From Lacibacter luteus (GTDB taxonomy: Bacteria > Bacteroidota > Bacteroidia > Chitinophagales > Chitinophagaceae), in the NCBI RefSeq assembly GCF_004118265.1, contig NZ_SDHW01000001.1:434001-498000 (forward strand): 64,000 bases of DNA, in the 5' to 3' direction. Positions 1 to 64,000 of the stretch are shown one piece after another (within the stretch, counting starts at the first letter, position 1; the number at the start of each line of letters is the position of its first letter). Position numbers and translations under genes: made by a program. The notes under the pieces were generated by a model. The model searched no databases. It worked only from the letters and a program-made list of their open reading frames with translations, and was not told the origin of the DNA.

Positions 1-1560
1 AGTAAGTGCAGCATGTTCTGCAAAAATTTCAGCGAAGCTGTTATAATCAAAACCATTGTAGCCCATCTTTTTTGCAAAGCGACAAATGATCTCTGCATCG
101 GGCAATGCTTCTCCCGGTGCATCTATAATTTTATTCAAGTAGCTGATGCGGCGCTCTGCATTCGTCATCGTACCTTCTTTCTCAGTCCATGCAGCAGCAG
201 GTAACACCACATCTGCGTACCTGATCGTCTCGGGTCTGTTACTAACATCCTGTACCACTACAAACTTTGCTTTCTTCAATCCTTCTTCTGCAGCACGCAC
301 ATCAGGTAAACTGATGAGCGGATTGGTGCAAAGGATCCAGATCGCTTTCAAGCGTCCATCGTTTAACGCTTCAAACATTTCTGTAGCAGTAAGACCAGGT
401 TTTGCTGCAATTGTTCCGGGAGCAACGCCCCAGAATTGTTCAACAGCAGCACGGTGTTCAGGGTTCAGCAGATCACGATGAGCAGGTAATAAGTTTGATA
501 AACCTCCAACTTCTCTTCCGCCCATTGCGTTGGGTTGACCGGTTAATGATAACGGACCGGAGCCGGGTTTTCCAATATGTCCGGTAATTAAATTTAAGTT
601 GATGAGCGAAAGATTTTTGTTTACACCAATCACACTTTGATTAAGGCCCATCGTCCACATGGTAATAAAACCTTTCGCATTGCCGATATATGAAGCAGCT
701 AAACGAATATCTTTTTCTGCAACACCACAAACAATTGCAGCTTCTGCAACGGTGCGTTCAAATACAGTAGTCCGGTATTTTTCAAAACCCTCTGCATGAT
801 TGCTGATGAAATCGTTATCGATCTTTCCATCTTCGATCAACACTCTACCGATTGCATGATGCAGTGTTACATCGGTACCGGGATTCAATTGCAGATGCAC
901 ATTGGCAAGCGAGCAGGTTTGTGTTTTACGAGGATCGCTGACAATAATTTTCAGATCAGGATTCTTTTCACGTGCTGCTTCTACTCTTCTCCACAAAATA
1001 GGATGGCACCAGGCAGGATTTGCACCTGCTACAAAAATGACATCCGCCAGTTCAAGATCATCATAACTTACCGGCACACTGTCTTCTCCCAAACTCAACT
1101 TGTAACCAACAACTGCACTGCTCATGCAAAGGCGTGAATTGGTATCGATGTTATTACTGCCAATGAATCCTTTGATGAGTTTATTGATGACGTAATACTC
1201 TTCCGTTAAACATTGTCCCGATGCATAGAAGGCAACAGAATCAGGACCATACTTTTCAATGAGTGTAGCAAATACTTTTGCGGTACGTTCCAATGCGGCA
1301 TCCCATGTAACACGTTGACGGGGTTGATTTCGGTTATAACGCATTTCCGGGTACAGCAAACGATCTGTACGATCATTCACCGTGTAATGCAGGTTCATCC
1401 CTTTACTGCAAAGCATTCCTTTGTTCACAGGATGGTTCTTATCACCTTCCACATGCAAACGTCCGAGCTTATCCTTGCTTGTAACAATACCACAACCTAC
1501 TCCACAGTAACAACAGGTGGTGAGGTTGGCAGCATTGCTTCCGTAGCTGTTTAAATCCAT
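1..1560 (-). CDS. nasA: Assimilatory nitrate reductase, catalytic subunit (N-terminal part, cut by window edge)
   Basis: This is a cytoplasmic molybdenum bis-MGD enzyme that reduces nitrate to nitrite for assimilation. The frame is open from the ATG at 1560 to the left edge (520 codons). Reading the minus strand, residues 15-24 are TCCYCGVGCG and residues 48-54 are GMLCSKG. C16, C19, C23 and C51 therefore form the N-terminal [4Fe-4S] motif of the NasA/NapA group. The visible end (FAEIFAEHAALT) fits the same family. An ATG 11 bases upstream runs straight into a stop, so the start at 1560 is firm. It lies 57 bases downstream of narK and is the last visible gene of the leftward nitrate run. Assignment as assimilatory rather than periplasmic rests on the absence of a Tat signal and on the NirBD/Nrt neighbours. 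Confidence 0.93.
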   Translation of the reverse strand, partial: MDLNSYGSNAANLTTCCYCGVGCGIVTSKDKLGRLHVEGDKNHPVNKGMLCSKGMNLHYTVNDRTDRLLYPEMRYNRNQPRQRVTWDAALERTAKVFATLIEKYGPDSVAFYASGQCLTEEYYVINKLIKGFIGSNNIDTNSRLCMSSAVVGYKLSLGEDSVPVSYDDLELADVIFVAGANPAWCHPILWRRVEAAREKNPDLKIIVSDPRKTQTCSLANVHLQLNPGTDVTLHHAIGRVLIEDGKIDNDFISNHAEGFEKYRTTVFERTVAEAAIVCGVAEKDIRLAASYIGNAKGFITMWTMGLNQSVIGVNKNLSLINLNLITGHIGKPGSGPLSLTGQPNAMGGREVGGLSNLLPAHRDLLNPEHRAAVEQFWGVAPGTIAAKPGLTATEMFEALNDGRLKAIWILCTNPLISLPDVRAAEEGLKKAKFVVVQDVSNRPETIRYADVVLPAAAWTEKEGTMTNAERRISYLNKIIDAPGEALPDAEIICRFAKKMGYNGFDYNSFAEIFAEHAALT

Positions 1561-1597
1561 AGTATGTTCATTCGTTTCCTTCACAGTAAATTTTTAT

Positions 1598-1610
1598 TAG
1601 CAAGCAATCG
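1598..1610 (-). promoter_or_regulatory. Repeated leader box (CGATTGCTTGCTA) before nasA
   Basis: On the minus strand this reads CGATTGCTTGCTA and ends 38 bases before the nasA ATG. An identical 13-mer lies 33 bases before the nirB ATG (11036-11048). Related copies sit in the nirB-nirD gap. Its role is unknown: an operator or an mRNA leader element is possible. Confidence 0.45.
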
Positions 1611-1617
1611 TTCATCA

Positions 1618-2922
1618 TCAGGCTGCATTTTCCAACGCCACTTCCAACTCTGCAGCTTTTTCTTTCTTTGTAAAACGTGTTACCAATACCAGTAACGATA
1701 CGCCAATAACGATCATACCGATATAACCAAACGCTTCAACGTATGTAATGCTTTTGCTTTTAAAGAGAAAACCAAACAACATGCCACCCACATTACCGCC
1801 TGCACCAACAATACCACTTACCAAACCAACATTCTTTTCATTTACAAACGGGGTGATAGCATATGTTGCACCATTGGCCATTTTTAAGAAGAGTGCAAAA
1901 GAGATCATTGATACAATGGCCATACCAAAAGAACCAGCTTGCGCAAACAAGATCAAACCTGCACCTTCAAGCAACAATACCGAAGCAAGCAATAAACCTT
2001 TACCACGCATACCATATTTCTTGCCTACTTTATCTGCAAAGATGCCACCGAGTGCACGTGCAAAAATGTTCATGAAACCAAATACACCGGCCCAGAAACC
2101 CGCACTGCCCTGGCTTAATTTAAACTCCTGTACAAAGTGCAATGCAGCAATATTGTCGAATGTAATTTCCATACCAAAACAAACTGCATACGCCAATGCC
2201 AGTGCCCACACCCTCCAATCTTTCAGCACGCTGTAATCTGTTTTGCCTTTTACTTTTACTTCACGTTCAATTTCATCGTAGTTACCGGCAGGTGTATCTT
2301 TTGTATAACGGAAATACAGAAATGCTGCGATCAACATCATTACACCCGGAACGATCATTGCATAACGCCATGCTTCTGCTTTTGTATAACCAAAACCAAC
2401 AATAGCAGCAAAGATCACCGGCATTACCATGTTGGTAACGCCACCACCAAGGTTACCCCAACCACCAGCAACAGCGTTTGCGGTTCCTTTAATGTTTGGT
2501 GCAAACATCATGGATGTATGAAACTGTGTAATAACGAATGATGCTCCGATGATACTGATAGCTAAACGGAACAGCAGGAACGATGTATAGGATTGTGCTA
2601 AACCAACACACATTACCGGTATTGCACCAATGAGCAACAACGTTGTGTAGGTTTTACGTGGGCCCCATGTGTCGCACAACTTACCAATGAGCAAACGTGC
2701 AATGATGGTACCTGACACTGATGCGATAATAATATTGCCGATCTGTGATTTATCTAAATGCAGATCTTCTTTAATAGTAGGCATCAATGGAGCAAGACCA
2801 AACCATCCAAAAAAGCAAACAAAGAATGTAAGCCATGTAACATGGAAGGTTTTCATTTGCACACCACTCAACGAAAAAATATTGAGCTTGGTTAATGGTT
2901 GTTGTAACGACTTTTCCTGCAT
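1618..2922 (-). CDS. narK: NarK-type nitrate/nitrite transporter (MFS)
   Basis: This is an inner-membrane carrier for nitrate uptake and/or nitrite exchange, 434 residues long, which is normal for the NarK/NasA branch of the MFS. Two glycine-rich signature stretches of nitrate porters are visible: GGWGNLGGGVTN near residue 155 and GAGGNVGG near residue 375. About twelve hydrophobic segments can be traced, and the N-terminus (about 25 residues) is polar and cytoplasmic. It lies between nrtD (26 bases) and nasA, so it is probably co-transcribed. Because an ABC nitrate importer is encoded in the same run, NarK may serve high external nitrate or nitrite export; that is inference. Confidence 0.92.
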   Translation of the reverse strand: MQEKSLQQPLTKLNIFSLSGVQMKTFHVTWLTFFVCFFGWFGLAPLMPTIKEDLHLDKSQIGNIIIASVSGTIIARLLIGKLCDTWGPRKTYTTLLLIGAIPVMCVGLAQSYTSFLLFRLAISIIGASFVITQFHTSMMFAPNIKGTANAVAGGWGNLGGGVTNMVMPVIFAAIVGFGYTKAEAWRYAMIVPGVMMLIAAFLYFRYTKDTPAGNYDEIEREVKVKGKTDYSVLKDWRVWALALAYAVCFGMEITFDNIAALHFVQEFKLSQGSAGFWAGVFGFMNIFARALGGIFADKVGKKYGMRGKGLLLASVLLLEGAGLILFAQAGSFGMAIVSMISFALFLKMANGATYAITPFVNEKNVGLVSGIVGAGGNVGGMLFGFLFKSKSITYVEAFGYIGMIVIGVSLLVLVTRFTKKEKAAELEVALENAA

Positions 2923-2930
2923 GAGATAGA

Positions 2931-2940
2931 TTTTAAGTGT
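2931..2940 (-). promoter_or_regulatory. Conserved start-proximal box (ACACTTAAAA) before narK
   Basis: On the minus strand, ACACTTAAAA ends 8 bases before the narK ATG. The same exact 10-mer lies 9 bases before nrtA and 10 bases before nirB. The position fits an A-rich Bacteroidota translation-initiation region, but identity over ten bases in three genes of one pathway suggests a shared control element. Confidence 0.45.
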
Positions 2941-2948
2941 TAAATGTT

Positions 2949-3809
2949 TTAGTGTATATCGTTAATCGAAAATTTGTCAATAAGAAGACTTAACAGTTTG
3001 TCGTGTATTGCCATGTAACACTCATCGTGTACAATTTCTTTTTTGTTACGTGGTCTTGGCAGAGGCACATCCACAATTTCCTTGATGGTTGCAGCAGGAC
3101 CATTGTTCATAACCACTACACGATCGCTTAAGAAGATGGCTTCTTCCACATCATGTGTAACGATCACAATTGTTTTTTCCCTGTTATCGAGGTTCCATAA
3201 TTTCAACAGCTCCACGTGCATATTGCTTTTTGTTAAAGCATCCAATGCTCCAAATGGTTCATCGAGTAACAAGATGCTTGGGTTGATAGCAAATGCTCTT
3301 GCAATGGCCACACGCTGTTTCATACCACCCGATAACTGACCCGGCAATTTGTCTTTGTGCGACCAGAGATTTACCATCTTCAGATTCTTTTCTACCAATG
3401 CTTTTTTCTCTGCTGCTGTTTTATCTTTCAAAGCTGCGTCAACAGCTTCGTAGATATTGCTGTACACACTCAACCACGGAAGCAAAGAGTAGTTTTGAAA
3501 AACAATGCCTCTGTCGGGGCCTGGTTTCGTTACCACGTTTCCATTTGCTTTTACTTCACCGCTTGTAGGTTGCACCATGCCGCTGATAGTTCCCATTAAT
3601 GTTGATTTACCACAACCTGAGTGACCGATCAATGCAATGATCTCACCCTTTTTTACCTCGAGTGAAATTTCTTTTACAGCAGTGTACACACCTGTTGGTG
3701 TTTTGAAACTTACTGTTACATTGTTTATTTCAATGCTTTTTTGTTCAGCAGGTTCAGCTGCTGCATTTATTTCAACCACCCGTGGACTTAGTTCTAATGT
3801 TGTTGTCAT
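2949..3809 (-). CDS. nrtD: Nitrate ABC transporter, ATP-binding protein
   Basis: This 286-residue ATPase powers the NrtABD nitrate/nitrite importer at the cytoplasmic face. Motifs seen: Walker A GHSGCGKST at 62-70, ABC signature LSGGMKQR at 159-166, Walker B ILLLDEP at 179-185, and a switch histidine in VTHDVEEA. The first 27 residues are a non-conserved extension. The protein lacks the fused NrtA-like C-terminal domain of cyanobacterial NrtC, so it corresponds to NrtD (NasD/CysA type). It follows the small NrtS-like gene and precedes narK. SsuB/TauB-type sulfonate ATPases look similar, but the neighbours decide for nitrate. Confidence 0.92.
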   Translation of the reverse strand: MTTTLELSPRVVEINAAAEPAEQKSIEINNVTVSFKTPTGVYTAVKEISLEVKKGEIIALIGHSGCGKSTLMGTISGMVQPTSGEVKANGNVVTKPGPDRGIVFQNYSLLPWLSVYSNIYEAVDAALKDKTAAEKKALVEKNLKMVNLWSHKDKLPGQLSGGMKQRVAIARAFAINPSILLLDEPFGALDALTKSNMHVELLKLWNLDNREKTIVIVTHDVEEAIFLSDRVVVMNNGPAATIKEIVDVPLPRPRNKKEIVHDECYMAIHDKLLSLLIDKFSINDIH

Positions 3810-3844
3810 AACTGTTCAGTTAAGAATTTAAAATTTCGTTTGTG

Positions 3845-4051
3845 TTATCCTGCTTTTTGTTTTGCAGCTTTTATTGCTGAATACAACGACACACAAAACG
3901 GTGTAATGTAGGTAAGCATGATCCGCATCACATTCTTACCGGTAAACCTTCCTTCCGCAAACACATCGTAACTGTTTATGATGTTCAGAACAGAACCAAC
4001 TACCACTGCTACCAGTAAAGCTGTTGTTATATTTTTCTTATTCATAAACAT
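3845..4051 (-). CDS. nrtS: Small NrtS-like nitrate/nitrite membrane protein
   Basis: This is a 68-residue membrane protein with two hydrophobic segments (about residues 10-30 and 42-60). The pattern of N-I-I-N near the end of helix 1, then a short charged loop, then LTYITPFCVSLYSA, resembles the NrtS family of small nitrate/nitrite transport proteins described from cyanobacteria. The reading frame also has a TTG at 4072 that would overlap nrtB. I chose the ATG at 4051 (a second ATG is at 4045) because it begins just before the first helix. It lies between nrtB and nrtD. The family match is from memory of the motif pattern, so the call is moderately certain. Confidence 0.7.
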   Translation of the reverse strand: MFMNKKNITTALLVAVVVGSVLNIINSYDVFAEGRFTGKNVMRIMLTYITPFCVSLYSAIKAAKQKAG

Positions 4052-4061
4052 GTGTTTTATT

Positions 4062-4847
4062 TTATCCTGCAAAACTGAAACGCTTTTGCAGTGTCATAAA
4101 AATTCTGTCGAGTAACAAACCAACAATACCAATGATGATGATCGCTACCAGGATCTTTGCAACACTGCCTCCGTTAAATCCTTCTTCCCAAACAAAATAA
4201 CCAAGCCCCATACCTCCCGATAACATTTCGCCGGCAACGATCACCATCCAGGCAACACCAATCGACAAACGCAAACCGGTTAATATGTGCGGGAATGTAT
4301 AAGGCAACACAATTTTTGTGATGTATTTCCAACGGGAGAAGCCAAATGCTTTTCCAACATTTTTATGATCCTGCGGAATATGCGACACACCAAATGCTGT
4401 ATTGATAAGCGTTGGCCACAACGAACAAATGAAGATCATAAAGATGCTTGCCTGTGGTGAATCCTGGAAAATTGCAAGACCCAACGGAAACCATGCAAGC
4501 GGCGATACAGGACGAAGGATCTGCACCATTGGATTAATGATGTTCATAGTGATCTTACTTGATCCCATGATCAACCCAATTGGAATGGCGATTAAACTAC
4601 CAAAGCCAAAACCAATACCTACACGACTGAGTGAGCTTAACAATTTTACACCGATGCCTTTATAATCAGGATCGTTCTGCATGGGATTTTGCATCACCTC
4701 TTTAAACACATCCCATGTCATAGCAGGCGTGGGAATTTCGTGTTTTGTGATGGCTGCAATTAATTCCCATATACCGCCCATCAACGCCAACCCTCCAATA
4801 AAATAGAGAGCAGAAAGAAGCGTGTTAACTGAGAATATTTTTTTCAT
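4062..4847 (-). CDS. nrtB: Nitrate ABC transporter permease
   Basis: This 261-residue inner-membrane subunit of the NrtABD importer has about six hydrophobic segments. The EAA loop that contacts the ATPase is visible as GKAFGFSRWKYITKIVLP near residues 165-182. The segment MGLGYFVWEEGFNGG near the C-terminus is typical of the NrtB/SsuC/TauC permeases. It lies 95 bases after nrtA, separated by a hairpin-forming heptamer repeat. Nitrate as substrate follows from NrtA next to it. Confidence 0.93.
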   Translation of the reverse strand: MKKIFSVNTLLSALYFIGGLALMGGIWELIAAITKHEIPTPAMTWDVFKEVMQNPMQNDPDYKGIGVKLLSSLSRVGIGFGFGSLIAIPIGLIMGSSKITMNIINPMVQILRPVSPLAWFPLGLAIFQDSPQASIFMIFICSLWPTLINTAFGVSHIPQDHKNVGKAFGFSRWKYITKIVLPYTFPHILTGLRLSIGVAWMVIVAGEMLSGGMGLGYFVWEEGFNGGSVAKILVAIIIIGIVGLLLDRIFMTLQKRFSFAG

Positions 4848-4866
4848 CGTAATTATTTTATTGTCA

Positions 4867-4935
4867 ATAGTGAATGGTCAATAGTGAATAAAACCGTTTC
4901 ATTACAACCCTCACTCACTATTCACCATTCACTAT
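4867..4935. repeat. Inverted heptamer repeat between nrtA and nrtB
   Basis: Arms 4867-4886 and 4916-4935 are inverted copies with 19 of 20 bases paired around a 29-base loop. Each arm is built from GAATRGT-type heptamers. In RNA this would form a strong hairpin between nrtA and nrtB, which could lower downstream expression or stabilise the upstream message. The same heptamer family occurs at 38303-38340 and 49544-49576. Confidence 0.7.
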
Positions 4936-4942
4936 TCACGAA

Positions 4943-6151
4943 TTAATGTTTTGTTGTCTTCAGGTATGCGCTCACATTGTTTGGATCGAATACCACATCA
5001 AAATTTGTTTTGATAGGCTGCATATCCGGTTGTACGGGCACTCCCATTTCTTTCGCCACTTCTGCAAAAAGATCATCAAGAATCAACTTCTCTGCAATGG
5101 CTTTGTAATTCGGTTCTGCTTTTAAATAACCAAAGCGTACATACTGTGCAAGAAACCAATGAGCGTACGATTTCTTTGGTGTGTTTACAATACCATTGTT
5201 GTAAAAGGTCATGTAATCATCTTTGTATTTCTGTACACCTAATTCGCAACCCAGATCGTACGAACCTTTTAGTCTTGCTTCAAGAACCTGTACAGGGGCA
5301 TTTACATAATTTGGTTTTGAAAGCCATGAAGCAACCTTTGCACGGTTACCCATATTATCTAACCATTTGCAAGCTTCAATAATTGCTTTCATCACTTTCT
5401 TCAGATCTTCTTTATTACCTGCAGCAAATGCTGAGTTTACAACCAATGCTTTTTCAGGATGATTTTTCCAGAGATCCTGTGAAGCAATATGTGTGAAGCC
5501 TACGTTTTGTGCTGCAGCAACACCATTCCATGGTTCACCCACGCAATAACCTTCCATGTTATCAACACGCATGTTGGCAACCATTTGCGGAGGAGGAATG
5601 GTAATGATGCCGACAGATTTTTGATTGATACCTGCAGCACTCATCCAGTAACGTAACCAGATATCGTGTGTGCCGCCTGGGAATGTTTGCGCAAATGTTA
5701 CTTCCTTACGACTTTGCACAGCCTTTACTCCTGCTGCAGCTTTGTTCACTTGTTTAAAACCAACCTGTCCGCAAAAATCTTTTGATAAAGTGATGGCTTG
5801 TCCGTTATTGTTCAGCACCATTGCAATTTTCATTTCAGATCCTGCTTTACCACCTACGCCTGTATAAACAGAAAGCGGCATTGAGAATAAGCAATGAGCA
5901 CCATCCAATTCACCATTTAATAATTTATCTCTAACTACTGCCCATGATGCTTGTTTTTCAAGTTCCACATCCACTCCATACTTCGCAAAAAGTCCGAGTT
6001 CTTTTGCCGCTACCAGTGGTGCGCAATCGGTAAGAGGAATAAACCCCAGTTTTATTTTACGTGAAGGCGTTGAAAGCTTAAAAGCGAAAATGCCGGTAAG
6101 CAATAAGGCCATTGCTGATAAAAGCGTTATTTTTTTTATTGAGAGTTTCAT
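4943..6151 (-). CDS. nrtA: Nitrate ABC transporter, substrate-binding protein
   Basis: This 402-residue periplasmic or membrane-anchored nitrate-binding protein delivers the anion to NrtB. Residues 7-25 form a hydrophobic signal or anchor segment. The mature part begins KIKLGFIPLTDCAPLVAAKE, the usual opening of NrtA/TauA-like proteins. Further family features are TFPGGTHDIWLRYWMSAAGI near 155, PPPQMVANMRVDNMEGYCVGEPWN near 187-210, and a C-terminal domain with WFLAQYVRFGYL. Length and the last features fit NrtA better than TauA/SsuA. It is the first gene of the ABC set and lies 53 bases after the porin. Confidence 0.93.
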   Translation of the reverse strand: MKLSIKKITLLSAMALLLTGIFAFKLSTPSRKIKLGFIPLTDCAPLVAAKELGLFAKYGVDVELEKQASWAVVRDKLLNGELDGAHCLFSMPLSVYTGVGGKAGSEMKIAMVLNNNGQAITLSKDFCGQVGFKQVNKAAAGVKAVQSRKEVTFAQTFPGGTHDIWLRYWMSAAGINQKSVGIITIPPPQMVANMRVDNMEGYCVGEPWNGVAAAQNVGFTHIASQDLWKNHPEKALVVNSAFAAGNKEDLKKVMKAIIEACKWLDNMGNRAKVASWLSKPNYVNAPVQVLEARLKGSYDLGCELGVQKYKDDYMTFYNNGIVNTPKKSYAHWFLAQYVRFGYLKAEPNYKAIAEKLILDDLFAEVAKEMGVPVQPDMQPIKTNFDVVFDPNNVSAYLKTTKH

Positions 6152-6160
6152 TGTTTAATG

Positions 6161-6170
6161 TTTTAAGTGT
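6161..6170 (-). promoter_or_regulatory. Conserved start-proximal box (ACACTTAAAA) before nrtA
   Basis: On the minus strand, ACACTTAAAACATTAAACA directly precedes the nrtA ATG at 6151. The first ten bases are identical to those before narK and nirB. Confidence 0.45.
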
Positions 6171-6204
6171 GATCAATCAATGTTCATTCAGTTTCACTTT
6201 TCAT

Positions 6205-7797
6205 TTACTGCTTAATAGCTACCGGTTTCGTGTAAAAGAAATCAGGCGAAAAACGGATCATAGCATAGAACCAGTTTCCTGTTGTTCTGTAATTGGCAGC
6301 GGCTGCATCCGTTGTTGCCTGGCCTTTTGCAATAGCCATACTTTTTGATGCATTCATGATTGAATAACCCAACTCAATATTTGTAAACTTGTTCATGTTG
6401 TAGTTCAACTGAAAATCAAGTTCATTACCAAGATCTTTACCAATGAAAGAACCATCGGCTTTCTTCATATCCTTATCAATAGAGAACAAATGGAAATCAA
6501 CACCAGCTGTCAACGTTGTACCGGTGTATTTCACTTTGAAATAGGGATTCTTTAATCCACCGGCTGGTGAACCTGTTCCTACATAGAAATAATCCATATA
6601 ACCCCAGTGGCGGTGTGGTGTACCATATAATGGATCGAATTTTTCATCTGTTGCAGTTGTTGCATCGTTACCACTTAAGAACTCATAGCCGGGAGTAACA
6701 CTGACCTTTCCTTTTTGATAAGTTGCAGAAACAGCGTAGTGATAAGCATTTTTCATTTTTACACCATCACGGTTCTTTCCGCTTTGTGCATAGAAAGCGC
6801 CCTGGAAAGCGATCTTGCCAAAACCTGATGCGTTACCAATTGTTTGATTCAACATTAAACCATAAGTGAAACGTTGATTGGTTCCTTTATAATTGAACGG
6901 ATCAGCAGCGCTTGCCGCAACAAAGCGACGGCCAAATACATAACCTGTTGCATCCGATCCTACAGAATCGAGTTTATATTTTCCGAAATTGTCGTTGAAG
7001 AAAAGAGCAGAGAATTTTGTTTGTTTGATCTTTTTGCTGATGTACAAACTTGTAAAAGACTTATAATCCTGGTTACCACCGTTTGTTGTAGGAGGATTCA
7101 TCCATACCGGTGTACCTGTTTTGCTGCTGTTGTTTGCAGCACTACCTGCCGATGCCATTGGCAATAAGCCTGCAGGAGTTGGAACCAATGTTCCTAAAGA
7201 ATTTTTTACATACGCAGGTACATTGGATGGAACGTATCCTGTTCCGGTATAGCCAAATGCATCTGTGTTTTGATTGAAGGCATAACCAATGTCGATCTGC
7301 CATCCTTTGTGTACGGTTTTCAGCAAAGCCATATCATGACGGCGAGCCTGCTGTAACCAATCTAAGTTGCCAATTAAACGAACATCATCATAAATTAATT
7401 CCTGGCGCCCAACTTTGAGGCTCATCAGATCAATGCCCTTTGCTTTAATGGTTGTATCGGCACTGTTGAAGAGTGTGAGATCGGCCCAACCTTCATGCAA
7501 CATAAAGCGGTTGCCATCTGCATTACTGATAGTAGAAGCATCTTGTCCCCAAACACGAACATCCTGTAATGAAACACCAAATGTTAACCTGTCCCATTTG
7601 TAACCAAAGTTCAAACGTGTACGTTGCGAAGTAAATGCTGCAGGCTTTGCACCTTTTAATACAAGGTTACCTAAACCATTGCGCACTTCTGTACGTGTAC
7701 GCAGCTGGCCTGTTAATGTAATCTGAGCTTTTACTGAGCAATAAGTGAACATGGTTACACTTAAAAAGATTATTCGTATTGTTTTAAAATTTTTCAT
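6205..7797 (-). CDS. Outer-membrane beta-barrel porin, alginate-export family
   Basis: This 530-residue protein has a signal peptide (MKNFKTIRIIFLSVTMFTYC, then SVKAQ). The mature part opens with GQLRTRTEVRNG and is rich in alternating aromatic/polar strands ending in aromatic residues, including a C-terminal phenylalanine-rich strand. Together these match the alginate-export/OprD-like barrel family (PF13372 type). An upstream start at 7839 exists, but the ATG at 7797 directly precedes the signal peptide. It lies between nirD and nrtA, which suggests it lets nitrate or nitrite through the outer membrane. That substrate is inferred from position only. Confidence 0.82.
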   Translation of the reverse strand: MKNFKTIRIIFLSVTMFTYCSVKAQITLTGQLRTRTEVRNGLGNLVLKGAKPAAFTSQRTRLNFGYKWDRLTFGVSLQDVRVWGQDASTISNADGNRFMLHEGWADLTLFNSADTTIKAKGIDLMSLKVGRQELIYDDVRLIGNLDWLQQARRHDMALLKTVHKGWQIDIGYAFNQNTDAFGYTGTGYVPSNVPAYVKNSLGTLVPTPAGLLPMASAGSAANNSSKTGTPVWMNPPTTNGGNQDYKSFTSLYISKKIKQTKFSALFFNDNFGKYKLDSVGSDATGYVFGRRFVAASAADPFNYKGTNQRFTYGLMLNQTIGNASGFGKIAFQGAFYAQSGKNRDGVKMKNAYHYAVSATYQKGKVSVTPGYEFLSGNDATTATDEKFDPLYGTPHRHWGYMDYFYVGTGSPAGGLKNPYFKVKYTGTTLTAGVDFHLFSIDKDMKKADGSFIGKDLGNELDFQLNYNMNKFTNIELGYSIMNASKSMAIAKGQATTDAAAANYRTTGNWFYAMIRFSPDFFYTKPVAIKQ

Positions 7798-7950
7798 GTT
7801 AATTTTGGTCGATTTTAAGGTGAGAAATCCTGGAATCATACGGCCCGGTTAGACTGCCATCTGCCGGGCTATTTTTTTCAGCTATGCTGAGTAATAGTTC
7901 TTTTATCTCTTCATGCACAATATGGTTTTGGTGAAACAAATGTTATTGTA

Positions 7951-8298
7951 TTAATCTTCGATACCGATATACACAATCCCTTCTTCCACTTTTACTTCGT
8001 AGGTTTTAATAGCGCATTCATCGCCACTCAGGCATTCGCCTGTAACCAGTGAAAACGTTTTTTTGTGAAAAGGACAGGCAACTTTCGGTTCATCGTTTTG
8101 TGTACCGATCATACCACGGCTTAATGCCATTTGCATGCGATGCGGGCATTCGTTTTGTGTGGCATACCACTCATCTCTTCTTGTAAAATGGAAAAGTGCA
8201 ATTTGTGTGTCGTTGTATTTCACACACACACCACCGTTTGCAGGAACATCGGTTACACTGCAGGCGGCAAACCAGGTAATTGTTTTTTCTGCGATCAT
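7951..8298 (-). CDS. nirD: Nitrite reductase small subunit, Rieske type
   Basis: This 115-residue partner of NirB belongs to the cytoplasmic NADH-dependent nitrite reductase that makes ammonium. The Rieske [2Fe-2S] ligands are complete: C51-P-H53 and C75-x2-H78 (CPFHKKTF). The protein therefore probably carries a cluster, unlike NirD proteins that have lost these residues. The N-terminus (WFAACSVTDVP) and C-terminus (VKVEEGIVYIGI) are typical of the family. It lies 206 bases after nirB and 153 bases before the porin start. Confidence 0.93.
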   Translation of the reverse strand: MIAEKTITWFAACSVTDVPANGGVCVKYNDTQIALFHFTRRDEWYATQNECPHRMQMALSRGMIGTQNDEPKVACPFHKKTFSLVTGECLSGDECAIKTYEVKVEEGIVYIGIED

Positions 8299-8367
8299 AT
8301 ATTTAGTACTTAAAGGATTTATAAAAGCTGTTGTAGAGAACGCATGAAAATGAACAGCCGCATTACC

Positions 8368-8389
8368 TTTTTTTATATGGTGGCAATCG
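8368..8389 (-). repeat. Leader-type repeat upstream of nirD, copy 1
   Basis: On the minus strand this reads CGATTGCCACCATATAAAAAA. It closely matches 8463-8484 (CGATTGCTGCCATATTAAAAAA) and begins with the same CGATTGC as the 13-mer before nirB and nasA. It lies about 70 bases upstream of the nirD ATG. Confidence 0.45.
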
Positions 8390-8462
8390 CAGAAAATTGG
8401 CCATTGGGCCTAAAAGCAATCAAACAAAATCGTTAGAAGTATGATTCCAAGGTTAGAAGAAC

Positions 8463-8484
8463 TTTTTTAATATGGCAGCAATCG
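8463..8484 (-). repeat. Leader-type repeat downstream of nirB, copy 2
   Basis: This is the second copy of the CGATTGCYRCCATAT-AAAAAA element, 21 bases beyond the nirB stop codon. The two copies are about 95 bases apart in the 206-base nirB-nirD gap, which otherwise holds no gene. Confidence 0.45.
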
Positions 8485-8504
8485 TACTTATTCAAAACCA
8501 AAAA

Positions 8505-11003
8505 TTATTTCCACTCTTTTGCACGCTTCTGTTCACGCATAGGATCAAATACAACCGTTGGATCTTTTTCTTCCGGTGCATTTACAAAGTGATTAAAGCG
8601 TTTGCGTAACTCAGGTGTTTCAATAGCCGCTTTCCATTCGCACTCATAAGAGTTTACATGGCTTTCCATCGCCGCTTCCCATTCTGCATTCATGCCCAAC
8701 GCATCGTGCACCACCACTGAACGCAGGTAATCGATGCCACCTTCCATTTTATTTAACCATGTAGCTGTACGTGTTAACGGATCGGCAGTTTTTACATAGA
8801 ACATCAGGAAGCGATCGAGATATTTCAAGCATGTTTCTTCATCAATATCTGATGCAAGCAGCAATGCATGTTGCGGTTTACTACCACCGTTGCCACATAC
8901 ATACAGGTTCCAACCTTTTTCTGTAGCGATGATGCCAAAGTCTTTGCTTTGTGCTTCTGCACATTCACGGATACAACCACTTACACCACCTTTTAATTTA
9001 TGTGGCGCACGCAAACCACGGTAGCGCTCTTCTACTTTAATGGCAAAACTTACACTGTCGTGTAACCCGAAACGACACCAGGTACTACCCACACAGCTTT
9101 TTACTGTACGCAAACTTTTACCGTATGCATGTCCGCTTTCAAAACCTGCTTCAATTAATTCTTCCCAGATATTTGGCAGATCGCTGAGGTGTGCACCAAA
9201 CAAATCGATACGCTGACCACCGGTGATCTTAGTGTAGAGATTGTACTTCTTTGCAACCTGTCCGATCACAATTAATTTTTCAGGCGTAATTTCTCCGCCG
9301 GGAATACGGGGCACTACAGAATAAGTACCACCTTTTTGAATGTTTGCAAGGAAACGATCATTACTATCCTGTGCCGTATCATTTCCTTTTTTCAGGATCA
9401 CTTCGTTCCACAAACTTGCTAGGATCGATGAAACAGGAGGCTTACACAATTCACAACCATCACCTTTACCAAGCTTCGTCAATACTTCATCGTATGTACG
9501 CAAATCGTTCAACTTAATCAGATCAAACAACTCCTGGCGGCTGTAATCAAAATGTTCGCACAATACATTACGCACAACTTTACCTGCTGCTTTCATTGTA
9601 TGTACCATCAGGTCTTTCACCATTGGTACACAACCACCACAACCTGTTCCTGCTTTGGTACATTTCTTAATACCATCAACAGTTTCATAGCCCATTTGCA
9701 CAGCACCGCAGATATCACCTTTGGTTACTGCTTCGCAACTGCAGATCACTGCATCATCGGGCAAGCTTGTAACACCAGCACCACCATCGCCTTCACCGCC
9801 TCTTGCACCAAGAATTACATCTTCTGTATTGGGAGGTAACACCACTTTGTTCTTGCATGTTTGCAATAACATATTGTACTGCTCTGCATCACCTACCAAA
9901 ATTCCACCCAGCAATTCTTTGCCATCGGCACTTACATTAATACGTTTGTACACACCTTTCACGCTGTCATCAAACACAATACTTTTAATACCATCACCAC
10001 TAACAAACGGATCACCAAAGCTGGCAACATCCACACCAATCAATTTTAATTTGGTGCTCATGTCAAAACCGGTAAATGATTTTTCGCCGCCTGTTAATTT
10101 TGTTACTACCACATCGGCCATTTCATAACCGGGAGCAACAAGGCCATAGATCATTCCTTTATGTAAAGCACACTCGCCAATAGCAAAAATGAAAGGGTCG
10201 GATGTTTGCAAGTGATCGTTAACGGTAATTCCTCCACGTGGACCAACTTCCAATGCTGCATTTTTTGCGAGCTCATCTCTTGGTTTAATACCGGCAGAGA
10301 TCACCAGCATATCAACATCGAAAGAAGAATCATCAGAAAAACTCATGCTTGTAATAGCATCATTACCATTAATAGCAGTTGTATTTTTTGATGTATGAAT
10401 CGTAAGACCGAGGTCTTCCAATTTAGATTGTAATAATCTTGAACCCGCATCATCAATCTGGCGGGGCATTAAACGTGGAGCAAACTCAATTACCTGTGTA
10501 TCGGTTACACCAAGATCGAGCATTGCTTTTGCCGCTTCCAGACCCAGCAAACCACCACCGATCACCGCACCTTTTTTCGACTTCTTAGCCCAGTCGGTCA
10601 TGAGTTCCAGATCTTCGATTGTACGATAAATGAACACACCTTCTTTTTCAACACCGGGAATGGGGGGAACAAATGCAGCCGAACCGGTTGCAAGCACCAG
10701 GTAATCGTAACTTTCGGTAACACCTGCATGAGAGAAAACAGTTTTCGCTTCCCTGTCAATTGAAACAACAGGATCGGAAAGATGCAACACTATGCCATTT
10801 TCACTATACCATTCTTTGGGGGCGAGGGAAAGGTCGTCGGCCGACTTGCCGGCGAAATACTCACTCAGATGAACCCTGTCGTAAGCAGGTCTTACTTCTT
10901 CTCCAAAAACCACGATGGAGATATTACCGGCTGTGTTCTTTTTTACAAGCTTTTCGCAAAACTTGTAACCCACCATGCCATTTCCTATTACTACCACTTT
11001 CAT
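8505..11003 (-). CDS. nirB: NADH-dependent nitrite reductase, large subunit
   Basis: This 832-residue cytoplasmic siroheme enzyme reduces nitrite to ammonium with six electrons from NADH. Domains in order: FAD-binding fold (VVVIGNGMVG, residues 3-12), NADH fold (GAVIGGGLLGLEAA, about 145-158), BFD-like [2Fe-2S] region with C421, C423, C455 and C458, and a second CxxC near 517-520. The sulfite/nitrite reductase domain has ferredoxin-like half and ligands C637-x5-C643 and C677-x3-C681 for the [4Fe-4S]-siroheme centre. The length is normal for NirB. It is the first gene of the leftward run and is divergent from the SUMT gene that feeds siroheme synthesis. Confidence 0.96.
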   Translation of the reverse strand: MKVVVIGNGMVGYKFCEKLVKKNTAGNISIVVFGEEVRPAYDRVHLSEYFAGKSADDLSLAPKEWYSENGIVLHLSDPVVSIDREAKTVFSHAGVTESYDYLVLATGSAAFVPPIPGVEKEGVFIYRTIEDLELMTDWAKKSKKGAVIGGGLLGLEAAKAMLDLGVTDTQVIEFAPRLMPRQIDDAGSRLLQSKLEDLGLTIHTSKNTTAINGNDAITSMSFSDDSSFDVDMLVISAGIKPRDELAKNAALEVGPRGGITVNDHLQTSDPFIFAIGECALHKGMIYGLVAPGYEMADVVVTKLTGGEKSFTGFDMSTKLKLIGVDVASFGDPFVSGDGIKSIVFDDSVKGVYKRINVSADGKELLGGILVGDAEQYNMLLQTCKNKVVLPPNTEDVILGARGGEGDGGAGVTSLPDDAVICSCEAVTKGDICGAVQMGYETVDGIKKCTKAGTGCGGCVPMVKDLMVHTMKAAGKVVRNVLCEHFDYSRQELFDLIKLNDLRTYDEVLTKLGKGDGCELCKPPVSSILASLWNEVILKKGNDTAQDSNDRFLANIQKGGTYSVVPRIPGGEITPEKLIVIGQVAKKYNLYTKITGGQRIDLFGAHLSDLPNIWEELIEAGFESGHAYGKSLRTVKSCVGSTWCRFGLHDSVSFAIKVEERYRGLRAPHKLKGGVSGCIRECAEAQSKDFGIIATEKGWNLYVCGNGGSKPQHALLLASDIDEETCLKYLDRFLMFYVKTADPLTRTATWLNKMEGGIDYLRSVVVHDALGMNAEWEAAMESHVNSYECEWKAAIETPELRKRFNHFVNAPEEKDPTVVFDPMREQKRAKEWK

Positions 11004-11013
11004 ATCGTTACTG

Positions 11014-11023
11014 TTTTAAGTGT
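11014..11023 (-). promoter_or_regulatory. Conserved start-proximal box (ACACTTAAAA) before nirB
   Basis: On the minus strand, ACACTTAAAACAGTAACGAT directly precedes the nirB ATG. It matches the boxes before nrtA and narK over at least ten bases. Confidence 0.45.
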
Positions 11024-11035
11024 AGACAATAATGG

Positions 11036-11048
11036 TAGCAAGCAATCG
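11036..11048 (-). promoter_or_regulatory. Repeated leader box (CGATTGCTTGCTA) before nirB
   Basis: This exact 13-mer is shared with the nasA leader (1598-1610), at almost the same distance from the start codon (33 versus 38 bases). Confidence 0.45.
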
Positions 11049-11119
11049 TATTAAAATTCATTACATATGATGTTTAAAATATTTTCACACTTTTAAAAAC
11101 ATCTTTTGAATGATTTATG

Positions 11120-11165
11120 TCATGAAATTAGTCAGTTTTTTCTAATTTTAGAAAGAATTTCATGA
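11120..11165. promoter_or_regulatory. Palindromic control region between nirB and SUMT gene
   Basis: A perfect 10-base inverted repeat (tcatgaaatt at 11120-11129, aatttcatga at 11156-11165) encloses a smaller dyad at 11139-11154, tttcta-N4-tagaaa. The 6-4-6 layout of the inner dyad resembles Crp/Fnr-family sites (FNR: TTGAT-N4-ATCAA). It lies between divergent genes and close to the gene for a Crp/Fnr regulator, so it is a plausible operator for that protein. Not tested. Confidence 0.5.
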
Positions 11166-11202
11166 TTTCAATCAAATATATTTTATTTTAATTTATTAAA
11201 TT

Positions 11203-11979
11203 ATGAGAAAACTGATACTTATAGGTGCCGGACCAGGCGATCCGGAACTTATTACAATAAAAGCTATACGTCAGTTGAAGCAAGCCGATGTGATTTTATA
11301 CGATGCTTTGGCTAATGAAGAATTGCTGGCTTATGCTAAAGCCAGCTGCATAACGCAATTTGTAGGCAAGCGCTACGGTTGCCATGCCCTGTCGCAGGAA
11401 GAGATCAATACACTTATTGTAGAATACAGCCAGAAATACAATACCATCGTTCGGTTGAAGGGCGGCGACCCTTTTGTATTTGGCCGTGCACAGGAAGAAA
11501 TTGAAACAGCAAGAGCTGCAGGCATGCAGGTAGAACTCGTTCCGGGAATATCAAGTGCTCTTGCTGTACCTGCTGCACAAATGATACCCCTCACCTGCCG
11601 TGGTATCAATGAAAGCTTTTGGGTAACCACCGGCACTACCCGTTCGGGTGAGATTTCAAATGATATACAACTTGCCGCACAATCGAGCGCCACTGTTATT
11701 ATATTAATGGCCATGAGCAAACTGGAAGCCATTATGGATATTTTCAGCAGTTATGGCAAAGCCGATACAGCTGTTGCCATTATCCAAAACGGAACAACAA
11801 AAGAGGAAAAAATGATCACAGGTTCTGTAAAAGATATTTTCTTTAAAGCAGAAAATGAAAACATGAGCAACCCTGCCATTATTGTGGTTGGCGATGTGGT
11901 AAAGCTTCATCCTTCACTTGTACGCACAGCTGTAGAGGAACAAACAAAAGGCCAATTACAGCCCAGGCAATCTTTATAA
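11203..11979 (+). CDS. cobA: Uroporphyrinogen-III C-methyltransferase (SUMT)
   Basis: This 258-residue SAM-dependent enzyme converts uroporphyrinogen III to precorrin-2, the first committed step to siroheme, the cofactor of NirB. Family motifs: LIGAGPGDPELIT at 6-18, VGKR near 54, VRLKGGDPFVFGR near 84-96, and VPGISSALAVPAA near 112-124. There is no fused CysG dehydrogenase/ferrochelatase domain, so those steps must be encoded elsewhere. It is divergent from nirB and 56 bases upstream of the Crp/Fnr gene, consistent with joint control. Confidence 0.95.
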   Translation: MRKLILIGAGPGDPELITIKAIRQLKQADVILYDALANEELLAYAKASCITQFVGKRYGCHALSQEEINTLIVEYSQKYNTIVRLKGGDPFVFGRAQEEIETARAAGMQVELVPGISSALAVPAAQMIPLTCRGINESFWVTTGTTRSGEISNDIQLAAQSSATVIILMAMSKLEAIMDIFSSYGKADTAVAIIQNGTTKEEKMITGSVKDIFFKAENENMSNPAIIVVGDVVKLHPSLVRTAVEEQTKGQLQPRQSL

Positions 11980-12035
11980 CGTACCCAAACCTTGTTTGCT
12001 GTTACTTTGCAGCAGCAAAAAATCGTAAATGAGCC

Positions 12036-12725
12036 ATGAAGCAAAATAAGAAGAACTGTGATTTGAAAAGCTGTACCATGTGCAAACAATGCCAACACGA
12101 TTGGCTTCCTGCGCTTGATGTAAACCGTAAAAGCTTTCACTTTAAAAAGGGTGAGCAATTATTTACCGAAGGCGAAGAAGTAGAAGGAATGTATTTTATT
12201 TCGAAAGGCCTGGTTAAAGTGCACAAGCGTTGGGGAAATGAAAAAGAACTGATCCTTCGTATAGCGAAAGATGGTGATATTGTGGGGCATCGTGGCTTGG
12301 GTGATGATGCATTTTATCCTGTTTCAGGAACAGCAATGGAGCCTACCGATGTTTGCTATATTGACCTCTCCTTCTTTAACAGCACACTACGTACCAATCC
12401 CGACTTTCAATATAATCTATTGATGTTTTTTGCAGCAGAGTTAAAAGAGTCAGAAAAGCGTATGCGTAATCTTGCACACATGAATGTAAAAGGACGTATT
12501 GCCAATGCATTGCTCTATCTGCTGAATAAATTCGGAAAAGACAGCAGCGGCTATATCAATCTTTCAATCAGCCGCCAGGATCTTGCTTCGTACACCGGTA
12601 CAACCTACGAATCACTTTTTAGAATTATGAATGAGTTGATGGAAGAAAAAGCAATTGTTACTGATGGAAAGAAAACAAAGGTGCTCGATGAGAAAAAATT
12701 AATAAAGCATACTGCACAGGAATAG
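12036..12725 (+). CDS. Crp/Fnr-family regulator with FNR-like cysteine cluster
   Basis: This 229-residue protein has a cyclic-nucleotide-binding-like sensor domain (about 30-145), a dimer helix and a C-terminal winged helix. The recognition region is ISRQDLASYTGTTYESLFRI, about residues 177-196. The N-terminus carries C8, C13, C16 and C19 (C-x4-C-x2-C-x2-C), and there is a further cysteine (TDVCYIDL) in the beta-roll, much like the ligand arrangement of oxygen/NO-sensing FNR. It could therefore hold an iron-sulfur cluster, though this is inferred. Next to the nitrate genes, it most likely controls them in response to redox state or nitrogen oxides. The ATG at 12036 is chosen; an ATG at 12029 is followed by a stop. 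Confidence 0.88.
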   Translation: MKQNKKNCDLKSCTMCKQCQHDWLPALDVNRKSFHFKKGEQLFTEGEEVEGMYFISKGLVKVHKRWGNEKELILRIAKDGDIVGHRGLGDDAFYPVSGTAMEPTDVCYIDLSFFNSTLRTNPDFQYNLLMFFAAELKESEKRMRNLAHMNVKGRIANALLYLLNKFGKDSSGYINLSISRQDLASYTGTTYESLFRIMNELMEEKAIVTDGKKTKVLDEKKLIKHTAQE

Positions 12726-12726
12726 T

Positions 12727-12757
12727 AAAAAAGCCGGAAGAAATTTCCGGCTTTTTT
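12727..12757. terminator. Bidirectional intrinsic terminator
   Basis: Perfect 13-base inverted repeat (12727-12739 and 12745-12757) with a 5-base loop: six A, GCCGGAA, loop, TTCCGGC, six T. It lies between the convergent Crp/Fnr and uxuA genes and has a T-tract on both strands, so it should stop both. Confidence 0.93.
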
Positions 12758-12765
12758 ATTCAAGC

Positions 12766-13935
12766 TTATTCATACAGCATTTTATGCAATGCATATTCTG
12801 TTCCTCTCAATTCGGCTAAGCCTTTTAAACGACCAATAGCTGAATACCCGGGATATGTTTTTTTCTTAAGATCATCGAGCATCTGATGACCATGATCGGG
12901 ACGCATTGGCAATGAAATATTTCTTCGATGCTGTATAGCCAGCACTTCTTTAATTACCTCAAACATATCTGTATCGCCTGTTAAGTGATCGGCTTCAAAG
13001 AAATTACCTTCGGCATCACGCTTGGTATTGCGCAGGTGAAGAAAATGAACTTGATCGCCAAAGCGCCTAAGCATAGCCGGTACATTGTTATCGGCCCGTG
13101 CACCAAACGATCCTGTACAAAAGCATAATCCATTTGCAGGAGATGGTACTGCTTCAATTAAATCGGCAGCATCTTTTTCCGTACTCATAATTCGTGGCAA
13201 GCCAAGAACGGGATATGGCGGATCATCGGGATGAATGGCCATCTTTAAACCATACTCTTCTGCAACAGGAACTACCTCTTTCAAAAAATAAAACAAATGC
13301 TCTTTGAGTTTAGCTGCATCAATACCCTGGTACTTCTGCAATTCCGATAACACCTGCCCGGGAGTAAATGCATCGTCGCTGCCGGGTAAACCCAACATCA
13401 TATTATTAAATAAGAATGCACGCTCTTCTTCACTCATTGCATTAAACCGCTCCTTTGCCTTTACAATTTCTTCTACAGCATACTCAGCATCGGCCTCCGG
13501 ACGCTTTAATAAAAACAGATCGAAGACAACATAATCAATGCGGTTAAAATATAATGCGGTACTTCCATCTTCTAACTTATAGTACACGTTTGTACGTAAC
13601 CAATCAAGCACCGGCATAAAGTTATACGTTACCACTTTTAATCCACAGGCAGCTATGTTACGTAAACTTGCTTTATAGTTCTCGATATGGTAGAGATAAT
13701 TGCCCGACTGACGTTTTATGTCATCACTTACAGGCAAGCTTTCAATTACCGTCCAGGTCATACCCGCATCTTCGATCATTTTCTTTCGCAAAAGAATTTC
13801 ATCCGATGTCCAGATGTCGCCAACAGGAATATGATGAAGTGCGGTAACAACACCGGCACAACCAGCCTGACGAATATCTGCTAAACTTACAGGATCATGC
13901 CGGCCGTACCAACGCATGGTTTGATGCATCAACAT
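12766..13935 (-). CDS. uxuA: Mannonate dehydratase
   Basis: This 389-residue cytoplasmic enzyme dehydrates D-mannonate to 2-keto-3-deoxygluconate in glucuronate catabolism. The N-terminus (RWYGRHDPVSLADIRQAG) is close to E. coli UxuA. AIHPDDPP near 245, FCTGSFGARADN near 285, FLHLRNTKRD near 310 and MRPDHGHQ near 353 carry the metal and substrate residues of the family. Translation may start at 13935 or at the ATG two codons on (13929), which aligns better with E. coli. It diverges from the LacI regulator and the alpha-glucuronidase run, which supply its substrate. Confidence 0.95.
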   Translation of the reverse strand: MLMHQTMRWYGRHDPVSLADIRQAGCAGVVTALHHIPVGDIWTSDEILLRKKMIEDAGMTWTVIESLPVSDDIKRQSGNYLYHIENYKASLRNIAACGLKVVTYNFMPVLDWLRTNVYYKLEDGSTALYFNRIDYVVFDLFLLKRPEADAEYAVEEIVKAKERFNAMSEEERAFLFNNMMLGLPGSDDAFTPGQVLSELQKYQGIDAAKLKEHLFYFLKEVVPVAEEYGLKMAIHPDDPPYPVLGLPRIMSTEKDAADLIEAVPSPANGLCFCTGSFGARADNNVPAMLRRFGDQVHFLHLRNTKRDAEGNFFEADHLTGDTDMFEVIKEVLAIQHRRNISLPMRPDHGHQMLDDLKKKTYPGYSAIGRLKGLAELRGTEYALHKMLYE

Positions 13936-14123
13936 AATTTAAATTTTAGTAAAGCTATTGTACAAAGCACAAACACCCAGCTTATTCATCTGTAGTTTGT
14001 ACGCAGCTGTTGAAATAATAAAGTTTAAAGTCGCTTAAAAAGCTCCGTTCATTTTAAAACTTACTCTCATTGCAAAATGCAAACCGCTTTTTAAACTCTT
14101 GGACCTGTCGCTTAAGCGGTATT

Positions 14124-14137
14124 TGCAATCGGTTGCA
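14124..14137. promoter_or_regulatory. LacI-type operator O1
   Basis: tgcaatcggttgca is a near-perfect palindrome with a central CG, the usual form of LacI/GalR-family operators. Its reverse complement matches O2 at 13 of 14 bases. It lies 189 bases upstream of uxuA. Confidence 0.65.
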
Positions 14138-14335
14138 CTAAAATAAGCTAAAAACACTCTTGCCAGAGATTAAACCCTGATTTATCTGCTGATTTCACTA
14201 TCGCTTTAAATAGAACACTTGAAATTTATTATCAATGCATTATAGTATTTTTCTGAGTGAAATTGTAAATCCCTTCCGGTTTTTTGTCTTTCGTTCATGC
14301 TGTATTTCGACAAAATGCTTACTCGAATAAAAAAA

Positions 14336-14349
14336 TGCAACCGATTACA
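14336..14349. promoter_or_regulatory. LacI-type operator O2
   Basis: tgcaaccgattaca, with symmetry extending to aatgcaaccgattacatt. With O1 and the intragenic copy at 18893-18906 it fits TGYAAYCGRTTRCA. It lies 337 bases before the regulator gene. Confidence 0.65.
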
Positions 14350-14686
14350 TTTTTTTAGAAAAAACCTTTACCTTAGGCTTTTAAACGAAGCTTGTCAGGT
14401 AATATGAACCATTACTCCGCTTTTTCGAGTCCAGATTGCCGATTTACGGATTCTGATGCATCCGGAAGGGTTAATCAGGTTGACAGACAGGTAAGGCTCC
14501 GTTTCTTTTCAAAAAATGATTCCACTCGGCTTTTAAATATTTGTATTGATAATCCGGTGCTGTATAAATCAGGACGAAAAATGACGCCTTGCACTATACA
14601 TTTGCCAGAGCCCAGAATTATTAAGGACAAAATATTATTCATGCCTGCCGGCTGTATTAACAGGCAGTGTATAAAGCAGAAGTAAA

Positions 14687-15715
14687 ATGAAAGAGAAAAA
14701 AGAAGTAACCATTTACGACATTGCACAGTTGCTGGACCTTTCGACAGCAACAGTAAGTCGTGCTTTACAGGATCATCCGGCGATTAATAAAAACACCAAA
14801 AAGAAAATTCAGGATGCAGCAAAAGAAATGGGTTACCGCCATAACAATTTTGCCAGCAATCTTCGCAAACAAAAGACAAACACTATTGGCATTATTGTAC
14901 ATGAATTGAACAGTAACTTTATTACTTCTGTACTGGCAGGTATTGAAAAGATCAGTACCGAAGCGGGTTACGATCTTATTATTACGCACTCGTCGGAAAG
15001 CTTTAAAAAGGAAACGGCCAACGTTCTCAACTTGTTTCATAAACGTGTTGATGGTATTATTGCGTCATTGGCTTTTGATACAAAAGGGCTTGATCATTTT
15101 CAGCCATTCTTTGATAAAAAGATTCCCGTTATCTTCTTTGATCGTGTTGAAGAGAATTCTGACAATGCAAAAGTGGTGATCGACAACTATAAGAATGGTT
15201 ACCAGGCAACACAACATTTAATTGAGCAGGGAAGCAAGCGCATTGTGATCGTAACTGCCAACCTCAGCAGAAACGTATATGCCCAGCGTTTTAAAGGATA
15301 CAAAGATGCTTTGTTTGATAACGGAATTGCATTTGATGAAAATCTCGTACTCATAAAGGATCTAAGTGAAAAATGTGGTCGTGAAGCTGCAGAACAGATT
15401 CTCGAAATGAAACCAATGCCTGATGCAGCATTTATCACCAATGATTTTTCGGCTGCTGTGTGCATGCAAACATTAAAAGAACATGGCATCCGCATTCCGG
15501 AAGATATTGCCATTGTTGGTTTCAATAACGATGCCATCAGTAAAATTGTAGAGCCACAATTAACTACTGTGAATTATCCCGGTATTGATATCGGCGAAAT
15601 TGCTGCCCGTAACTTAATTGCACACCTGAAAGGTGAAGTGAACATCACCCAGACAAACACCATTATTGTAAAATCAGATTTAATTATCCGCAAATCATCT
15701 GTAAGAAAGGGATGA
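14687..15715 (+). CDS. LacI-family transcriptional regulator
   Basis: This 342-residue protein has an N-terminal helix-turn-helix (VTIYDIAQLLDLSTATVSRA, residues 7-26), the hinge helix up to about 60, and a periplasmic-binding-protein-like effector domain from about 63 (TIGIIVHELNSNF). It starts the rightward glucuronoxylan run and diverges from uxuA. The two operator-like dyads in the intergenic region suggest it controls both directions. The inducer is unknown; an aldouronic acid or uronate intermediate is a reasonable guess. Spacing to the GH67 gene is only 19 bases. Confidence 0.93.
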   Translation: MKEKKEVTIYDIAQLLDLSTATVSRALQDHPAINKNTKKKIQDAAKEMGYRHNNFASNLRKQKTNTIGIIVHELNSNFITSVLAGIEKISTEAGYDLIITHSSESFKKETANVLNLFHKRVDGIIASLAFDTKGLDHFQPFFDKKIPVIFFDRVEENSDNAKVVIDNYKNGYQATQHLIEQGSKRIVIVTANLSRNVYAQRFKGYKDALFDNGIAFDENLVLIKDLSEKCGREAAEQILEMKPMPDAAFITNDFSAAVCMQTLKEHGIRIPEDIAIVGFNNDAISKIVEPQLTTVNYPGIDIGEIAARNLIAHLKGEVNITQTNTIIVKSDLIIRKSSVRKG

Positions 15716-15734
15716 TGCTGTAACGATCACTTAC

Positions 15735-17873
15735 ATGAAGAGATTAAACGTATTGCTACTTTTATTGATTGCCTGCACTTTTGTACAAGCTGAAACCGGC
15801 TATGAGTTGTGGTTACGATATACAAAGATCAGTAACACATCATTGCTTCAACAATACAAACAACAACTTGCTTCACCCGTTGTACTTGGCTCCTCACCTA
15901 CGACATCGATCATTCGTGCAGAATTAAGCACTGCCTTAAAAGGATTAATGGGAACCAACTATAGGCTTGCTTCTTCCATCAGTTCTTCTAATACATTGAT
16001 CATTGGAAAAGCAGACGCAACAAACATACTTTCATCGCTCGCAACAAAAGATGAACTGAAGAAACTTGGTGAAGATGGTTTCATCATCAAAGCAAAACCC
16101 GGCAAAACATTTATTACCGGCAATACCGATGTAGCGGTGCTGTATGGTGTGTTTCATTACCTCCGTTTACTGCAAACTAATCAACCAATAACAAACCTCA
16201 ACATTGTATCTGTACCAAAACTAAAACTACGGATGCTGAATCATTGGGATAATCTGGATCGTTCGGTTGAACGTGGTTATGCAGGCGAATCGATCTGGGA
16301 CTGGCATCGTTTGCCCGGTTACATCGATCAACGTTATATCGATTACGCAAGAGCAAATGCATCGATTGGTATTAATGCAGTGGCATTAACCAATGTAAAT
16401 GCAAACGCAACCATCCTTACAGCAAACTATCTCGAAAAAGTAAAAGCATTGGCGGATGCATTTCGACCTTATGGCATCAAAGTATTTCTAACAGCTCGTT
16501 TTAGTGCACCCATTGAATTAGGTAAATTAAAAACAGCTGATCCCTTAGATAATGCTGTACAGCAATGGTGGAATGAAAAAGTAAAAGAGATCTATTCGTT
16601 CATTCCTGACTTTGGCGGCTTCGTTGTTAAAGCAAATAGTGAAGGTCAACCTGGTCCGCAGGATTATAAACGTACACATGCCGATGGTGCTAACATGATG
16701 GCAAAAGCATTGGCGTCGCACAAAGGCATTATTATCTGGCGTGCATTTGTGTATGCAGCCGAGAATCCGGTTGACCGTCACAAACAGGCATACGATGATT
16801 TTGTTCCGCTTGATGGAAAATTTGAACCCAATGTAATGGTGCAGGTGAAGAATGGTGCTATTGATTTTATGCCACGTGAACCTTTTCATCCGTTGTTTGG
16901 AGCAATGCCTAAAACACCGTTGATGATGGAGTTCCAGGTAACACAGGAATATACAGGGCAGGCAACCAACTGGGTTTTTCTTGCGCCGTTGTTTAAAGAA
17001 GTTTTAGACAGTGATACATATTCTAAAAGCAAGAACAGCACTGTAGCAAAAGTGATCGATGGAAGTTTAGATAATCATTCACTCAATGGCATGACAGGTG
17101 TTGCGAACATCGGCAGCGATATCAATTGGTGCGGCCATCCAATGGCGCAGGCAAACTGGTATGCGTTAGGAAGACTTGCGTGGGATTACAATTTATCAAG
17201 TGATACAATTGCTGATGAATGGTTGCGTATGACATTCAGTAACGATGCATCGTTTGTACAATCAACTAAACAGATCATGCTCAACAGCAGGGAGATCATG
17301 GTAGATTATATGAATCCGCTTGGCTTACATCATATCATGGGCACAGGTCATCATTATGGTCCTGCACCATGGGTAAGCAATCTCAACCGTCCTGAATGGA
17401 ATCCTGTTTATTATCACAAAGCTGATAGTGTTGGTATTGGTTTCAATCGTACTTCAACAGGCAGCAAAGCCATTGAGCAATATCAACCTGATGCAAGAAA
17501 GCAATGGGAAAACATTGCAACAGCTGATGAAAAATATTTGTTGTGGTTTCATCATGCATCATGGAATTATAAAATGAAAAGCGGTCGTAGTTTATGGAAT
17601 GAGTTGTGCCATCAATACAATGCCGGAGTCGATAGTGTGAAATGGATGCAGCGTGAATGGCAAAAGCAAGCAACAAAAGTAGATGCCGAACGATTTAAAG
17701 CAGTGAGCATGTTACTCAACGTTCAACTGGAAGAAGCAAAATGGTGGCGCAATGCATGTTTGCTTTACTTCCAAACGTTTTCAAAACAACCAATTCCTTC
17801 GAATTACGAACAGCCCGATAAAACATTGGACTATTATAAAAGTTTACGTTTCCCGTTTGCGCCGGGCAACTAA
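15735..17873 (+). CDS. aguA: Alpha-glucuronidase, GH67
   Basis: This 712-residue enzyme removes (4-O-methyl-)D-glucuronic acid from the non-reducing end of aldouronic acids made from xylan. A signal peptide is visible (residues 1-19, ending FVQA), so it is exported, probably to the periplasm. The order is an N-terminal beta/alpha domain, then a TIM barrel, then a helical C-terminal domain. E303 (ANSEGQPGP), D377 (GAIDF) and E405 (TQEYTG) have the spacing expected for the GH67 acid and the two carboxylates. The length is normal. It is followed by the SDR gene after 27 bases. Confidence 0.95.
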   Translation: MKRLNVLLLLLIACTFVQAETGYELWLRYTKISNTSLLQQYKQQLASPVVLGSSPTTSIIRAELSTALKGLMGTNYRLASSISSSNTLIIGKADATNILSSLATKDELKKLGEDGFIIKAKPGKTFITGNTDVAVLYGVFHYLRLLQTNQPITNLNIVSVPKLKLRMLNHWDNLDRSVERGYAGESIWDWHRLPGYIDQRYIDYARANASIGINAVALTNVNANATILTANYLEKVKALADAFRPYGIKVFLTARFSAPIELGKLKTADPLDNAVQQWWNEKVKEIYSFIPDFGGFVVKANSEGQPGPQDYKRTHADGANMMAKALASHKGIIIWRAFVYAAENPVDRHKQAYDDFVPLDGKFEPNVMVQVKNGAIDFMPREPFHPLFGAMPKTPLMMEFQVTQEYTGQATNWVFLAPLFKEVLDSDTYSKSKNSTVAKVIDGSLDNHSLNGMTGVANIGSDINWCGHPMAQANWYALGRLAWDYNLSSDTIADEWLRMTFSNDASFVQSTKQIMLNSREIMVDYMNPLGLHHIMGTGHHYGPAPWVSNLNRPEWNPVYYHKADSVGIGFNRTSTGSKAIEQYQPDARKQWENIATADEKYLLWFHHASWNYKMKSGRSLWNELCHQYNAGVDSVKWMQREWQKQATKVDAERFKAVSMLLNVQLEEAKWWRNACLLYFQTFSKQPIPSNYEQPDKTLDYYKSLRFPFAPGN

Positions 17874-17900
17874 CTTGCAGTATAAACTAATATTTGAATT

Positions 17901-18647
17901 ATGAGCAACAAACAAAAGTTAGCTATTGTAACAGGCGGCGGTTCGGGTCTTGGACTGGCAATAGCAAAAGCATTTACTGCAAACGATATTAAAACCATCA
18001 TTGTAGGTCGTGATGAAGAGAAATTAAAAACAGCAAAAAGTGAATTAGGTGAAAATGGTTTTTATAAAACATGCGATCTGAGTGATCTTTCCACCATTCC
18101 TGCATTGATCGAAAATATTCTTGCAGAGTTTGGTGAGATCGATATACTGGTGAACAATGCCGGCATCAATCAAAAGAAATTATTTGAAGAAGTAACAGAT
18201 GAAGAATTTCAACGTATACTCACTACCAATGTAACTGCTGTGTTCAGCATCAGTCGTGAAGTGGTGAAAGATATGTTGAAACGCAAAAGTGGCTGCATCA
18301 TCAATATCAGTTCAATGGCTGCACAATATGGTTTACCAAAAGTAATTGCCTACAGTGCAAGTAAAACCGCTATTGATGGTATGACGAGAGCTATGGCTGT
18401 TGAGCTTAGTCCAAATGGTATTCGTGTAAATGCCATTGCACCAGGTTTTATCTACAGTGCTATGACGGAAAAAGCATTGAACAGCGATCCTGAACGTAAA
18501 GCAAAAGTATTTAACCGCACACCAATGGGCCATATGGGTCAACCGGAAGATATTGGTGCAGCAGCGTTGTACTTAGCAAGCGATGGCGCTAAATATGTTA
18601 CCGGTGTTGTGCTGCCAGTTGATGGTGGTAACAGCGTTGGTTTCTAA
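17901..18647 (+). CDS. SDR-family oxidoreductase, probable D-mannonate oxidoreductase (fructuronate reductase)
   Basis: This 248-residue cytoplasmic classical short-chain dehydrogenase has the cofactor motif TGGGSGLG (11-18), NNAG (85-88) and catalytic S138, Y151 and K155 (YSASK). The reaction cannot be read from sequence alone. It sits between two alpha-glucuronidases and opposite uxuA, and no classical UxuB-type enzyme is present. It probably reduces D-fructuronate to D-mannonate, as SDR enzymes do in several uronate clusters. KduD (diketogluconate reductase) is an alternative. Confidence 0.85.
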   Translation: MSNKQKLAIVTGGGSGLGLAIAKAFTANDIKTIIVGRDEEKLKTAKSELGENGFYKTCDLSDLSTIPALIENILAEFGEIDILVNNAGINQKKLFEEVTDEEFQRILTTNVTAVFSISREVVKDMLKRKSGCIINISSMAAQYGLPKVIAYSASKTAIDGMTRAMAVELSPNGIRVNAIAPGFIYSAMTEKALNSDPERKAKVFNRTPMGHMGQPEDIGAAALYLASDGAKYVTGVVLPVDGGNSVGF

Positions 18648-18665
18648 CAATAACCGATTTAATCC

Positions 18666-18702
18666 GCAGCAGTTTTGTAACACACAACTGCAAAACTGCT
18701 GC
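18666..18702. other. 12-base inverted repeat (RNA stem-loop) before GH115 gene
   Basis: gcagcagttttg (18666-18677) and caaaactgctgc (18691-18702) pair perfectly around a 13-base loop, 12 bases before the GH115 ATG and just after the SDR stop. No T-tract follows, so it is not a typical terminator. It may tune GH115 translation or protect the upstream message. Confidence 0.6.
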
Positions 18703-18714
18703 ATTGTTTGCATT

Positions 18715-21273
18715 ATGAAGAAAACGATTTTGCTTGTCGCATTTTGTTTGCTGTACCTTACTTACGGCAACGCTCAACTGCTTGCAACCGGTGCAGGTAG
18801 TTCTTCCTATTCCATTTCCGGTGCCACAATTTTGGTTGACAACAACGATCATGCTGTTGTACAAAAGGCGGCGCATTTTTTTTCAACCGATATGCAATCG
18901 GTTACATTGAAGCAATCAAGCGTTATAAACAGTCTTTCTTCGTTTGGCAAAACAGTGATCATCATCGGCTCTGCAGATAAATCAACCTTCATCAAACAAC
19001 TTGTTCAGCAAAAGAAATTATCCATTGCTTCACTCAAAGGCAAATGGGAAGCTTACACTATTCAAACTATTAAAAATCCATTCAAGGGAATTGAACAGGC
19101 GTTGGTGATTGCAGGAAGTGATCGCAGAGGTACTGCTTTCGGCGTGTTTGAAGTAAGCAAACAAATAGGTGTATCGCCCTGGCATTGGTGGGCCGATGTA
19201 CCGGTGCAGCAAAAGCAGGATGTATTCATCAGTGCAAATGAAAAAATTACAGACGCTCCGAAAGTAAAATACCGTGGCATTTTTATTAATGATGAAGCTC
19301 CTGCACTCAGTAACTGGAGCAAAGAAAAATTCGGTGGCTTCAATTCAAAATTTTATGCAAAGGTATTTGAGCTGATGCTTCGTTTAAAATCCAACTACAT
19401 CTGGCCTGCCATGTGGGGCAATGCGTTTTACGATGATGATTCGCTTAATATTAAAGTGGCTGATGAATATGCCATTGTTATTGGCACATCGCATCACGAA
19501 CCATTGATGCGTGCACATGCAGAGTGGGCAAAGTATGGTAAAAAGCAAAAATGGAATTATGATAGTACGGAAGCAGGTCTGCAGGAATTCTGGCGTGGCG
19601 GTATGCAGCGTGCATGGAACGAAAAAATTGTAAGTGTTGGTATGCGTGGGGATGGTGATGAACCGATGAGCAGAGAAACGGCAACAGCATTATTGGAACG
19701 AATTGTAAAAGATCAACGCAAGATCATTACCAACGTAACAGGTAAACCTGCTGAACAAACACCGCAACTCTGGGCGTTGTATAAAGAAGTGCAGGACTAC
19801 TATGATAAAGGCATGCGTGTGCCGGATGATGTTACACTTTTATTATGCGATGATAACTGGGGCAATATCCGTAAACTGCCAAAGCCAAATGAAAAGCCAC
19901 GCAAAGGTGGTTACGGTATTTATTATCATTTCGATTATGTGGGTGGTCCACGTAATTACAAATGGCTGAACACAAATCCGCTTCCCCGCATTTGGGAACA
20001 GATGCATTTGGCATATGAGCATCATGTAAAAGATATCTGGATCGTGAATGTGGGTGATATAAAACCAATGGAGTTGCCTATCTCCTTCTTTTTAGATTAT
20101 GCATGGGATCCAGCAAAGATTGACGCAACAGATGTTCAAACCTATACAGTTAACTGGGCCGCACAACAGTTCGGAACAAAACATGCAACTACCATTGCGG
20201 AATTACTGGCGAAATATGCAAAGTATAACAGCAGAAGAAAACCTGAAATGCTCGATGATAAAACCTACAGTTTCTTTTATGGCGAATGGGAACAGGTGGT
20301 GAATGAGTATAACGACTTATTGAATTTAGCAGAGACAATCAACAACGCTTTAAGTCCCGAACAAAAAGATGCATTTTTTCAATTGGTGCTGCATCCGATT
20401 AAAGCCTGTGCAAATCTCAACGAACTATATTACAATGTTGCATTGAATAAAGAAGCATTCAAAGAAAAATACGAAACAACAAACGGGTATGCTGACAAAG
20501 TAAAAGAGCTCTACAAAAAAGATTCATTGATCACGGTTGAATATCATCAACTCAACAAAGGCAAATGGAATCATATGATGAGCCAGACACATATTGGTTA
20601 TACGTATTGGCAACAACCGCCATTTAACAGAATGCCTGCTGTGCAATACCTGCCCGACTCCACTACCTATAAAGATGAAGTGACATTGATCGGCAGAGTG
20701 CCACAGGCTGAATATCCTGCAACAATAAAACACAATGCTTTCGTTGAACGATTTGAAACTGTATCAATAGAAGCTGCACATTATACAAATGCAAACAACA
20801 GCAAAACCATTAACTGGAAAGTATTACCCGATCTTGGTAGAACAGGCTCTGCTGTTACAACATTTCCTGTAACTGCGGCTGAACAACAATCATCAGCAGC
20901 TACTCCTTTTCTTGAATACGAAATTTATACTTACAGTAAAGACAGTTTTACGATTCACGCTTACTTCTCTCCTACTCTAAATTTCTTTAACGAAGAAAAT
21001 GGTTTGCAGTACGCCATATCGGTTGATGATGAAGCTCCACAGATCATCAGCATAAACAAAGAAGATAAGAACAGCATCAGCGGCATCTGGAATAAATGGG
21101 TGGGCGAGAATATTATTATCAAAACAAGCAGACATAAGCTCAGCTCGCCTGGTAAACACGTCATCAAATACTGGATGGTGAATAGCGGCGTGCTGCTGCA
21201 AAAAATTGTAGCCGATTTCGGTGGCATGAAAAGAACTTATCTCGGTCCGCCTGAAACAAGGATCAATAACTGA
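18715..21273 (+). CDS. Xylan alpha-1,2-glucuronidase, GH115
   Basis: This 852-residue exported enzyme releases (4-O-methyl-)glucuronic acid from internal as well as terminal xylose units of xylan, complementing GH67. The ATG at 18715 is followed by a clear signal peptide (KKTILLVAFCLLYLTYGNA). The frame continues upstream to 18583, but that would overlap the SDR gene. Family features: GSDRRGTAFGVFEVSKQIG near 152-170, WHWWADV near 174-180, KYRGIFINDEAP near 200, and GMRGDGDEPM near 310. A C-terminal sandwich domain follows. An operator-like sequence lies inside the gene at 18893-18906. Confidence 0.93.
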   Translation: MKKTILLVAFCLLYLTYGNAQLLATGAGSSSYSISGATILVDNNDHAVVQKAAHFFSTDMQSVTLKQSSVINSLSSFGKTVIIIGSADKSTFIKQLVQQKKLSIASLKGKWEAYTIQTIKNPFKGIEQALVIAGSDRRGTAFGVFEVSKQIGVSPWHWWADVPVQQKQDVFISANEKITDAPKVKYRGIFINDEAPALSNWSKEKFGGFNSKFYAKVFELMLRLKSNYIWPAMWGNAFYDDDSLNIKVADEYAIVIGTSHHEPLMRAHAEWAKYGKKQKWNYDSTEAGLQEFWRGGMQRAWNEKIVSVGMRGDGDEPMSRETATALLERIVKDQRKIITNVTGKPAEQTPQLWALYKEVQDYYDKGMRVPDDVTLLLCDDNWGNIRKLPKPNEKPRKGGYGIYYHFDYVGGPRNYKWLNTNPLPRIWEQMHLAYEHHVKDIWIVNVGDIKPMELPISFFLDYAWDPAKIDATDVQTYTVNWAAQQFGTKHATTIAELLAKYAKYNSRRKPEMLDDKTYSFFYGEWEQVVNEYNDLLNLAETINNALSPEQKDAFFQLVLHPIKACANLNELYYNVALNKEAFKEKYETTNGYADKVKELYKKDSLITVEYHQLNKGKWNHMMSQTHIGYTYWQQPPFNRMPAVQYLPDSTTYKDEVTLIGRVPQAEYPATIKHNAFVERFETVSIEAAHYTNANNSKTINWKVLPDLGRTGSAVTTFPVTAAEQQSSAATPFLEYEIYTYSKDSFTIHAYFSPTLNFFNEENGLQYAISVDDEAPQIISINKEDKNSISGIWNKWVGENIIIKTSRHKLSSPGKHVIKYWMVNSGVLLQKIVADFGGMKRTYLGPPETRINN
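18893..18906. promoter_or_regulatory. LacI-type operator-like site inside GH115 gene
   Basis: tgcaatcggttaca at about codon 60 matches TGYAAYCGRTTRCA, the sequence of O1 and O2. It could act as a downstream repressor site or roadblock, or be a coding coincidence. Confidence 0.4.
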
Positions 21274-21302
21274 ACTATTAACTACTGATTAAAACGAATA
21301 AC

Positions 21303-22418
21303 ATGAAAAAGTTCATTGTAAAAATTACTGCAGCCGGGGCAATACTTGCATGCTTCGCTTATTGCACAAGCACAAAAAATGCAACAGGCAATGCTGCTAC
21401 CTCGTTAAAAGATGCTTACAAAAAAGATTTTCTAATTGGCACAGCGTTGAACACGCAACAGATAGAAGAGAAAGATGCGAAAGCTGCTGCATTAATTCCT
21501 TTGCAGTTCAATGCCATTACCCCGGAAAATATTATGAAAGCGGAGATCATTCATCCGCAATGGGATCAATACAATTTTGACCTTGCTGATAAAATTGTAG
21601 CGTACGGTGCAAAGCACAACATCAAAGTAAATGGTCATACACTTATCTGGCATAGCCAGTTGCCACAGTTTGCAAGAAGAATAAAAGATGTTGATTCGTT
21701 TAAAACATTCTTCACCAATCATATCAATACCGTTGCCGGTCGTTACAGCGGTAAGATCTTTTCATGGGATGTGGTGAATGAAGCATTGAATGAAGATGGT
21801 ACGATGCGTAAATCAATCTTCCTCGATAAAATGGGCGATGGTTTTGTTACAGAAGCATTTCGTCTTGCAGCTATTGCATCACCCAATACTGAACTCTATT
21901 ACAACGATTACAATAACGAACAACCAAAGAAACGTGAAGGCTGTCTTGCATTGGTAAAAAAAGTGCAGGCTGCTGGTGTACGTATTGATGGTGTAGGAAT
22001 TCAAGGTCATTGGCATTTAGGTCGTGTACCATTGAAAGATATTGAAGAAAGTATTCTTGCTTATCACGCATTGGGATTGAAAGTAATGATCACTGAACTG
22101 GATATTGAAATGCTGCCGAGAAATTTTCAAGGAGCAGATGTGAATCAACGCCAGGCTTCCAATCCTGCATTGAATCCTTATGCCAATGGCATTCCTGATA
22201 GTTTGTTACAACAACAGGCAACAGATTATGCCAATCTCTTCAAACTGTTTTTAAAACACAAGGATAAAATTACTCGTGTTACTTTCTGGGGTGTGAACGA
22301 TGGACAAAGCTGGTTGAATGGCTGGCCTGTTCCCGGCCGCACAAATTATCCCTTACTCTTTGATCGTGCTTTTAATCCAAAGCCAGCTTATCATTCGGTA
22401 ATGGCGTTAAAGAAATAA
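21303..22418 (+). CDS. Endo-1,4-beta-xylanase, GH10
   Basis: This 371-residue xylanase cuts the xylan backbone and tolerates side chains, giving short aldouronic acids that GH67 can use. The N-terminus is hydrophobic with a possible lipobox (ILAC, C17), so it may be a lipoprotein. Catalytic residues: acid/base E160 (WDVVNEAL) and nucleophile E265 (ITELDIE). The subsite motifs NGHTLIWHSQLP (110-121) and FWGVNDGQSW near 320 are also intact. There is no carbohydrate-binding module. It follows GH115 by 29 bases. Confidence 0.95.
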   Translation: MKKFIVKITAAGAILACFAYCTSTKNATGNAATSLKDAYKKDFLIGTALNTQQIEEKDAKAAALIPLQFNAITPENIMKAEIIHPQWDQYNFDLADKIVAYGAKHNIKVNGHTLIWHSQLPQFARRIKDVDSFKTFFTNHINTVAGRYSGKIFSWDVVNEALNEDGTMRKSIFLDKMGDGFVTEAFRLAAIASPNTELYYNDYNNEQPKKREGCLALVKKVQAAGVRIDGVGIQGHWHLGRVPLKDIEESILAYHALGLKVMITELDIEMLPRNFQGADVNQRQASNPALNPYANGIPDSLLQQQATDYANLFKLFLKHKDKITRVTFWGVNDGQSWLNGWPVPGRTNYPLLFDRAFNPKPAYHSVMALKK

Positions 22419-22447
22419 ACCAATTGCTTGCTCAATAAAATCAACTC

Positions 22448-23878
22448 ATGGAATCTTCGCAAAAATTATCAGTAGTAGAAAAAGTTGGTTACAGCTTAGG
22501 TGACCTGGCTGCTAATCTCGTGTTTCAAACATTGGTAACATGGATCGCTTATTACTATTTAAATATTTATGGCTTAAAAGCGGAACATGCTTCCATGTTA
22601 ACGCTTATTGTTGGCTTGGTTGCTGCGTTTGCATTCAACCCGATCATGGGTGCTATTGCCGACAGAACAAATTCCAAATGGGGAAAATTCCGACCATGGA
22701 TCTTGTGGACAGCAATACCATTGGGAGTGATTTCATTGCTGGCTTTTAAAACTCCGGACTTTGCCTACCAGGGAAAAATTATTTACGCAGTTATCACTTA
22801 TGCATTACTGTTGTTGCTATATGCAGCCAACAATTTACCTTATGGCGCATTAAGCGGTGTAATAACCGGCGATATGAAAGAACGCAACAGTTTAAGCTCC
22901 TATCGTTTTGTTGCAGTAATGTTTGCCCAGTTTTTTGTGCAGGTTTTCATGTACAATTTTATTATTAAAGCAGGCGGAGGAACAGATGCGGAAGCAATGA
23001 AAATCGGCATCTCAAAAGTAATGACAGTGCTTGCTATTGTTGGCACACTGATGCTCATTATTTGCTTTCTCACAACGAAAGAGCGGATCATTCCCAAGCC
23101 AGAACAAAAATCAAGTCTAAAAGAAGACCTCGGCGATCTGTTTAAAAATAAACCATGGGTGATCATTCTTACCGTAACTACTCTCATCTTTATTACACTT
23201 GCATTAAAAGGCGGCTCGTATGTTTATTATTTTGAAAACTATGTTGACAAAGCCGAGCTCACTGCTTTCTTAGAACCATTTAAATCATTCCTCCCAACAT
23301 TTGAAAATGATACTTCATTAGGCTTGGGTGTATTTAATGGTGGAGGTATTCTGGTTGGTCTCATTGGTATCATGATCTCGCCGTGGTTTGCAAACAGATG
23401 GGGCAAGCGCAATGTATTCATGGCTTCCTTGCTTATTGCAACAGTATTCATCATCCTGTTTTACTTCTTCCCGCCTAAATCAATTGCCATCATTTTTGCT
23501 GCGCAGGTGTTGCATGGATTTTTCTACGGCATCAATACACCTATTCTCTGGACAATGATCGCTGACGTAGCGGATTACAGCGAATGGAAAAATAACAGAA
23601 GAGCAACGGCTATTATCTTCTCTGCAATGATGGTGGGATTAAAAGCCGGATTAAGCATTGGCAGCTCATTAGTGTCTTGGATATTGGGTAAGTATCATTA
23701 CATGCCGCAAAGCACAACAGGACAAACTGAAACCGCCATCAACGGAACAAAAATGCTGGTGAGCATTTATCCTGCTATTCCGTTTCTGCTTGCAGCTGCA
23801 CTCCTGTTCTTTTATGAAATCAATAAAAAGATGGAAGTGCAGATTGAAGCTGATCTGAAACAACGACGTAACTCATAA
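22448..23878 (+). CDS. GPH-family (MelB/XynP-like) sugar:cation symporter
   Basis: This 476-residue inner-membrane transporter has about twelve helices. The glycoside-pentoside-hexuronide family motifs are clear: YSLGDLAANL near 15-24, NPIMGAIADRTNSKWGKFRPW near 63-83 and LPYGALSGVITGD near 128-140. Position among xylanolytic genes suggests import of xylo-oligosaccharides or (aldo)uronic acids. The substrate is not readable from sequence. The last codons and stop lie inside an AACTCAT heptamer tract (23870-23897), so that tract has supplied the end of the gene. Confidence 0.9.
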   Translation: MESSQKLSVVEKVGYSLGDLAANLVFQTLVTWIAYYYLNIYGLKAEHASMLTLIVGLVAAFAFNPIMGAIADRTNSKWGKFRPWILWTAIPLGVISLLAFKTPDFAYQGKIIYAVITYALLLLLYAANNLPYGALSGVITGDMKERNSLSSYRFVAVMFAQFFVQVFMYNFIIKAGGGTDAEAMKIGISKVMTVLAIVGTLMLIICFLTTKERIIPKPEQKSSLKEDLGDLFKNKPWVIILTVTTLIFITLALKGGSYVYYFENYVDKAELTAFLEPFKSFLPTFENDTSLGLGVFNGGGILVGLIGIMISPWFANRWGKRNVFMASLLIATVFIILFYFFPPKSIAIIFAAQVLHGFFYGINTPILWTMIADVADYSEWKNNRRATAIIFSAMMVGLKAGLSIGSSLVSWILGKYHYMPQSTTGQTETAINGTKMLVSIYPAIPFLLAAALLFFYEINKKMEVQIEADLKQRRNS

Positions 23879-23897
23879 CTCATCATTCATAACTCAT
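23870..23897 (+). repeat. AACTCAT-type heptamer tract at the end of the symporter gene
   Basis: Four heptamers: aactcat, aactcat, cattcat, aactcat. The symporter stop codon (23876-23878) lies within it. A related tract in reverse orientation is at 38246-38272, also over a stop codon. Confidence 0.7.
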
Positions 23898-23901
23898 TAT
23901 A

Positions 23902-24939
23902 ATGCCTGAAGACAGTATTGCACATATCGACTTTGAAGAATTAAATAAGAAAGCCATTTCACAACCGTTGGTGAAACATATTTACACAGCCGATCCATCG
24001 GCACATGTGTTCAACGGAAAAATTTATATCTATCCATCGCATGATGTGGATGCAGGTGATGCGTTTGATGATCTCGGCAGTCACTTCGCTATGGAAGATT
24101 ATCATATTCTTTCTATGGATTCACCAACAAGCGATGCCGTTGATAACGGAAATGCATTGCATGTAAACGATGTGCCTTGGGCATCAAAACAAATGTGGGC
24201 ACCTGATGCTGCAGAAAAAGATGGCAAGTATTACTTATTCTTTCCTGCAAAAGCACACGATGGTATTTTCAGAATTGGTGTGGCAGTAAGCGATTCACCT
24301 GTTGGTCCTTTCACCCCGCAACCGGAAGCGATCAAAAACAGTTTCTCCATTGATCCTGCTGTGTATAAAGATGAAGACGGAACTTATTACATGTACTTCG
24401 GTGGTATCTGGGGCGGACAGTTACAACGCTGGCGCAGCGGAACATTCAATGCAGAACAACCTGAAAGCCCGTTTGCATTTCTACCTGAAGCAAATGAACC
24501 TGCGTTATGTGCAAAGATCGCTAAGCTCACAGATGATCTGCTTGAATTTGCAGAAGAACCTAAAGATGTTGTGATCACAGATGAAAACGATGAGCCGCTT
24601 TTGCAAGGTGATACTGATAGAAGATTTTTTGAAGCAAGCTGGCTGCACAAATACAACGGGAAATATTATTTCTCTTATTCAACCGGTGATACACATTATC
24701 TCTGTTATGCCATTGGCGATAATCCGTATGGTCCGTTCAAATATGCAGGCAGAATTTTAGAACCTGTTGTTGGCTGGACATCGCACCACTCAATTTGTGC
24801 ATTTGAAGACAAGTGGTATTTGTTTTATCACGACAGCAGTTTGAGCAAAGGAGTAACACATTTACGCAGTGTGAAAGTAACGGAGCTTGTGCATGATGAA
24901 AATGGATTAATTAAAACGATCAAACCATATATCGATTAA
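23902..24939 (+). CDS. Intracellular GH43 enzyme (beta-xylosidase / arabinofuranosidase type)
   Basis: This 345-residue five-bladed beta-propeller has no signal peptide and is probably cytoplasmic. It would hydrolyse imported xylo- or arabinoxylo-oligosaccharides. The GH43 catalytic triad fits D31 (TADPSAHVF, base), D151 (SIDPAVY, pKa modulator) and E244 (FEASWLHK, acid). There is no C-terminal sandwich domain, unlike the next gene product. It lies directly after the symporter, which fits intracellular processing of the transported sugar. The exact specificity is open. Confidence 0.9.
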   Translation: MPEDSIAHIDFEELNKKAISQPLVKHIYTADPSAHVFNGKIYIYPSHDVDAGDAFDDLGSHFAMEDYHILSMDSPTSDAVDNGNALHVNDVPWASKQMWAPDAAEKDGKYYLFFPAKAHDGIFRIGVAVSDSPVGPFTPQPEAIKNSFSIDPAVYKDEDGTYYMYFGGIWGGQLQRWRSGTFNAEQPESPFAFLPEANEPALCAKIAKLTDDLLEFAEEPKDVVITDENDEPLLQGDTDRRFFEASWLHKYNGKYYFSYSTGDTHYLCYAIGDNPYGPFKYAGRILEPVVGWTSHHSICAFEDKWYLFYHDSSLSKGVTHLRSVKVTELVHDENGLIKTIKPYID

Positions 24940-24943
24940 CCAG

Positions 24944-26611
24944 ATGAAGAAAATTCTTTCGGCAATATTGTTCAGCTTTGTATTTGCAATGACGAATGCT
25001 CAAACATTTAACAATCCCATACTGGCCGGGTTTTATCCTGATCCAAGTATTTGTCGTGTAGGCAATGACTATTATGTTACTACTTCCACATTTGCTTATT
25101 TCCCGGGGCTTCCGATCTTCCACAGTACCGACCTGGTAAACTGGAAGCAGATCGGCAACGCAATGGATCGTGAAGAACAACTCGATCAAACCAATGCGGG
25201 TGTTTCAAGAGGTTTGTTTGCGCCAACCATCCGCTACCATAAAGGAACGTTTTATATTCTTTGTACGCTGATCGATAAAAAAGGAAACTTCATTATCACT
25301 GCAAAAGATCCGAAAGGCCCGTGGAGTAATCCTATCTGGTTGCCGCAGGTACGTGGTATTGATCCATCAATTGATTTTGTTGATGACAAAGCCTATGTTG
25401 TTTACAACAATGATGCGCCGGATAACAAACCATTGTACAATGGTCACCGTACCATCCGCATGTATGAATTTGATATTAATGCGATGAAAGTGGTGGGTGA
25501 AGAAATTTTATTGGTGAATGGCGGAACCGATCTTTCCAAAAAACCAATCTGGATCGAAGCGCCACATCTCTTTAAAAAAGATGATTGGTACTACCTCATC
25601 TGTGCAGAAGGTGGTACAGGCTACAATCATACAGAAGTTGTGTTCAGAAGCAAATCAGTGAAAGGGCCTTATGTTCCCTATCAAAATAATCCCATCCTCA
25701 CACAAAAACATTTAGATAAAAAACGTGCCAACCCGATTACAACAACCGGTCATGCCGATTTTGTAGAAACACCGGATGGAAAATGGTATGCAGTTTTTCT
25801 CGCCTGTCGTCCTTATGATGATGATTTTTATACAACCGGTCGTGAAACATTTTTATTACCTGTAGAATGGAGAGACGGATGGCCGCATATTCTGGAAGGT
25901 GATGCAACAGTGCCTTACACATTACCCGTCCCTCTACCAGCCATTACCAAAAAAGTAAACAACCCGTTTGGTGGTAACGTTACATTCAAAGATGATTTTA
26001 AGAGTGACAAGTTTGATTTCCGTTATCTCTTCTTACGCAATCCGGAAACAGCTGCTTACAGTTTAACTACTAAAAAAGGATTTCTGCAATTGGCATTACG
26101 TCCGCAAACAGCAACAGAACGTAAAAGTCCTTCGTTCCTTGGTTACCGTCAGAACAATTTGAAAGGATACGCAGCAACAAGCATCAACTTTTCACCTGCG
26201 TCAGAAAAAGAAAAAGCAGGTATGCTCATTTTCCAAAGCGAAAATTTTTATTACTTTTTATGTAAGTCAGTTGAAAATGGAATACCTGTTGTGCAGTTAT
26301 TCAAATCACCCGCAAGAGGAAAAACAGAGCCGGAATTACTGGCTTCGCAAAAATTAAATTCAACAAAAGAACTGTTCTTGAAAATTGAAGCAAGAGCCAA
26401 CACGTATGCGTTCTTTTTTGCAGAAAAGAAAAATGACTGGAAGCTGTTGAAAGACGGCGTTGATGGTTCGTTTCTTACCACAAAAGTTGCAGGTGGATTT
26501 GTAGGAAGCCTGTTTGCATTATATGGCACTTCAAACGGAGCACCAACATCAACAGTGGCTTTGTACGATTGGTTTGAGTACAAAGGAAATGATGATGCGT
26601 TTAAAAAATAA
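24944..26611 (+). CDS. Exported GH43 beta-xylosidase / arabinofuranosidase
   Basis: This 555-residue enzyme has a signal peptide (residues 1-19, ending MTNA). It has a GH43 propeller (D33 in YPDPS, D140 in GIDPS, E205 in WIEAPHLF) and a C-terminal beta-sandwich domain from about residue 345, the layout of XynB-like beta-xylosidases (GH43 subfamilies 11/12). It starts 4 bases after the preceding stop, so translation is probably coupled. It likely trims xylo-oligosaccharides or arabinose branches in the periplasm. Confidence 0.92.
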   Translation: MKKILSAILFSFVFAMTNAQTFNNPILAGFYPDPSICRVGNDYYVTTSTFAYFPGLPIFHSTDLVNWKQIGNAMDREEQLDQTNAGVSRGLFAPTIRYHKGTFYILCTLIDKKGNFIITAKDPKGPWSNPIWLPQVRGIDPSIDFVDDKAYVVYNNDAPDNKPLYNGHRTIRMYEFDINAMKVVGEEILLVNGGTDLSKKPIWIEAPHLFKKDDWYYLICAEGGTGYNHTEVVFRSKSVKGPYVPYQNNPILTQKHLDKKRANPITTTGHADFVETPDGKWYAVFLACRPYDDDFYTTGRETFLLPVEWRDGWPHILEGDATVPYTLPVPLPAITKKVNNPFGGNVTFKDDFKSDKFDFRYLFLRNPETAAYSLTTKKGFLQLALRPQTATERKSPSFLGYRQNNLKGYAATSINFSPASEKEKAGMLIFQSENFYYFLCKSVENGIPVVQLFKSPARGKTEPELLASQKLNSTKELFLKIEARANTYAFFFAEKKNDWKLLKDGVDGSFLTTKVAGGFVGSLFALYGTSNGAPTSTVALYDWFEYKGNDDAFKK

Positions 26612-26657
26612 ACAGATAAACAAACTTTTCAGATAAACCGGATCAAAACAATCAACA

Positions 26658-29273
26658 ATGAAAATCGTTCTTGCAATCGTCAGTACAGTGCTTGCCCTTA
26701 CAGCATCGGCGCAGGATTACAAATCATTCCCGATGTGGAATCCAAAACTTTCCATTGAACAACGGGTGAATGATGTAGTGAGTCGTTTAACATTGGAAGA
26801 GAAAGTTGCACAGATGCTCAATGCAACACCGGCTATTCCACGTCTCGGTATTCCGGCTTATGATTGGTGGAATGAGGTATTGCATGGTGTTGCACGTACG
26901 CCTTTTAAAACAACAGTATTCCCGCAGGCAATTGGCATGGCTGCAACATGGGATACCAATTCATTGTTCCGCATGGCTGATTACTCTGCATTAGAAGGCA
27001 GAGCTATTTACAGCAAAGCAGTTGAACAGGGACGAACAGCCGAACGATACCTTGGTCTTACTTACTGGACACCCAACATTAACATTTTTCGTGATCCCCG
27101 ATGGGGCCGTGGACAGGAAACGTACGGTGAAGATCCATTCCTAACGGCCATGCTTGGGCGCTCTTTTGTACGTGGCTTACAGGGTGAAGACCCTAAATAT
27201 CTCAAGGCAGCAGCATGTGCCAAGCACTATGCAGTACACAGCGGTCCTGAACCAACACGACACTCCGATAATTTTAATCCTACTGCTTATGATCTGTGGG
27301 ATACCTATCTCCCTGCATTTAAAGAATTGATCGTTGATGCAAATGTGGCGGGTGTAATGTGTGCTTACAATGCTGTTGATAAACAACCTTGCTGCGGCAA
27401 TGATCAGTTGATGAATGATATTCTCCGCAAGCAATGGAAGTTTAATGGCTACGTAACAAGCGATTGCTGGGCTGTTGATGATTTTTATAAATATCACAAA
27501 ACACATAAGGACGCAACTGTATCGGCCGTTGATGCAGTGGTTCATGGAACAGACCTGGAGTGTGGCGTTACAGTTTACAAAACATTGGTTGATGCAGTAA
27601 AGAATGGGTTGATCACGGAGGCACAACTTGATGTTTCGTTGAAACGTTTGTTTACCATCCGTTACCGTTTAGGTATGTTCGATCCGGTATCGATGGTGAA
27701 GTATGCTCAAACACCTTCTTCTGTTTTGGAGAGTGCACAGCATAAAGCACATGCGTTAAAAATGGCGCAACAATCGATCGTGCTGTTAAAGAATGAAAAC
27801 AATACATTGCCGCTGAGTAAAAAAATAAAAAAGATCGTGGTGTTAGGTCCTAACGCCGACAACAGTATTGCAGTGCTGGGAAACTACAATGGCACACCTT
27901 CTGAAATTATAACCATACTGAAAGGAATTCAAAATAAAGTGGGCAGTTCGGTTGAAGTGGTTTATGAAAAAGCGATCAATTTCACCAACGACACATCGTT
28001 GGTGTATGCCGATGTGAGTGATCAGTATTTGTATGAAGGAAAAAAAGGATTCAAAGCAGAATACTATTCGAACAAAGATTTGCAGGGAGAACCTGCTGTT
28101 GTGCAAACAGAAGCAGGCGTTGATCATTTCTGGCAGGAAGGACAACAGGTATTAGGAAATATCCGTGCAAACAATTTCTCTGCACGTTATACAACCAACT
28201 TCACTGCTGCAAATGATGGTTCAATTCTGTTTGAAGTAGAAGCAGATGATGGCTATAAACTTTCAGTTGATGAGAAAGAAGTGTTGAATGCCTGGACAAG
28301 AAACCGTTGGGGTGCACGCACCTATCGTTTAAAAACTGAAAAAGGAAAAACCTACAAGCTGGTTCTGGAATATTGGCAGGGCGAAGGAAAGGCAAATGTA
28401 AAATTGAAAGCAGGCAACTTAGCACAACTGAACTATGCTTCATTACTCAAAAAAGTAAGCGATGCAGATGCAATTGTTTATGCAGGTGGCATCTCCCCAC
28501 AGCTCGAAGGTGAAGAAATGCGTGTTGATTTTCCGGGCTTTAATGGCGGTGATCGTACAACCATTGCTTTGCCAACAGTGCAAACTGAATTGATGAAAAA
28601 ACTTCATGCAACCGGAAAGCCTGTTGTATTTGTAATGCTCACAGGTAGTGCCATTGCCACACCTTGGGAAAGTGAAAACCTTCCTGCTATTGTGAACGCA
28701 TGGTATGGTGGACAAAGTGCAGGCACTGCTGTTGCTGATGTACTGTTTGGTGATTATAATCCTGCCGGTCGTTTACCTGTTACATTTTATAAGAGTGATA
28801 GCGATCTGCCAGGCTTCAGCGATTATTCAATGGAAGGAAGAACCTATCGTTATTTCAAAGGTGAAGCATTGTATCCGTTTGGTCATGGTTTGAGTTATTC
28901 AAACTTTAACTACAGTGGATTACAGTTGCCCAAAACAACTGCAGCCAACAAGGCTGTTACAGTTACAGTAACGGTAAAGAATACAAGTAAACGTGATGGT
29001 GATGAAGTGGTGCAGTTGTACGTATCACATCAAACAAAAAGCAAGGCACCCGTTCGTGCATTAAAAGGTTTTAAACGCATTGCATTAAAAGCTGGCGAAA
29101 GCAAAACCATCAGCTTTAAACTTACACCCGAAGAATTATCGCTGGTAAATGAAACAACGGGCAAGTACTATCAGCCAAAAGGAAAAATGCAGATCAGTGT
29201 GGGTGGTGGTCAGCCGGGTGTAAAGAATAAAACAACAAGTAATGTATTAAGCAGTTCAATACAAGTTCTTTAA
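26658..29273 (+). CDS. GH3 beta-xylosidase/glucosidase with PA14 insert
   Basis: This 871-residue exported enzyme has a signal peptide (ending TASA). It has a GH3 N-terminal barrel with substrate motif YDWWNEVLHGVAR (68-80), KH pair K189-H190 and nucleophile D269 (VTSDCWAVDDF). It also has an alpha/beta sandwich domain, an inserted PA14 domain (about 455-600, KGFKAEYYSNKDLQGEP onward) and a C-terminal fibronectin-III-like domain. The WNE-LHG pattern is typical of Xyl3-type beta-xylosidases. The PA14 insertion usually shapes substrate choice. It follows GH43 in the same run. Confidence 0.93.
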   Translation: MKIVLAIVSTVLALTASAQDYKSFPMWNPKLSIEQRVNDVVSRLTLEEKVAQMLNATPAIPRLGIPAYDWWNEVLHGVARTPFKTTVFPQAIGMAATWDTNSLFRMADYSALEGRAIYSKAVEQGRTAERYLGLTYWTPNINIFRDPRWGRGQETYGEDPFLTAMLGRSFVRGLQGEDPKYLKAAACAKHYAVHSGPEPTRHSDNFNPTAYDLWDTYLPAFKELIVDANVAGVMCAYNAVDKQPCCGNDQLMNDILRKQWKFNGYVTSDCWAVDDFYKYHKTHKDATVSAVDAVVHGTDLECGVTVYKTLVDAVKNGLITEAQLDVSLKRLFTIRYRLGMFDPVSMVKYAQTPSSVLESAQHKAHALKMAQQSIVLLKNENNTLPLSKKIKKIVVLGPNADNSIAVLGNYNGTPSEIITILKGIQNKVGSSVEVVYEKAINFTNDTSLVYADVSDQYLYEGKKGFKAEYYSNKDLQGEPAVVQTEAGVDHFWQEGQQVLGNIRANNFSARYTTNFTAANDGSILFEVEADDGYKLSVDEKEVLNAWTRNRWGARTYRLKTEKGKTYKLVLEYWQGEGKANVKLKAGNLAQLNYASLLKKVSDADAIVYAGGISPQLEGEEMRVDFPGFNGGDRTTIALPTVQTELMKKLHATGKPVVFVMLTGSAIATPWESENLPAIVNAWYGGQSAGTAVADVLFGDYNPAGRLPVTFYKSDSDLPGFSDYSMEGRTYRYFKGEALYPFGHGLSYSNFNYSGLQLPKTTAANKAVTVTVTVKNTSKRDGDEVVQLYVSHQTKSKAPVRALKGFKRIALKAGESKTISFKLTPEELSLVNETTGKYYQPKGKMQISVGGGQPGVKNKTTSNVLSSSIQVL

Positions 29274-29306
29274 ACTTACTATTAACGATTACCTAAATCA
29301 TATGCC

Positions 29307-30683
29307 ATGAAAAAAAGAAATCAATCACGCAGAGAGTTTTTAGAAACATCGTTGAAAGCTTCTGCCCTGCTTGCCTTTCCTACCATTGTTCCTGCAACTG
29401 TGTTTGGAAAAAATGCACCGAGTAACCGCATTAATATTGCAGCCATTGGAACCGGACGTATTTCACGTGGGCATGATATGCCCGGTGTTTGGAAATATGA
29501 TTATGCACAAATCATGGCTGTTTGTGATGTTGATTTGAAGCGTGCAAATGAAGGTAAGCAACTGGTGAATGAATTTTACTCGAAGCGTGATAACAAACCT
29601 TTCGATGGCGTGAAAGTGTACACCGATTTCAGAGAAGTGTTACAAAACAAAGATGTGGATGCAGTGTTGATCAGTACACCCGATCATACACATGCCATGA
29701 TTGGTGTTGCAGCAGCACGTGCAGGAAAACATATTTATATGCAAAAGCCTGCATCATTAACGATTGCCGAAGGAAGAGTGATCAGTAATGTAGTGCAAAA
29801 GAGCGGCGTTAAATTTCAGATCGGCAGTCAGCAACGCAGTGCCGAACAATTCCGTTATGGAGCAGAACTTGTTCGTAATGGCCGTATCGGCGAATTAAAA
29901 ACGGTGTATGTTGGTTTACCCGGCGATCCTCCCGGCGGAAAGAAAGAAGAAATGCCGTTGCCAAAAGATTTTAATTATGATATGTGGCTTGCATCAACAC
30001 CTGAAGTGTATTATACTGAAGAAAGGGTGCATCCGCAGGTTGGGTATAATCGTCCGGGTTGGTTACGTTGCGAACAGTTTGGTGCAGGTATGATCACAGG
30101 CTGGGGTGCACATCATATTGATAGTGCTCATTGGGGCATGGGTATGGAAGCAAGTGGCCCTGTTGAAATATGGACAGACCATGTTGAGTTTGCAACAGGT
30201 GGCTTGTGGGATGTGCATGGTATTTTTAAAACAGGTGCCAAATATGCAAACGGTGTAACGATGATCGTTAGCAATGAATTTCAGAACGGGATTAAGTTTG
30301 AAGGAACAAAAGGCTGGGTATTTGTTTCAAGAGGTGATTACCAGGCTACATCAAGCGATCCGAATGTTGGAACAACACAGGCGAAAAAAATTGACGCAAG
30401 TGATCCTTCTATTCTTACATCGGTGATCGGTGAAAAAGAATTTCATTTTACCGTTAGTAAAGATCATCATGGCAATTGGTTAGAAGCCATTCGTGATAAC
30501 AAAAAAACGATTGCACCAGTTGAAGAAGCACATCGTGCATGCTCTGCCTGTTTATTGCATCATATTTCCATGAAGCTGAAACGCAAATTGCAATGGGATC
30601 CTGCGAAAGAGCAATTCATCAATGATGCAGAAGCAAACAAGATGTTATCCCGCCCGCAACGTAAAGGGTATGAAGTAAAATAA
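29307..30683 (+). CDS. Tat-exported Gfo/Idh/MocA oxidoreductase (first copy)
   Basis: This 458-residue NAD(P)-dependent oxidoreductase has a twin-arginine signal (QSRREFLETSLKASALLAF, residues 6-24), so it should be exported folded with cofactor. The Rossmann motif is IAAIGTGRISRGH near 43-55. The usual EKP is changed to QKP (YMQKPASLT), keeping the catalytic lysine. Long variants of this kind in Bacteroidota act on sugars, sugar acids or glycosides in the periplasm. The substrate is unknown. It is followed after 14 bases by an exported bicupin. Confidence 0.85.
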   Translation: MKKRNQSRREFLETSLKASALLAFPTIVPATVFGKNAPSNRINIAAIGTGRISRGHDMPGVWKYDYAQIMAVCDVDLKRANEGKQLVNEFYSKRDNKPFDGVKVYTDFREVLQNKDVDAVLISTPDHTHAMIGVAAARAGKHIYMQKPASLTIAEGRVISNVVQKSGVKFQIGSQQRSAEQFRYGAELVRNGRIGELKTVYVGLPGDPPGGKKEEMPLPKDFNYDMWLASTPEVYYTEERVHPQVGYNRPGWLRCEQFGAGMITGWGAHHIDSAHWGMGMEASGPVEIWTDHVEFATGGLWDVHGIFKTGAKYANGVTMIVSNEFQNGIKFEGTKGWVFVSRGDYQATSSDPNVGTTQAKKIDASDPSILTSVIGEKEFHFTVSKDHHGNWLEAIRDNKKTIAPVEEAHRACSACLLHHISMKLKRKLQWDPAKEQFINDAEANKMLSRPQRKGYEVK

Positions 30684-30697
30684 ACCAACACACATTT

Positions 30698-31453
30698 ATG
30701 AAACGACTACTTGCCATTCTCTTGATTACACCCTGTTTGGCTTTTGCGCAAAAGGATTCCATTTTATCCGGTGCTTACAGCTGGCAACAACCAACTGCAC
30801 AAAAAGGAAAAATCAGTTCTGTTGTGTTGCTTGAAGGAAAAGCATACGACTTTGAATGGATGCAATTTGCAGCAAACAGCATCGCCGGAAAAACAGAACT
30901 AAAACAAACTATTCCATCAAACCAGGAGCAATTGCTCATTGTAAAATCCGGGAGTATTACAATTCACTTGGGTGATTCCTCATTTGTATTAGCAGCCAAT
31001 AGTGTGGTTGTTTTAATGCCCGGAGAGAAATACAGTTTATCAAATACTGCAATCACAACAGCTGATTTTTTCAGCATGAAATACAGCAGCAAAAAATCTG
31101 CTGGGACACAACGTTCAGGAAAGTCGTTTGTAAAAATCTGGGAGAACATTCCGTTTAAACCCAATAACAACGGCGGCGGCCGTCGTGATTTTTTTGAACA
31201 GCCAACTGTTCAGCAAAAACGTTTTGAAATGCATGTTACCACCTTGAAAGAAGGATTAAAAAGTCGTGAACCACATACGCACCGTGCAGAAGAGATCATA
31301 CTCATGATCAATGGAGAAACAGAAATGCTGTTAGGGGACAAAACTCATAAAATTCCGGCTGGTGGTTTTTATTATGCAGGAACAAATGTATTACATGGAA
31401 TAAAAAATATCGGCACAAGCCCTTGTATGTATTTCGCCATTCAATTTGAATAA
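30698..31453 (+). CDS. Exported bicupin protein
   Basis: This 251-residue protein has a signal peptide (ending LAFA) and two cupin folds. The first (about 70-125) has few metal ligands. The second carries EPHTHRAEEI near 190 and HGIKN near 234, the likely metal-binding histidines and glutamate. KdgF-like uronate cyclisation or sugar isomerisation would be possible roles, but neither is shown. It lies between an exported oxidoreductase and a carbohydrate esterase. Confidence 0.75.
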   Translation: MKRLLAILLITPCLAFAQKDSILSGAYSWQQPTAQKGKISSVVLLEGKAYDFEWMQFAANSIAGKTELKQTIPSNQEQLLIVKSGSITIHLGDSSFVLAANSVVVLMPGEKYSLSNTAITTADFFSMKYSSKKSAGTQRSGKSFVKIWENIPFKPNNNGGGRRDFFEQPTVQQKRFEMHVTTLKEGLKSREPHTHRAEEIILMINGETEMLLGDKTHKIPAGGFYYAGTNVLHGIKNIGTSPCMYFAIQFE

Positions 31454-31457
31454 GAAC

Positions 31458-33395
31458 ATGAACTATTTAGCAACATCGTTACGCATTCTTTCCATTCTTG
31501 TTTTTGTAGTATTTACAACAAAAGCACAGGTAAAACTTCCGCAGATCGTTCGGGACAGTATGATCCTGCAAAGAGATGTGCCTGTAAACATCTGGGGATG
31601 GAGTGCAGCGAATGAAAAAGTAAGTGTAAAATTTAACGGCAAAACCTACAATACAAAAGGCAATGCCGAAGGTAAGTGGATCATAAAACTTCCTGCAACA
31701 AAAGCAGGTGGCCCTTATAACATTGATATTACTGCCAGCAACAAGATCAGCATCAAAGAAATTCTATTTGGCGATGTTTGGTTTTGCAGCGGACAATCGA
31801 ACATGGTGCATCAACTCAACATTCATGATGTAACCTATGCAAAAGACATAGCTGAAGCAAACGATCCGCAGATACGGCAATTCTGGATACCGACACTCAC
31901 CAATATGAATGCGCCACAACAGCAGTTGCCAAGTGGTTACTGGAAAGCAGCAGTTGGCGAAGATGTTCGTCCTTTCTCTGCAGTTGCTTATTTCTTTGCA
32001 AAGCATTTGTATGCACAATACAAAGTACCGATCGGTATCATTAATGCAAGTGTTGGCGGCACACCCATTGAAGCATGGACAAGTGAAGAAGGCTTAAAAG
32101 ACTTTGTAACCTTGCAAACTACCATTGCAAAAAATAAAGACACAGCTTATATCAACAGCTTTAACCGCAGACCAAGCAATACGCCACGCATTGCTCCTCC
32201 TGTTGATGCAGGTTTAGCAGGTGCATTAAAATGGTTTGATGTAAACTACAGTCCGAAAGGTTGGCGACCAATCAATATTCCCGGCTATTGGGAAGACCAG
32301 GGAATAAAAGATCTGAATGGTGTTGTTTGGTTTCGGAAAGAAATTGACATACCAGCTTCAATGGTTGGTAAAGTAGCGAAAGTTTTTCTTGGAAGAATTA
32401 TTGATGCAGATGAATTATACATCAACGGAAAATTAGTCGGCAACACAACTTATCAATATCCGCAACGGAGATACAGCGTTCCGGCAAACATATTAAAAGC
32501 AGGCAAAAATATTTTTGTTATCCGTGTTACAAACAATGCAGGCAAAGGCGGATTTGTAACAGATAAACCTTACTGCATTTTTTCAGGCAATGATACGGTT
32601 GATCTGAAAGGAACATGGCAATATAAAGTCGGGCTTGTAAACAGACCGTTTGCAGGCGGCGGGTTCGGTGGCGGCATCAGTGCACAAAATCAACCAACAG
32701 CTTTGTATAACGCCATGGTTGCTCCCGAAATAAATTATACCATCAAAGGTTTTTGTTGGTACCAGGGTGAAAGCAATGCAGGCCGCCCACAGGAATATGG
32801 TGCATTGTTAACCGCACTCATCAACGATTGGCGCACAAAATGGAAGCAAGGTACTTTACCATTCTTGTATGTGCAGCTTCCCGGTTTTATGGATTACAAT
32901 TACCTGCCTTCAGAAAGTGGATGGGCTGTATTACGTCACGAACAATTAAAAACACTTTCTGTTCCTAACACGGCAATGGCCGTTGCCATTGATCTTGGCG
33001 AGTGGAACGATATTCATCCGGATAATAAAAAAGATGTGGGTATTCGTTTAGCATTGGCAGCTAGAAAGCTTGCGTACAACGAAAACATGGTTTATTCAGG
33101 TCCGCTTTATCAATCAGCAAAAACAGAAGGTAATAAGATCATCATCTCCTTTACCAATATTGGCAGCGGATTAATCACAAATGATGGTGAAGAATTAAGT
33201 GAGTTTGCTATTGCCGGTGCCGACAAAAAATTTGTATGGGCTAAAGCAAAAATTGAAGGCGATAAAATAATTGTGTGGAATGATGAAGTGAAAGAACCAA
33301 TGTATGTACGTTATGCATGGGCCGATAATCCGGTGAATCCGAATCTGTACAATAAAGAAAACTTACCTGCATCGCCGTTTAAAACCGATCAATAG
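31458..33395 (+). CDS. Carbohydrate acetylesterase, sialate O-acetylesterase-like (SGNH fold)
   Basis: This 645-residue exported esterase has a signal peptide (MNYLATSLRILSILVFVVF, then TTKA). The SGNH motifs are visible: FGDVWFCSGQSNM (S114 nucleophile), WYQGESNAG near 432 and DIHPDNK near 515. A jelly-roll domain resembling those of GH2 enzymes is inserted in the middle (PGYWEDQGI to VIRVTNNAG, about 275-365). Such proteins are CE20-like or SASA family. In this cluster acetyl groups on xylan are the likely target. A TTG start at 31446 would overlap the bicupin gene; the ATG at 31458 is preferred. Confidence 0.87.
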   Translation: MNYLATSLRILSILVFVVFTTKAQVKLPQIVRDSMILQRDVPVNIWGWSAANEKVSVKFNGKTYNTKGNAEGKWIIKLPATKAGGPYNIDITASNKISIKEILFGDVWFCSGQSNMVHQLNIHDVTYAKDIAEANDPQIRQFWIPTLTNMNAPQQQLPSGYWKAAVGEDVRPFSAVAYFFAKHLYAQYKVPIGIINASVGGTPIEAWTSEEGLKDFVTLQTTIAKNKDTAYINSFNRRPSNTPRIAPPVDAGLAGALKWFDVNYSPKGWRPINIPGYWEDQGIKDLNGVVWFRKEIDIPASMVGKVAKVFLGRIIDADELYINGKLVGNTTYQYPQRRYSVPANILKAGKNIFVIRVTNNAGKGGFVTDKPYCIFSGNDTVDLKGTWQYKVGLVNRPFAGGGFGGGISAQNQPTALYNAMVAPEINYTIKGFCWYQGESNAGRPQEYGALLTALINDWRTKWKQGTLPFLYVQLPGFMDYNYLPSESGWAVLRHEQLKTLSVPNTAMAVAIDLGEWNDIHPDNKKDVGIRLALAARKLAYNENMVYSGPLYQSAKTEGNKIIISFTNIGSGLITNDGEELSEFAIAGADKKFVWAKAKIEGDKIIVWNDEVKEPMYVRYAWADNPVNPNLYNKENLPASPFKTDQ

Positions 33396-33444
33396 AAATT
33401 CTTAGCAAACAATCGATCTATAACACTTAACGCTCAACTGCCAA

Positions 33445-34716
33445 ATGAAAAAAAAGCAAAACCGCCTTGTGTGGATTACCGTAACCATGCATGTTCTTTT
33501 GTTCATGCTCGTTATAACTGCCTGTAAAAAGAAAGGAAATCCGGAACCATCACCCCGCCCTGTTGTTACACTCATTGCAGAAGTAACAATTTCTGCCAAT
33601 CAAACTTACCAGACAATTGACGGATTTGGTTGTGCTACTGTTTTCCGTCCATCGAATGCTTCGTTAACGAATGATGAACTGGACAGATTGTTTGGTAAAG
33701 CGAACGGGCAGATCGGTTTAAACATCTTACGCATCCGTATTGCAGAAGATGATTACTGGCGTTCACTCGAACTTGCAAATGCAAAAGGTGCTATACAACG
33801 TGGAGCTTTAGTACTGGCTACACCGTGGAGTCCGCCATCAAAATTCAAAACAAATAAAACGCTTATTGGCGGATCGCTGATTGCAGACAGTGGTGCAGCT
33901 TATGCAACTTACCTTAACGGTTTTGCAAATTATATGTCTGCGAACGGAGCGCCTGTTTATGCAGTATCTGTACAAAATGAACCGGATATTAAAGTGAGTT
34001 ATGAAAGTTGCGACTGGACAGCCGCTGAAATGCTGAACTTTCTTAAAACACATGGTCACCTTATAAGCAGTACAAAACTGATGGCACCGGAATCGTTCAA
34101 CAATAACCAAACCTACAGCAACACTTTGTTAAGTGATGCCGGTGCAGCTGCGAATATCGATTTAATCGGCGGTCATATTTATGGCAGCGGTATTACCGAA
34201 AATGCCTTGGCAAAAACATTGAATAAACCGGTATGGATGACAGAACATCTTGATACCAATTACACACATTTTGCAAGCATTGGCACAGCAGCAGAAATTC
34301 ACGACTGTTTTACCAAAGCAAATTTCAGTGCGTATATCTGGTGGTATGGCAAACGTTTTTACGGACCTATAGGTGAAGATGGCACTGTAACAAAACGAGG
34401 ATACATCATGTCGCAGTTTGCAAGATTTATTACTCCCGGTTCTGTACGTTTAGGTACAGGAGGCAATACACAAGCCGAGGCACGTGTATCGGCTTACAGA
34501 ACCAGTGCAGGAAAAAGAATTATTGTAGTGGTAAACAGTTATGCAGCCATTGTAAAGCAAACCATCAATATCAGCAATGCAACGGTTGGCGATTTTATTC
34601 CATACAGTACAACTGAAACTACCAATGTAGCTGCAGGAACAAAGATTACCGCAACAAACAACAGCTTTACCTACAACCTGCAACCGTTAAGTGTTACAAC
34701 TTTTGTAGAACAATAG
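33445..34716 (+). CDS. xynC: GH30 glucuronoxylanase
   Basis: This 423-residue enzyme has an N-terminal lipobox (VITAC, C27), so it is probably a lipoprotein. The GH30 core opens QTYQTIDGFGCATVF (54-68). Acid/base is E179 (VQNEPD) and nucleophile E267 (WMTEHLD). The following loop YIWWYGKRFYGP (298-309) keeps an arginine (R304) at about the place where subfamily 8 enzymes bind the glucuronic acid branch. It should therefore cut xylan next to MeGlcA branches. A C-terminal beta-sandwich completes the fold. Confidence 0.9.
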   Translation: MKKKQNRLVWITVTMHVLLFMLVITACKKKGNPEPSPRPVVTLIAEVTISANQTYQTIDGFGCATVFRPSNASLTNDELDRLFGKANGQIGLNILRIRIAEDDYWRSLELANAKGAIQRGALVLATPWSPPSKFKTNKTLIGGSLIADSGAAYATYLNGFANYMSANGAPVYAVSVQNEPDIKVSYESCDWTAAEMLNFLKTHGHLISSTKLMAPESFNNNQTYSNTLLSDAGAAANIDLIGGHIYGSGITENALAKTLNKPVWMTEHLDTNYTHFASIGTAAEIHDCFTKANFSAYIWWYGKRFYGPIGEDGTVTKRGYIMSQFARFITPGSVRLGTGGNTQAEARVSAYRTSAGKRIIVVVNSYAAIVKQTINISNATVGDFIPYSTTETTNVAAGTKITATNNSFTYNLQPLSVTTFVEQ

Positions 34717-34753
34717 ATCATCCGCATTTATTCAACAAACACAAACAGTCGTC

Positions 34754-36298
34754 ATGATAAAAAACTATTCACTTCTGCTTCTGCTCGTTGTTGTTAGCTA
34801 CACAACAACCGCACAACAAATTGATAGCAGTAAGTATCCAAAGCTTACCGTTTTTAACGCACAACAGGACCAGGCAAACATGATGCAACAACTTGGCATC
34901 AAAAAATTACGACCTGGCAGAAGTGGCAATGACAATGATCCGAATCATGCAAATTACGATGAGGCTTTGGCAACCCCTTGTCCGCAATTACCCGATGTGC
35001 TTACATTAAAGAATGGTACAAAGATCACTACTGCTGATCAGTGGTGGAAACAACGTCGTCCTGAATTAATTGAAGAGTTTGAACGTGAAGTGTATGGCCG
35101 CATTCCAAAGAATGTTCCGAAAGTAACATGGACGGTGAAGATACTCGACAGAGAAGTGGTGAATCGTATTCCTGTTATTGCAAAAGAAATTATCGGTCAT
35201 GTTGATAACAGTGTCTATCCATTGATCAATGTTGATATAAAAATGGTATTGGTTGTTCCAACAAATGTAAAAGGACCTGTACCTGTGTTGATGATGTTTG
35301 GCCGGCCTGTATTACCTGCACCTGCACAACCGTCGCCCGATGACCTGGAGAAAATAAATGCAGCGTACAAGGAAATGATGATCAAGTCTGATCCTGCAAT
35401 GAAAGAAATTTTTGAAAAGTATCCGGCTTATCAACCAATCACTCGTCTCCCCGCTCCTAACTTTTTTGCGCCTGCAAAACCTGATGATGAATTAACGCCG
35501 CAGGAAAGATTATTAGCTGCTGGTTGGGGTTATGTTACGATCGATCCGGGAACAATACAACCGGATAATGGTGCAGGTTTAACAAGAGGTATTATTGGCT
35601 TAACCAATATGGGTCAGCCACGCAAGCCGGAAGATTGGGGTGCATTGCGTGCATGGGGATGGGGCGCCAGTCGTGCATTGGATTATTTGGAAACCGATCC
35701 ATTGGTAAATGCAAAACAAGTGGGTATTGAAGGTGTGTCGAGATATGGCAAAGCTGCATTGGTAACAATGGCATTCGATCAACGTTTTTCAATTGGATTA
35801 ATTGGTTCATCAGGAAAAGGTGGTGCAACATTGCATCGTCGGGTGTTTGGTGAGTCAGTTGAAAATTTAACCGGCGGTGGCGGTTATCATTGGATGGCCG
35901 GTAATTATTTAAAATACGGAACGGAAGAATCTTCATTCGGTAAAAAAACAGGTTGTGATCTTCCGGTTGATTCGCATGAACTCATCGCTTTGTGTGCTCC
36001 CCGTCTTACATTTATCAGTTATGGCATTCCTGAAAAAGGTGATGCCAACTGGCTCGATCAGAAAGGAAGTTACCAGGCAACCATCGCTGCAGGAACTGTA
36101 TTTAAATTATTAGGTGCAAAAGATCTTGGTGTAAGCAATGATTACCTTGTTGAAAAAATGCCACCGATGCTGACTGATATGCTGAATGGTCATTTAGCAT
36201 GGCGACAACATGATGGCGGGCATACAGACGCACCGAATTTTAATTTTTTTATTCCATGGGCAAGTAAGGGATTAAACTATGAAAAGAAACTACCTTAA
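34754..36298 (+). CDS. Glucuronoyl esterase, CE15
   Basis: This 514-residue exported alpha/beta hydrolase breaks ester links between lignin alcohols and the glucuronic acid of xylan. A signal peptide is visible (residues 1-20). The nucleophile motif is GVSRYGK (S329), matching the family pattern GCSRxGK with V in place of C. The catalytic histidine is in QHDGGHTDAPNF (H490). The length is longer than fungal CE15 and normal for bacterial ones. It follows GH30 after 37 bases. Confidence 0.9.
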   Translation: MIKNYSLLLLLVVVSYTTTAQQIDSSKYPKLTVFNAQQDQANMMQQLGIKKLRPGRSGNDNDPNHANYDEALATPCPQLPDVLTLKNGTKITTADQWWKQRRPELIEEFEREVYGRIPKNVPKVTWTVKILDREVVNRIPVIAKEIIGHVDNSVYPLINVDIKMVLVVPTNVKGPVPVLMMFGRPVLPAPAQPSPDDLEKINAAYKEMMIKSDPAMKEIFEKYPAYQPITRLPAPNFFAPAKPDDELTPQERLLAAGWGYVTIDPGTIQPDNGAGLTRGIIGLTNMGQPRKPEDWGALRAWGWGASRALDYLETDPLVNAKQVGIEGVSRYGKAALVTMAFDQRFSIGLIGSSGKGGATLHRRVFGESVENLTGGGGYHWMAGNYLKYGTEESSFGKKTGCDLPVDSHELIALCAPRLTFISYGIPEKGDANWLDQKGSYQATIAAGTVFKLLGAKDLGVSNDYLVEKMPPMLTDMLNGHLAWRQHDGGHTDAPNFNFFIPWASKGLNYEKKLP

Positions 36299-36302
36299 CA
36301 GC

Positions 36303-37106
36303 ATGAAGAAATTATTTGTTGCAGTTTGTTGCGCATTCAGTTTGTTAAATGCAGTTCATGCACAAACCAATGCTGCATGGAAAGGAAAGAAAGCTGCAGT
36401 GGTAATTACCTATGATGATGCAATCGATCAGCATTTAGATAATGCTGTTCCTGTTCTTGATTCATTGGGATTAAAAGCGACGTTTTATCTGACAGCCTTT
36501 TCGCAATCAATGCAAAAGCGATTGAATGAGTGGAAGAATCTTTCTGTAAGAGGTCATGAGTTGGGTAATCACACATTGTTTCATCCCTGCGTTGGTAATA
36601 TGCCCGGTCGTGAATGGGTGAGTAAAACAAACGACCTGAACAATTATACTGTTAAGCGAATAGAGAACGAAATGCTGATGACCAATCTCTTTTTGCAATC
36701 GCTGGATGGAAAAACCAAACGCACATTTGCCTTTACCTGTGGCGATATGAAGATCGCTGACTCTTCCTTTATCAATGGTATGAAAAAAGATTTTGTTGCT
36801 GCAAGAGCAGTACGCAATGAAATGCATAAGATAAACGAAGTGGATCTGTACAACGTCGATTGTTATGTGGTGAACAATCACAGTTTTGAAGAAATGAAAA
36901 CTTGGGTTGATAAAGCCATGCAGACAAATTCATTACTGGTGATCCTGTTTCATGGTGTGGGCGGTGGCAATGGCTTGGATGTAACAATTGAAAATCATCG
37001 TAAGCTTCTCGCCTACATCAAACAAAAAGAGAAAGAGATATGGGTTGCTCCTATGATAGATGTGGCAGAACATGTACTGCAATGGCAACAACAAAATAAA
37101 AAATGA
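36303..37106 (+). CDS. Polysaccharide deacetylase, CE4-like
   Basis: This 267-residue exported protein has a signal peptide (residues 1-20, ending AVHA). The NodB-fold motif 1 is TYDDA (D38, D39) and motif 2 is H90-x3-H94 (HTLFH), giving the usual Asp-His-His metal site. A late histidine (LLVILFHGVGG) matches motif 5. It may deacetylate xylan. An ATG at 36279 would overlap CE15; the ATG at 36303 matches the signal peptide. Confidence 0.85.
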   Translation: MKKLFVAVCCAFSLLNAVHAQTNAAWKGKKAAVVITYDDAIDQHLDNAVPVLDSLGLKATFYLTAFSQSMQKRLNEWKNLSVRGHELGNHTLFHPCVGNMPGREWVSKTNDLNNYTVKRIENEMLMTNLFLQSLDGKTKRTFAFTCGDMKIADSSFINGMKKDFVAARAVRNEMHKINEVDLYNVDCYVVNNHSFEEMKTWVDKAMQTNSLLVILFHGVGGGNGLDVTIENHRKLLAYIKQKEKEIWVAPMIDVAEHVLQWQQQNKK

Positions 37107-37132
37107 TGAAGTCATAACTAAAACAAATTCGT

Positions 37133-38248
37133 ATGAGTCAGCAACAATCACGAAGAAGTTTTCTGCAAACGCTGGGATTAGCAGGTTTAAGTATTCCGTT
37201 GATCTCTGCGGGCAACTGTAATGAACAACAATCAAAACAAAAAAGCATGCAAAACAAAGATGGAAAACTTGGTATTGCCTTGGTTGGTCTTGGCGGTTAT
37301 GCCGGCGGACAGCTTGCACCTGCTTTGCAGCAAACCGAACATTGCTATCTGGCAGGCATTGTAACAGGCACTCCTTCCAAAGCAATTGCATGGAAAGAAA
37401 AATACAATCTCCCTGATAAGAATATTTACAATTACGAGAATTACGATTCAATTAAGGACAATCCGGATATTGATATCATTTATGTTGTATTGCCAAATCA
37501 CATGCATGCTGAGTACACAGTTCGTGGAGCAAAAGCAGGCAAACATATCATTTGTGAAAAACCCATGGCCATTACCGTTGCAGAGTGTGATCAGATGATT
37601 GCTGCATGCAAAGAAGCAGGTAAACAATTATCGATCGGTTATCGTTTGCATTTTGATCCGTACAATCTTGAAATGAAACGGCTGGGTCAGCAGAAAGTAT
37701 ATGGAGATATTAAAAAGATCAGCTCTGGTTTTTCATTTGTTGCACAAAAAGGAATCTGGCGATTGGATAAAAAAATTGCCGGCGGTGGCCCGTTGATGGA
37801 TCTTGGTGTTTACTGTCTGCAGGCTGTGATGTACACTACAGGTATGGAACCGGTTGCAGTAACTGCACAAACATTCCCTATCAGCGATCCTGATAAGTTT
37901 AAAGACATTGAAGAAACTCTTGCATGGCAAATGGAAATGCCGAATGGATTGATCGCAGAATGCAGAACCAGTTATTCAGAAAGCAGTAACTTCCTGAAAG
38001 CAGAAGCAGAAAAAGGATGGTTTGAATTGCAACCTGCATTTAATTATTCAGGATTGAAAGGCAATACATCAGGTGGACAAATGGATTATCCAAGATTATC
38101 GCAGCAAGCTAAACAGATGGATGCATTTGCATTGTCAGTTAAAAACAAACAGCAAAGCATTGTGCCCGGTGAAATGGGCAGAAGAGATGTAAAGATCATT
38201 GAAGCGATTTATGAAGCAATGAAGACGGGGAAAAGAGTGACCGTATGA
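37133..38248 (+). CDS. Tat-exported Gfo/Idh/MocA oxidoreductase (second copy, possible pentose dehydrogenase)
   Basis: This 371-residue oxidoreductase has a twin-arginine signal (SRRSFLQTLGLAGLSIPL, residues 6-23). The Rossmann motif GIALVGLGGYAGGQLAPAL is near 47-65, EKPMAIT holds the catalytic lysine, and DLGVYCLQAV near 223 is typical of the GFOR-like branch. Zymomonas glucose-fructose oxidoreductase, of the same family, is also exported by Tat. The next genes form a pentonate pathway, so oxidation of xylose or arabinose to a lactone in the periplasm is a good hypothesis. The stop codon overlaps a heptamer tract. Confidence 0.85.
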   Translation: MSQQQSRRSFLQTLGLAGLSIPLISAGNCNEQQSKQKSMQNKDGKLGIALVGLGGYAGGQLAPALQQTEHCYLAGIVTGTPSKAIAWKEKYNLPDKNIYNYENYDSIKDNPDIDIIYVVLPNHMHAEYTVRGAKAGKHIICEKPMAITVAECDQMIAACKEAGKQLSIGYRLHFDPYNLEMKRLGQQKVYGDIKKISSGFSFVAQKGIWRLDKKIAGGGPLMDLGVYCLQAVMYTTGMEPVAVTAQTFPISDPDKFKDIEETLAWQMEMPNGLIAECRTSYSESSNFLKAEAEKGWFELQPAFNYSGLKGNTSGGQMDYPRLSQQAKQMDAFALSVKNKQQSIVPGEMGRRDVKIIEAIYEAMKTGKRVTV

Positions 38249-38272
38249 GTAATGAATGATGAGAGATGAGTT
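38246..38272 (-). repeat. AACTCAT-type heptamer tract over a stop codon
   Basis: On the plus strand this reads atgagta, atgaatg, atgagag, atgagtt. On the minus strand it belongs to the same AACTCAT/CATTCAT family as 23870-23897. It begins at the stop codon of the preceding oxidoreductase gene. Confidence 0.6.
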
Positions 38273-38302
38273 GTGCTTGCTCTCCGTAGCTTTAGCGAAG
38301 AA

Positions 38303-38340
38303 GTGAATGGTGAATGGTCAATGGTGAATAGTGAATAAAG
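38303..38340 (+). repeat. GAATRGT heptamer tract
   Basis: gaatggt, gaatggt, caatggt, gaatagt, gaataaag. Same family as 4867-4935 and 49544-49576. Confidence 0.7.
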
Positions 38341-38462
38341 AACTGTGGACATTCAACTATCCCCTCTTGGGAGGGGCGAGTAACAGCATGACTGAAGATA
38401 GTACATTGGGGTGGGTCCTTCGACTTCGCTCAGGATCAATTGAATTACAAAACGTACAAGTG

Positions 38463-38504
38463 TCGAGACGCTTTCGGTCTCGATGCCGACCAGAGCGTCG
38501 GCAT
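38463..38504. repeat. Double hairpin, REP-like repeat
   Basis: Two adjacent perfect hairpins: tcgagac/gtctcga (38463-38469, 38477-38483) and atgccgac/gtcggcat (38483-38490, 38497-38504). The second shares CCGRCCARAGCGTCGG with 45996-46015. Confidence 0.65.
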
Positions 38505-38559
38505 GCGACGCAACAAAAGTTTAATAGTAGCATAAAAGCTAAGTAAATAAATAAATTAT

Positions 38560-40278
38560 ATGTCACGACGATTACGCAGCCACGATTGGTTTGGCCGCAA
38601 AGACAAAGACGGAATTATTTACCGCAGCTGGATGAAGAATCAGGGCATGCCAACAGATATGTTTGATGGCAGACCGGTGATCGGCATTTGCAATACGTTC
38701 AGTGAACTCACACCTTGCAATGCACATTTTCGTGATCATGCAGAAGCAGTGAAACGTGGCGTGTTGGAAGCAGGTGGTTTTCCTGTTGAGTTTCCGATCA
38801 TGAGTTTGGGTGAGACTTTGCTAAAACCAACAGCGATGTTGTTTCGCAATTTGGCAAGTATGGATGCAGAAGAAAGTATTCGTGGTAACCCGATCGATGG
38901 CGTGGTGTTATTGACCGGTTGCGATAAAACAACTCCGAGTACTGTGATGGGTGCAGCGAGTGTTGGCTTGCCTACGATAGTTGTTCCGGGTGGACCAATG
39001 TTAAACGGACGTTACAAAGGACAAACCATCGGAAGTGGTACACATGTGTGGAAGTTTGATGAAGACATGAAGACGGGAAAGATGACGCAGGAAGAATGTG
39101 AATATGCAGAAAGTTGTATGAGCCGTAGCATTGGTCATTGTATGACGATGGGCACTGCAAGTACCATGGCTGTGATGGTTGAATCATTGGGTTTAACATT
39201 GAGTGGCGCATCTGCTATTCCTGCAGCTGACAGTCGTAAAAAAGTAATGGCACAGTTGAGTGGAAGGCGCATTGTTGAAATGGTGAAAGAGAATTTAACC
39301 ATCGATAAAATATTAACAAGAGAAGCATTTGAAAATGCCATTAAAGTAAATGCAGCCGTTGGTGGTTCTTCAAACTTTATTATTCATCTCGCTGCCATTG
39401 CCGGAAGAATTGGCGTTGATCTGAAGTTGGATGATTTTGATGCGATCGGTAGTAAGATCCCTCTCCTGCTCAACCTGATGCCTTCAGGAAAATATTTGAT
39501 GGAAGATTTTTATTATGCAGGTGGATTACCAGTGATCTTAAATGAACTGAAAAAAGAATTGCATCAAAACGTTATTACTGTTACAGGAAAAAATCACCAG
39601 GAGAATATTGTTGGCACAACAGATAACTATAATGCTGATGTAATTGCTGCATACAACAAACCATTTATTCCGGAAGCTGGCATTGTGGTGGTGAAAGGCA
39701 ATCTTGCAGAGAATGGTGCTGTTATTAAACCATCGGCTGCAACACCTGCATTAATGAAACATACCGGCAGAGCAGTGGTGTTTGAAAGTATTGAAGATTA
39801 TCATGCACGTGTGGATGATCCTGAATTGGATATTGATGAAAACTGTGTAATGGTGTTGAAATATGTTGGCCCGGTTGGTTACCCCGGTATGCCGGAAGTG
39901 GGTAATATGGCTTTGCCGAAAAAGATCTTGCAGAAAGGAATTAAAGATATGGTACGCATCAGCGATGGAAGAATGAGTGGTACAGCGTATGGCACAGCAG
40001 TATTGCATGTAAGCCCTGAAAGTGCTATTGGTGGTGCATTGGCATTGGTGCAGAATGGTGATATGATCGAACTAAATGTTGAGAAGCGATTATTGCACTT
40101 GCATGTAAGTGATGAAGAATTGGCCAAACGAAGAGCAGCCTGGGCATTACCTAAACCTGCAGCCACTCGTGGTTATGTGAGCATGTACATTAAACATGTG
40201 ATGGGTGCAGATAAAGGTGCTGATCTTGATTTTCTGCAAGGAAGTTCAGGATCAGAGGTCACAAGAGATTCACATTAA
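38560..40278 (+). CDS. Sugar-acid dehydratase, IlvD/Edd family (xylonate/arabonate type)
   Basis: This 572-residue cytoplasmic iron-sulfur dehydratase probably converts a pentonate (D-xylonate or L-arabonate) to its 2-keto-3-deoxy acid. Cluster cysteines fit C53 (TPCNAH), C121 (LLTGCDKTTP) and C194 (IGHCMTMG). The motif PGGPMLNGRYKGQ near 143 and the C-terminal ISDGRMSGTAYGT are typical. The pentonate branch is suggested by length, the short first segment SHDWFGRKDKDG, and the neighbours. Dihydroxy-acid dehydratase (IlvD) proper is less likely because no branched-chain amino acid genes are near. Confidence 0.88.
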   Translation: MSRRLRSHDWFGRKDKDGIIYRSWMKNQGMPTDMFDGRPVIGICNTFSELTPCNAHFRDHAEAVKRGVLEAGGFPVEFPIMSLGETLLKPTAMLFRNLASMDAEESIRGNPIDGVVLLTGCDKTTPSTVMGAASVGLPTIVVPGGPMLNGRYKGQTIGSGTHVWKFDEDMKTGKMTQEECEYAESCMSRSIGHCMTMGTASTMAVMVESLGLTLSGASAIPAADSRKKVMAQLSGRRIVEMVKENLTIDKILTREAFENAIKVNAAVGGSSNFIIHLAAIAGRIGVDLKLDDFDAIGSKIPLLLNLMPSGKYLMEDFYYAGGLPVILNELKKELHQNVITVTGKNHQENIVGTTDNYNADVIAAYNKPFIPEAGIVVVKGNLAENGAVIKPSAATPALMKHTGRAVVFESIEDYHARVDDPELDIDENCVMVLKYVGPVGYPGMPEVGNMALPKKILQKGIKDMVRISDGRMSGTAYGTAVLHVSPESAIGGALALVQNGDMIELNVEKRLLHLHVSDEELAKRRAAWALPKPAATRGYVSMYIKHVMGADKGADLDFLQGSSGSEVTRDSH

Positions 40279-40334
40279 GATAGAAACACTGATAACGCTG
40301 ATGCGACTGATCAAAACAGATAAATACAAATGAC

Positions 40335-41366
40335 ATGAAGCCGTATAAATCACTATTCTTTTTTTCAACAATGATGTTGCTGTCCTGCAACAACCCATCA
40401 GAACAAAAGCAAGAAACAATGTATAAGACCACCAGAACAATTGAGCGGCTTGATCCTGCTATCAATGCAATCATTTCTGATTCTGCAAAAATTGAAATTA
40501 TTGCTGAAGGATTTGAATGGAGTGAAGGTCCTCTTTGGCTGGAGAAACAACAAATGCTCATCTTCAGTGATGTGCCGATGAATACAATTTATAAATGGAC
40601 GGAAGAAAAAGGTAAAGAAGTTTATCTGAAACCATCCGGTTATACAGGCTCCGAACCTTCAGTATGTAAAGAGCCGGGCAGCAATGGCTTAACATTCGAC
40701 AACAATGGCAATCTTGTTTTATGTCAACATGGTGACAGAAGAATGGCAAGGATGGATGCACCTCTTGACAAGCCAACAGCAAAATTTAGTACGCTTGCAG
40801 ATAAATATCAAGGCAAACGTTTCAGCAGCCCGAATGATGCAGTGTATAACAAAGCCGGTGAATTGTTTTTTACCGATCCGCCGTATGGTTTGCAAACACA
40901 GGACGATACGGATTCAAAAAAAGAAATCAAACACAATGGTGTTTATAAGGTGATGAAAGATGGAACAGTTAAGCTGCTTATTGATTCAATAACAAGACCC
41001 AATGGTCTGGCATTTTTACCAGGAGAGAAAAAGCTTATTGTTGCATGCAGTGATCCTGCTTTTCCCAATTGGTATATCTATGACCTGAATGTTGACACAT
41101 TTGAAATTGATAATGGCAGAATATTTTACAGTGCAAGTGAAGAGGCTAAAACTATGGGCGGCTTACCAGATGGTTTAAAGATTGATAAAAATGGGAACAT
41201 ATTTGCAACAGGTCCGGGTGGTGTTTATATATTTAACAGTGATGGGAAAAAGCTGGGCATGATTAAACTGGAGAACTCCGCAAGTAATTGTGCTTTATCG
41301 CCAGATGAAAAGACATTGTATGTTACGAATGATATGTATTTACTAAGAATTAAACTAAGAGATTAA
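40335..41366 (+). CDS. SMP-30/gluconolactonase-like lactonase, lipoprotein
   Basis: This 343-residue six-bladed propeller probably opens a sugar-acid lactone (xylono- or arabinonolactone). The N-terminus ends in a lipobox (MLLSC, C18), so it is membrane-anchored outside the cytoplasm. Metal-site residues are visible in FEWSEGPLW, FSSPNDAVY, RPNGLAFLP and GGLPDGLKI. It lies between the dehydratase and the FAH-fold gene. Its export matches the Tat signal of the upstream oxidoreductase, which would make the lactone in the same compartment. Confidence 0.88.
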   Translation: MKPYKSLFFFSTMMLLSCNNPSEQKQETMYKTTRTIERLDPAINAIISDSAKIEIIAEGFEWSEGPLWLEKQQMLIFSDVPMNTIYKWTEEKGKEVYLKPSGYTGSEPSVCKEPGSNGLTFDNNGNLVLCQHGDRRMARMDAPLDKPTAKFSTLADKYQGKRFSSPNDAVYNKAGELFFTDPPYGLQTQDDTDSKKEIKHNGVYKVMKDGTVKLLIDSITRPNGLAFLPGEKKLIVACSDPAFPNWYIYDLNVDTFEIDNGRIFYSASEEAKTMGGLPDGLKIDKNGNIFATGPGGVYIFNSDGKKLGMIKLENSASNCALSPDEKTLYVTNDMYLLRIKLRD

Positions 41367-41367
41367 A

Positions 41368-42195
41368 ATGAAGCTTTACAAAACAAAAACCTGTGCTGTA
41401 GTTGAACATAACAACTTGTATTATGCTATTCATCGTGATTGGCAAACGCTGGTAAACGTTGACAATCTTTATCAACAGCTAAGTGAGCTGATTGCAACAT
41501 CACCTGCAGGAACAGATACGTTAATAAAAGATATTGAAGCACCAATGGGTCCGCAACAGGAACTCTGGGCCTGTGGTGTTACATACTTACGCAGCAAGGT
41601 TGGACGGCAGGAAGAAAGTAAAGCCAGCGGTGGTGCCGATTTTTATGCAAAGGTTTATGAAGCCGATCGTCCTGAATGTTTTTTTAAAGCAACTGCTCAT
41701 CGTGTGGTTGGTCATTTGGCTAAAGTGCGTATCCGCAAAGATTCCACCTGGGATGTACCCGAACCGGAGTTGACATTGGTTGTAAGTTCATCAGGCAAAA
41801 TCGTAGGCTATACAATTGGTAACGATATGAGCAGCCGAAGTATTGAAGGTGAAAATCCATTGTACCTGCCACAGGCAAAAACATACGATGCCTGTGCAGC
41901 ACTCGGTCCCTGCATTTATGTAACAGAACAAGCACTCTCTCCTTCTACAAGCATTGCTATGCAGATAGCACGAAATGGAAAAACTGTTTTTGAAGGAACC
42001 ATCACTATCGATCAAATGAAACGTACAGTAGAAGAACTCGCTTCATTTATTTATCGTGAAGCATCGTTTCCACATGGTTGCTTTATTATGACAGGAACAG
42101 GAATTGTGCCCGGCAGTGATTTCACTTTGCAAAGTGGCGATGAGATCAGCATCAGCATCGATTCCATCGGCACACTAAAAAATACCGTGCAATAA
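41368..42195 (+). CDS. FAH-superfamily 2-keto-3-deoxy-pentonate dehydratase (KdaD/XylX-like)
   Basis: This 275-residue cytoplasmic protein has the FAH metal-site pattern E132-x-E134 (PEPELT) and D153 (IGNDMSSRSIEGENPLY). The opening WACGVTYLRS (67-76) and the NPLYLPQAKTYD segment resemble Sulfolobus 2-keto-3-deoxy-D-arabinonate dehydratase and the XylX group. These convert the keto-deoxy acid to alpha-ketoglutarate semialdehyde (Weimberg route). It is one base after the lactonase gene and 4 bases before the permease gene, so the three are probably co-translated. No semialdehyde dehydrogenase gene is in the window. Confidence 0.82.
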   Translation: MKLYKTKTCAVVEHNNLYYAIHRDWQTLVNVDNLYQQLSELIATSPAGTDTLIKDIEAPMGPQQELWACGVTYLRSKVGRQEESKASGGADFYAKVYEADRPECFFKATAHRVVGHLAKVRIRKDSTWDVPEPELTLVVSSSGKIVGYTIGNDMSSRSIEGENPLYLPQAKTYDACAALGPCIYVTEQALSPSTSIAMQIARNGKTVFEGTITIDQMKRTVEELASFIYREASFPHGCFIMTGTGIVPGSDFTLQSGDEISISIDSIGTLKNTVQ

Positions 42196-42199
42196 TTAC

Positions 42200-43510
42200 T
42201 TGACCTTTCTTATTATCATACTTGCCATTGCCTTACAGGTTTTCTTAACCGTAAAAAAAGTAAGCCCGTTTCTATCCCTGCTGATCGTAGCGATCGTTGC
42301 CGGTCTTGCCTTAGGCATGCCTGCTGCAGATTTACTCAAGTCAATTGAAAAAGGTGTGGGCAGTACATTGGGTGGACTTGCACTTATTCTTTGCTTGGGT
42401 GCAGTACTGGGAAAAATTTTAGAAGCAAGTGGTGCAGCAGAAAAAATTGCTATCACACTCATTAAACGTTTTGGCGAAAAAAATATACAATGGGCTGTAT
42501 TGCTCACCGGTTTTTTAATTGGCATTCCGCTTTATTACAATGCCGGTTTTGTAATACTCGTGCCGCTTGTTTTTATGTTAGCAAAGAAAACAGGCTTGCC
42601 GCTTTTGTACATTGCGATTCCAATGGCAGCATCGCTCAGTACTATGCATTGCTTTCTGCCGCCACATCCCGGCCCGGTAGTATTGGTAAATGCATTCAAA
42701 GCAGATATGGGTAAGGTATTGATCTATGGAATACTCATTGCCATTCCTGCTGTAATTGTTGCCGGGCCTTTGCTTGGCCGAATGGTAAAAGGAATCACAT
42801 CATCACAAAGCAATTTATTTTCTCCTGTTGAAACAGAATTAAAAGAACTGCCTGCGGCTGCTCCAAGTTTTTTTGTTGCATTATTGCCTGTGTTATTGAT
42901 CACTCTTGCAGTTATTGCACATAATTTTTTAGCTGAAGGAATACTTAAAACAATACTACTGTTTATAGGCGATTCAACCATTGCTTTACTTATTGCTGTG
43001 TTACTGGCTTTTTATCTTTTTGGTATATGCAGAAACATTGCAGTGGATAAACTGATGAAATGGTTGAGCGATGGCATCTCCGGCATTGCTATGATCTTAC
43101 TCATCATTACAGCAGGCGGCGTATTTAAACAGGTATTACAGGATAGTGGTACCGGTGCATACATTGCATCATTCAGCAGTAAATGGCAAATGCCGCCGTT
43201 GATCTTTGCATGGGTTGTTACTGCGTTGCTGCGTGTTACTATTGGTTCAGCAACAGTTGCCGGTATTACAGCAGCAGGTATTGTTGCTCCGTTAGTAACA
43301 AGTGGAGCAGCTTCTCCGGAGTTGATGGTGTTGGCTGTAGGCAGTGGCAGTGTGTTTGGTTCGCACATCAACGATTCAGGTTTCTGGATGTACAAAGAGT
43401 TTTTTAAACTATCGCTTAAACAAACCTTTCTTTCCTGGACGGTGATGGAAACTGTTATTTCGATACTGGGATTAGCAGGCGTATTGGTCATCCATTCACT
43501 TCAATCATAA
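42200..43510 (+). CDS. GntP-family sugar-acid permease
   Basis: This 436-residue inner-membrane protein has 12-14 hydrophobic helices. Family features: SPFLSLLIVAIVAGLALGM near 21-39, GIPLYYNAGFVILVPLVF near 109-126, MHCFLPPHPGPV near 149-160, and GSGSVFGSHINDSGFW near 385-400. Gluconate permeases of this family also take other aldonates, so xylonate or arabonate is a good guess here. No ATG lies near the N-terminus; the start is taken as the TTG at 42200, 4 bases after the FAH stop, giving the expected helix 1. Confidence 0.9.
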   Translation: MTFLIIILAIALQVFLTVKKVSPFLSLLIVAIVAGLALGMPAADLLKSIEKGVGSTLGGLALILCLGAVLGKILEASGAAEKIAITLIKRFGEKNIQWAVLLTGFLIGIPLYYNAGFVILVPLVFMLAKKTGLPLLYIAIPMAASLSTMHCFLPPHPGPVVLVNAFKADMGKVLIYGILIAIPAVIVAGPLLGRMVKGITSSQSNLFSPVETELKELPAAAPSFFVALLPVLLITLAVIAHNFLAEGILKTILLFIGDSTIALLIAVLLAFYLFGICRNIAVDKLMKWLSDGISGIAMILLIITAGGVFKQVLQDSGTGAYIASFSSKWQMPPLIFAWVVTALLRVTIGSATVAGITAAGIVAPLVTSGAASPELMVLAVGSGSVFGSHINDSGFWMYKEFFKLSLKQTFLSWTVMETVISILGLAGVLVIHSLQS

Positions 43511-43520
43511 GGTATGTACA

Positions 43521-43704
43521 TAAAAAATCCCCGACATGTCGGGGATTCTTATCAGGCTTCGAGAATTTTTTGTTTCGTTGTCCGTTCTCTTTTAGGTACA
43601 GAAGCCGTTAGCTTTGCATAGGGTTGGGTCGGGATTTAAAAACAGGCCTTTCTTGTTTGGATTTTAAGGGCTTTCGCCACTTGGTTTCTTAGGTATCGGA
43701 TTTA
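43521..43704 (-). ncRNA. Candidate structured small RNA, minus strand
   Basis: No gene explains this stretch. On the minus strand it has a hairpin with a GAAA tetraloop (AAGUGGC-GAAA-GCCCUU), a second hairpin (AAACA/UGUUU), and a two-part stem (GGCUUC..GAGAA pairing with UUCUCGAAGCC). An intrinsic terminator with a U-tract ends it. The GNRA loop and U-tract exist only on the minus strand. TAATATTG (43711-43718) resembles the -7 box, but -33 spacing is poor. About 184 nt would be a normal 6S RNA length. The family is not identified. Confidence 0.4.
43526..43547 (-). terminator. Intrinsic terminator (22-base perfect palindrome)
   Basis: The palindrome has arms AATCCCCGAC and is followed on the minus strand by six T. 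On the plus strand it is preceded by six A and followed by CTTATC, so it is a weaker stop for the GntP transcript. Confidence 0.8.
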
Positions 43705-43939
43705 ATAGAACAATATTACCGCAATCGGGAATACAAAATCTTTTAACAACTTAGCATTTTCCGTAATTTGATAGTAACACGAAGCCGGGCTAAGTAATTG
43801 CACTTAGTGTTGTTATAAACTCGTTTTCAAAACACTATCCACTCCATTCACATCATTGTGAACAACTTTTTTCAGTAAAGTTTCACAGATTTTGCAATTT
43901 AAAATTCAGTTTTACCGCATCATAGATTTTGAACCCTAT
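43705..43939. other. Intergenic region before SirB1-like gene
   Basis: No gene was seen in these 235 bases. The left part may hold the promoter of the candidate minus-strand RNA. The right part is the leader of the SirB1-like gene. An upstream TTG in the same frame (43892) was not accepted as a start. Confidence 0.5.
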
Positions 43940-44818
43940 ATGGAACAAACAAAAGAAATAACAGCCCTGCTCCACCTGATTGATGATCCCGACGCTGAAG
44001 TTTACTCTACCGTCAGCGAAAAAATCATCTCGTTGGGCAAACAAATCATCCCTAACCTGGAGAATCTTTGGGAAAATACACCCGACGAGTACACCCAGGA
44101 AAGGATTGAAATGTTGATCCATAGTCTGCATTACCGTGATCTGCAGGTTGATTTTAATGCATGGGCCAACGATAAAGAACACGATCTGTTTACCGGTGCT
44201 CTGCTTGTAAGCCGTTACCAGTACCCCGATCTCAATCTATCATCGCACTACCAGGAGCTGGAAAAAATAAGGAGAAATGTATGGCTGGAACTGAACAGTT
44301 TTCTTACGGCTCTGGAAAAAGTAAATGTGCTCAACAATATTATTTTCAATTATTACAAGGTAAAAGGTGTTGAGATCAATTACAATCACCCCGACGAATT
44401 TCTGCTGCATAAATTGATCGAATCGAAAAAAGGAAATGCTATTTCAATCGGTATTCTTTTGTTGAGTCTTTCGCATTTGCTGGATATTAATCTGTACATG
44501 ATCAATATACCCCGCCAGTTCATTCTTGCTTATTTTGATGATGAGCCATCGGATATAGACAACGACTTTCCGCCACAGCATATCCAGTTTTATATGGATG
44601 GCGCAACCGGGCAGATATTTTCACATAAAGATGTTGAAACCTATTTTAAACGCATCAACGTAGCACCATCGGCCTCCTACTTTAAACCATTAGAGAATAA
44701 ACAGGTTGTTGCACGCATGCTTGGTGAATATGCCCGTTGTTTTGATAACGAGAAAAATAATTACAAAAAACAAGACTTGCTTTCGCTTGCATCGCAACTA
44801 ACAGATAACCATGAATGA
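43940..44818 (+). CDS. SirB1/transglutaminase-like family protein
   Basis: This 292-residue cytoplasmic protein has an N-terminal helical region (ALLHLIDDPDAEVYSTVSEK), then a transglutaminase-like domain of the SirB1 type: FNYYKVKGVEINYNHPDEFLLHKLIESKKGNAISIGILLLSLSHLL (about 132-177) and YMINIPRQFILAY near 183-195. The typical catalytic cysteine position is occupied by a non-cysteine residue (GNAISIG), as is common in this group. The function is unknown. It overlaps the csaA gene by 8 bases. Confidence 0.85.
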   Translation: MEQTKEITALLHLIDDPDAEVYSTVSEKIISLGKQIIPNLENLWENTPDEYTQERIEMLIHSLHYRDLQVDFNAWANDKEHDLFTGALLVSRYQYPDLNLSSHYQELEKIRRNVWLELNSFLTALEKVNVLNNIIFNYYKVKGVEINYNHPDEFLLHKLIESKKGNAISIGILLLSLSHLLDINLYMINIPRQFILAYFDDEPSDIDNDFPPQHIQFYMDGATGQIFSHKDVETYFKRINVAPSASYFKPLENKQVVARMLGEYARCFDNEKNNYKKQDLLSLASQLTDNHE

Positions 44819-45149
44819 GTTGATTACCTGGAACGACTTTGAAAAAGTACAGATCAGGGCCGGAACAATTATTGAAGTAAGTGATTTCCCCAATGCACGC
44901 AAATCTGCTTATCAATTAACAATCGATTTTGGTGAACTTGGTTTAAAACGTTCTTCTGCACAAATCACACATCATTACAGCAAAGAAGAATTGATGGGCA
45001 AACAGATTATAGCTGTTGTAAATTTTCCTGTTAAACAAATCGCCAACTTCTTCAGCGAATGTTTGGTATTGGGTGTGTACGACGAAAACAAAGAAGTAGT
45101 TTTAGTTACACCGGATAAACCTGTTCAAAACGGAGGCTCCATTGGCTGA
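44811..45149 (+). CDS. csaA: tRNA-binding, CsaA-like protein
   Basis: This 112-residue protein has an OB fold homologous to the C-terminal tRNA-binding domain of methionyl-tRNA synthetase. Motifs: DFEKVQIRAGTIIEVSDFPNARKSAYQL near the N-terminus, SSAQITHHYS near 50 and GKQIIAVVNFPVKQI near 63-77. CsaA dimers bind tRNA and have been linked to protein export and chaperoning. It overlaps both neighbours, so the three genes form a tight operon. Confidence 0.93.
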   Translation: MNELITWNDFEKVQIRAGTIIEVSDFPNARKSAYQLTIDFGELGLKRSSAQITHHYSKEELMGKQIIAVVNFPVKQIANFFSECLVLGVYDENKEVVLVTPDKPVQNGGSIG

Positions 45150-45633
45150 TGCAACAATTCATATTGCGTATTACAAATCACCGATCGGTTTTATTGAACT
45201 GACAGATGAAAATGGCTATTTAACTGTTGCTTCATTTATGGATGAACAAAAACGTGCAGCAACAAGCCCTACTCCACTTCTGCAAAAAGCATTACAGCAA
45301 CTCGATGCTTATTTTGCAGGAAAGCTTCATCAATTTGATCTGCCGCTTCGCCCGGCAGGAACAGCTTTTCAGCAAAGCGTATGGAATCAGTTAGTACAGA
45401 TTCCTTTTGCAGAAACCATTACGTATTTACACATGGCTAAACGCTTGGGCAATGTAAAAGCCATCCGTGCAGCGGCTTCTGCCAATGGAAAAAATCCATT
45501 GGCGATCATTATTCCCTGCCATCGTGTGGTTGGAGCCGATGGAAAGTTAACCGGCTATGCAGGAGGTCTGCATCGCAAGCAATGGCTGCTGGAGCATGAA
45601 GCAAAACATGGCGGCAGTAAAACACTGTTTTAA
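45142..45633 (+). CDS. ogt: Methylated-DNA-protein-cysteine methyltransferase
   Basis: This 163-residue suicide DNA-repair protein moves the methyl group from O6-methylguanine to its own cysteine. The active site is IIPCHRVV (C126), followed by GYAGGLHRKQWLLEHE. GTAFQQSVWNQLVQIPFAETITY (73-95) is the DNA-binding helix region. No ATG precedes the conserved part; TTG at 45142 overlaps the csaA stop. The stop codon abuts that of rhaM on the other strand. Confidence 0.93.
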   Translation: MADATIHIAYYKSPIGFIELTDENGYLTVASFMDEQKRAATSPTPLLQKALQQLDAYFAGKLHQFDLPLRPAGTAFQQSVWNQLVQIPFAETITYLHMAKRLGNVKAIRAAASANGKNPLAIIIPCHRVVGADGKLTGYAGGLHRKQWLLEHEAKHGGSKTLF

Positions 45634-45948
45634 TTACTGCATATAAAACACATCTTTCAACGGCGTACTTACGGGTGAGTTATCCGGGTTTGTTTCCATG
45701 ATGTCTTTCATATAAGCCCACCATTTTTTCATCACAGGATGATTGGGCAGATCGCTGAGCTTTGCAGGATCTTCAGCTTGTAATACAGCAAACAGATCAC
45801 CTGTGGCTTCATCTAAAAAAATACTGTAATCGCTGATGCCTGTTTGGTGCAGCAGTTCTTCAAGGTCGGGCCAGAGTTCGTCGTGGCGACGTTTGTATTC
45901 TTCTTCCTGGCCTTTGAATATTTTCATGCGGGATGCAATACGTGGCAT
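45634..45948 (-). CDS. rhaM: L-rhamnose mutarotase
   Basis: This 104-residue enzyme interconverts alpha- and beta-L-rhamnose. The pattern RMKIFKGQEEEYKRRHDELWP (7-27, catalytic H22) and KKWWAYMKDIMETNPDNSP near 74-92 are typical of the RhaM/YiiL family. It fits the rhamnogalacturonan genes upstream on the same strand, which release rhamnose. It is convergent with ogt with no bases between the two stop codons. Confidence 0.95.
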   Translation of the reverse strand: MPRIASRMKIFKGQEEEYKRRHDELWPDLEELLHQTGISDYSIFLDEATGDLFAVLQAEDPAKLSDLPNHPVMKKWWAYMKDIMETNPDNSPVSTPLKDVFYMQ

Positions 45949-45995
45949 ATAATAGTTTTAGTGTTGTTTAAATAAACGTCATTGCGAGTTTATAC

Positions 45996-46015
45996 CTCCG
46001 GCCAAAGCGTCGGAG
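45996..46015. repeat. REP-like hairpin repeat, second copy
   Basis: ctccggccaaagcgtcggag forms a hairpin and shares CCGRCCARAGCGTCGG with 38484-38504. The flanks (gtcattgcgag, acgaagcaa) are typical of Bacteroidota intergenic repeats. It lies between rhaM and the CE12 gene. Confidence 0.6.
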
Positions 46016-46055
46016 ATACGAAGCAACCTATACATACCGCAGTGACGAAGAGAAA

Positions 46056-46829
46056 TTATTTCTTTACAATATAATGTGCAAGTTCACCTGGGTTTTGTAA
46101 GATCAATTGCTGAATAACAATCTCCACATTCATCTTTGCACCATCAAGACCGGTATGTGTCTTATCACCATGAAAGAATTTGCTTACTTCTGCTTCTCCC
46201 AACTGATCGTATTTATCAGCGATCAGTTTATTCAGGTCAACAAAGTACGCTCCTTCTTCTTTTGCAATTTGTTCAGCCCACAATGCATAACTATCAGTTG
46301 AGCGACCAACTTTTCCATCTTTCCAGTTGTTGCGTGGAATCAACGAACAAATAATAGGCACAGCACCTTTTTCTTTTGTTTCACGCACATACTTACGCAT
46401 ATACCAGCCATAACTGTAAACCGTTTCTTTTATTTTTCGAATGGGATTCCATATTTCTGAACTGTCGTTGCCAATACCACGGATGGTTCCTCTTGCTCGT
46501 GCAGTATCATCTAACGGACTTGCATCGTTATGTCCAAACTGCATGATCACATAATCACCTTTCTTTAAATTAGCAATGATCTTTTCCCATCTGCCTTCTG
46601 TAATAAACGTACGACTGCTGCGTCCTCCCAATGCATGATTCTGAACAGAGATCTTCGACGTATCAAAATACTCCGCAACAAAACTACCCCAGCCCCATTG
46701 TCCGTTACTGCCTGTACCCGAACCATTACGTACCGTTGAATCGCCAATAATATAAAACACCGGCTTTGTCTGCAGTAAAGTAAACGACATGGTTACAATT
46801 GCAGCTACAGCTAATAAAAGTCTTTTCAT
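46056..46829 (-). CDS. Rhamnogalacturonan acetylesterase, CE12 (copy 1)
   Basis: This 257-residue exported SGNH hydrolase removes acetyl groups from the rhamnogalacturonan I backbone. It has a signal peptide. The catalytic serine is in IIGDSTVRNG (S31). Further SGNH blocks are HALGGRSSRTF near 64, MQFGHNDASP near 96 and the Asp/His pair in GDKTHTGLDGAK near 235. It is 55% or so alike in layout to the next gene product. The two CE12 genes stand in tandem. Confidence 0.93.
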   Translation of the reverse strand: MKRLLLAVAAIVTMSFTLLQTKPVFYIIGDSTVRNGSGTGSNGQWGWGSFVAEYFDTSKISVQNHALGGRSSRTFITEGRWEKIIANLKKGDYVIMQFGHNDASPLDDTARARGTIRGIGNDSSEIWNPIRKIKETVYSYGWYMRKYVRETKEKGAVPIICSLIPRNNWKDGKVGRSTDSYALWAEQIAKEEGAYFVDLNKLIADKYDQLGEAEVSKFFHGDKTHTGLDGAKMNVEIVIQQLILQNPGELAHYIVKK

Positions 46830-46845
46830 TTTGTATTCGTTGAAA

Positions 46846-47628
46846 TCAATTTAATAAATAGTTGATGAGAGGCAAGCCGCTAAGCAGTTTAAGTCCTTCC
46901 ACCACCGATGCGGCATTGATCTTTGCCCCGTCTTCATTGGTATGTGTATGATCTTTGTAAAAGAGCTTAGCCACTTCTGTTTCACCCAGCACATTATACT
47001 TTTCGGCGGTGATGGTATTCAGATCAACAAAAGCAACGCCTTCACTCTCTGCCACTTCTTTCGCCCATTTACCAAAGTCTTTATTCGCCAAACGAACTTT
47101 GCCGTCAGTCCACTGATTGCGTGGAATCATAGAGCAAATAATCGGCGTAGCACCTTTCTCTTTTGCTTCACGAATGAATTTACGCAAATACCACCCGTAA
47201 CTATGCACCACTTCAATGCTGCTGTCTTTCCATGTAAGACTTACCGAATCATCGCCTGTGCCACGCAACACACCACGGTAACCATTGCGTGAAGTATCGG
47301 GCTTACTGCCTTCGTTATGACCAAACTGCATGATGACAAAATCGCCTTGCTGTAAAGTTGACAAAACTTTCTCCCAACGCTTTTCTTTAATGAATGTTCT
47401 TGTACTCCTGCCAGCCATCGCCTGGTTGCTGATGCTGATCTGTGTGGTATCGAAAAACGACCCGATCATTTCGCCCCAACCGCATTGCGGACGGTTGGTA
47501 TTTCGTACAGTTGAATCACCAATGATATACAAGGTTGGTTTTTGATTGCGCAGTACGATAAATGATGATGTTGCAAAGAACAACAGCAGCAGCTGCATCG
47601 CACGCTTGTTTTTTTTAATGAAGTTCAT
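46846..47628 (-). CDS. Rhamnogalacturonan acetylesterase, CE12 (copy 2)
   Basis: This 260-residue exported SGNH hydrolase is a paralogue of the neighbour. It has S-containing IIGDSTVRNT near 37, QAMAGRSTRTF near 69, MQFGHNEGSKP near 99 and DHTHTNEDGAK near 231. The first nine residues are lysine-rich before the hydrophobic signal core (MQLLLLFFATSSFIVL), so translation may start at the second ATG instead. Two copies may act on O-2 and O-3 acetyl groups; that is speculation. Confidence 0.92.
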   Translation of the reverse strand: MNFIKKNKRAMQLLLLFFATSSFIVLRNQKPTLYIIGDSTVRNTNRPQCGWGEMIGSFFDTTQISISNQAMAGRSTRTFIKEKRWEKVLSTLQQGDFVIMQFGHNEGSKPDTSRNGYRGVLRGTGDDSVSLTWKDSSIEVVHSYGWYLRKFIREAKEKGATPIICSMIPRNQWTDGKVRLANKDFGKWAKEVAESEGVAFVDLNTITAEKYNVLGETEVAKLFYKDHTHTNEDGAKINAASVVEGLKLLSGLPLINYLLN

Positions 47629-47651
47629 TTAAGCTCTTTGTTGATGTACAG

Positions 47652-47666
47652 TCACCCTTCGGGTGA
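47652..47666. other. Small intergenic hairpin
   Basis: tcaccc-ttc-gggtga is a perfect 6-base stem between the PL11 and CE12 genes of one operon. It may affect mRNA processing. Confidence 0.45.
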
Positions 47667-47676
47667 ACAGACATCT

Positions 47677-49620
47677 TTATTTTTGATTAACGATCACAAT
47701 ATTTGGTTTGGCGGGTGTTTTCATTCCCTCACCAATAAAATAACTTACATGCGGCGGTTGATTGTACGCCACATTCTGCCACGCAATGCTCAACCGGTAT
47801 TGCGGATTATGCATAAGAGTGTATAATTTAATTTCTGTTGGGATAGAAGTTGAATAGATTCGTAGTTCTTTGCTATCTGTCGTGCGACAAATAATTTCTT
47901 CTCTCCAATCGCCAAATAAGTCTGCACTTAAACATGGATTTGATTTGGTGCCGTTGTTGCTTACACAGCCGAAATCTCTTCCATCAAATAATTTTACCAT
48001 TGAATTGTTGACATAATCCCATTTGCTGATGTTCACACCATTCAACACTTCACTTAATGCATCACCATCCCAATAAATACCCATATTGCAAGGCGGTGTC
48101 TTTTCAGCGATCTTATTTCCTTTATTATCAAACAAGCCTGTTATACCTGCACCTGCCACCCAACATTCAAAACCGGGATAACGTGGATCAATATCCAATG
48201 CCAAACCACGACCAGGCCCTTCACCATCTTCACCTGCTTTTACGGATGCTTTCTTCCAGATCACTTCACCTGTTTTTGCATCACGAAAATTTGCACCTGC
48301 ATCACCAAAGCGTTCCTGTATGCCGAACACTTCCAAACCCGGACGTTCTGTATCCATATCACTTACATGCAATGCATCACCATGACCAATGCCTGTTGAA
48401 TACAAACCTTTGCCGTTATCATCAATCGTCATTTGTCCATAGATGATCTCATCTTTTCCATCAGCATCAACATCTGAAACACTAATATTATGATTACCCT
48501 GTCCTGCATATGATTTATTGTCTTCTGTATTACTATCAAATACCCAACGCTTCACTAATTGATTTCCTTTTAGATCCCATGCAGCTAACACCGTTCTTGT
48601 ATAATATCCACGACACATTACCAATGATGGGTGTTTGCCATCGAGGTAAGCAATAGCTGCAATAAAACGATCCATGCGATTGCCGTAACCATCACCCCAC
48701 ATTGTTTTTAATTCAGCTTCTGATGGAGTAAGTGATGTTGGAAATCTTGGAGGATCATAACTCACTGTAGAAATAGCAGCACCTGTTTGTCCGTTGAACA
48801 CAGTAAGAAACTCCGGGCCACTTAAAATATAACCACGTTGATTGCGGTAATCTTTTGTACTGTCGCCAATAACAGTTCCTTTGCCATCAATACTACCATC
48901 AGCCGTTTTCATAGCGATCTCTGCCTTACCATCGCCATCCAGATCGTACACCATGAACTGTGTATAGTGTGCCCCTTCTCGAATATTTTTTCCAAGGTTG
49001 ATCTCCCATAAAAATGTTCCATTCATTTTATAACATTGAATGATGGGTGGGTCAGTCATACCTGCCTGTGAATTATCTCTTGCACGACCCGTCATGTGTA
49101 CAAAAATTTCATACACACCATCACCATCTACATCACCAACACTTGCATCATTGGCCGAATAACCTTGTGGTGTGCGTAACGGAATGGAGAGATATGGTTT
49201 TGCACTCGCAGCAAGTGTAAACGATTCACCTTTTGCCTCTTCTTTTTTGTTAATGATCGCTTTGACAGTATATACGTTCACTGCATTTGTATCAACAGCT
49301 TCATCAATAAACCCGGTTGCTTTCAGCAATGGGGTTCGATTCAGTTTTTTTGTTTTGCCACCAACTGTTTTATAGAGATTGAAAGTAAGCCCCTGGTCTT
49401 CTGTCCCCAGCAAACGCCAGCTTACAAATACTTTTCCATTACCTGCAGGTACCGCATGTACGCCACGGGTGAGGAATTCCATCTGGTATTGAGCCTGCGA
49501 TGTGAGTAAGGAAAAAAATGCAATAAGCACCAGGAAAACCTTTGGTGAATGGTGAATAGTGAATGGTGAATAGTAAGCCGACTCTTTAGAGCTGCTTACT
49601 AATAAAGGGGTTCTATTCAT
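47677..49620 (-). CDS. Rhamnogalacturonan lyase, PL11 (copy 1)
   Basis: This 647-residue exported lyase cleaves the galacturonate-rhamnose backbone by beta-elimination. It is an eight-bladed propeller with calcium motifs such as VGDVDGDG and VYDLDGDGKAE, and the N-terminal part has MEFLTRGVHAVPAGNGKVFVSWR. There is no C-terminal sorting tail. The ATG at 49620 is preferred to a TTG at 49653. Residues 15-26 (AYYSPFTIHHSP) come from a GAATRGT heptamer tract placed just before the hydrophobic signal core (VFLVLIAFFSLLTSQA), so the signal peptide is unusually long. Confidence 0.92.
   Translation of the reverse strand: MNRTPLLVSSSKESAYYSPFTIHHSPKVFLVLIAFFSLLTSQAQYQMEFLTRGVHAVPAGNGKVFVSWRLLGTEDQGLTFNLYKTVGGKTKKLNRTPLLKATGFIDEAVDTNAVNVYTVKAIINKKEEAKGESFTLAASAKPYLSIPLRTPQGYSANDASVGDVDGDGVYEIFVHMTGRARDNSQAGMTDPPIIQCYKMNGTFLWEINLGKNIREGAHYTQFMVYDLDGDGKAEIAMKTADGSIDGKGTVIGDSTKDYRNQRGYILSGPEFLTVFNGQTGAAISTVSYDPPRFPTSLTPSEAELKTMWGDGYGNRMDRFIAAIAYLDGKHPSLVMCRGYYTRTVLAAWDLKGNQLVKRWVFDSNTEDNKSYAGQGNHNISVSDVDADGKDEIIYGQMTIDDNGKGLYSTGIGHGDALHVSDMDTERPGLEVFGIQERFGDAGANFRDAKTGEVIWKKASVKAGEDGEGPGRGLALDIDPRYPGFECWVAGAGITGLFDNKGNKIAEKTPPCNMGIYWDGDALSEVLNGVNISKWDYVNNSMVKLFDGRDFGCVSNNGTKSNPCLSADLFGDWREEIICRTTDSKELRIYSTSIPTEIKLYTLMHNPQYRLSIAWQNVAYNQPPHVSYFIGEGMKTPAKPNIVIVNQK
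49544..49576 (+). repeat. GAATRGT heptamer tract inside a signal-peptide coding region
   Basis: gaatggt, gaatagt, gaatggt, gaatagt in uninterrupted order. It lies inside the PL11 coding sequence, in frame on the minus strand. Confidence 0.75.
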
Positions 49621-49668
49621 TATACAATCAATTATCAGTTTTGCAATTGTCAACTATAAATTATTAAA

Positions 49669-51111
49669 CTATCCTTTTAGACGTTCCTGCTCTTCAATCC
49701 CTGTGGGTTCTTTTTTCTTTTCCACAGGTTTTGTTGAAACATCAATACTTGTATTGATAAATTTCCAGCCTTTGGTATATTCCATAGTGCCCAACGTGTT
49801 GGCAGTGATGATGGAATTGACAAAGCGGAAGTCTTCCAGCAACGATTGCGGAAGACCATTTATCTCAAATGCTTTTTGTGCATTGGTGATCTTTACATTC
49901 TGAATCACAAATTTCCTTGCAGCAGGAATTCCTTTTTCAGCAGGGGTCACTTTCTGCAGCATCGATTTCCAATGAGCAGGAACAGTTTCCATGGTATAAC
50001 CTTTGGGTAATTCAGAATAACTATAAGCAGGATACCAGTTCAAATTGAATTGATACGCATTACGAACAGAATCCAAAACAGAATTAACGAAGTACACATC
50101 CTCCACTACTCCACCACGTGTTGTTGCCGATTTAATACGCAAACCATTATCGGTATTCTTTGCATAGAGATCGGTGCAGTAAATATGACGGATGCTGCCT
50201 GATGTTTCACTGCCAAGTGTAACAAGTCCTGCACCACGGCGTGCAATGGATTTGCGTATCACTATGTACTCAGTTGGTTTGTTTACTCGCAATCCATCCC
50301 AATCACGCCCGGCTTTTAAACAGAAATTATCATCGTTACAATCAATGTCACAATTCTGTATCAGCACCCAGCTCGATGAATCCACATCAATACCATCTGT
50401 ACTTGGTCCACTTCCATCCTCGTTGTTCTTGATCACCACGCCATCAACAGTTAAGTAAGATGAATACAATAATTGCACTGTCCAGAAACCGGCGTTCTTA
50501 AACGTTAATCCTTTTACTGAAACATCGGTTGCATTCTGCACCAGCAATGTACGGACACGTTTAGCATCGTAGTCAACGATCCAGCGTAAACCTTTTGCAT
50601 CATACTCTTTCCGCATCGCCCAATATTTATCCCAGCAGAATTTTCCTCTTGCATTGATAATGCCTTCGCCGGTAATAGCCACGTTCTTTACATTCAATGC
50701 ATTGATGAGTCCAGCAGGCCATTTCATTTCAAGCCCTGCAATACGGCTATCCATATCGGGATAATCATCGAAGTTTTGCGAACCAAGGATCAACACGCCT
50801 TTATCAATTCGCAAATGAACATTACTTTTTAAAAAGATAGCACCTGTAACATAAGTACCCGGTTTAAATGCAACAATGCCGCCGCCTTTTGCTGCACATG
50901 CATCAATGGCGCTTTGAATAGCTTTTGTATTGACAGTAACGGTATCGCTTACTGCACCATAACTGTTGACATAATAAACTGTTTTGTCCGAAGGAAAACT
51001 TCTTGCACCTACTTTCTTTGTCCACTCGGGAACAACTGATGTTTGAGCAGTTACTGATAATACTGTACATAAAAAGAGAACGATCAAACTGCTTTGTTTA
51101 CTTGTATTCAT
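49669..51111 (-). CDS. GH28 polygalacturonase / rhamnogalacturonan hydrolase
   Basis: This 480-residue exported right-handed beta-helix has a signal peptide (ending SVTA). The GH28 catalytic aspartates fit D239 (STDGID) and the pair D260-D261 (CNDDNF). The usual GHG segment is altered to RRGAGLVTLGSE (291-302), as in rhamnogalacturonan- or RG-II-type GH28 enzymes rather than plain polygalacturonases. It lies between two PL11 genes. Confidence 0.9.
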   Translation of the reverse strand: MNTSKQSSLIVLFLCTVLSVTAQTSVVPEWTKKVGARSFPSDKTVYYVNSYGAVSDTVTVNTKAIQSAIDACAAKGGGIVAFKPGTYVTGAIFLKSNVHLRIDKGVLILGSQNFDDYPDMDSRIAGLEMKWPAGLINALNVKNVAITGEGIINARGKFCWDKYWAMRKEYDAKGLRWIVDYDAKRVRTLLVQNATDVSVKGLTFKNAGFWTVQLLYSSYLTVDGVVIKNNEDGSGPSTDGIDVDSSSWVLIQNCDIDCNDDNFCLKAGRDWDGLRVNKPTEYIVIRKSIARRGAGLVTLGSETSGSIRHIYCTDLYAKNTDNGLRIKSATTRGGVVEDVYFVNSVLDSVRNAYQFNLNWYPAYSYSELPKGYTMETVPAHWKSMLQKVTPAEKGIPAARKFVIQNVKITNAQKAFEINGLPQSLLEDFRFVNSIITANTLGTMEYTKGWKFINTSIDVSTKPVEKKKEPTGIEEQERLKG

Positions 51112-51112
51112 T

Positions 51113-53194
51113 TTACTGTTTAATGATCTTAATGGTTGCTGTTTGTTTTTTACTCATCACTTTTATAAAATAAATGCCTGCGCCTAACTCAGCACCTGTT
51201 TCTGTTTGATTAATGGCTGTGCCCTGCTGTTGCAGTTTGCCGCCTGCATCATAGATGTGGAAAGTAAAATTTCCGTTGGCTTTAATGCGAAATGTTTTTA
51301 CAGCGGGATTCGGAAATACATCAACTGCTATCAGCTCACGCTGCAAATTGTTTACAGCTGTTGTAATATTCTCCACCAGTTGAATATTGGGCGTTGGTGG
51401 CGCACTCATTTCTTCACCCAAATAAAAACCGGGATGAGGCGGTTGATTATAGGCAGAGTTTTGCCATGCAATTGCCAGGCGGTATTGCGGATCGTGCATG
51501 AGTGTGTAAATGCGGTGTGTTGTTTCGTTCACCGTTGTATAAATGTTGAGAAATTGTTGATCGGTGCTGCGTAGAATAATTTCTTCTCGCCAGTCGCCCA
51601 ACAGATCTGCTGTTAAGCAAGGATTCTTTTTGGTTGAATTATTTGAACCGCCATAACCAAGACCTGCCTGGTAAAGCGTTAACAAACGGTTTGAGCTATT
51701 TGTATTATAATTCCATTTATCCAATACATCGCCATCAAGAATTTCCCTTAGCAGATCACCATCCCACCACACAACATGGTCAATACTTGGGCGTGATGTT
51801 GCAATTTGATTTCCTTTACAATCCTGTAATGTGCCTGTGCCCCAACATTCATAACCTTTATAACGGGGATCGATATCCGCTGCTAAAGCCCTGCCAATAT
51901 CACCTGTAGTATTGATGCCCCAAAGTGATTGACCTGTTTTTGCATCAAGCATACGCAAACCTTTGCCTGCATATTTCGATTCTTCTTCATAACACTGCCA
52001 AATCTCCAAACCCGGACGATCAGGATCCATATCTGTCATGTGTAACGCATCACCATGTCCTAATCCATTTGCAAAGAAACCCGTGCCATCATAATTTACT
52101 GCACTCGAACCATTATACACTTCATCTTTACCATCACCGTTTGCATCACCTACCGTCATCTGGTGATTACCCATGCCTGCATAACTTCCATTGCCACTTG
52201 TGTTGCTATCAAATATCCAGCGTTGTGTTAACTGCCCGTTTTTAAAATCCCATGCACTTCGCACCAAACGTGTGTAATAACCACGACCAAACACCATGCT
52301 TGGAGAAATGCCATCGAGATATGCAACCGCTGCAATAAAACGATCGACACGATTACCATAACTATCGCCCCAACTGCTCACCGTTCCTCTTGCCGGCGTG
52401 TATGCTTTTGTATCCATTGCTGCACCTGTTAATCCATTGAACACGGTAAGATATTCAGCACCACTCAAAACATAACCACTGCTGTTACGATAGTCAGCTG
52501 TTGCATTTCCGATAATTGTACCAACACCATCTTTTGTGCCATCGGCTGTTTTGCAGGCAACTTCTGCTTTACCATCACTATCAAAATCATACACAAGAAA
52601 TTGAGTGTAGTGTGCGCCAGCACGAATGTTAATACCAAGATCGATACGCCACAATCTTGTGCCATTCATTTTATATGCATCGAGATACACATTACCTGTA
52701 TAACCAGATTGTGAATTATCTTTTGAATTAGTAGGATCCCATTTTAAAATGATCTCGTATTCACCATCACCATCTACATCTCCCACACTTGCATCGTTTG
52801 CGGTGTAAGTATAGGCAACAGCATCAGGCGTTGTGCCGCCCGCCGGTTGCTGAATGGGAATCTGCATATATTGCTTTGCCCATACAGTAGCCTGCATGCT
52901 GTTGCTTTCTTCTACACCATTTACAACAGCTTTCACCACATACGTTTCATTTGCAGTAACTGCATCTGTATAATTTGTTGCACCTGTAATGGGTGTGCCG
53001 TTGAGTTTAACTCCGTTTCGATAAATATTAAATGCAGTAGCAGCCGTTTCGGTGCCGAATAAACGCCAACTGATAAATACGGATGAACTGTTAACCCGAA
53101 CCGCAACTGTACCACGGTTGAGTTTTTCCATTTTACGTTGTGCTGTTGCAGTGAAGCAAAAAGCTAGAACGAGAAAGAGTAGAACTTTTTTCAT
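51113..53194 (-). CDS. Rhamnogalacturonan lyase, PL11 (copy 2) with type IX sorting domain
   Basis: This 693-residue exported lyase has a signal peptide (MKKVLLFLVLAFCFTATAQ). The PL11 propeller carries several calcium motifs (VGDVDGDGEYE, VYDFDSDGKAE, VGDANGDGKDE). The last 75 residues or so (VDVFPNPAVKTFRIKA to the C-terminal KIIKQ, with GIYFIKV) form a type A T9SS C-terminal sorting domain, so it should be surface-attached or secreted. An upstream start in the same frame (53329) would add 45 residues before the signal peptide and is rejected. Confidence 0.94.
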   Translation of the reverse strand: MKKVLLFLVLAFCFTATAQRKMEKLNRGTVAVRVNSSSVFISWRLFGTETAATAFNIYRNGVKLNGTPITGATNYTDAVTANETYVVKAVVNGVEESNSMQATVWAKQYMQIPIQQPAGGTTPDAVAYTYTANDASVGDVDGDGEYEIILKWDPTNSKDNSQSGYTGNVYLDAYKMNGTRLWRIDLGINIRAGAHYTQFLVYDFDSDGKAEVACKTADGTKDGVGTIIGNATADYRNSSGYVLSGAEYLTVFNGLTGAAMDTKAYTPARGTVSSWGDSYGNRVDRFIAAVAYLDGISPSMVFGRGYYTRLVRSAWDFKNGQLTQRWIFDSNTSGNGSYAGMGNHQMTVGDANGDGKDEVYNGSSAVNYDGTGFFANGLGHGDALHMTDMDPDRPGLEIWQCYEEESKYAGKGLRMLDAKTGQSLWGINTTGDIGRALAADIDPRYKGYECWGTGTLQDCKGNQIATSRPSIDHVVWWDGDLLREILDGDVLDKWNYNTNSSNRLLTLYQAGLGYGGSNNSTKKNPCLTADLLGDWREEIILRSTDQQFLNIYTTVNETTHRIYTLMHDPQYRLAIAWQNSAYNQPPHPGFYLGEEMSAPPTPNIQLVENITTAVNNLQRELIAVDVFPNPAVKTFRIKANGNFTFHIYDAGGKLQQQGTAINQTETGAELGAGIYFIKVMSKKQTATIKIIKQ

Positions 53195-53432
53195 TGACAA
53201 ACAAGCAGGCATAACCCTATTGCAACTGTAGTGTACAGTTCGATTTGTAAATACGTTTCTCACTCTGTAAAGAGCATTGAATAATACTAACCGGTAGGAA
53301 ATGAAGTGGAGATCGAACCTTCGGCACACAGCTTACCGTTGGTACAGAAACAGGCAATCGCAGCAGCATAGCAATTTATTTGCTCACAAATTAGCCATAG
53401 AATGAGCGGTATCTATCCTGCCGCATCCTGTA

Positions 53433-53454
53433 CAAACGTTTGCGAAAACGTTTA
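53433..53454. promoter_or_regulatory. Tandem AAACGTTT dyads
   Basis: caaacgttt (part of a perfect 10-base palindrome, 53433-53442) and aaacgttt (53446-53453) have centres 12 bases apart. Such CG-centred dyads are typical of LacI-type regulators. No LacI gene lies nearby on the right side of the window. Confidence 0.5.
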
Positions 53455-53500
53455 CATGATTTTATTACGATTATGCTATGATTCCCGCCTGTTTTTCGGA

Positions 53501-53508
53501 TAATTTTG
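53501..53508 (+). promoter_or_regulatory. Bacteroidota -7 promoter box
   Basis: taattttg matches TAnnTTTG. The -33 TTG is not clear. It suggests a transcript starting near 53514. Confidence 0.5.
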
Positions 53509-53569
53509 CCTCTTGGAACAGACATTATCGACTATTTCTACAGCAAACACTGACTATTCGAAACTGCGT

Positions 53570-54688
53570 ATGCGTATCGCCGTTTCCGTTTTCTTTTTCT
53601 GCCAGGGCATTTGCTTTGCCAGTTGGGCAAGCCGCATTCCTGATATTAAAACTACTTTACAATTATCCGAAGCTGCATTGGGTAGTATTCTGTTGGCATT
53701 ACCTGCCGGACAATTAACTATGATGCCCTTCAGCGGCAAACTGGTTACACGTTTTGGAAGTAAGTATGTGTTGCGATTGGCAGCAGCAGGTTATGCGTTA
53801 ACATTGATCCTGATCGGTGCCACTACTTCATCGTGGCAACTGGCTTTGTCCCTTTATGTTTTTGGTTTAACAGGTAATCTCTGCAATATTTCGGTAAACA
53901 CACAGGCGGTGAATGCTGAACATTTGTTTGGACGATCTATCCTTGCATCGTTTCATGGTGTGTGGAGCACGGCAGGTTTTACAGGTGCATTGGTTGGTTT
54001 ATTGATGATGCGTTTGGATCTGTTGCCTGTTTATCATTTTATGATCGTTGCGGCGATTGTTATTACGCTGAATATTTTCTTTCAGAAATATCTCATCATT
54101 ACGCCCACAAGTAAAAGCGCTTCTTCATTTAAACGTTTCCAGTTTCCGAAAGGTTTGCTATTACAATTAGGCTTGATCGCTTTTTGTTGTTTAAGCGCCG
54201 AAGGTTGTATGTTCGACTGGAGCGGTGTGTATTTTAAAGAAGTGGTGGAAGTAAAAGGTGAACTGGTGTCATTAGGTTATGCATCATTCATGGTGATGAT
54301 GGCAACGGGACGTTTTACAGGCGATAAATTAGCAGAACGTTTTGGCCGTAAGAAAATGGTACAGTTAAGTGGTGTGCTTATTTTTTCGGGTATGATGATC
54401 GCAGTGCTGTTGCCCAATATCATTTTCGCCACCATTGGCTTTATGATCGTCGGTTTTGGTGTGAGCAGTATTATTCCGCTTGTGTATAGTACGGCAGGAA
54501 AAGTAAAAGAAGTAGCAAGTGGTATTGCCATTGCAACAGTATCGGGTGTTGGCTTCTTGGGCTTTTTGATGGGACCACCGTTGATCGGTTATATTGCTGA
54601 ACTGGGAGGACTACGTTCTTCCTTTGCTGTAATAGCTACACTTGGCCTCATGATCAGTTATATGATTAGTAAGATTAAACTGGCGTAG
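53570..54688 (+). CDS. MFS transporter (YbjJ/fucose-permease-like)
   Basis: This inner-membrane protein has about twelve helices and is 372 residues long from the ATG at 53570. The opening VSVFFFCQGICFASWASRIP and the GKLVTRFGSKYVLRLAAAG loop after helix 2 resemble the YbjJ/FucP-like group. A TTG at 53513 in the same frame would add 19 polar residues, but the -7 box at 53501-53508 would leave almost no leader. The substrate is unknown; a sugar from rhamnogalacturonan is possible. It is the only rightward gene in this block. Confidence 0.85.
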   Translation: MRIAVSVFFFCQGICFASWASRIPDIKTTLQLSEAALGSILLALPAGQLTMMPFSGKLVTRFGSKYVLRLAAAGYALTLILIGATTSSWQLALSLYVFGLTGNLCNISVNTQAVNAEHLFGRSILASFHGVWSTAGFTGALVGLLMMRLDLLPVYHFMIVAAIVITLNIFFQKYLIITPTSKSASSFKRFQFPKGLLLQLGLIAFCCLSAEGCMFDWSGVYFKEVVEVKGELVSLGYASFMVMMATGRFTGDKLAERFGRKKMVQLSGVLIFSGMMIAVLLPNIIFATIGFMIVGFGVSSIIPLVYSTAGKVKEVASGIAIATVSGVGFLGFLMGPPLIGYIAELGGLRSSFAVIATLGLMISYMISKIKLA

Positions 54689-54780
54689 TTTTATTTCTTT
54701 GAGTTCTTTGTGAAAATCTTCGTGTACTTAGTGCAATAAAAAAAGTAACCCAAAGGATACACGGAGAGCACTAATGCGTT
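54689..54780. other. Convergent intergenic spacer
   Basis: It has tgagttctttgtgaaaa- and cttcgtgtacttagtg-like wording, common in Bacteroidota spacers. No clear terminator hairpin was seen. Confidence 0.4.
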
Positions 54781-55707
54781 CTACTTCGGCAACAATTCAA
54801 ACTCTGCTTTACTGATTGTAAAAATTGTTCCGTGCCTAATGCCGCTCGGCAATGAAATCTTATCGGATATATCTGTCCAGTTTTTCAGATCGGTTGATTG
54901 CACAGCACCATACTTATGATCCCTGTATTTATCGAAGTACACAATCCATGTACCATTGATGCGTAAAGTGGTTGGCCCTTCTGCCCAGTAATTACCGGTG
55001 ATGGGTGCAGATGCATCCGTGTAGCCGCTTCTGAGTTTTTTACTTGTGGCAATCTTGATATTCTTCTGTGCAGGTTCTCTGGTTTCATCTTTCAGAAACA
55101 TGACAAACTGTTTTCCATCGGGAACAATCGTTGCATCGATCACATTAAAGCCTTTATCGTACAGCATTTTTGTTTTGCTGAAAGTTGAAAAATTTTTTGT
55201 TAGAACATAATACATCCGGTGATTATAACCATTCTCAACTTTCGGATCAGCAGGATATTTTCCTTTGATGGTGGTAGCCCAATAGATCATGTATTGCTTG
55301 CTCTTTCCATCGTAAGTGATCTCCGGTGCCCAACAGTTACGAGCTGAATCTTCATGCATCATCACCGGGATAAAACGTTGTTCACTCCAGTAAATAAGAT
55401 CCTTACTGCTTGCATAACCAATACCCCGATCATTCCAGCTGACCGTCCACACCATATGAAACAAACCATCTGCACCACGGATGATGCAAGGGTCACGCAT
55501 CAGTTTATCTTTTGCAACTGTTGGTTTTAGAAATGAACTGTCTTTCTTTAACGCACTCCACTTAAAACCATCATTACTGTATGCCAGGTGCAAACCATCC
55601 TGCCCGTTGTTTTTAAAATAGGCAAAGATGTAAACAGAATCAGATTGAGCTCTTACATACAAGAGTTGCATCAACAGTATAACCAATAGACTAAACTTCT
55701 TCATCAT
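54781..55707 (-). CDS. GH43-like exported glycosidase
   Basis: This 308-residue protein has a signal peptide (MMKKFSLLVILLMQLLYVRA). A five-bladed propeller is suggested by repeated blocks DGFKWSAL, MRDPCIIRG, CWAPEITYD, NVIDATIVPDG and NYWAEGPTTLR. The D/D/E positions of GH43 are plausibly in RDPC, IDAT and AEGP. In a pectin context an arabinan- or galactan-side-chain activity is likely, but specificity cannot be read. It lies 4 bases after the GH88 gene. Confidence 0.78.
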   Translation of the reverse strand: MMKKFSLLVILLMQLLYVRAQSDSVYIFAYFKNNGQDGLHLAYSNDGFKWSALKKDSSFLKPTVAKDKLMRDPCIIRGADGLFHMVWTVSWNDRGIGYASSKDLIYWSEQRFIPVMMHEDSARNCWAPEITYDGKSKQYMIYWATTIKGKYPADPKVENGYNHRMYYVLTKNFSTFSKTKMLYDKGFNVIDATIVPDGKQFVMFLKDETREPAQKNIKIATSKKLRSGYTDASAPITGNYWAEGPTTLRINGTWIVYFDKYRDHKYGAVQSTDLKNWTDISDKISLPSGIRHGTIFTISKAEFELLPK

Positions 55708-55711
55708 TCAA

Positions 55712-56914
55712 TTATTTAAACAGCGCTTTGTAACGCATCATTGCTTCAACAAAATAATAATCGGCATAGGTTAACGGCACATCAATTTCTGTACCGGCCG
55801 GTTTATGTCCTACACTATGCTTCAACAAAAAGCCACCATTTGTGCCTGCTGCCGCTTTGTATTGTTCGGTTGACAGGTTCTTCAATATCGTTTCTGCTGC
55901 TTTAAAATACTTCACCGACAATTCTTTGTTGACATAACCACTTAACTCAAGCAATGCAGAAGCCATGATAGTTGCTGCCGATACATCACGCAATGCGTTT
56001 GGAATATCAGGTGCATTAAAATCCCAGTAAGGAATGTTGTCTGCGGGCAGATTCGGATGATTTAAAATGAACGCTGCAATTTTATTCGCCTGTTCAAGAT
56101 AGATGGCATCTTTTGTTTCCCTGTATGTTTCAGTATAACCATAGAGACCCCATGCCTGTCCACGTGCCCATGCGCTTTCATTGGCAAAACCTTGTGCTGT
56201 TCTTTTTTGCTGCACCGCTCCTGTTTGTGAATTATAATTCAAAACATGGTACGAACTGTTATCTGCACGGAAATGATGTTTAATAGTTGTATTCGCATGT
56301 GTCACCGCAATTTTATAATAAGAGGAATCACCGGTGAGCTGTGTTGCCCAGAACAGCAATTTCAAATTCATCATATTGTCAATGATCACCAGGTATTCGT
56401 TTTGTTTTCCATCCCAGGATTTAATGCAGCCTGTCACCGGGCTGAAACGGGTTGACAATGATTTGGCACTTGTTATGAGTATGTCTTTATACGCAGCCGA
56501 TGGCTGAATCAGGTTTGCATTACCAAAACTACAATACATCATAAAACCCAGATCATGTGTTGTGGTGTTGAACTGTTCTTTCTTCAACACTTCCAAAATA
56601 CGTTGGGCTTCTTTGTACAGCGCTTCATCTTTTGTTTGCTGATAGAGATACAGCAAAGTGCCGGGATAAAACCCGCTGCACCACCAACCTGAATTACTGA
56701 ATTCATATTTATTAGTTGTGGGAAAGTAAGTTTTTGGAAATTTTTCGGCCGGCAGGTTTTGCGCCAGCACTTTGTATTGAGCAGCCGCATCAACAAAATT
56801 CTGATCGATCGTTTTTAATAATGCTTTATCCGGTTGATGTTTTGTCTGTGCATGGCTCAGGAACAACATAAACAATGCAGCAATAAAAAAGGAAAAGCGT
56901 TTTGCAAGCAACAT
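55712..56914 (-). CDS. Unsaturated uronyl hydrolase, GH88
   Basis: This 400-residue exported (alpha/alpha)6 enzyme removes the 4,5-unsaturated uronic acid that lyases leave on oligosaccharides, here the product of PL11. A signal peptide is present (ending SHA). Catalytic-region features: HDLGFMMYCSFGNA (D121) and LVIIDNMMNL (D179), and SAWARGQAWGLYGY near 247-260. GH105 has a similar fold, but the IIDNMMNL wording fits GH88 better. Confidence 0.9.
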   Translation of the reverse strand: MLLAKRFSFFIAALFMLFLSHAQTKHQPDKALLKTIDQNFVDAAAQYKVLAQNLPAEKFPKTYFPTTNKYEFSNSGWWCSGFYPGTLLYLYQQTKDEALYKEAQRILEVLKKEQFNTTTHDLGFMMYCSFGNANLIQPSAAYKDILITSAKSLSTRFSPVTGCIKSWDGKQNEYLVIIDNMMNLKLLFWATQLTGDSSYYKIAVTHANTTIKHHFRADNSSYHVLNYNSQTGAVQQKRTAQGFANESAWARGQAWGLYGYTETYRETKDAIYLEQANKIAAFILNHPNLPADNIPYWDFNAPDIPNALRDVSAATIMASALLELSGYVNKELSVKYFKAAETILKNLSTEQYKAAAGTNGGFLLKHSVGHKPAGTEIDVPLTYADYYFVEAMMRYKALFK

Positions 56915-56967
56915 ATATCTATCGGTTTATTCAGCAATTTAAGGCATAGATCAGTTGGATGTTTACT

Positions 56968-59900
56968 TTACTTCATTAATGTTACACTCATCAACCCGAT
57001 CACCACATCATTGGCAATGGTCTTCAGTACAAGGTTTTTCAGTTGTTTATGCGGATTTAACTTCAAACTTAAAACTGTCGCTGCTCCCCCATCAATTGCA
57101 AAATTGGAAAAGCCTTTGATGCTTGTGTATTTATAATTGGCAGGAATCACCTCTCCTGTTTTCAACGACACCCGTGTTGGTTTTGGCGCATCAGTGGTAA
57201 AGGCGAAACCATCTGTAAAATAATCCTGCTCAATGGGCCACCAGTTTTCCGGGTTCTTTAATTCAAGAACAGACGATGTGCCATCGGTATAATTCACCAC
57301 AATAGTTCCGTTCACCAAACGACTTTGCATAGCATTGGTACTACCAGCCATTAAGAAATACGCATACGATGCATTACCGTTCATCGGCAACGTTACCGAA
57401 TCAGAATAATTATCCCACATGGATGTGAATACGATATTCTTTCCCGCTGTTGAGTTTGTCCTGAAAGGAATTTTATCGATCACAATTTCATTCTTTACAC
57501 CAGCTTTTACACGCAAACCACTGTCGTTGATATTTGCTGTAGTTAACGGGTAAGCCCAGTTACCGATACCTTGTGTCGGCAGCTGTAGAGTTGGCACAGC
57601 CGGTCGTGGTGATAAATACTCGTTCCTGAAAATATTCGTCACCGCATCATTGAAATGCGGAGCAATATCAACTGTTTCAAATTTAGTAGCTGCTGTGATT
57701 GTTGGTTCTTCTACAAAACGTTCATCAATGATCATTGAAAAAGTCAACGGTTCAAACCAACTGAAATCACCTTGCTTTAATTGCAGGTACAAACTGTTTA
57801 CACCAGCTTTGTTCAGGTTACCAGACACGATATTTGTTGAGCGAATTATATTACTCAACACTTCTACCGGTTGATAGCTATTTATAATGATCGCCTTATT
57901 CATTTTCACCTGCACCAATTCTTTACTGTTGTAGGCTTCTTTGTAAACCGGCTTTTCAAATTCCTCTCCTTTCCATTTAATCACAATCACATAGGATTTT
58001 GCAGACGCAGCATCAATTTGTAACGATGGCGTTCCGATAATACTGTCAACTATTCTCCATTGTACAGGCTTACCATTTACGGTTATTGATTCAACAAATT
58101 CTCTATAAGCAGGAATGATCAATTGCAATTTCAACTGTTTACTGAAAGTTGGTTGCAGGATATATTCTTCGGTTAAGCGTGTACGTTTAAACACAAACTG
58201 AATGTTAGGTGTAGTTAATGCAGCATCGTTCCATTGTTTCGGCAAACCGGGTTTAATCACTAAACGATCATTCAACGCATCAGGCAATACACCAAACAAA
58301 CCTTCCACCAATGTTCTTCCCGCCATCGCAATCGGATCAGCAAAGTCCCTGTACAACTCTCCTCTGATTGCATCATAAAAACTCAACTGCTGAATGCTAC
58401 CCGGACTTGCACCGAGATACATACTTTCCATCAGCGAACTCTTCCACAAACGATAGGCTTCTTCTTTATCGCCACCTTGCCAATATGCCAATGCAGTATG
58501 CAACAATTCAGCAAGCGCCACATTGTTCAGACTCCAGGTATATGGTTGCCAGTTGGTAGTTGACAATGTATACAGCGATGAATCTTTCAACCCCTTTGCA
58601 AGAATGGGAATATGCGGAATGAAGTAGTTAACGTATTGCAGAGATTGATATGATTGAAAAGGATCAGCAATACCTTCGTCGAGTGCATGATAGATCGTCC
58701 ACAAAGCAGCCGACTCATGCAGCAGTTTATTTCCCAGCAGATCTTTATACTCTGCATACCAACCTTTATCCTTCAACCACAATTGTTGATTGATCGCATT
58801 GAGAATTTTATTTGCTTCTGCTTCATACTTCGTTCCATCAACACCAATGATCTTTGCAAGCTGTGCCGCCATTTTGTTTGAACGATAGTTGTATGCCGAT
58901 GAATGTGTAACACCTCCACCACTGTATTGCAATGCATCACTTGCCCAGATAGCTGCATAGGAATCATACAAACCATCGCCATCCACATCAAAATTTCGTT
59001 TTTCCCAATCAAGATGACGGACAAGCAAGGGCCACATTTGTCGCACATACGCTGTATCACCTGTCCAATTAAAATGATTCAGCAACTGATCGATGAACAC
59101 CAGGTTCATATCATAATGATGTGCACGAAAATCGCCACCGGGATTTCGGGAAATATAACCACTGCTGAACAATGAATTGCCCAGCTTCTCTTGCTGCCGA
59201 CCTAAATGCAAAGCCGTATCACTTACAACAGGCCCTGTTGCAGGCGTGGTTAATTGCGACAACGCATAACCGCTAAAATGTTTTTTTGCACGATCATGCC
59301 AGCCAAACACATCGGCAATGTATGCACCACGCCAACCATTCAACCGCATGCGCCATGCAATAGCACCATGCATGAATGATGGATCTTCCCACACTGCATC
59401 GGCTGCAATACCAAGTACTGAACCAAGTGTGTTGATGAATGGATCGGGTGTAACAACTTTAATACGTTCAGCTAATTTTTTTCTTGCAGTTTCTGCCTGT
59501 TGAAATAATTGCGGTAATGCTGCATACGTTACAACCTTATTCTTCTCCGGTTTTTGTACGGCAAAGAAATACGGTTGTTTATCTTTTAATGAAAGCCTTG
59601 CAGTGATCAACGGACTTGCAACAGAACTATCTGACTGTAATAAGATAATGGGCGATTGTTGCTTTGTTCCATCTGCAATTTTTAATACTGCAGTTGACGG
59701 GAATACACCTGCAAGTTCTTTGCCTTTATCGGCAGTAGCAGTTGTGTTTGCGTTTGAAGGAAGATGTTGCACTTCATAACGTTCTTCTTCACTCAATGGC
59801 TTTGCAAAACCATACAGCAGTTGAAAACTGTTTTGTTTGATCTTATAAATATTGTCCTTGCAGTATTCTGGTTTCAGGTAAAAGGAGGATTCAGGATCAG

Positions 59901-60411
59901 CACCAATATCGCCATCACGGGAAAACTTTTTTCCGGTTGCTCCGCCATACACTGCAACTAATTGTACAGAGGTTGAAACATTTTCTGTTTGCAGTTGCAC
60001 GATCATTCCTTCTCGATCATACAATGCAATTACATGCAATTGAAGAATACCATTGCCCAGCAATTCATCTTTTATTTCGTACAGCATGGAACCTGCACGA
60101 TAAATAGCTTTGATCTTTTTGCACTCGATCAGCCATTTACTTTTACCATTTGCAACAATGCCAAATTTCAGATTACCACCCATGCCCGGCATGTACAATG
60201 CAAACTCAGGTAAGTCCCCAGCTTCTGTACGAAACGCAGTGTTGCCACCATACAATGCACGATTGAAACGTCTTGTTCCATTTTCAATCACAATATCATT
60301 TCCTTCGGGGCGATAACGAAGCTCCCGTTCAATACCATGCCATGGAGTTTGCTGACTAAACCCCGACAACATAACAGCAATAAAAAAACAAATCGTACTT
60401 ACTCTTTTCAT
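56968..60411 (-). CDS. Large DUF4450-like protein with six-hairpin glycosidase domain
   Basis: This 1147-residue exported protein has a signal peptide (MKRVSTICFFIAVMLSGFS). The N-terminal part (about 20-330) has RELRYRPEGNDIVIENGTRRFNRALYGGN, which I associate with the DUF4450 family of pectin-degrading clusters. The centre (about 330-730) is an (alpha/alpha)6 region with WEDPSFMHGAIAWRMRLNGWRGAY and DLDWEKRNFDVDGDGLYDSYAAIWASD. Beta domains follow. A TTG at 60423 was not accepted. It may be a rhamnosidase-type glycosidase; the reaction is unknown. Confidence 0.72.
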   Translation of the reverse strand: MKRVSTICFFIAVMLSGFSQQTPWHGIERELRYRPEGNDIVIENGTRRFNRALYGGNTAFRTEAGDLPEFALYMPGMGGNLKFGIVANGKSKWLIECKKIKAIYRAGSMLYEIKDELLGNGILQLHVIALYDREGMIVQLQTENVSTSVQLVAVYGGATGKKFSRDGDIGADPESSFYLKPEYCKDNIYKIKQNSFQLLYGFAKPLSEEERYEVQHLPSNANTTATADKGKELAGVFPSTAVLKIADGTKQQSPIILLQSDSSVASPLITARLSLKDKQPYFFAVQKPEKNKVVTYAALPQLFQQAETARKKLAERIKVVTPDPFINTLGSVLGIAADAVWEDPSFMHGAIAWRMRLNGWRGAYIADVFGWHDRAKKHFSGYALSQLTTPATGPVVSDTALHLGRQQEKLGNSLFSSGYISRNPGGDFRAHHYDMNLVFIDQLLNHFNWTGDTAYVRQMWPLLVRHLDWEKRNFDVDGDGLYDSYAAIWASDALQYSGGGVTHSSAYNYRSNKMAAQLAKIIGVDGTKYEAEANKILNAINQQLWLKDKGWYAEYKDLLGNKLLHESAALWTIYHALDEGIADPFQSYQSLQYVNYFIPHIPILAKGLKDSSLYTLSTTNWQPYTWSLNNVALAELLHTALAYWQGGDKEEAYRLWKSSLMESMYLGASPGSIQQLSFYDAIRGELYRDFADPIAMAGRTLVEGLFGVLPDALNDRLVIKPGLPKQWNDAALTTPNIQFVFKRTRLTEEYILQPTFSKQLKLQLIIPAYREFVESITVNGKPVQWRIVDSIIGTPSLQIDAASAKSYVIVIKWKGEEFEKPVYKEAYNSKELVQVKMNKAIIINSYQPVEVLSNIIRSTNIVSGNLNKAGVNSLYLQLKQGDFSWFEPLTFSMIIDERFVEEPTITAATKFETVDIAPHFNDAVTNIFRNEYLSPRPAVPTLQLPTQGIGNWAYPLTTANINDSGLRVKAGVKNEIVIDKIPFRTNSTAGKNIVFTSMWDNYSDSVTLPMNGNASYAYFLMAGSTNAMQSRLVNGTIVVNYTDGTSSVLELKNPENWWPIEQDYFTDGFAFTTDAPKPTRVSLKTGEVIPANYKYTSIKGFSNFAIDGGAATVLSLKLNPHKQLKNLVLKTIANDVVIGLMSVTLMK

Positions 60412-60425
60412 AAGATCATCCAATC

Positions 60426-61115
60426 TTAGTTTAGTTGCCAGATCTTTATATTATCGATCATCTGTCTGCTTTTTGTACTCCTGATGGCAAACCATCCTTT
60501 TGTAAATGGTTGTTCATCTTTGAAACTAAAATACATTTCATTGTTCACTGTAAAACTATTGATACCATTCTCTGATTTGATAACTACATGATACCGGTAA
60601 TTCGGTTTTAGCAAGTGTGCAGCGTCTGTAAACTCACCAACAATTTTTAAATTCTTATTGCCATCGTAACGACGCATACGTGTTGTTGTATTGTAATTGC
60701 CGCCCATGCCAACATAATACATTTGCAGACTATCGTATTCACGAAAACCTCCTTTGCGTGTAAACATTTTCTCTTGTGGATCAGTTGCCATCCAGAATTG
60801 ATTGAGATCACTCAACCGGTCATGCTTTCCTCCATCAATCACAACGATCCTGTCAAACTCAATTAGTATGTTTCCTTTTAATTCATTTTTATACCAAACG
60901 GTTATTCCTGATTCCGTATTCAATTGCAATTGCCCGTTTACAATTGTTGCAGGATCTTTATCGTTCTCACTTGCTTCGATGATCCATTTGTCGGAGAGGG
61001 TTGCAGCAGAAAAATCATCTTTAAAAATGAGAACAGGTTCTTTTGTTACATTGTTGTTCGTATTAAATGATAGCAGAGCAAGGATCAAACTCATTAATCG
61101 GTAATTCAATTTCAT
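60426..61115 (-). CDS. DUF1961/DUF6250-like exported protein
   Basis: This 229-residue protein has a hydrophobic N-terminus (LMSLILALLSF) and an all-beta, concanavalin-like appearance: FKDDFSAATLSDKWIIE, then NGQLQLNTESGITVWYK, then QFWMATDPQ and FRSTKSRQMIDNIKIW-like ending. Proteins of this kind accompany rhamnogalacturonan enzymes, perhaps as binding or hydrolytic partners. The function is unknown. The ATG at 61115 is preferred to one at 61178, which would overlap the next gene. It ends 14 bases before the DUF4450-like gene. Confidence 0.72.
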   Translation of the reverse strand: MKLNYRLMSLILALLSFNTNNNVTKEPVLIFKDDFSAATLSDKWIIEASENDKDPATIVNGQLQLNTESGITVWYKNELKGNILIEFDRIVVIDGGKHDRLSDLNQFWMATDPQEKMFTRKGGFREYDSLQMYYVGMGGNYNTTTRMRRYDGNKNLKIVGEFTDAAHLLKPNYRYHVVIKSENGINSFTVNNEMYFSFKDEQPFTKGWFAIRSTKSRQMIDNIKIWQLN

Positions 61116-61138
61116 GCTTAGGTTTCCTTTTTCTATTA

Positions 61139-63268
61139 TTAAAACATTTTCCTCAACCCTTCCCATTTCACATTCCAACTTTTCGGAAAGCCAATATTAA
61201 TTCCTTTATCTGCATCAGCACCGGTACACATCAACGCCACTGCATTTAATACACCACCGTTGCCCGGTAAATAAATCGTCAAACGATCATCCTGGTAATT
61301 ATGTCCGTTGATCAAATATGTATTCGTACGCACAGGCATCAGCAATGCATTCACCGCTTCTTCGCCCATGTGTAAACGTGCAGCCGTCATGGCCATCAGC
61401 GGATAATCCCAACCCCATGTTTCATTCCAATCCCATTTTTCCAACACAGTGAAATATGTTTTCTTCATCACAACCGTATCCAAACCATTTGCAGCAGGAA
61501 TAGTGCTGTAAGCACCCAGCACTGCCGGATGATCCGTTAAATACTTTGATCCTTTTTCATAACAATCAGGTGTGTTGCCTGCAGCCAGATAAACTCCATT
61601 GATCTGTGGCAACGGTGCAAGATTGTTAATGATCTCATCCCATTTCTTTTCTCTTTGCAGACCTGCACGTATGCGCCATTGCTGCGCCACTTCCAATGCC
61701 CAGCTCCAATACGATAATTCATACGTAGGATTGAAAGTAGAAACAGCATCAAAACATTCCTGCGCAGGAATTAATCCTTTACCGAGATTATATTTTTTTG
61801 TTGCTTCATTATATGATGGAAATGATGCCATGAAATCAGCCGTAGCAAACAACAACTCTTTGTACTTGTTGAGTGTTTTATTATTTGGATTGTGACGATA
61901 CAACATCTCCGCCATATAAATAAAATGCGGCTGCTGCCAAATAAGAAATGCACCAACTGACGATGGCGCTTCATCACCATTGTTATCCGTCATCTTTTGC
62001 CATCGTAAACCTTCAAAGCCCTGGCGTTTGGCAATGAGCTTTGCTTTTTCTGCAACAGAGAAATACCAGTCTAAACTTTTTTCCATCAGCTCAGGTCTCC
62101 CCCATTGTGCAAAATGTACCGCATGCCACCAATGCATTTCAAGGTGTGGTTTACCAAACCAACTGTTATACGTTAAACCTGTTTCCTGTGGCGGATAAGC
62201 AGATGAACAATTTACTTTGGTGAGATATTGCGACAGCACCACTCTTCTTTCCATTTCAAATGCACGTGGATTTTTTGTAGCAGAAAAATCAACTGCACCA
62301 CCACTTAGCCAGAATTTCTTCCAGCTCACTTCACTGCTTTGTTTTGTTTTGAAGAAGTTGGTGATGGTGGTTACAGGTTTCTTTTCAGAAAAACTGAAGC
62401 TGCATTCAAAGGAACCTTTTGCTGTTGGTTGCAATACGAAATAATGGGCAGCTATTTTTTTGATGGTTGCAGAAGAAGTCCAGTTTACATCCACATAATA
62501 GTTGGTTGTATCGAGTGTGCGTTTGATGAGTGCAGAACCTGTACTGCTTGTAAGGGATGATGAATGTTTATCATCGCTTTTGTAATTGTCGCCAACATCT
62601 TTAAACTGACCATTTGGGTAAGGAAAACGCAGACGTACTGCAATGCGGTTACTATTTAACAGCGACGATTCGATACGAAATGAAACAGCATCATGCAGTT
62701 GATGTGCAGCTGTTGTTATTTTCACAGGCACACCCTCTACTTTAAAACTGCTCGTGATAATTCCTGACCAAACATTCAGTTCCTGTTTGATCTGTTGAAT
62801 ATCATTTGCCATTGCAAGCGAACCATCTTTCTTCTTTATTTCCAATCCAATATTGCCTAACTGCAAACGATGTGGATTCACACGGAAATAATCAACGGTC
62901 TTTCTGCCAAGCTCCGGTTCCTTTACCTGAACCGTGTAAGAAATTTTTCTTCCTTCCAGGTCGTAGGTTTTTAATGCATCCTTTACGTTTAAATTTTCTG
63001 TGTTGGGAAAACTGTGCCAGCCCCATGCAGATTGTGTACCTAATGGAACTCCTTTGGCATATGCTTCAGGAAAACTCTGCATACCTGTTGCATCAACAGT
63101 AAAAGCAAAATTGCCATTACCAACAGTAAGCGAAGAAAGCGAATCGATCTTATTCACTTTTACATTGTGCCGTTTAACGACTGCTTCACGGTTGATGGTT
63201 TGTGATTGAACCACAGAGGCACTAAGAAAGAAAAAAGCGAAAAGAAGAAAAGAAGTTTTAAGTTTCAT
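61139..63268 (-). CDS. Putative six-hairpin (alpha/alpha)6 glycosidase
   Basis: This 709-residue exported protein has a signal peptide (MKLKTSFLLFAFFFLSASVV, then QSQ). The N-terminal super-sandwich domain (about 20-300) has SLTVGNGNFAFTVDATGMQSF. The catalytic-type helical barrel has TYNSWFGKPHLEMHWWHAVHFAQWGRP near 375-401 and WNETWGWDYPLMAMTAARL near 625-643. The layout resembles GH65/GH95-clan enzymes. The substrate is unknown; a pectic disaccharide or side chain fits the context. The ATG at 63268 is chosen over 63307. Confidence 0.75.
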   Translation of the reverse strand: MKLKTSFLLFAFFFLSASVVQSQTINREAVVKRHNVKVNKIDSLSSLTVGNGNFAFTVDATGMQSFPEAYAKGVPLGTQSAWGWHSFPNTENLNVKDALKTYDLEGRKISYTVQVKEPELGRKTVDYFRVNPHRLQLGNIGLEIKKKDGSLAMANDIQQIKQELNVWSGIITSSFKVEGVPVKITTAAHQLHDAVSFRIESSLLNSNRIAVRLRFPYPNGQFKDVGDNYKSDDKHSSSLTSSTGSALIKRTLDTTNYYVDVNWTSSATIKKIAAHYFVLQPTAKGSFECSFSFSEKKPVTTITNFFKTKQSSEVSWKKFWLSGGAVDFSATKNPRAFEMERRVVLSQYLTKVNCSSAYPPQETGLTYNSWFGKPHLEMHWWHAVHFAQWGRPELMEKSLDWYFSVAEKAKLIAKRQGFEGLRWQKMTDNNGDEAPSSVGAFLIWQQPHFIYMAEMLYRHNPNNKTLNKYKELLFATADFMASFPSYNEATKKYNLGKGLIPAQECFDAVSTFNPTYELSYWSWALEVAQQWRIRAGLQREKKWDEIINNLAPLPQINGVYLAAGNTPDCYEKGSKYLTDHPAVLGAYSTIPAANGLDTVVMKKTYFTVLEKWDWNETWGWDYPLMAMTAARLHMGEEAVNALLMPVRTNTYLINGHNYQDDRLTIYLPGNGGVLNAVALMCTGADADKGINIGFPKSWNVKWEGLRKMF

Positions 63269-63278
63269 TCGTACTATT

Positions 63279-63779
63279 TTATTTAAAACCGCTGACGGGG
63301 TTAACAACTGAATTTGATAAGTTTTCGTAAAATTTATTAATTCGAGGAGATAATAAAATCAAAAGAGTCCAAAGAATTGGTATAACAACTGACCATACCA
63401 GTCCCCAATAACCCGACTTTATAAATCTCCCGCCATCATGTATAATATTTAGATACATTAAGCAGCAAAGAAAAACTCCAAAAATTAACGGTGACAAGAT
63501 ACCCCATCGTATGACAGCAAGCCTAATCTTGAAATCAGAAGAAATTGGCAAGAACACAAATATCAAGGAAAACATATACGAGCCACTTGTTGATACTCCC
63601 ATCTTTTCTGCGTAAGCAAGTCTTATTTCAAACGGACAAAAAAACATCACTACAAATTGAGTTATTACAGTCGCTAACGCAAAAAACATAAACAGCTTCA
63701 TTTCTGTAGGTGCAGAAGCCATTTTTTTAAAGATATTATCTGCACGAGTTGGATTTACTTGTTCTTTCCTTTTTGTCAT
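63279..63779 (-). CDS. Small membrane protein of unknown function
   Basis: This 166-residue protein has four likely membrane helices (about 29-49, 67-80, 86-110 and 125-143) and a charged N-terminus (MTKRKEQVNPTRADNIFKK). There is no signal peptide. I do not recognise a family. It sits 10 bases before a secreted glycosidase gene inside a run of exported CAZymes, where a membrane gene of this kind is unexpected. It may be a recent insertion. Confidence 0.75.
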   Translation of the reverse strand: MTKRKEQVNPTRADNIFKKMASAPTEMKLFMFFALATVITQFVVMFFCPFEIRLAYAEKMGVSTSGSYMFSLIFVFLPISSDFKIRLAVIRWGILSPLIFGVFLCCLMYLNIIHDGGRFIKSGYWGLVWSVVIPILWTLLILLSPRINKFYENLSNSVVNPVSGFK

Positions 63780-63806
63780 AGTTTTTTTTAGGTTGTTGAG
63801 TGATCC

Positions 63807-64000
63807 TTAGAATACATTATCAATTGCAGGCCGACTGTAATTCTCTTTTGAATCTGTTGTCTTTGGCAAACCGAAATAAAAATACAATGTACGTTTCTTA
63901 CTGCCGCTCACATGATTCAGTTCACTCATTGGCCCGTACACTCTTGTATTGGTAGTTAATCCTGTTGCCAGCTTGGTTCCTATTGGCGGAATACAATCTA
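63807..64000 (-). CDS. C-terminal end of a gene cut by the window edge
   Basis: An open frame of 63 codons plus stop, ending YSRPAIDNVF. Visible segments include IPPIGTKLATGLTTNTRVYG and SGSKKRTLYFYFGLPKTTD. I do not recognise the family. It stands 27 bases upstream of the membrane-protein gene on the same strand and is probably another exported pectin-related protein. Confidence 0.6.
   Translation of the reverse strand, partial: DCIPPIGTKLATGLTTNTRVYGPMSELNHVSGSKKRTLYFYFGLPKTTDSKENYSRPAIDNVF

Follow-up and report, generated by a model that had tools for sequence, protein, structure and literature searches.

Which function is served by the five consecutive genes that follow the glucuronoxylan locus of Lacibacter luteus (Chitinophagaceae), and in which compartments of the cell would their products act? 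The window considered here comprises 64,000 nucleotides (positions 434,001 to 498,000 of contig NZ_SDHW01000001.1, assembly GCF_004118265.1). A preliminary description had read the genes as periplasmic pentose oxidation coupled to a Weimberg-like path. A compartment-split oxidative route of the Weimberg type for a xylan-derived pentose, most likely D-xylose, is also the reading which we regard as probable, with moderate confidence. It is based on which genes are present and how they are ordered, on export motifs and catalytic residues, and on a linkage that is conserved in relatives; the enzyme activities are predicted.

Gene arrangement and xylan context

All five genes were found as open reading frames at positions 37133-43510 on the same strand, in the order and with the families given in the preliminary description (ORF positions, Pfam and NCBIfam). 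Its placement of the cluster within a xylan locus was likewise borne out, as the region directly upstream encodes LacI, GH67, SDR, GH115, GH10, MFS, two GH43, GH3, Gfo/Idh, cupin, SASA esterase, GH30 xylanase-like, CE15-type esterase and polysaccharide deacetylase proteins (Pfam/NCBIfam).

Table 1. Features of the pentose cluster, its upstream context and a candidate gene from a second cluster (L038) of the same genome.
Feature	Position	Strand	Basis and remarks
Upstream glucuronoxylan locus (context)	14687..37106	+	Pfam/NCBIfam
AAOR/GFOR-type Gfo/Idh aldose oxidoreductase with Tat signal	37133..38248	+	PDB phmmer, Foldseek, residues, RR motif; periplasmic xylose oxidation proposed
IlvD/EDD pentonate dehydratase, [2Fe-2S] type (predicted)	38560..40278	+	PDB scores, NF004784, Cys/Ser residues
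Lipoprotein SMP-30/gluconolactonase-type lactonase (predicted)	40335..41366	+	Pfam SGL, nearest PDB 3dr2, lipobox
FAH-family 2-keto-3-deoxy-D-pentonate dehydratase (KdaD/DPDHT-like; predicted)	41368..42195	+	PDB 2q18, catalytic residues
GntP-family sugar-acid symporter (predicted)	42200..43510	+	TIGR00791, 12 hydrophobic segments; TTG start as listed
Candidate 2-oxoglutarate semialdehyde dehydrogenase	L038:6227-7813		Pfam Aldedh; PDB 3v4c 456 bits, 1eyy 452 bits

The AAOR gene starts 26 bp past the CE4 gene, and the intergenic gaps from AAOR through GntP are 311, 56, 1 and 4 bp. Due to the short gaps, the last four genes, from the dehydratase to GntP, look co-transcribed; the AAOR gene may be separated from them by the 311-bp gap. 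A repeat-like stretch inside this gap occurs only once in the window. The grouping of the five genes appears to be more than chance, since the set recurs in relatives, as was found by the comparison of gene order which the preliminary description had suggested. In Sediminibacterium goheungense (L117), for instance, AAOR, dehydratase, lactonase, FAH and GntP are all present.

The oxidoreductase and the exported steps

The first gene had been described as encoding a Tat-exported Gfo/Idh oxidoreductase. Family and twin-arginine motif (SRRSFLQ, residues 6-12) stood, and the assignment was refined to the branch of aldose-aldose oxidoreductase (AAOR) and GFOR. Phmmer searches against the PDB gave 280 bits for AAOR (5a02), 240 bits for GFOR and 106 bits for the next match, and the AlphaFold model (pLDDT 83.7) had AAOR with xylose (5a03) as its first Foldseek match (TMt 0.93, 40% identity). 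By sequence and predicted fold, the AAOR of Caulobacter crescentus (CC1225; 5a02-5a06) is the nearest solved relative; it also has a Tat signal and the conserved lysine and tyrosine, here K143 and Y227, which were present in 92/92 aligned homologues. In contrast to the Caulobacter enzyme, the relative described here is linked to a lactonase, a permease and pentonate dehydratases. Assignments as glycoside 3-dehydrogenase or inositol dehydrogenase were dropped because of weak scores.

The role of Zymomonas GFOR is polyol making, and to our knowledge no pentonate pathway is attached to it; it is similarly exported, with a bound-cofactor Gfo/Idh fold. Its preference, however, is for glucose with fructose, according to passages of PMC4628093. 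The same source reports that Caulobacter AAOR, when expressed in yeast, converted xylose to equimolar xylonate and xylitol, and that extracts made xylitol from xylose without added cofactor; xylonate itself was undetected in the in vitro assay. AAOR has thus been studied in yeast and in vitro; what it does in its host is called unclear in the same paper.

For the window enzyme we infer cofactor retention, periplasmic location and substrate as follows. The protein would fold with tightly held NADP(H) and would then be exported by the Tat system, for which TatC is encoded in the genome. In the periplasm it would oxidise xylose to xylonolactone, and the cofactor would be reloaded as a second sugar is reduced to an alditol, e.g., xylitol; such a co-product is predicted because the enzyme appears to be Tat-exported and of the bound-NADP branch. 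More tentatively, and with some doubt on our side, this could amount to a redox-neutral periplasmic dismutation for catabolism, in which two xylose would yield xylonolactone and xylitol with no electron carrier; only the oxidised half would be imported and converted to 2-oxoglutarate, and the alditol would stay outside, stored or shared. Next to the cluster, no gene for alditol use was identified.

The best NCBIfam model for the oxidoreductase was the haloarchaeal Gfo6 D-xylose 1-dehydrogenase (NF041392), although its 177.5 bits are far under the cut-off of 350. An ordinary soluble NADP-dependent xylose dehydrogenase with an unused RR motif, in a Weimberg pathway located wholly in the cytoplasm, would fit this match, and also the 5/30 AAOR orthologues which lack the motif; in one locus (L134) a signal-less AAOR is found beside the other pathway genes. 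Since the motif is kept in 25/30 orthologues, and the lipobox of the neighbouring lactonase in all proteins inspected (see below), we consider this quite improbable.

The lactonase belongs to Pfam SGL (138 bits) and had no NCBIfam match; its nearest PDB entry is 3dr2, an exported gluconolactonase (134 bits). Its function as an aldonolactonase is indicated by homology to the SGL family. The lipobox LLSC is present in the window protein and a lipobox in 10/10 relatives inspected (together 11/11), in agreement with the earlier claim that the lactone is opened outside the cytoplasm. The lipoprotein would hydrolyse xylonolactone. A different substrate for the exported steps is suggested by Caulobacter AAOR structure 5A05, which contains maltotriose (table in PMC9795676), and by the upstream genes of xylanase and beta-xylosidase-type families: AAOR might act at the reducing ends of xylo-oligosaccharides, the aldonic-acid-ended oligomers being trimmed before import. 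This is improbable in our opinion, as the published activity is reported for monomers and no enzyme specific to aldonic-ended oligomers was identified.

Uptake and cytoplasmic steps

On the preferred reading, xylonate would be carried inward by the GntP protein. The latter scored 503.7 bits with TIGR00791 (gluconate:H+ symporter family; cut-off 292.75) and contains 12 hydrophobic segments in a simple hydropathy count; its prediction as a sugar-acid permease is supported, and sequence and gene order agree with the import of the acid as described earlier. The dehydratase and the FAH protein both lack a hydrophobic N-terminal segment. Together with the Tat motif and the lipobox, this matches the earlier sorting of the proteins into two compartments.

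The IlvD/EDD dehydratase scored 864 bits with 8ej0, 789 with 5j83 and 450 with 5oyn, and these PDB scores place it closer to L-arabinonate dehydratase than to the Caulobacter D-xylonate dehydratase. It exceeded the cut-off of NF004784; with the L-arabinonate dehydratase model NF009559 it reached 857.8 bits, which is under the equivalog cut-off of 882. The three-cysteine pattern noticed before (C53, C121, C194) was accompanied by S473, and all four residues were kept in 38/38 homologues. They match C59, C127, C200 and S480 of Rhizobium L-arabinonate dehydratase (residues from PMC9795676), as would be expected for a pentonate dehydratase with [2Fe-2S] cysteines and a catalytic serine.

The FAH protein scored 198 bits with KdaD (2q18), compared to 67 bits with the next chain (9kkt). 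Residues E103, E132, E134, D153 and K171 (metal ligands and Glu/Lys dyad), which correspond to E114, E143, E145, 164 and K182, were kept in 36/36 homologues. KdaD homology and these residues point to a 2-keto-3-deoxypentonate dehydratase forming 2-oxoglutarate semialdehyde. Of the former label "KdaD/XylX-like", the KdaD part was retained; XylX represents a longer FAH class, and an FAH-type enzyme is also present in the Weimberg operon of Caulobacter. A diketo-deoxy-acid hydrolase was rejected (NF053535, 32 bits versus a cut-off of 500; KdaD far ahead). Judging from strong homology, the two dehydratases would act in the cytoplasm and convert xylonate to 2-oxoglutarate semialdehyde; sequence and gene order uphold the earlier claim of degradation to this compound.

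Degradation of a hexonate (gluconate or galactonate) might be suspected from the name of the GntP family and from the acceptance of hexonates by IlvD/EDD pentonate dehydratases (passages of PMC9795676). It is highly improbable, because the FAH partner is of a type which yields 2-oxoglutarate semialdehyde from a five-carbon acid, and because no KDG aldolase or kinase is present among the five genes.

The same architecture could serve mainly for L-arabinose, or another aldose of arabinoglucuronoxylan, instead of D-xylose. The highest PDB scores of the dehydratase, with 8ej0 and then the Rhizobium L-arabinonate dehydratase, speak for this, as does the surrounding of the run of pathway genes in three Cytophagales-type loci (L113, L115, L116; see below). 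The L113 run adjoins an FGGY kinase and an AraR-like regulator (Pfam) and a GH51 arabinofuranosidase-like protein (by eye); in L115 and L116, that position is occupied by genes of identical or almost identical length. On the other hand, the FAH-type dehydratase is the enzyme for the D-form of 2-keto-3-deoxypentonate, and the known L-form enzyme has a different fold (PMC9795676, in part). This argument is not strict, since Haloferax volcanii employs lactonase and pentonate dehydratase for xylose as well as for arabinose, and its pathway is described with one 2-keto-3-deoxypentanonate dehydratase (passages of PMC8551123). Considering also the linkage of the loci to xylan CAZymes and the dehydratase score below the L-arabinonate model, we regard L-arabinose as an unlikely main substrate.

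A semialdehyde dehydrogenase is missing from the window, and a search elsewhere had been recommended. The genome encodes a second xylan cluster (L038), which contains SusC/SusD, aldehyde dehydrogenase, dehydratase, FAH, GH10 xylanase and GntP genes, the dehydratase being 99.3% identical to that of the window, FAH 68% and GntP 87%; AAOR is absent from it. Its aldehyde dehydrogenase is, from this context, the candidate for the missing enzyme and would convert the semialdehyde to 2-oxoglutarate, although scores with the NCBIfam KGSADH models were only 109-112 bits (cut-offs 750-770). The preferred reading is further supported by the three Cytophagales-type loci L113, L115 and L116, where AAOR and GntP share one run with both dehydratases and the aldehyde dehydrogenase; the lactonase is missing from these runs. 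A semialdehyde dehydrogenase of a Bacteroidetes bacterium, named XylA there, was tested in yeast (passages of PMC11775059). The block adjoining AraC, beside the second cluster, was considered as a reduction-side or xylitol system; it encodes instead an enolase-superfamily dehydratase with a Tat motif, together with an RraA-like protein, a BASS transporter and an FGGY kinase. No match for an alcohol dehydrogenase adjoining GntP in locus L039 was obtained in the Lacibacter genome at E 1e-20, and a search for GlcNAc-epimerase led nowhere.

Distribution, known systems and implications

Among AAOR homologues of at least 60% identity, 29/32 were in genomes with an FAH gene, and 15/18 of those on the contig of the FAH gene were within 25 kb of it. 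The corresponding same-contig values at lower identity were 2/2 (53-60%), 1/12 (46-53%) and 2/8 (40-46%). For named genomes, a dehydratase or FAH gene was located within 10 kb of AAOR in 11/16 loci of at least 64% identity, 1/13 at 60-64% and 0/51 below 60%; homologues of the CAZymes of the window's xylan locus were near AAOR in 13/16, 2/13 and 1/51 of the same loci, and the lactonase in 6/16 of those with at least 64% identity.

Around 21 FAH genes, AAOR was found in 4 stretches and the lactonase in 10; 73 FAH-bearing genomes had no AAOR of at least 60% identity. Since AAOR is often missing around FAH genes, the pentonate must often have another source. The cluster might scavenge pentonates from other organisms or from another oxidase (PQQ-type GSDH, LPMO products), with AAOR mainly making polyols, as GFOR does in Zymomonas; the second cluster and the 17/21 stretches without AAOR are compatible with this, and GSDH-family genes are present elsewhere in the genome. 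Such a PQQ-type GSDH could carry out the sugar oxidation; no PQQ sugar dehydrogenase gene was detected among the annotated + strand ORFs from 14687 to 43510. The proximity of close AAOR and FAH genes in the 15/18 cases argues against scavenging, as does the lactonase, which is of use only with lactone present, and we deem it rather unlikely.

A split Weimberg route inside a xylan cluster had been thought new, the known path having a cytoplasmic dehydrogenase; novelty of the split as such was not supported, and the premise is incomplete. In Pseudomonas taiwanensis VLB120, oxidation and lactone opening are periplasmic, GntP is among the xylonate importers (shown as D-xylonate carrier by knock-outs and complementation) and later steps are cytoplasmic, but the oxidant is the PQQ-dependent Gcd feeding ubiquinone (passages of PMC11252243). 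What sets the present system apart is its oxidant, a Gfo/Idh enzyme from the bound-NADP branch that would be exported by Tat and has no respiratory link, and for which an alditol co-product is predicted; the genes are, moreover, located in a xylan locus. The xylXABCD operon of Caulobacter has the same overall chemistry and IlvD/EDD, but an SDR dehydrogenase (PMC4628093, in part). The oxidative pentose pathways of Haloferax and Sulfolobus share a Gfo6-type dehydrogenase relative and a KdaD-type FAH dehydratase; we know of no exported step in them. Their pentonate dehydratases, unlike those here, are of the enolase superfamily (passages of PMC9795676). No report of the present arrangement was found in titles, beginnings of abstracts and some passages of the open-licence literature; nothing paired Weimberg with Bacteroidota, and Weimberg with "Chitinophag" gave only Pseudomonas engineering. 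It was not seen in the portions considered of PMC5507952, which covers two Bacteroidetes genomes.

An absence of the isomerase route is refuted, as the genome encodes xylose isomerase and, next to it, a kinase; xylose isomerase was present in 96/103 FAH-bearing genomes of the family. The oxidative route is therefore additional and not needed for xylose as such. Within xylan loci, pentonate dehydratases and a sugar-acid permease, and often a lipoprotein lactonase as well, show a conserved link to AAOR; this provides a testable role for the enzyme and suggests that an oxidative pentose route operates alongside the isomerase route in xylan-degrading Bacteroidota. If true, the split Weimberg pathway would be extended beyond PQQ enzymes and release of alditols from xylan degraders would be predicted; dismutation, should it occur, would give AAOR-type enzymes a first physiological role.

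Five-gene cluster and its glucuronoxylan locus

The five open reading frames of the preliminary description lie on the + strand at the positions it gave, and their names agree with family scans. Spacings between them are 311, 56, 1 and 4 bp, and the gene of the aldose-aldose oxidoreductase (AAOR) homologue starts 26 bp downstream of the polysaccharide deacetylase gene of a glucuronoxylan locus. The window genome comprises 5.07 Mb in 28 contigs and is 99.95% complete; its closest named relatives belong to the Chitinophagaceae, and by this kinship it is placed with them. The second Gfo/Idh protein of the locus carries an RR motif and is closest to the BT_2158 glycoside 3-dehydrogenase family (143 bits, cut-off 750). 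A mannonate dehydratase, which passes its model cut-off, may together with an SDR form the glucuronate branch of glucuronoxylan use, as GH67 and GH115 lie nearby.

Features of the window and of other loci (L-numbers, loci in relatives; L038 and L196, second xylan cluster of the window genome and its flank, C11)
Feature	Position	Content
AAOR	37133-38248	
IlvD/EDD dehydratase	38560-40278	
Lactonase (SGL lipoprotein)	40335-41366	
FAH (KdaD-like)	41368-42195	
GntP permease	42200-43510	
AAOR residue 29	37217-37219	Cys
Glucuronoxylan locus (family scans)	14687-37106	LacI regulator, GH67, SDR, GH115, GH10, MFS transporter, two GH43, GH3, second Gfo/Idh, cupin, SASA esterase, GH30 glucuronoxylanase-like, CE15-type glucuronoyl esterase, deacetylase
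Mannonate dehydratase	12766-13935	
SDR	17901-18647	
Second Gfo/Idh	29307-30683	
Rhamnogalacturonan-type pectin locus	46056-60423	two GDSL esterases, two PL11-type lyases, GH28, MFS, GH88-like, DUF4450 proteins
Second cluster	C11:184000-203900	AraC, SusC, SusD, aldehyde dehydrogenase, dehydratase (sharing 99.3% identity with that of the window), CE1-type esterase, FAH, GH10 xylanase, GntP
Second-cluster dehydratase gene	L038:7852-9570	
Block adjoining second cluster	L196:7407-14066 (G000:C11:177406-184065)	SGL-like lipoprotein (by eye), then Tat-motif enolase-superfamily dehydratase, RraA-like protein with signal-like N-terminus, BASS/PanS-like transporter, gluconokinase-like FGGY kinase (below cut-off)
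GH88-family protein (Pfam)	L048:5845-6963	
Protein of similar look	L049:14269-15396	

Assignment of the enzymes and their predicted compartments

In sequence comparison with the PDB, the window oxidoreductase scored 280 bits with Caulobacter AAOR, 240 with Zymomonas glucose-fructose oxidoreductase (GFOR) and 106 with the next entry; the Gfo6 xylose dehydrogenase model gave 178 bits, not reaching its cut-off of 350. The top Foldseek match of an AlphaFold model (17 sequences; mean pLDDT 83.7, pTM 0.81, residues 1-37 below 50) was 5a03, the AAOR-xylose complex (40% identity, TM 0.93 by target, 1.8 A). Two residues with a catalytic role, Lys in the EKP motif and Tyr in the G-V/I-Y motif, are conserved in 92/92 aligned homologues, some loci being included twice; Thr78 and Lys83, at the position corresponding to NADP 2'-phosphate binding in GFOR, are conserved in 90/92 and 91/92. 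One good AAOR copy was found in the window genome, the second-best match scoring 61 bits.

An N-terminal twin-arginine motif is present in 25 of 30 AAOR orthologues, including the window copy, and in 11 of 12 named AAOR loci with linked dehydratase or FAH genes; TatC is encoded in the window genome. The window lactonase and 10/10 orthologues from relatives' stretches show by eye an N-terminal hydrophobic stretch leading to a lipobox Cys; the SGL-like proteins of L111/L194, distant at 26% identity, are outside this count. Such a stretch was looked for in the dehydratase and FAH proteins and was absent. Export of AAOR and lactonase is thus predicted from motifs. Five loci with xylan-type CAZymes (L110, L122, L126, L134, L169) have an AAOR without any signal, that of L134 adjoining a lipoprotein lactonase; these may be natural cases of oxidation shifted to the cytoplasm. 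Behind the Tat signal, the window AAOR has a Cys (residue 29) that 43/92 aligned homologues share, and some, e.g., that of L095, have a good lipobox; some family members may thus be Tat lipoproteins.

For the dehydratase, the PDB scores were 864 bits (8ej0), 789 bits (5j83, L-arabinonate dehydratase) and 450 bits (5oyn, Caulobacter D-xylonate dehydratase). The protein exceeds the cut-off of NF004784, a broad subfamily, and with 858 bits falls short of the L-arabinonate equivalog (cut-off 882), so that its stereochemistry is not fixed by these scores. The dehydratase genes of the two clusters are 98.1% identical over 1703 bp, whereas the neighbouring FAH and GntP proteins are 68% and 87% identical, which in sequence terms looks like a recent duplication or gene conversion confined to the dehydratase gene. 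A second subgroup, about 70% identical to the window's dehydratase and with MGFVHRSWLRNQG near the start, occupies the same place in L043, L047, L050-L052, L055, L058 and L113, and may differ in substrate stereochemistry.

The FAH protein matched Sulfolobus KdaD with 198 bits (next chain 67), and GntP is well above its family-model cut-off. The five catalytic residues of KdaD named in the review PMC9795676 are all present in the window FAH and kept in 36/36 homologues; at position 164 the PDB chain and the window protein have Asp, where that text writes Glu. As the same text assigns the D-form to FAH-type enzymes and a different fold to the known L-form enzyme, a D-pentonate is favoured; this argument is not strict, since a Haloferax pathway handles both xylose and arabinose (PMC8551123).

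Gene order and linkage in relatives

The FAH gene occurs in 103 of 294 genomes of the family. Among 21 stretches annotated against reference proteins (20 from 18 FAH genomes, plus the second cluster of the window genome), AAOR (>50% identity) was found in 4, lactonase in 10 and aldehyde dehydrogenase (≥47%) in 9. Gene order is exactly that of the window in L039, and the same with one or two genes inserted in L048, L049 and L053; the GH88-family protein and its look-alike stand between AAOR and dehydratase. L040 and L044-L046 have the order aldehyde dehydrogenase-dehydratase-lactonase-(esterase)-FAH-GH10-GntP with AAOR 16.7-18.5 kb away; in the three of these four loci that were inspected (L187-L189) it adjoins CE4 and mostly also CE15 genes.

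Linkage of AAOR and FAH genes by AAOR identity (from two tables, rows of the window genome left out; counts among the matches listed)
AAOR identity	Matches	In FAH genomes	Same contig	≤25 kb
≥60%	32	29	18	15
53-60%	18	11	2	2
46-53%	58	49	12	1
40-46%	at least 40	at least 35	at least 8	at least 2

Among the best 80 of 589 relatives in a scan of named genomes, some being genomes of the 20-stretch set, dehydratase or FAH genes lay within 10 kb of AAOR in 11/16 loci at ≥64% identity, 1/13 at 60-64% and 0/51 below 60%; homologues of the window's xylan-locus CAZymes were within this distance in 13/16, 2/13 and 1/51, and lactonase in 6/16, 1/13 and 1/51, respectively. These counts include the near-identical L130 and L131 of one contig, and L167, which has no AAOR ORF, in the lowest band. 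In L113, L115 and L116, from records named Flammeovirgaceae and Cyclobacteriaceae, the run is aldehyde dehydrogenase-dehydratase-FAH-GntP-AAOR without lactonase, followed in two of three by LacI and GH67. Many Bacteroidota (L132-L185), among them Pontibacter, Rufibacter, Hymenobacter and Dyadobacter, carry AAOR homologues at 53-60% identity whose 10-kb surroundings contain no pentonate genes; in L133 (Arcticibacter) a lactonase of the window type directly follows AAOR.

Second cluster and proposed route

For the semialdehyde dehydrogenase, which the preliminary description had missed in the window, a search outside it yielded a candidate aldehyde dehydrogenase in the second cluster. It is closest to 3v4c (456 bits) and 1eyy (452 bits), near which type III 2-oxoglutarate semialdehyde dehydrogenase (KGSADH) belongs; since NCBIfam KGSADH models gave just 109-112 bits, its assignment rests on context. 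Homologues at ≥57% identity were in genomes with an FAH gene in 17/18 cases. The block adjoining this cluster, the closest model of whose dehydratase is galactonate dehydratase (below cut-off), suggests by its gene content a second sugar-acid route whose dehydratase would itself be exported; its four-gene block is found again in L187-L189 and L191, where AAOR and AraC flank it, and in L190 at least partly.

The compartment split, which the preliminary description thought would be new inside a xylan cluster, has a precedent in Pseudomonas taiwanensis, where periplasmic Gcd acts on xylose and xylonate enters the cell through GntP and an MFS protein (PMC11252243); a split as such is thus known, and an AAOR-type oxidant is no part of that pathway. 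According to PMC4628093, Caulobacter crescentus AAOR, which has a Tat signal and had no known role, converted xylose in yeast to xylonate and xylitol in equimolar amounts; in vitro it formed xylitol without added cofactor, xylonate being undetected in that assay. Dismutation of the sugar by the window AAOR is a tentative proposal, held with less confidence than the architecture; one candidate alditol-consuming gene was sought and none was found. For the Caulobacter enzyme, bound NADP is described in PMC9795676; Tat export of the folded protein would be the natural means of delivering such a cofactor to the periplasm, a compartment that would lack free NADP.

Against the route stand 73 FAH genomes without a close AAOR, the signal-less AAOR proteins of several xylan loci, a PQQ-type GSDH protein encoded elsewhere in the window genome, and a xylose isomerase there (665 bits, over cut-off), adjoined by a kinase below the xylulokinase cut-off (308 against 380 bits). 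Isomerase is present in 96/103 FAH genomes against 82/191 without FAH, and aldehyde dehydrogenase of the second-cluster kind in 96/103 against 76/191; part of this co-occurrence could stem from shared genome size and plant-sugar lifestyle. With the isomerase in the window genome and in most FAH genomes, the oxidative route would be an addition. Its best reading, which we consider rather probable, is that an exported AAOR-type enzyme would oxidise xylose, the lipoprotein lactonase would open the lactone, GntP would bring the sugar acid into the cell, and cytoplasmic Weimberg steps would follow, the final enzyme being supplied by the sister cluster.
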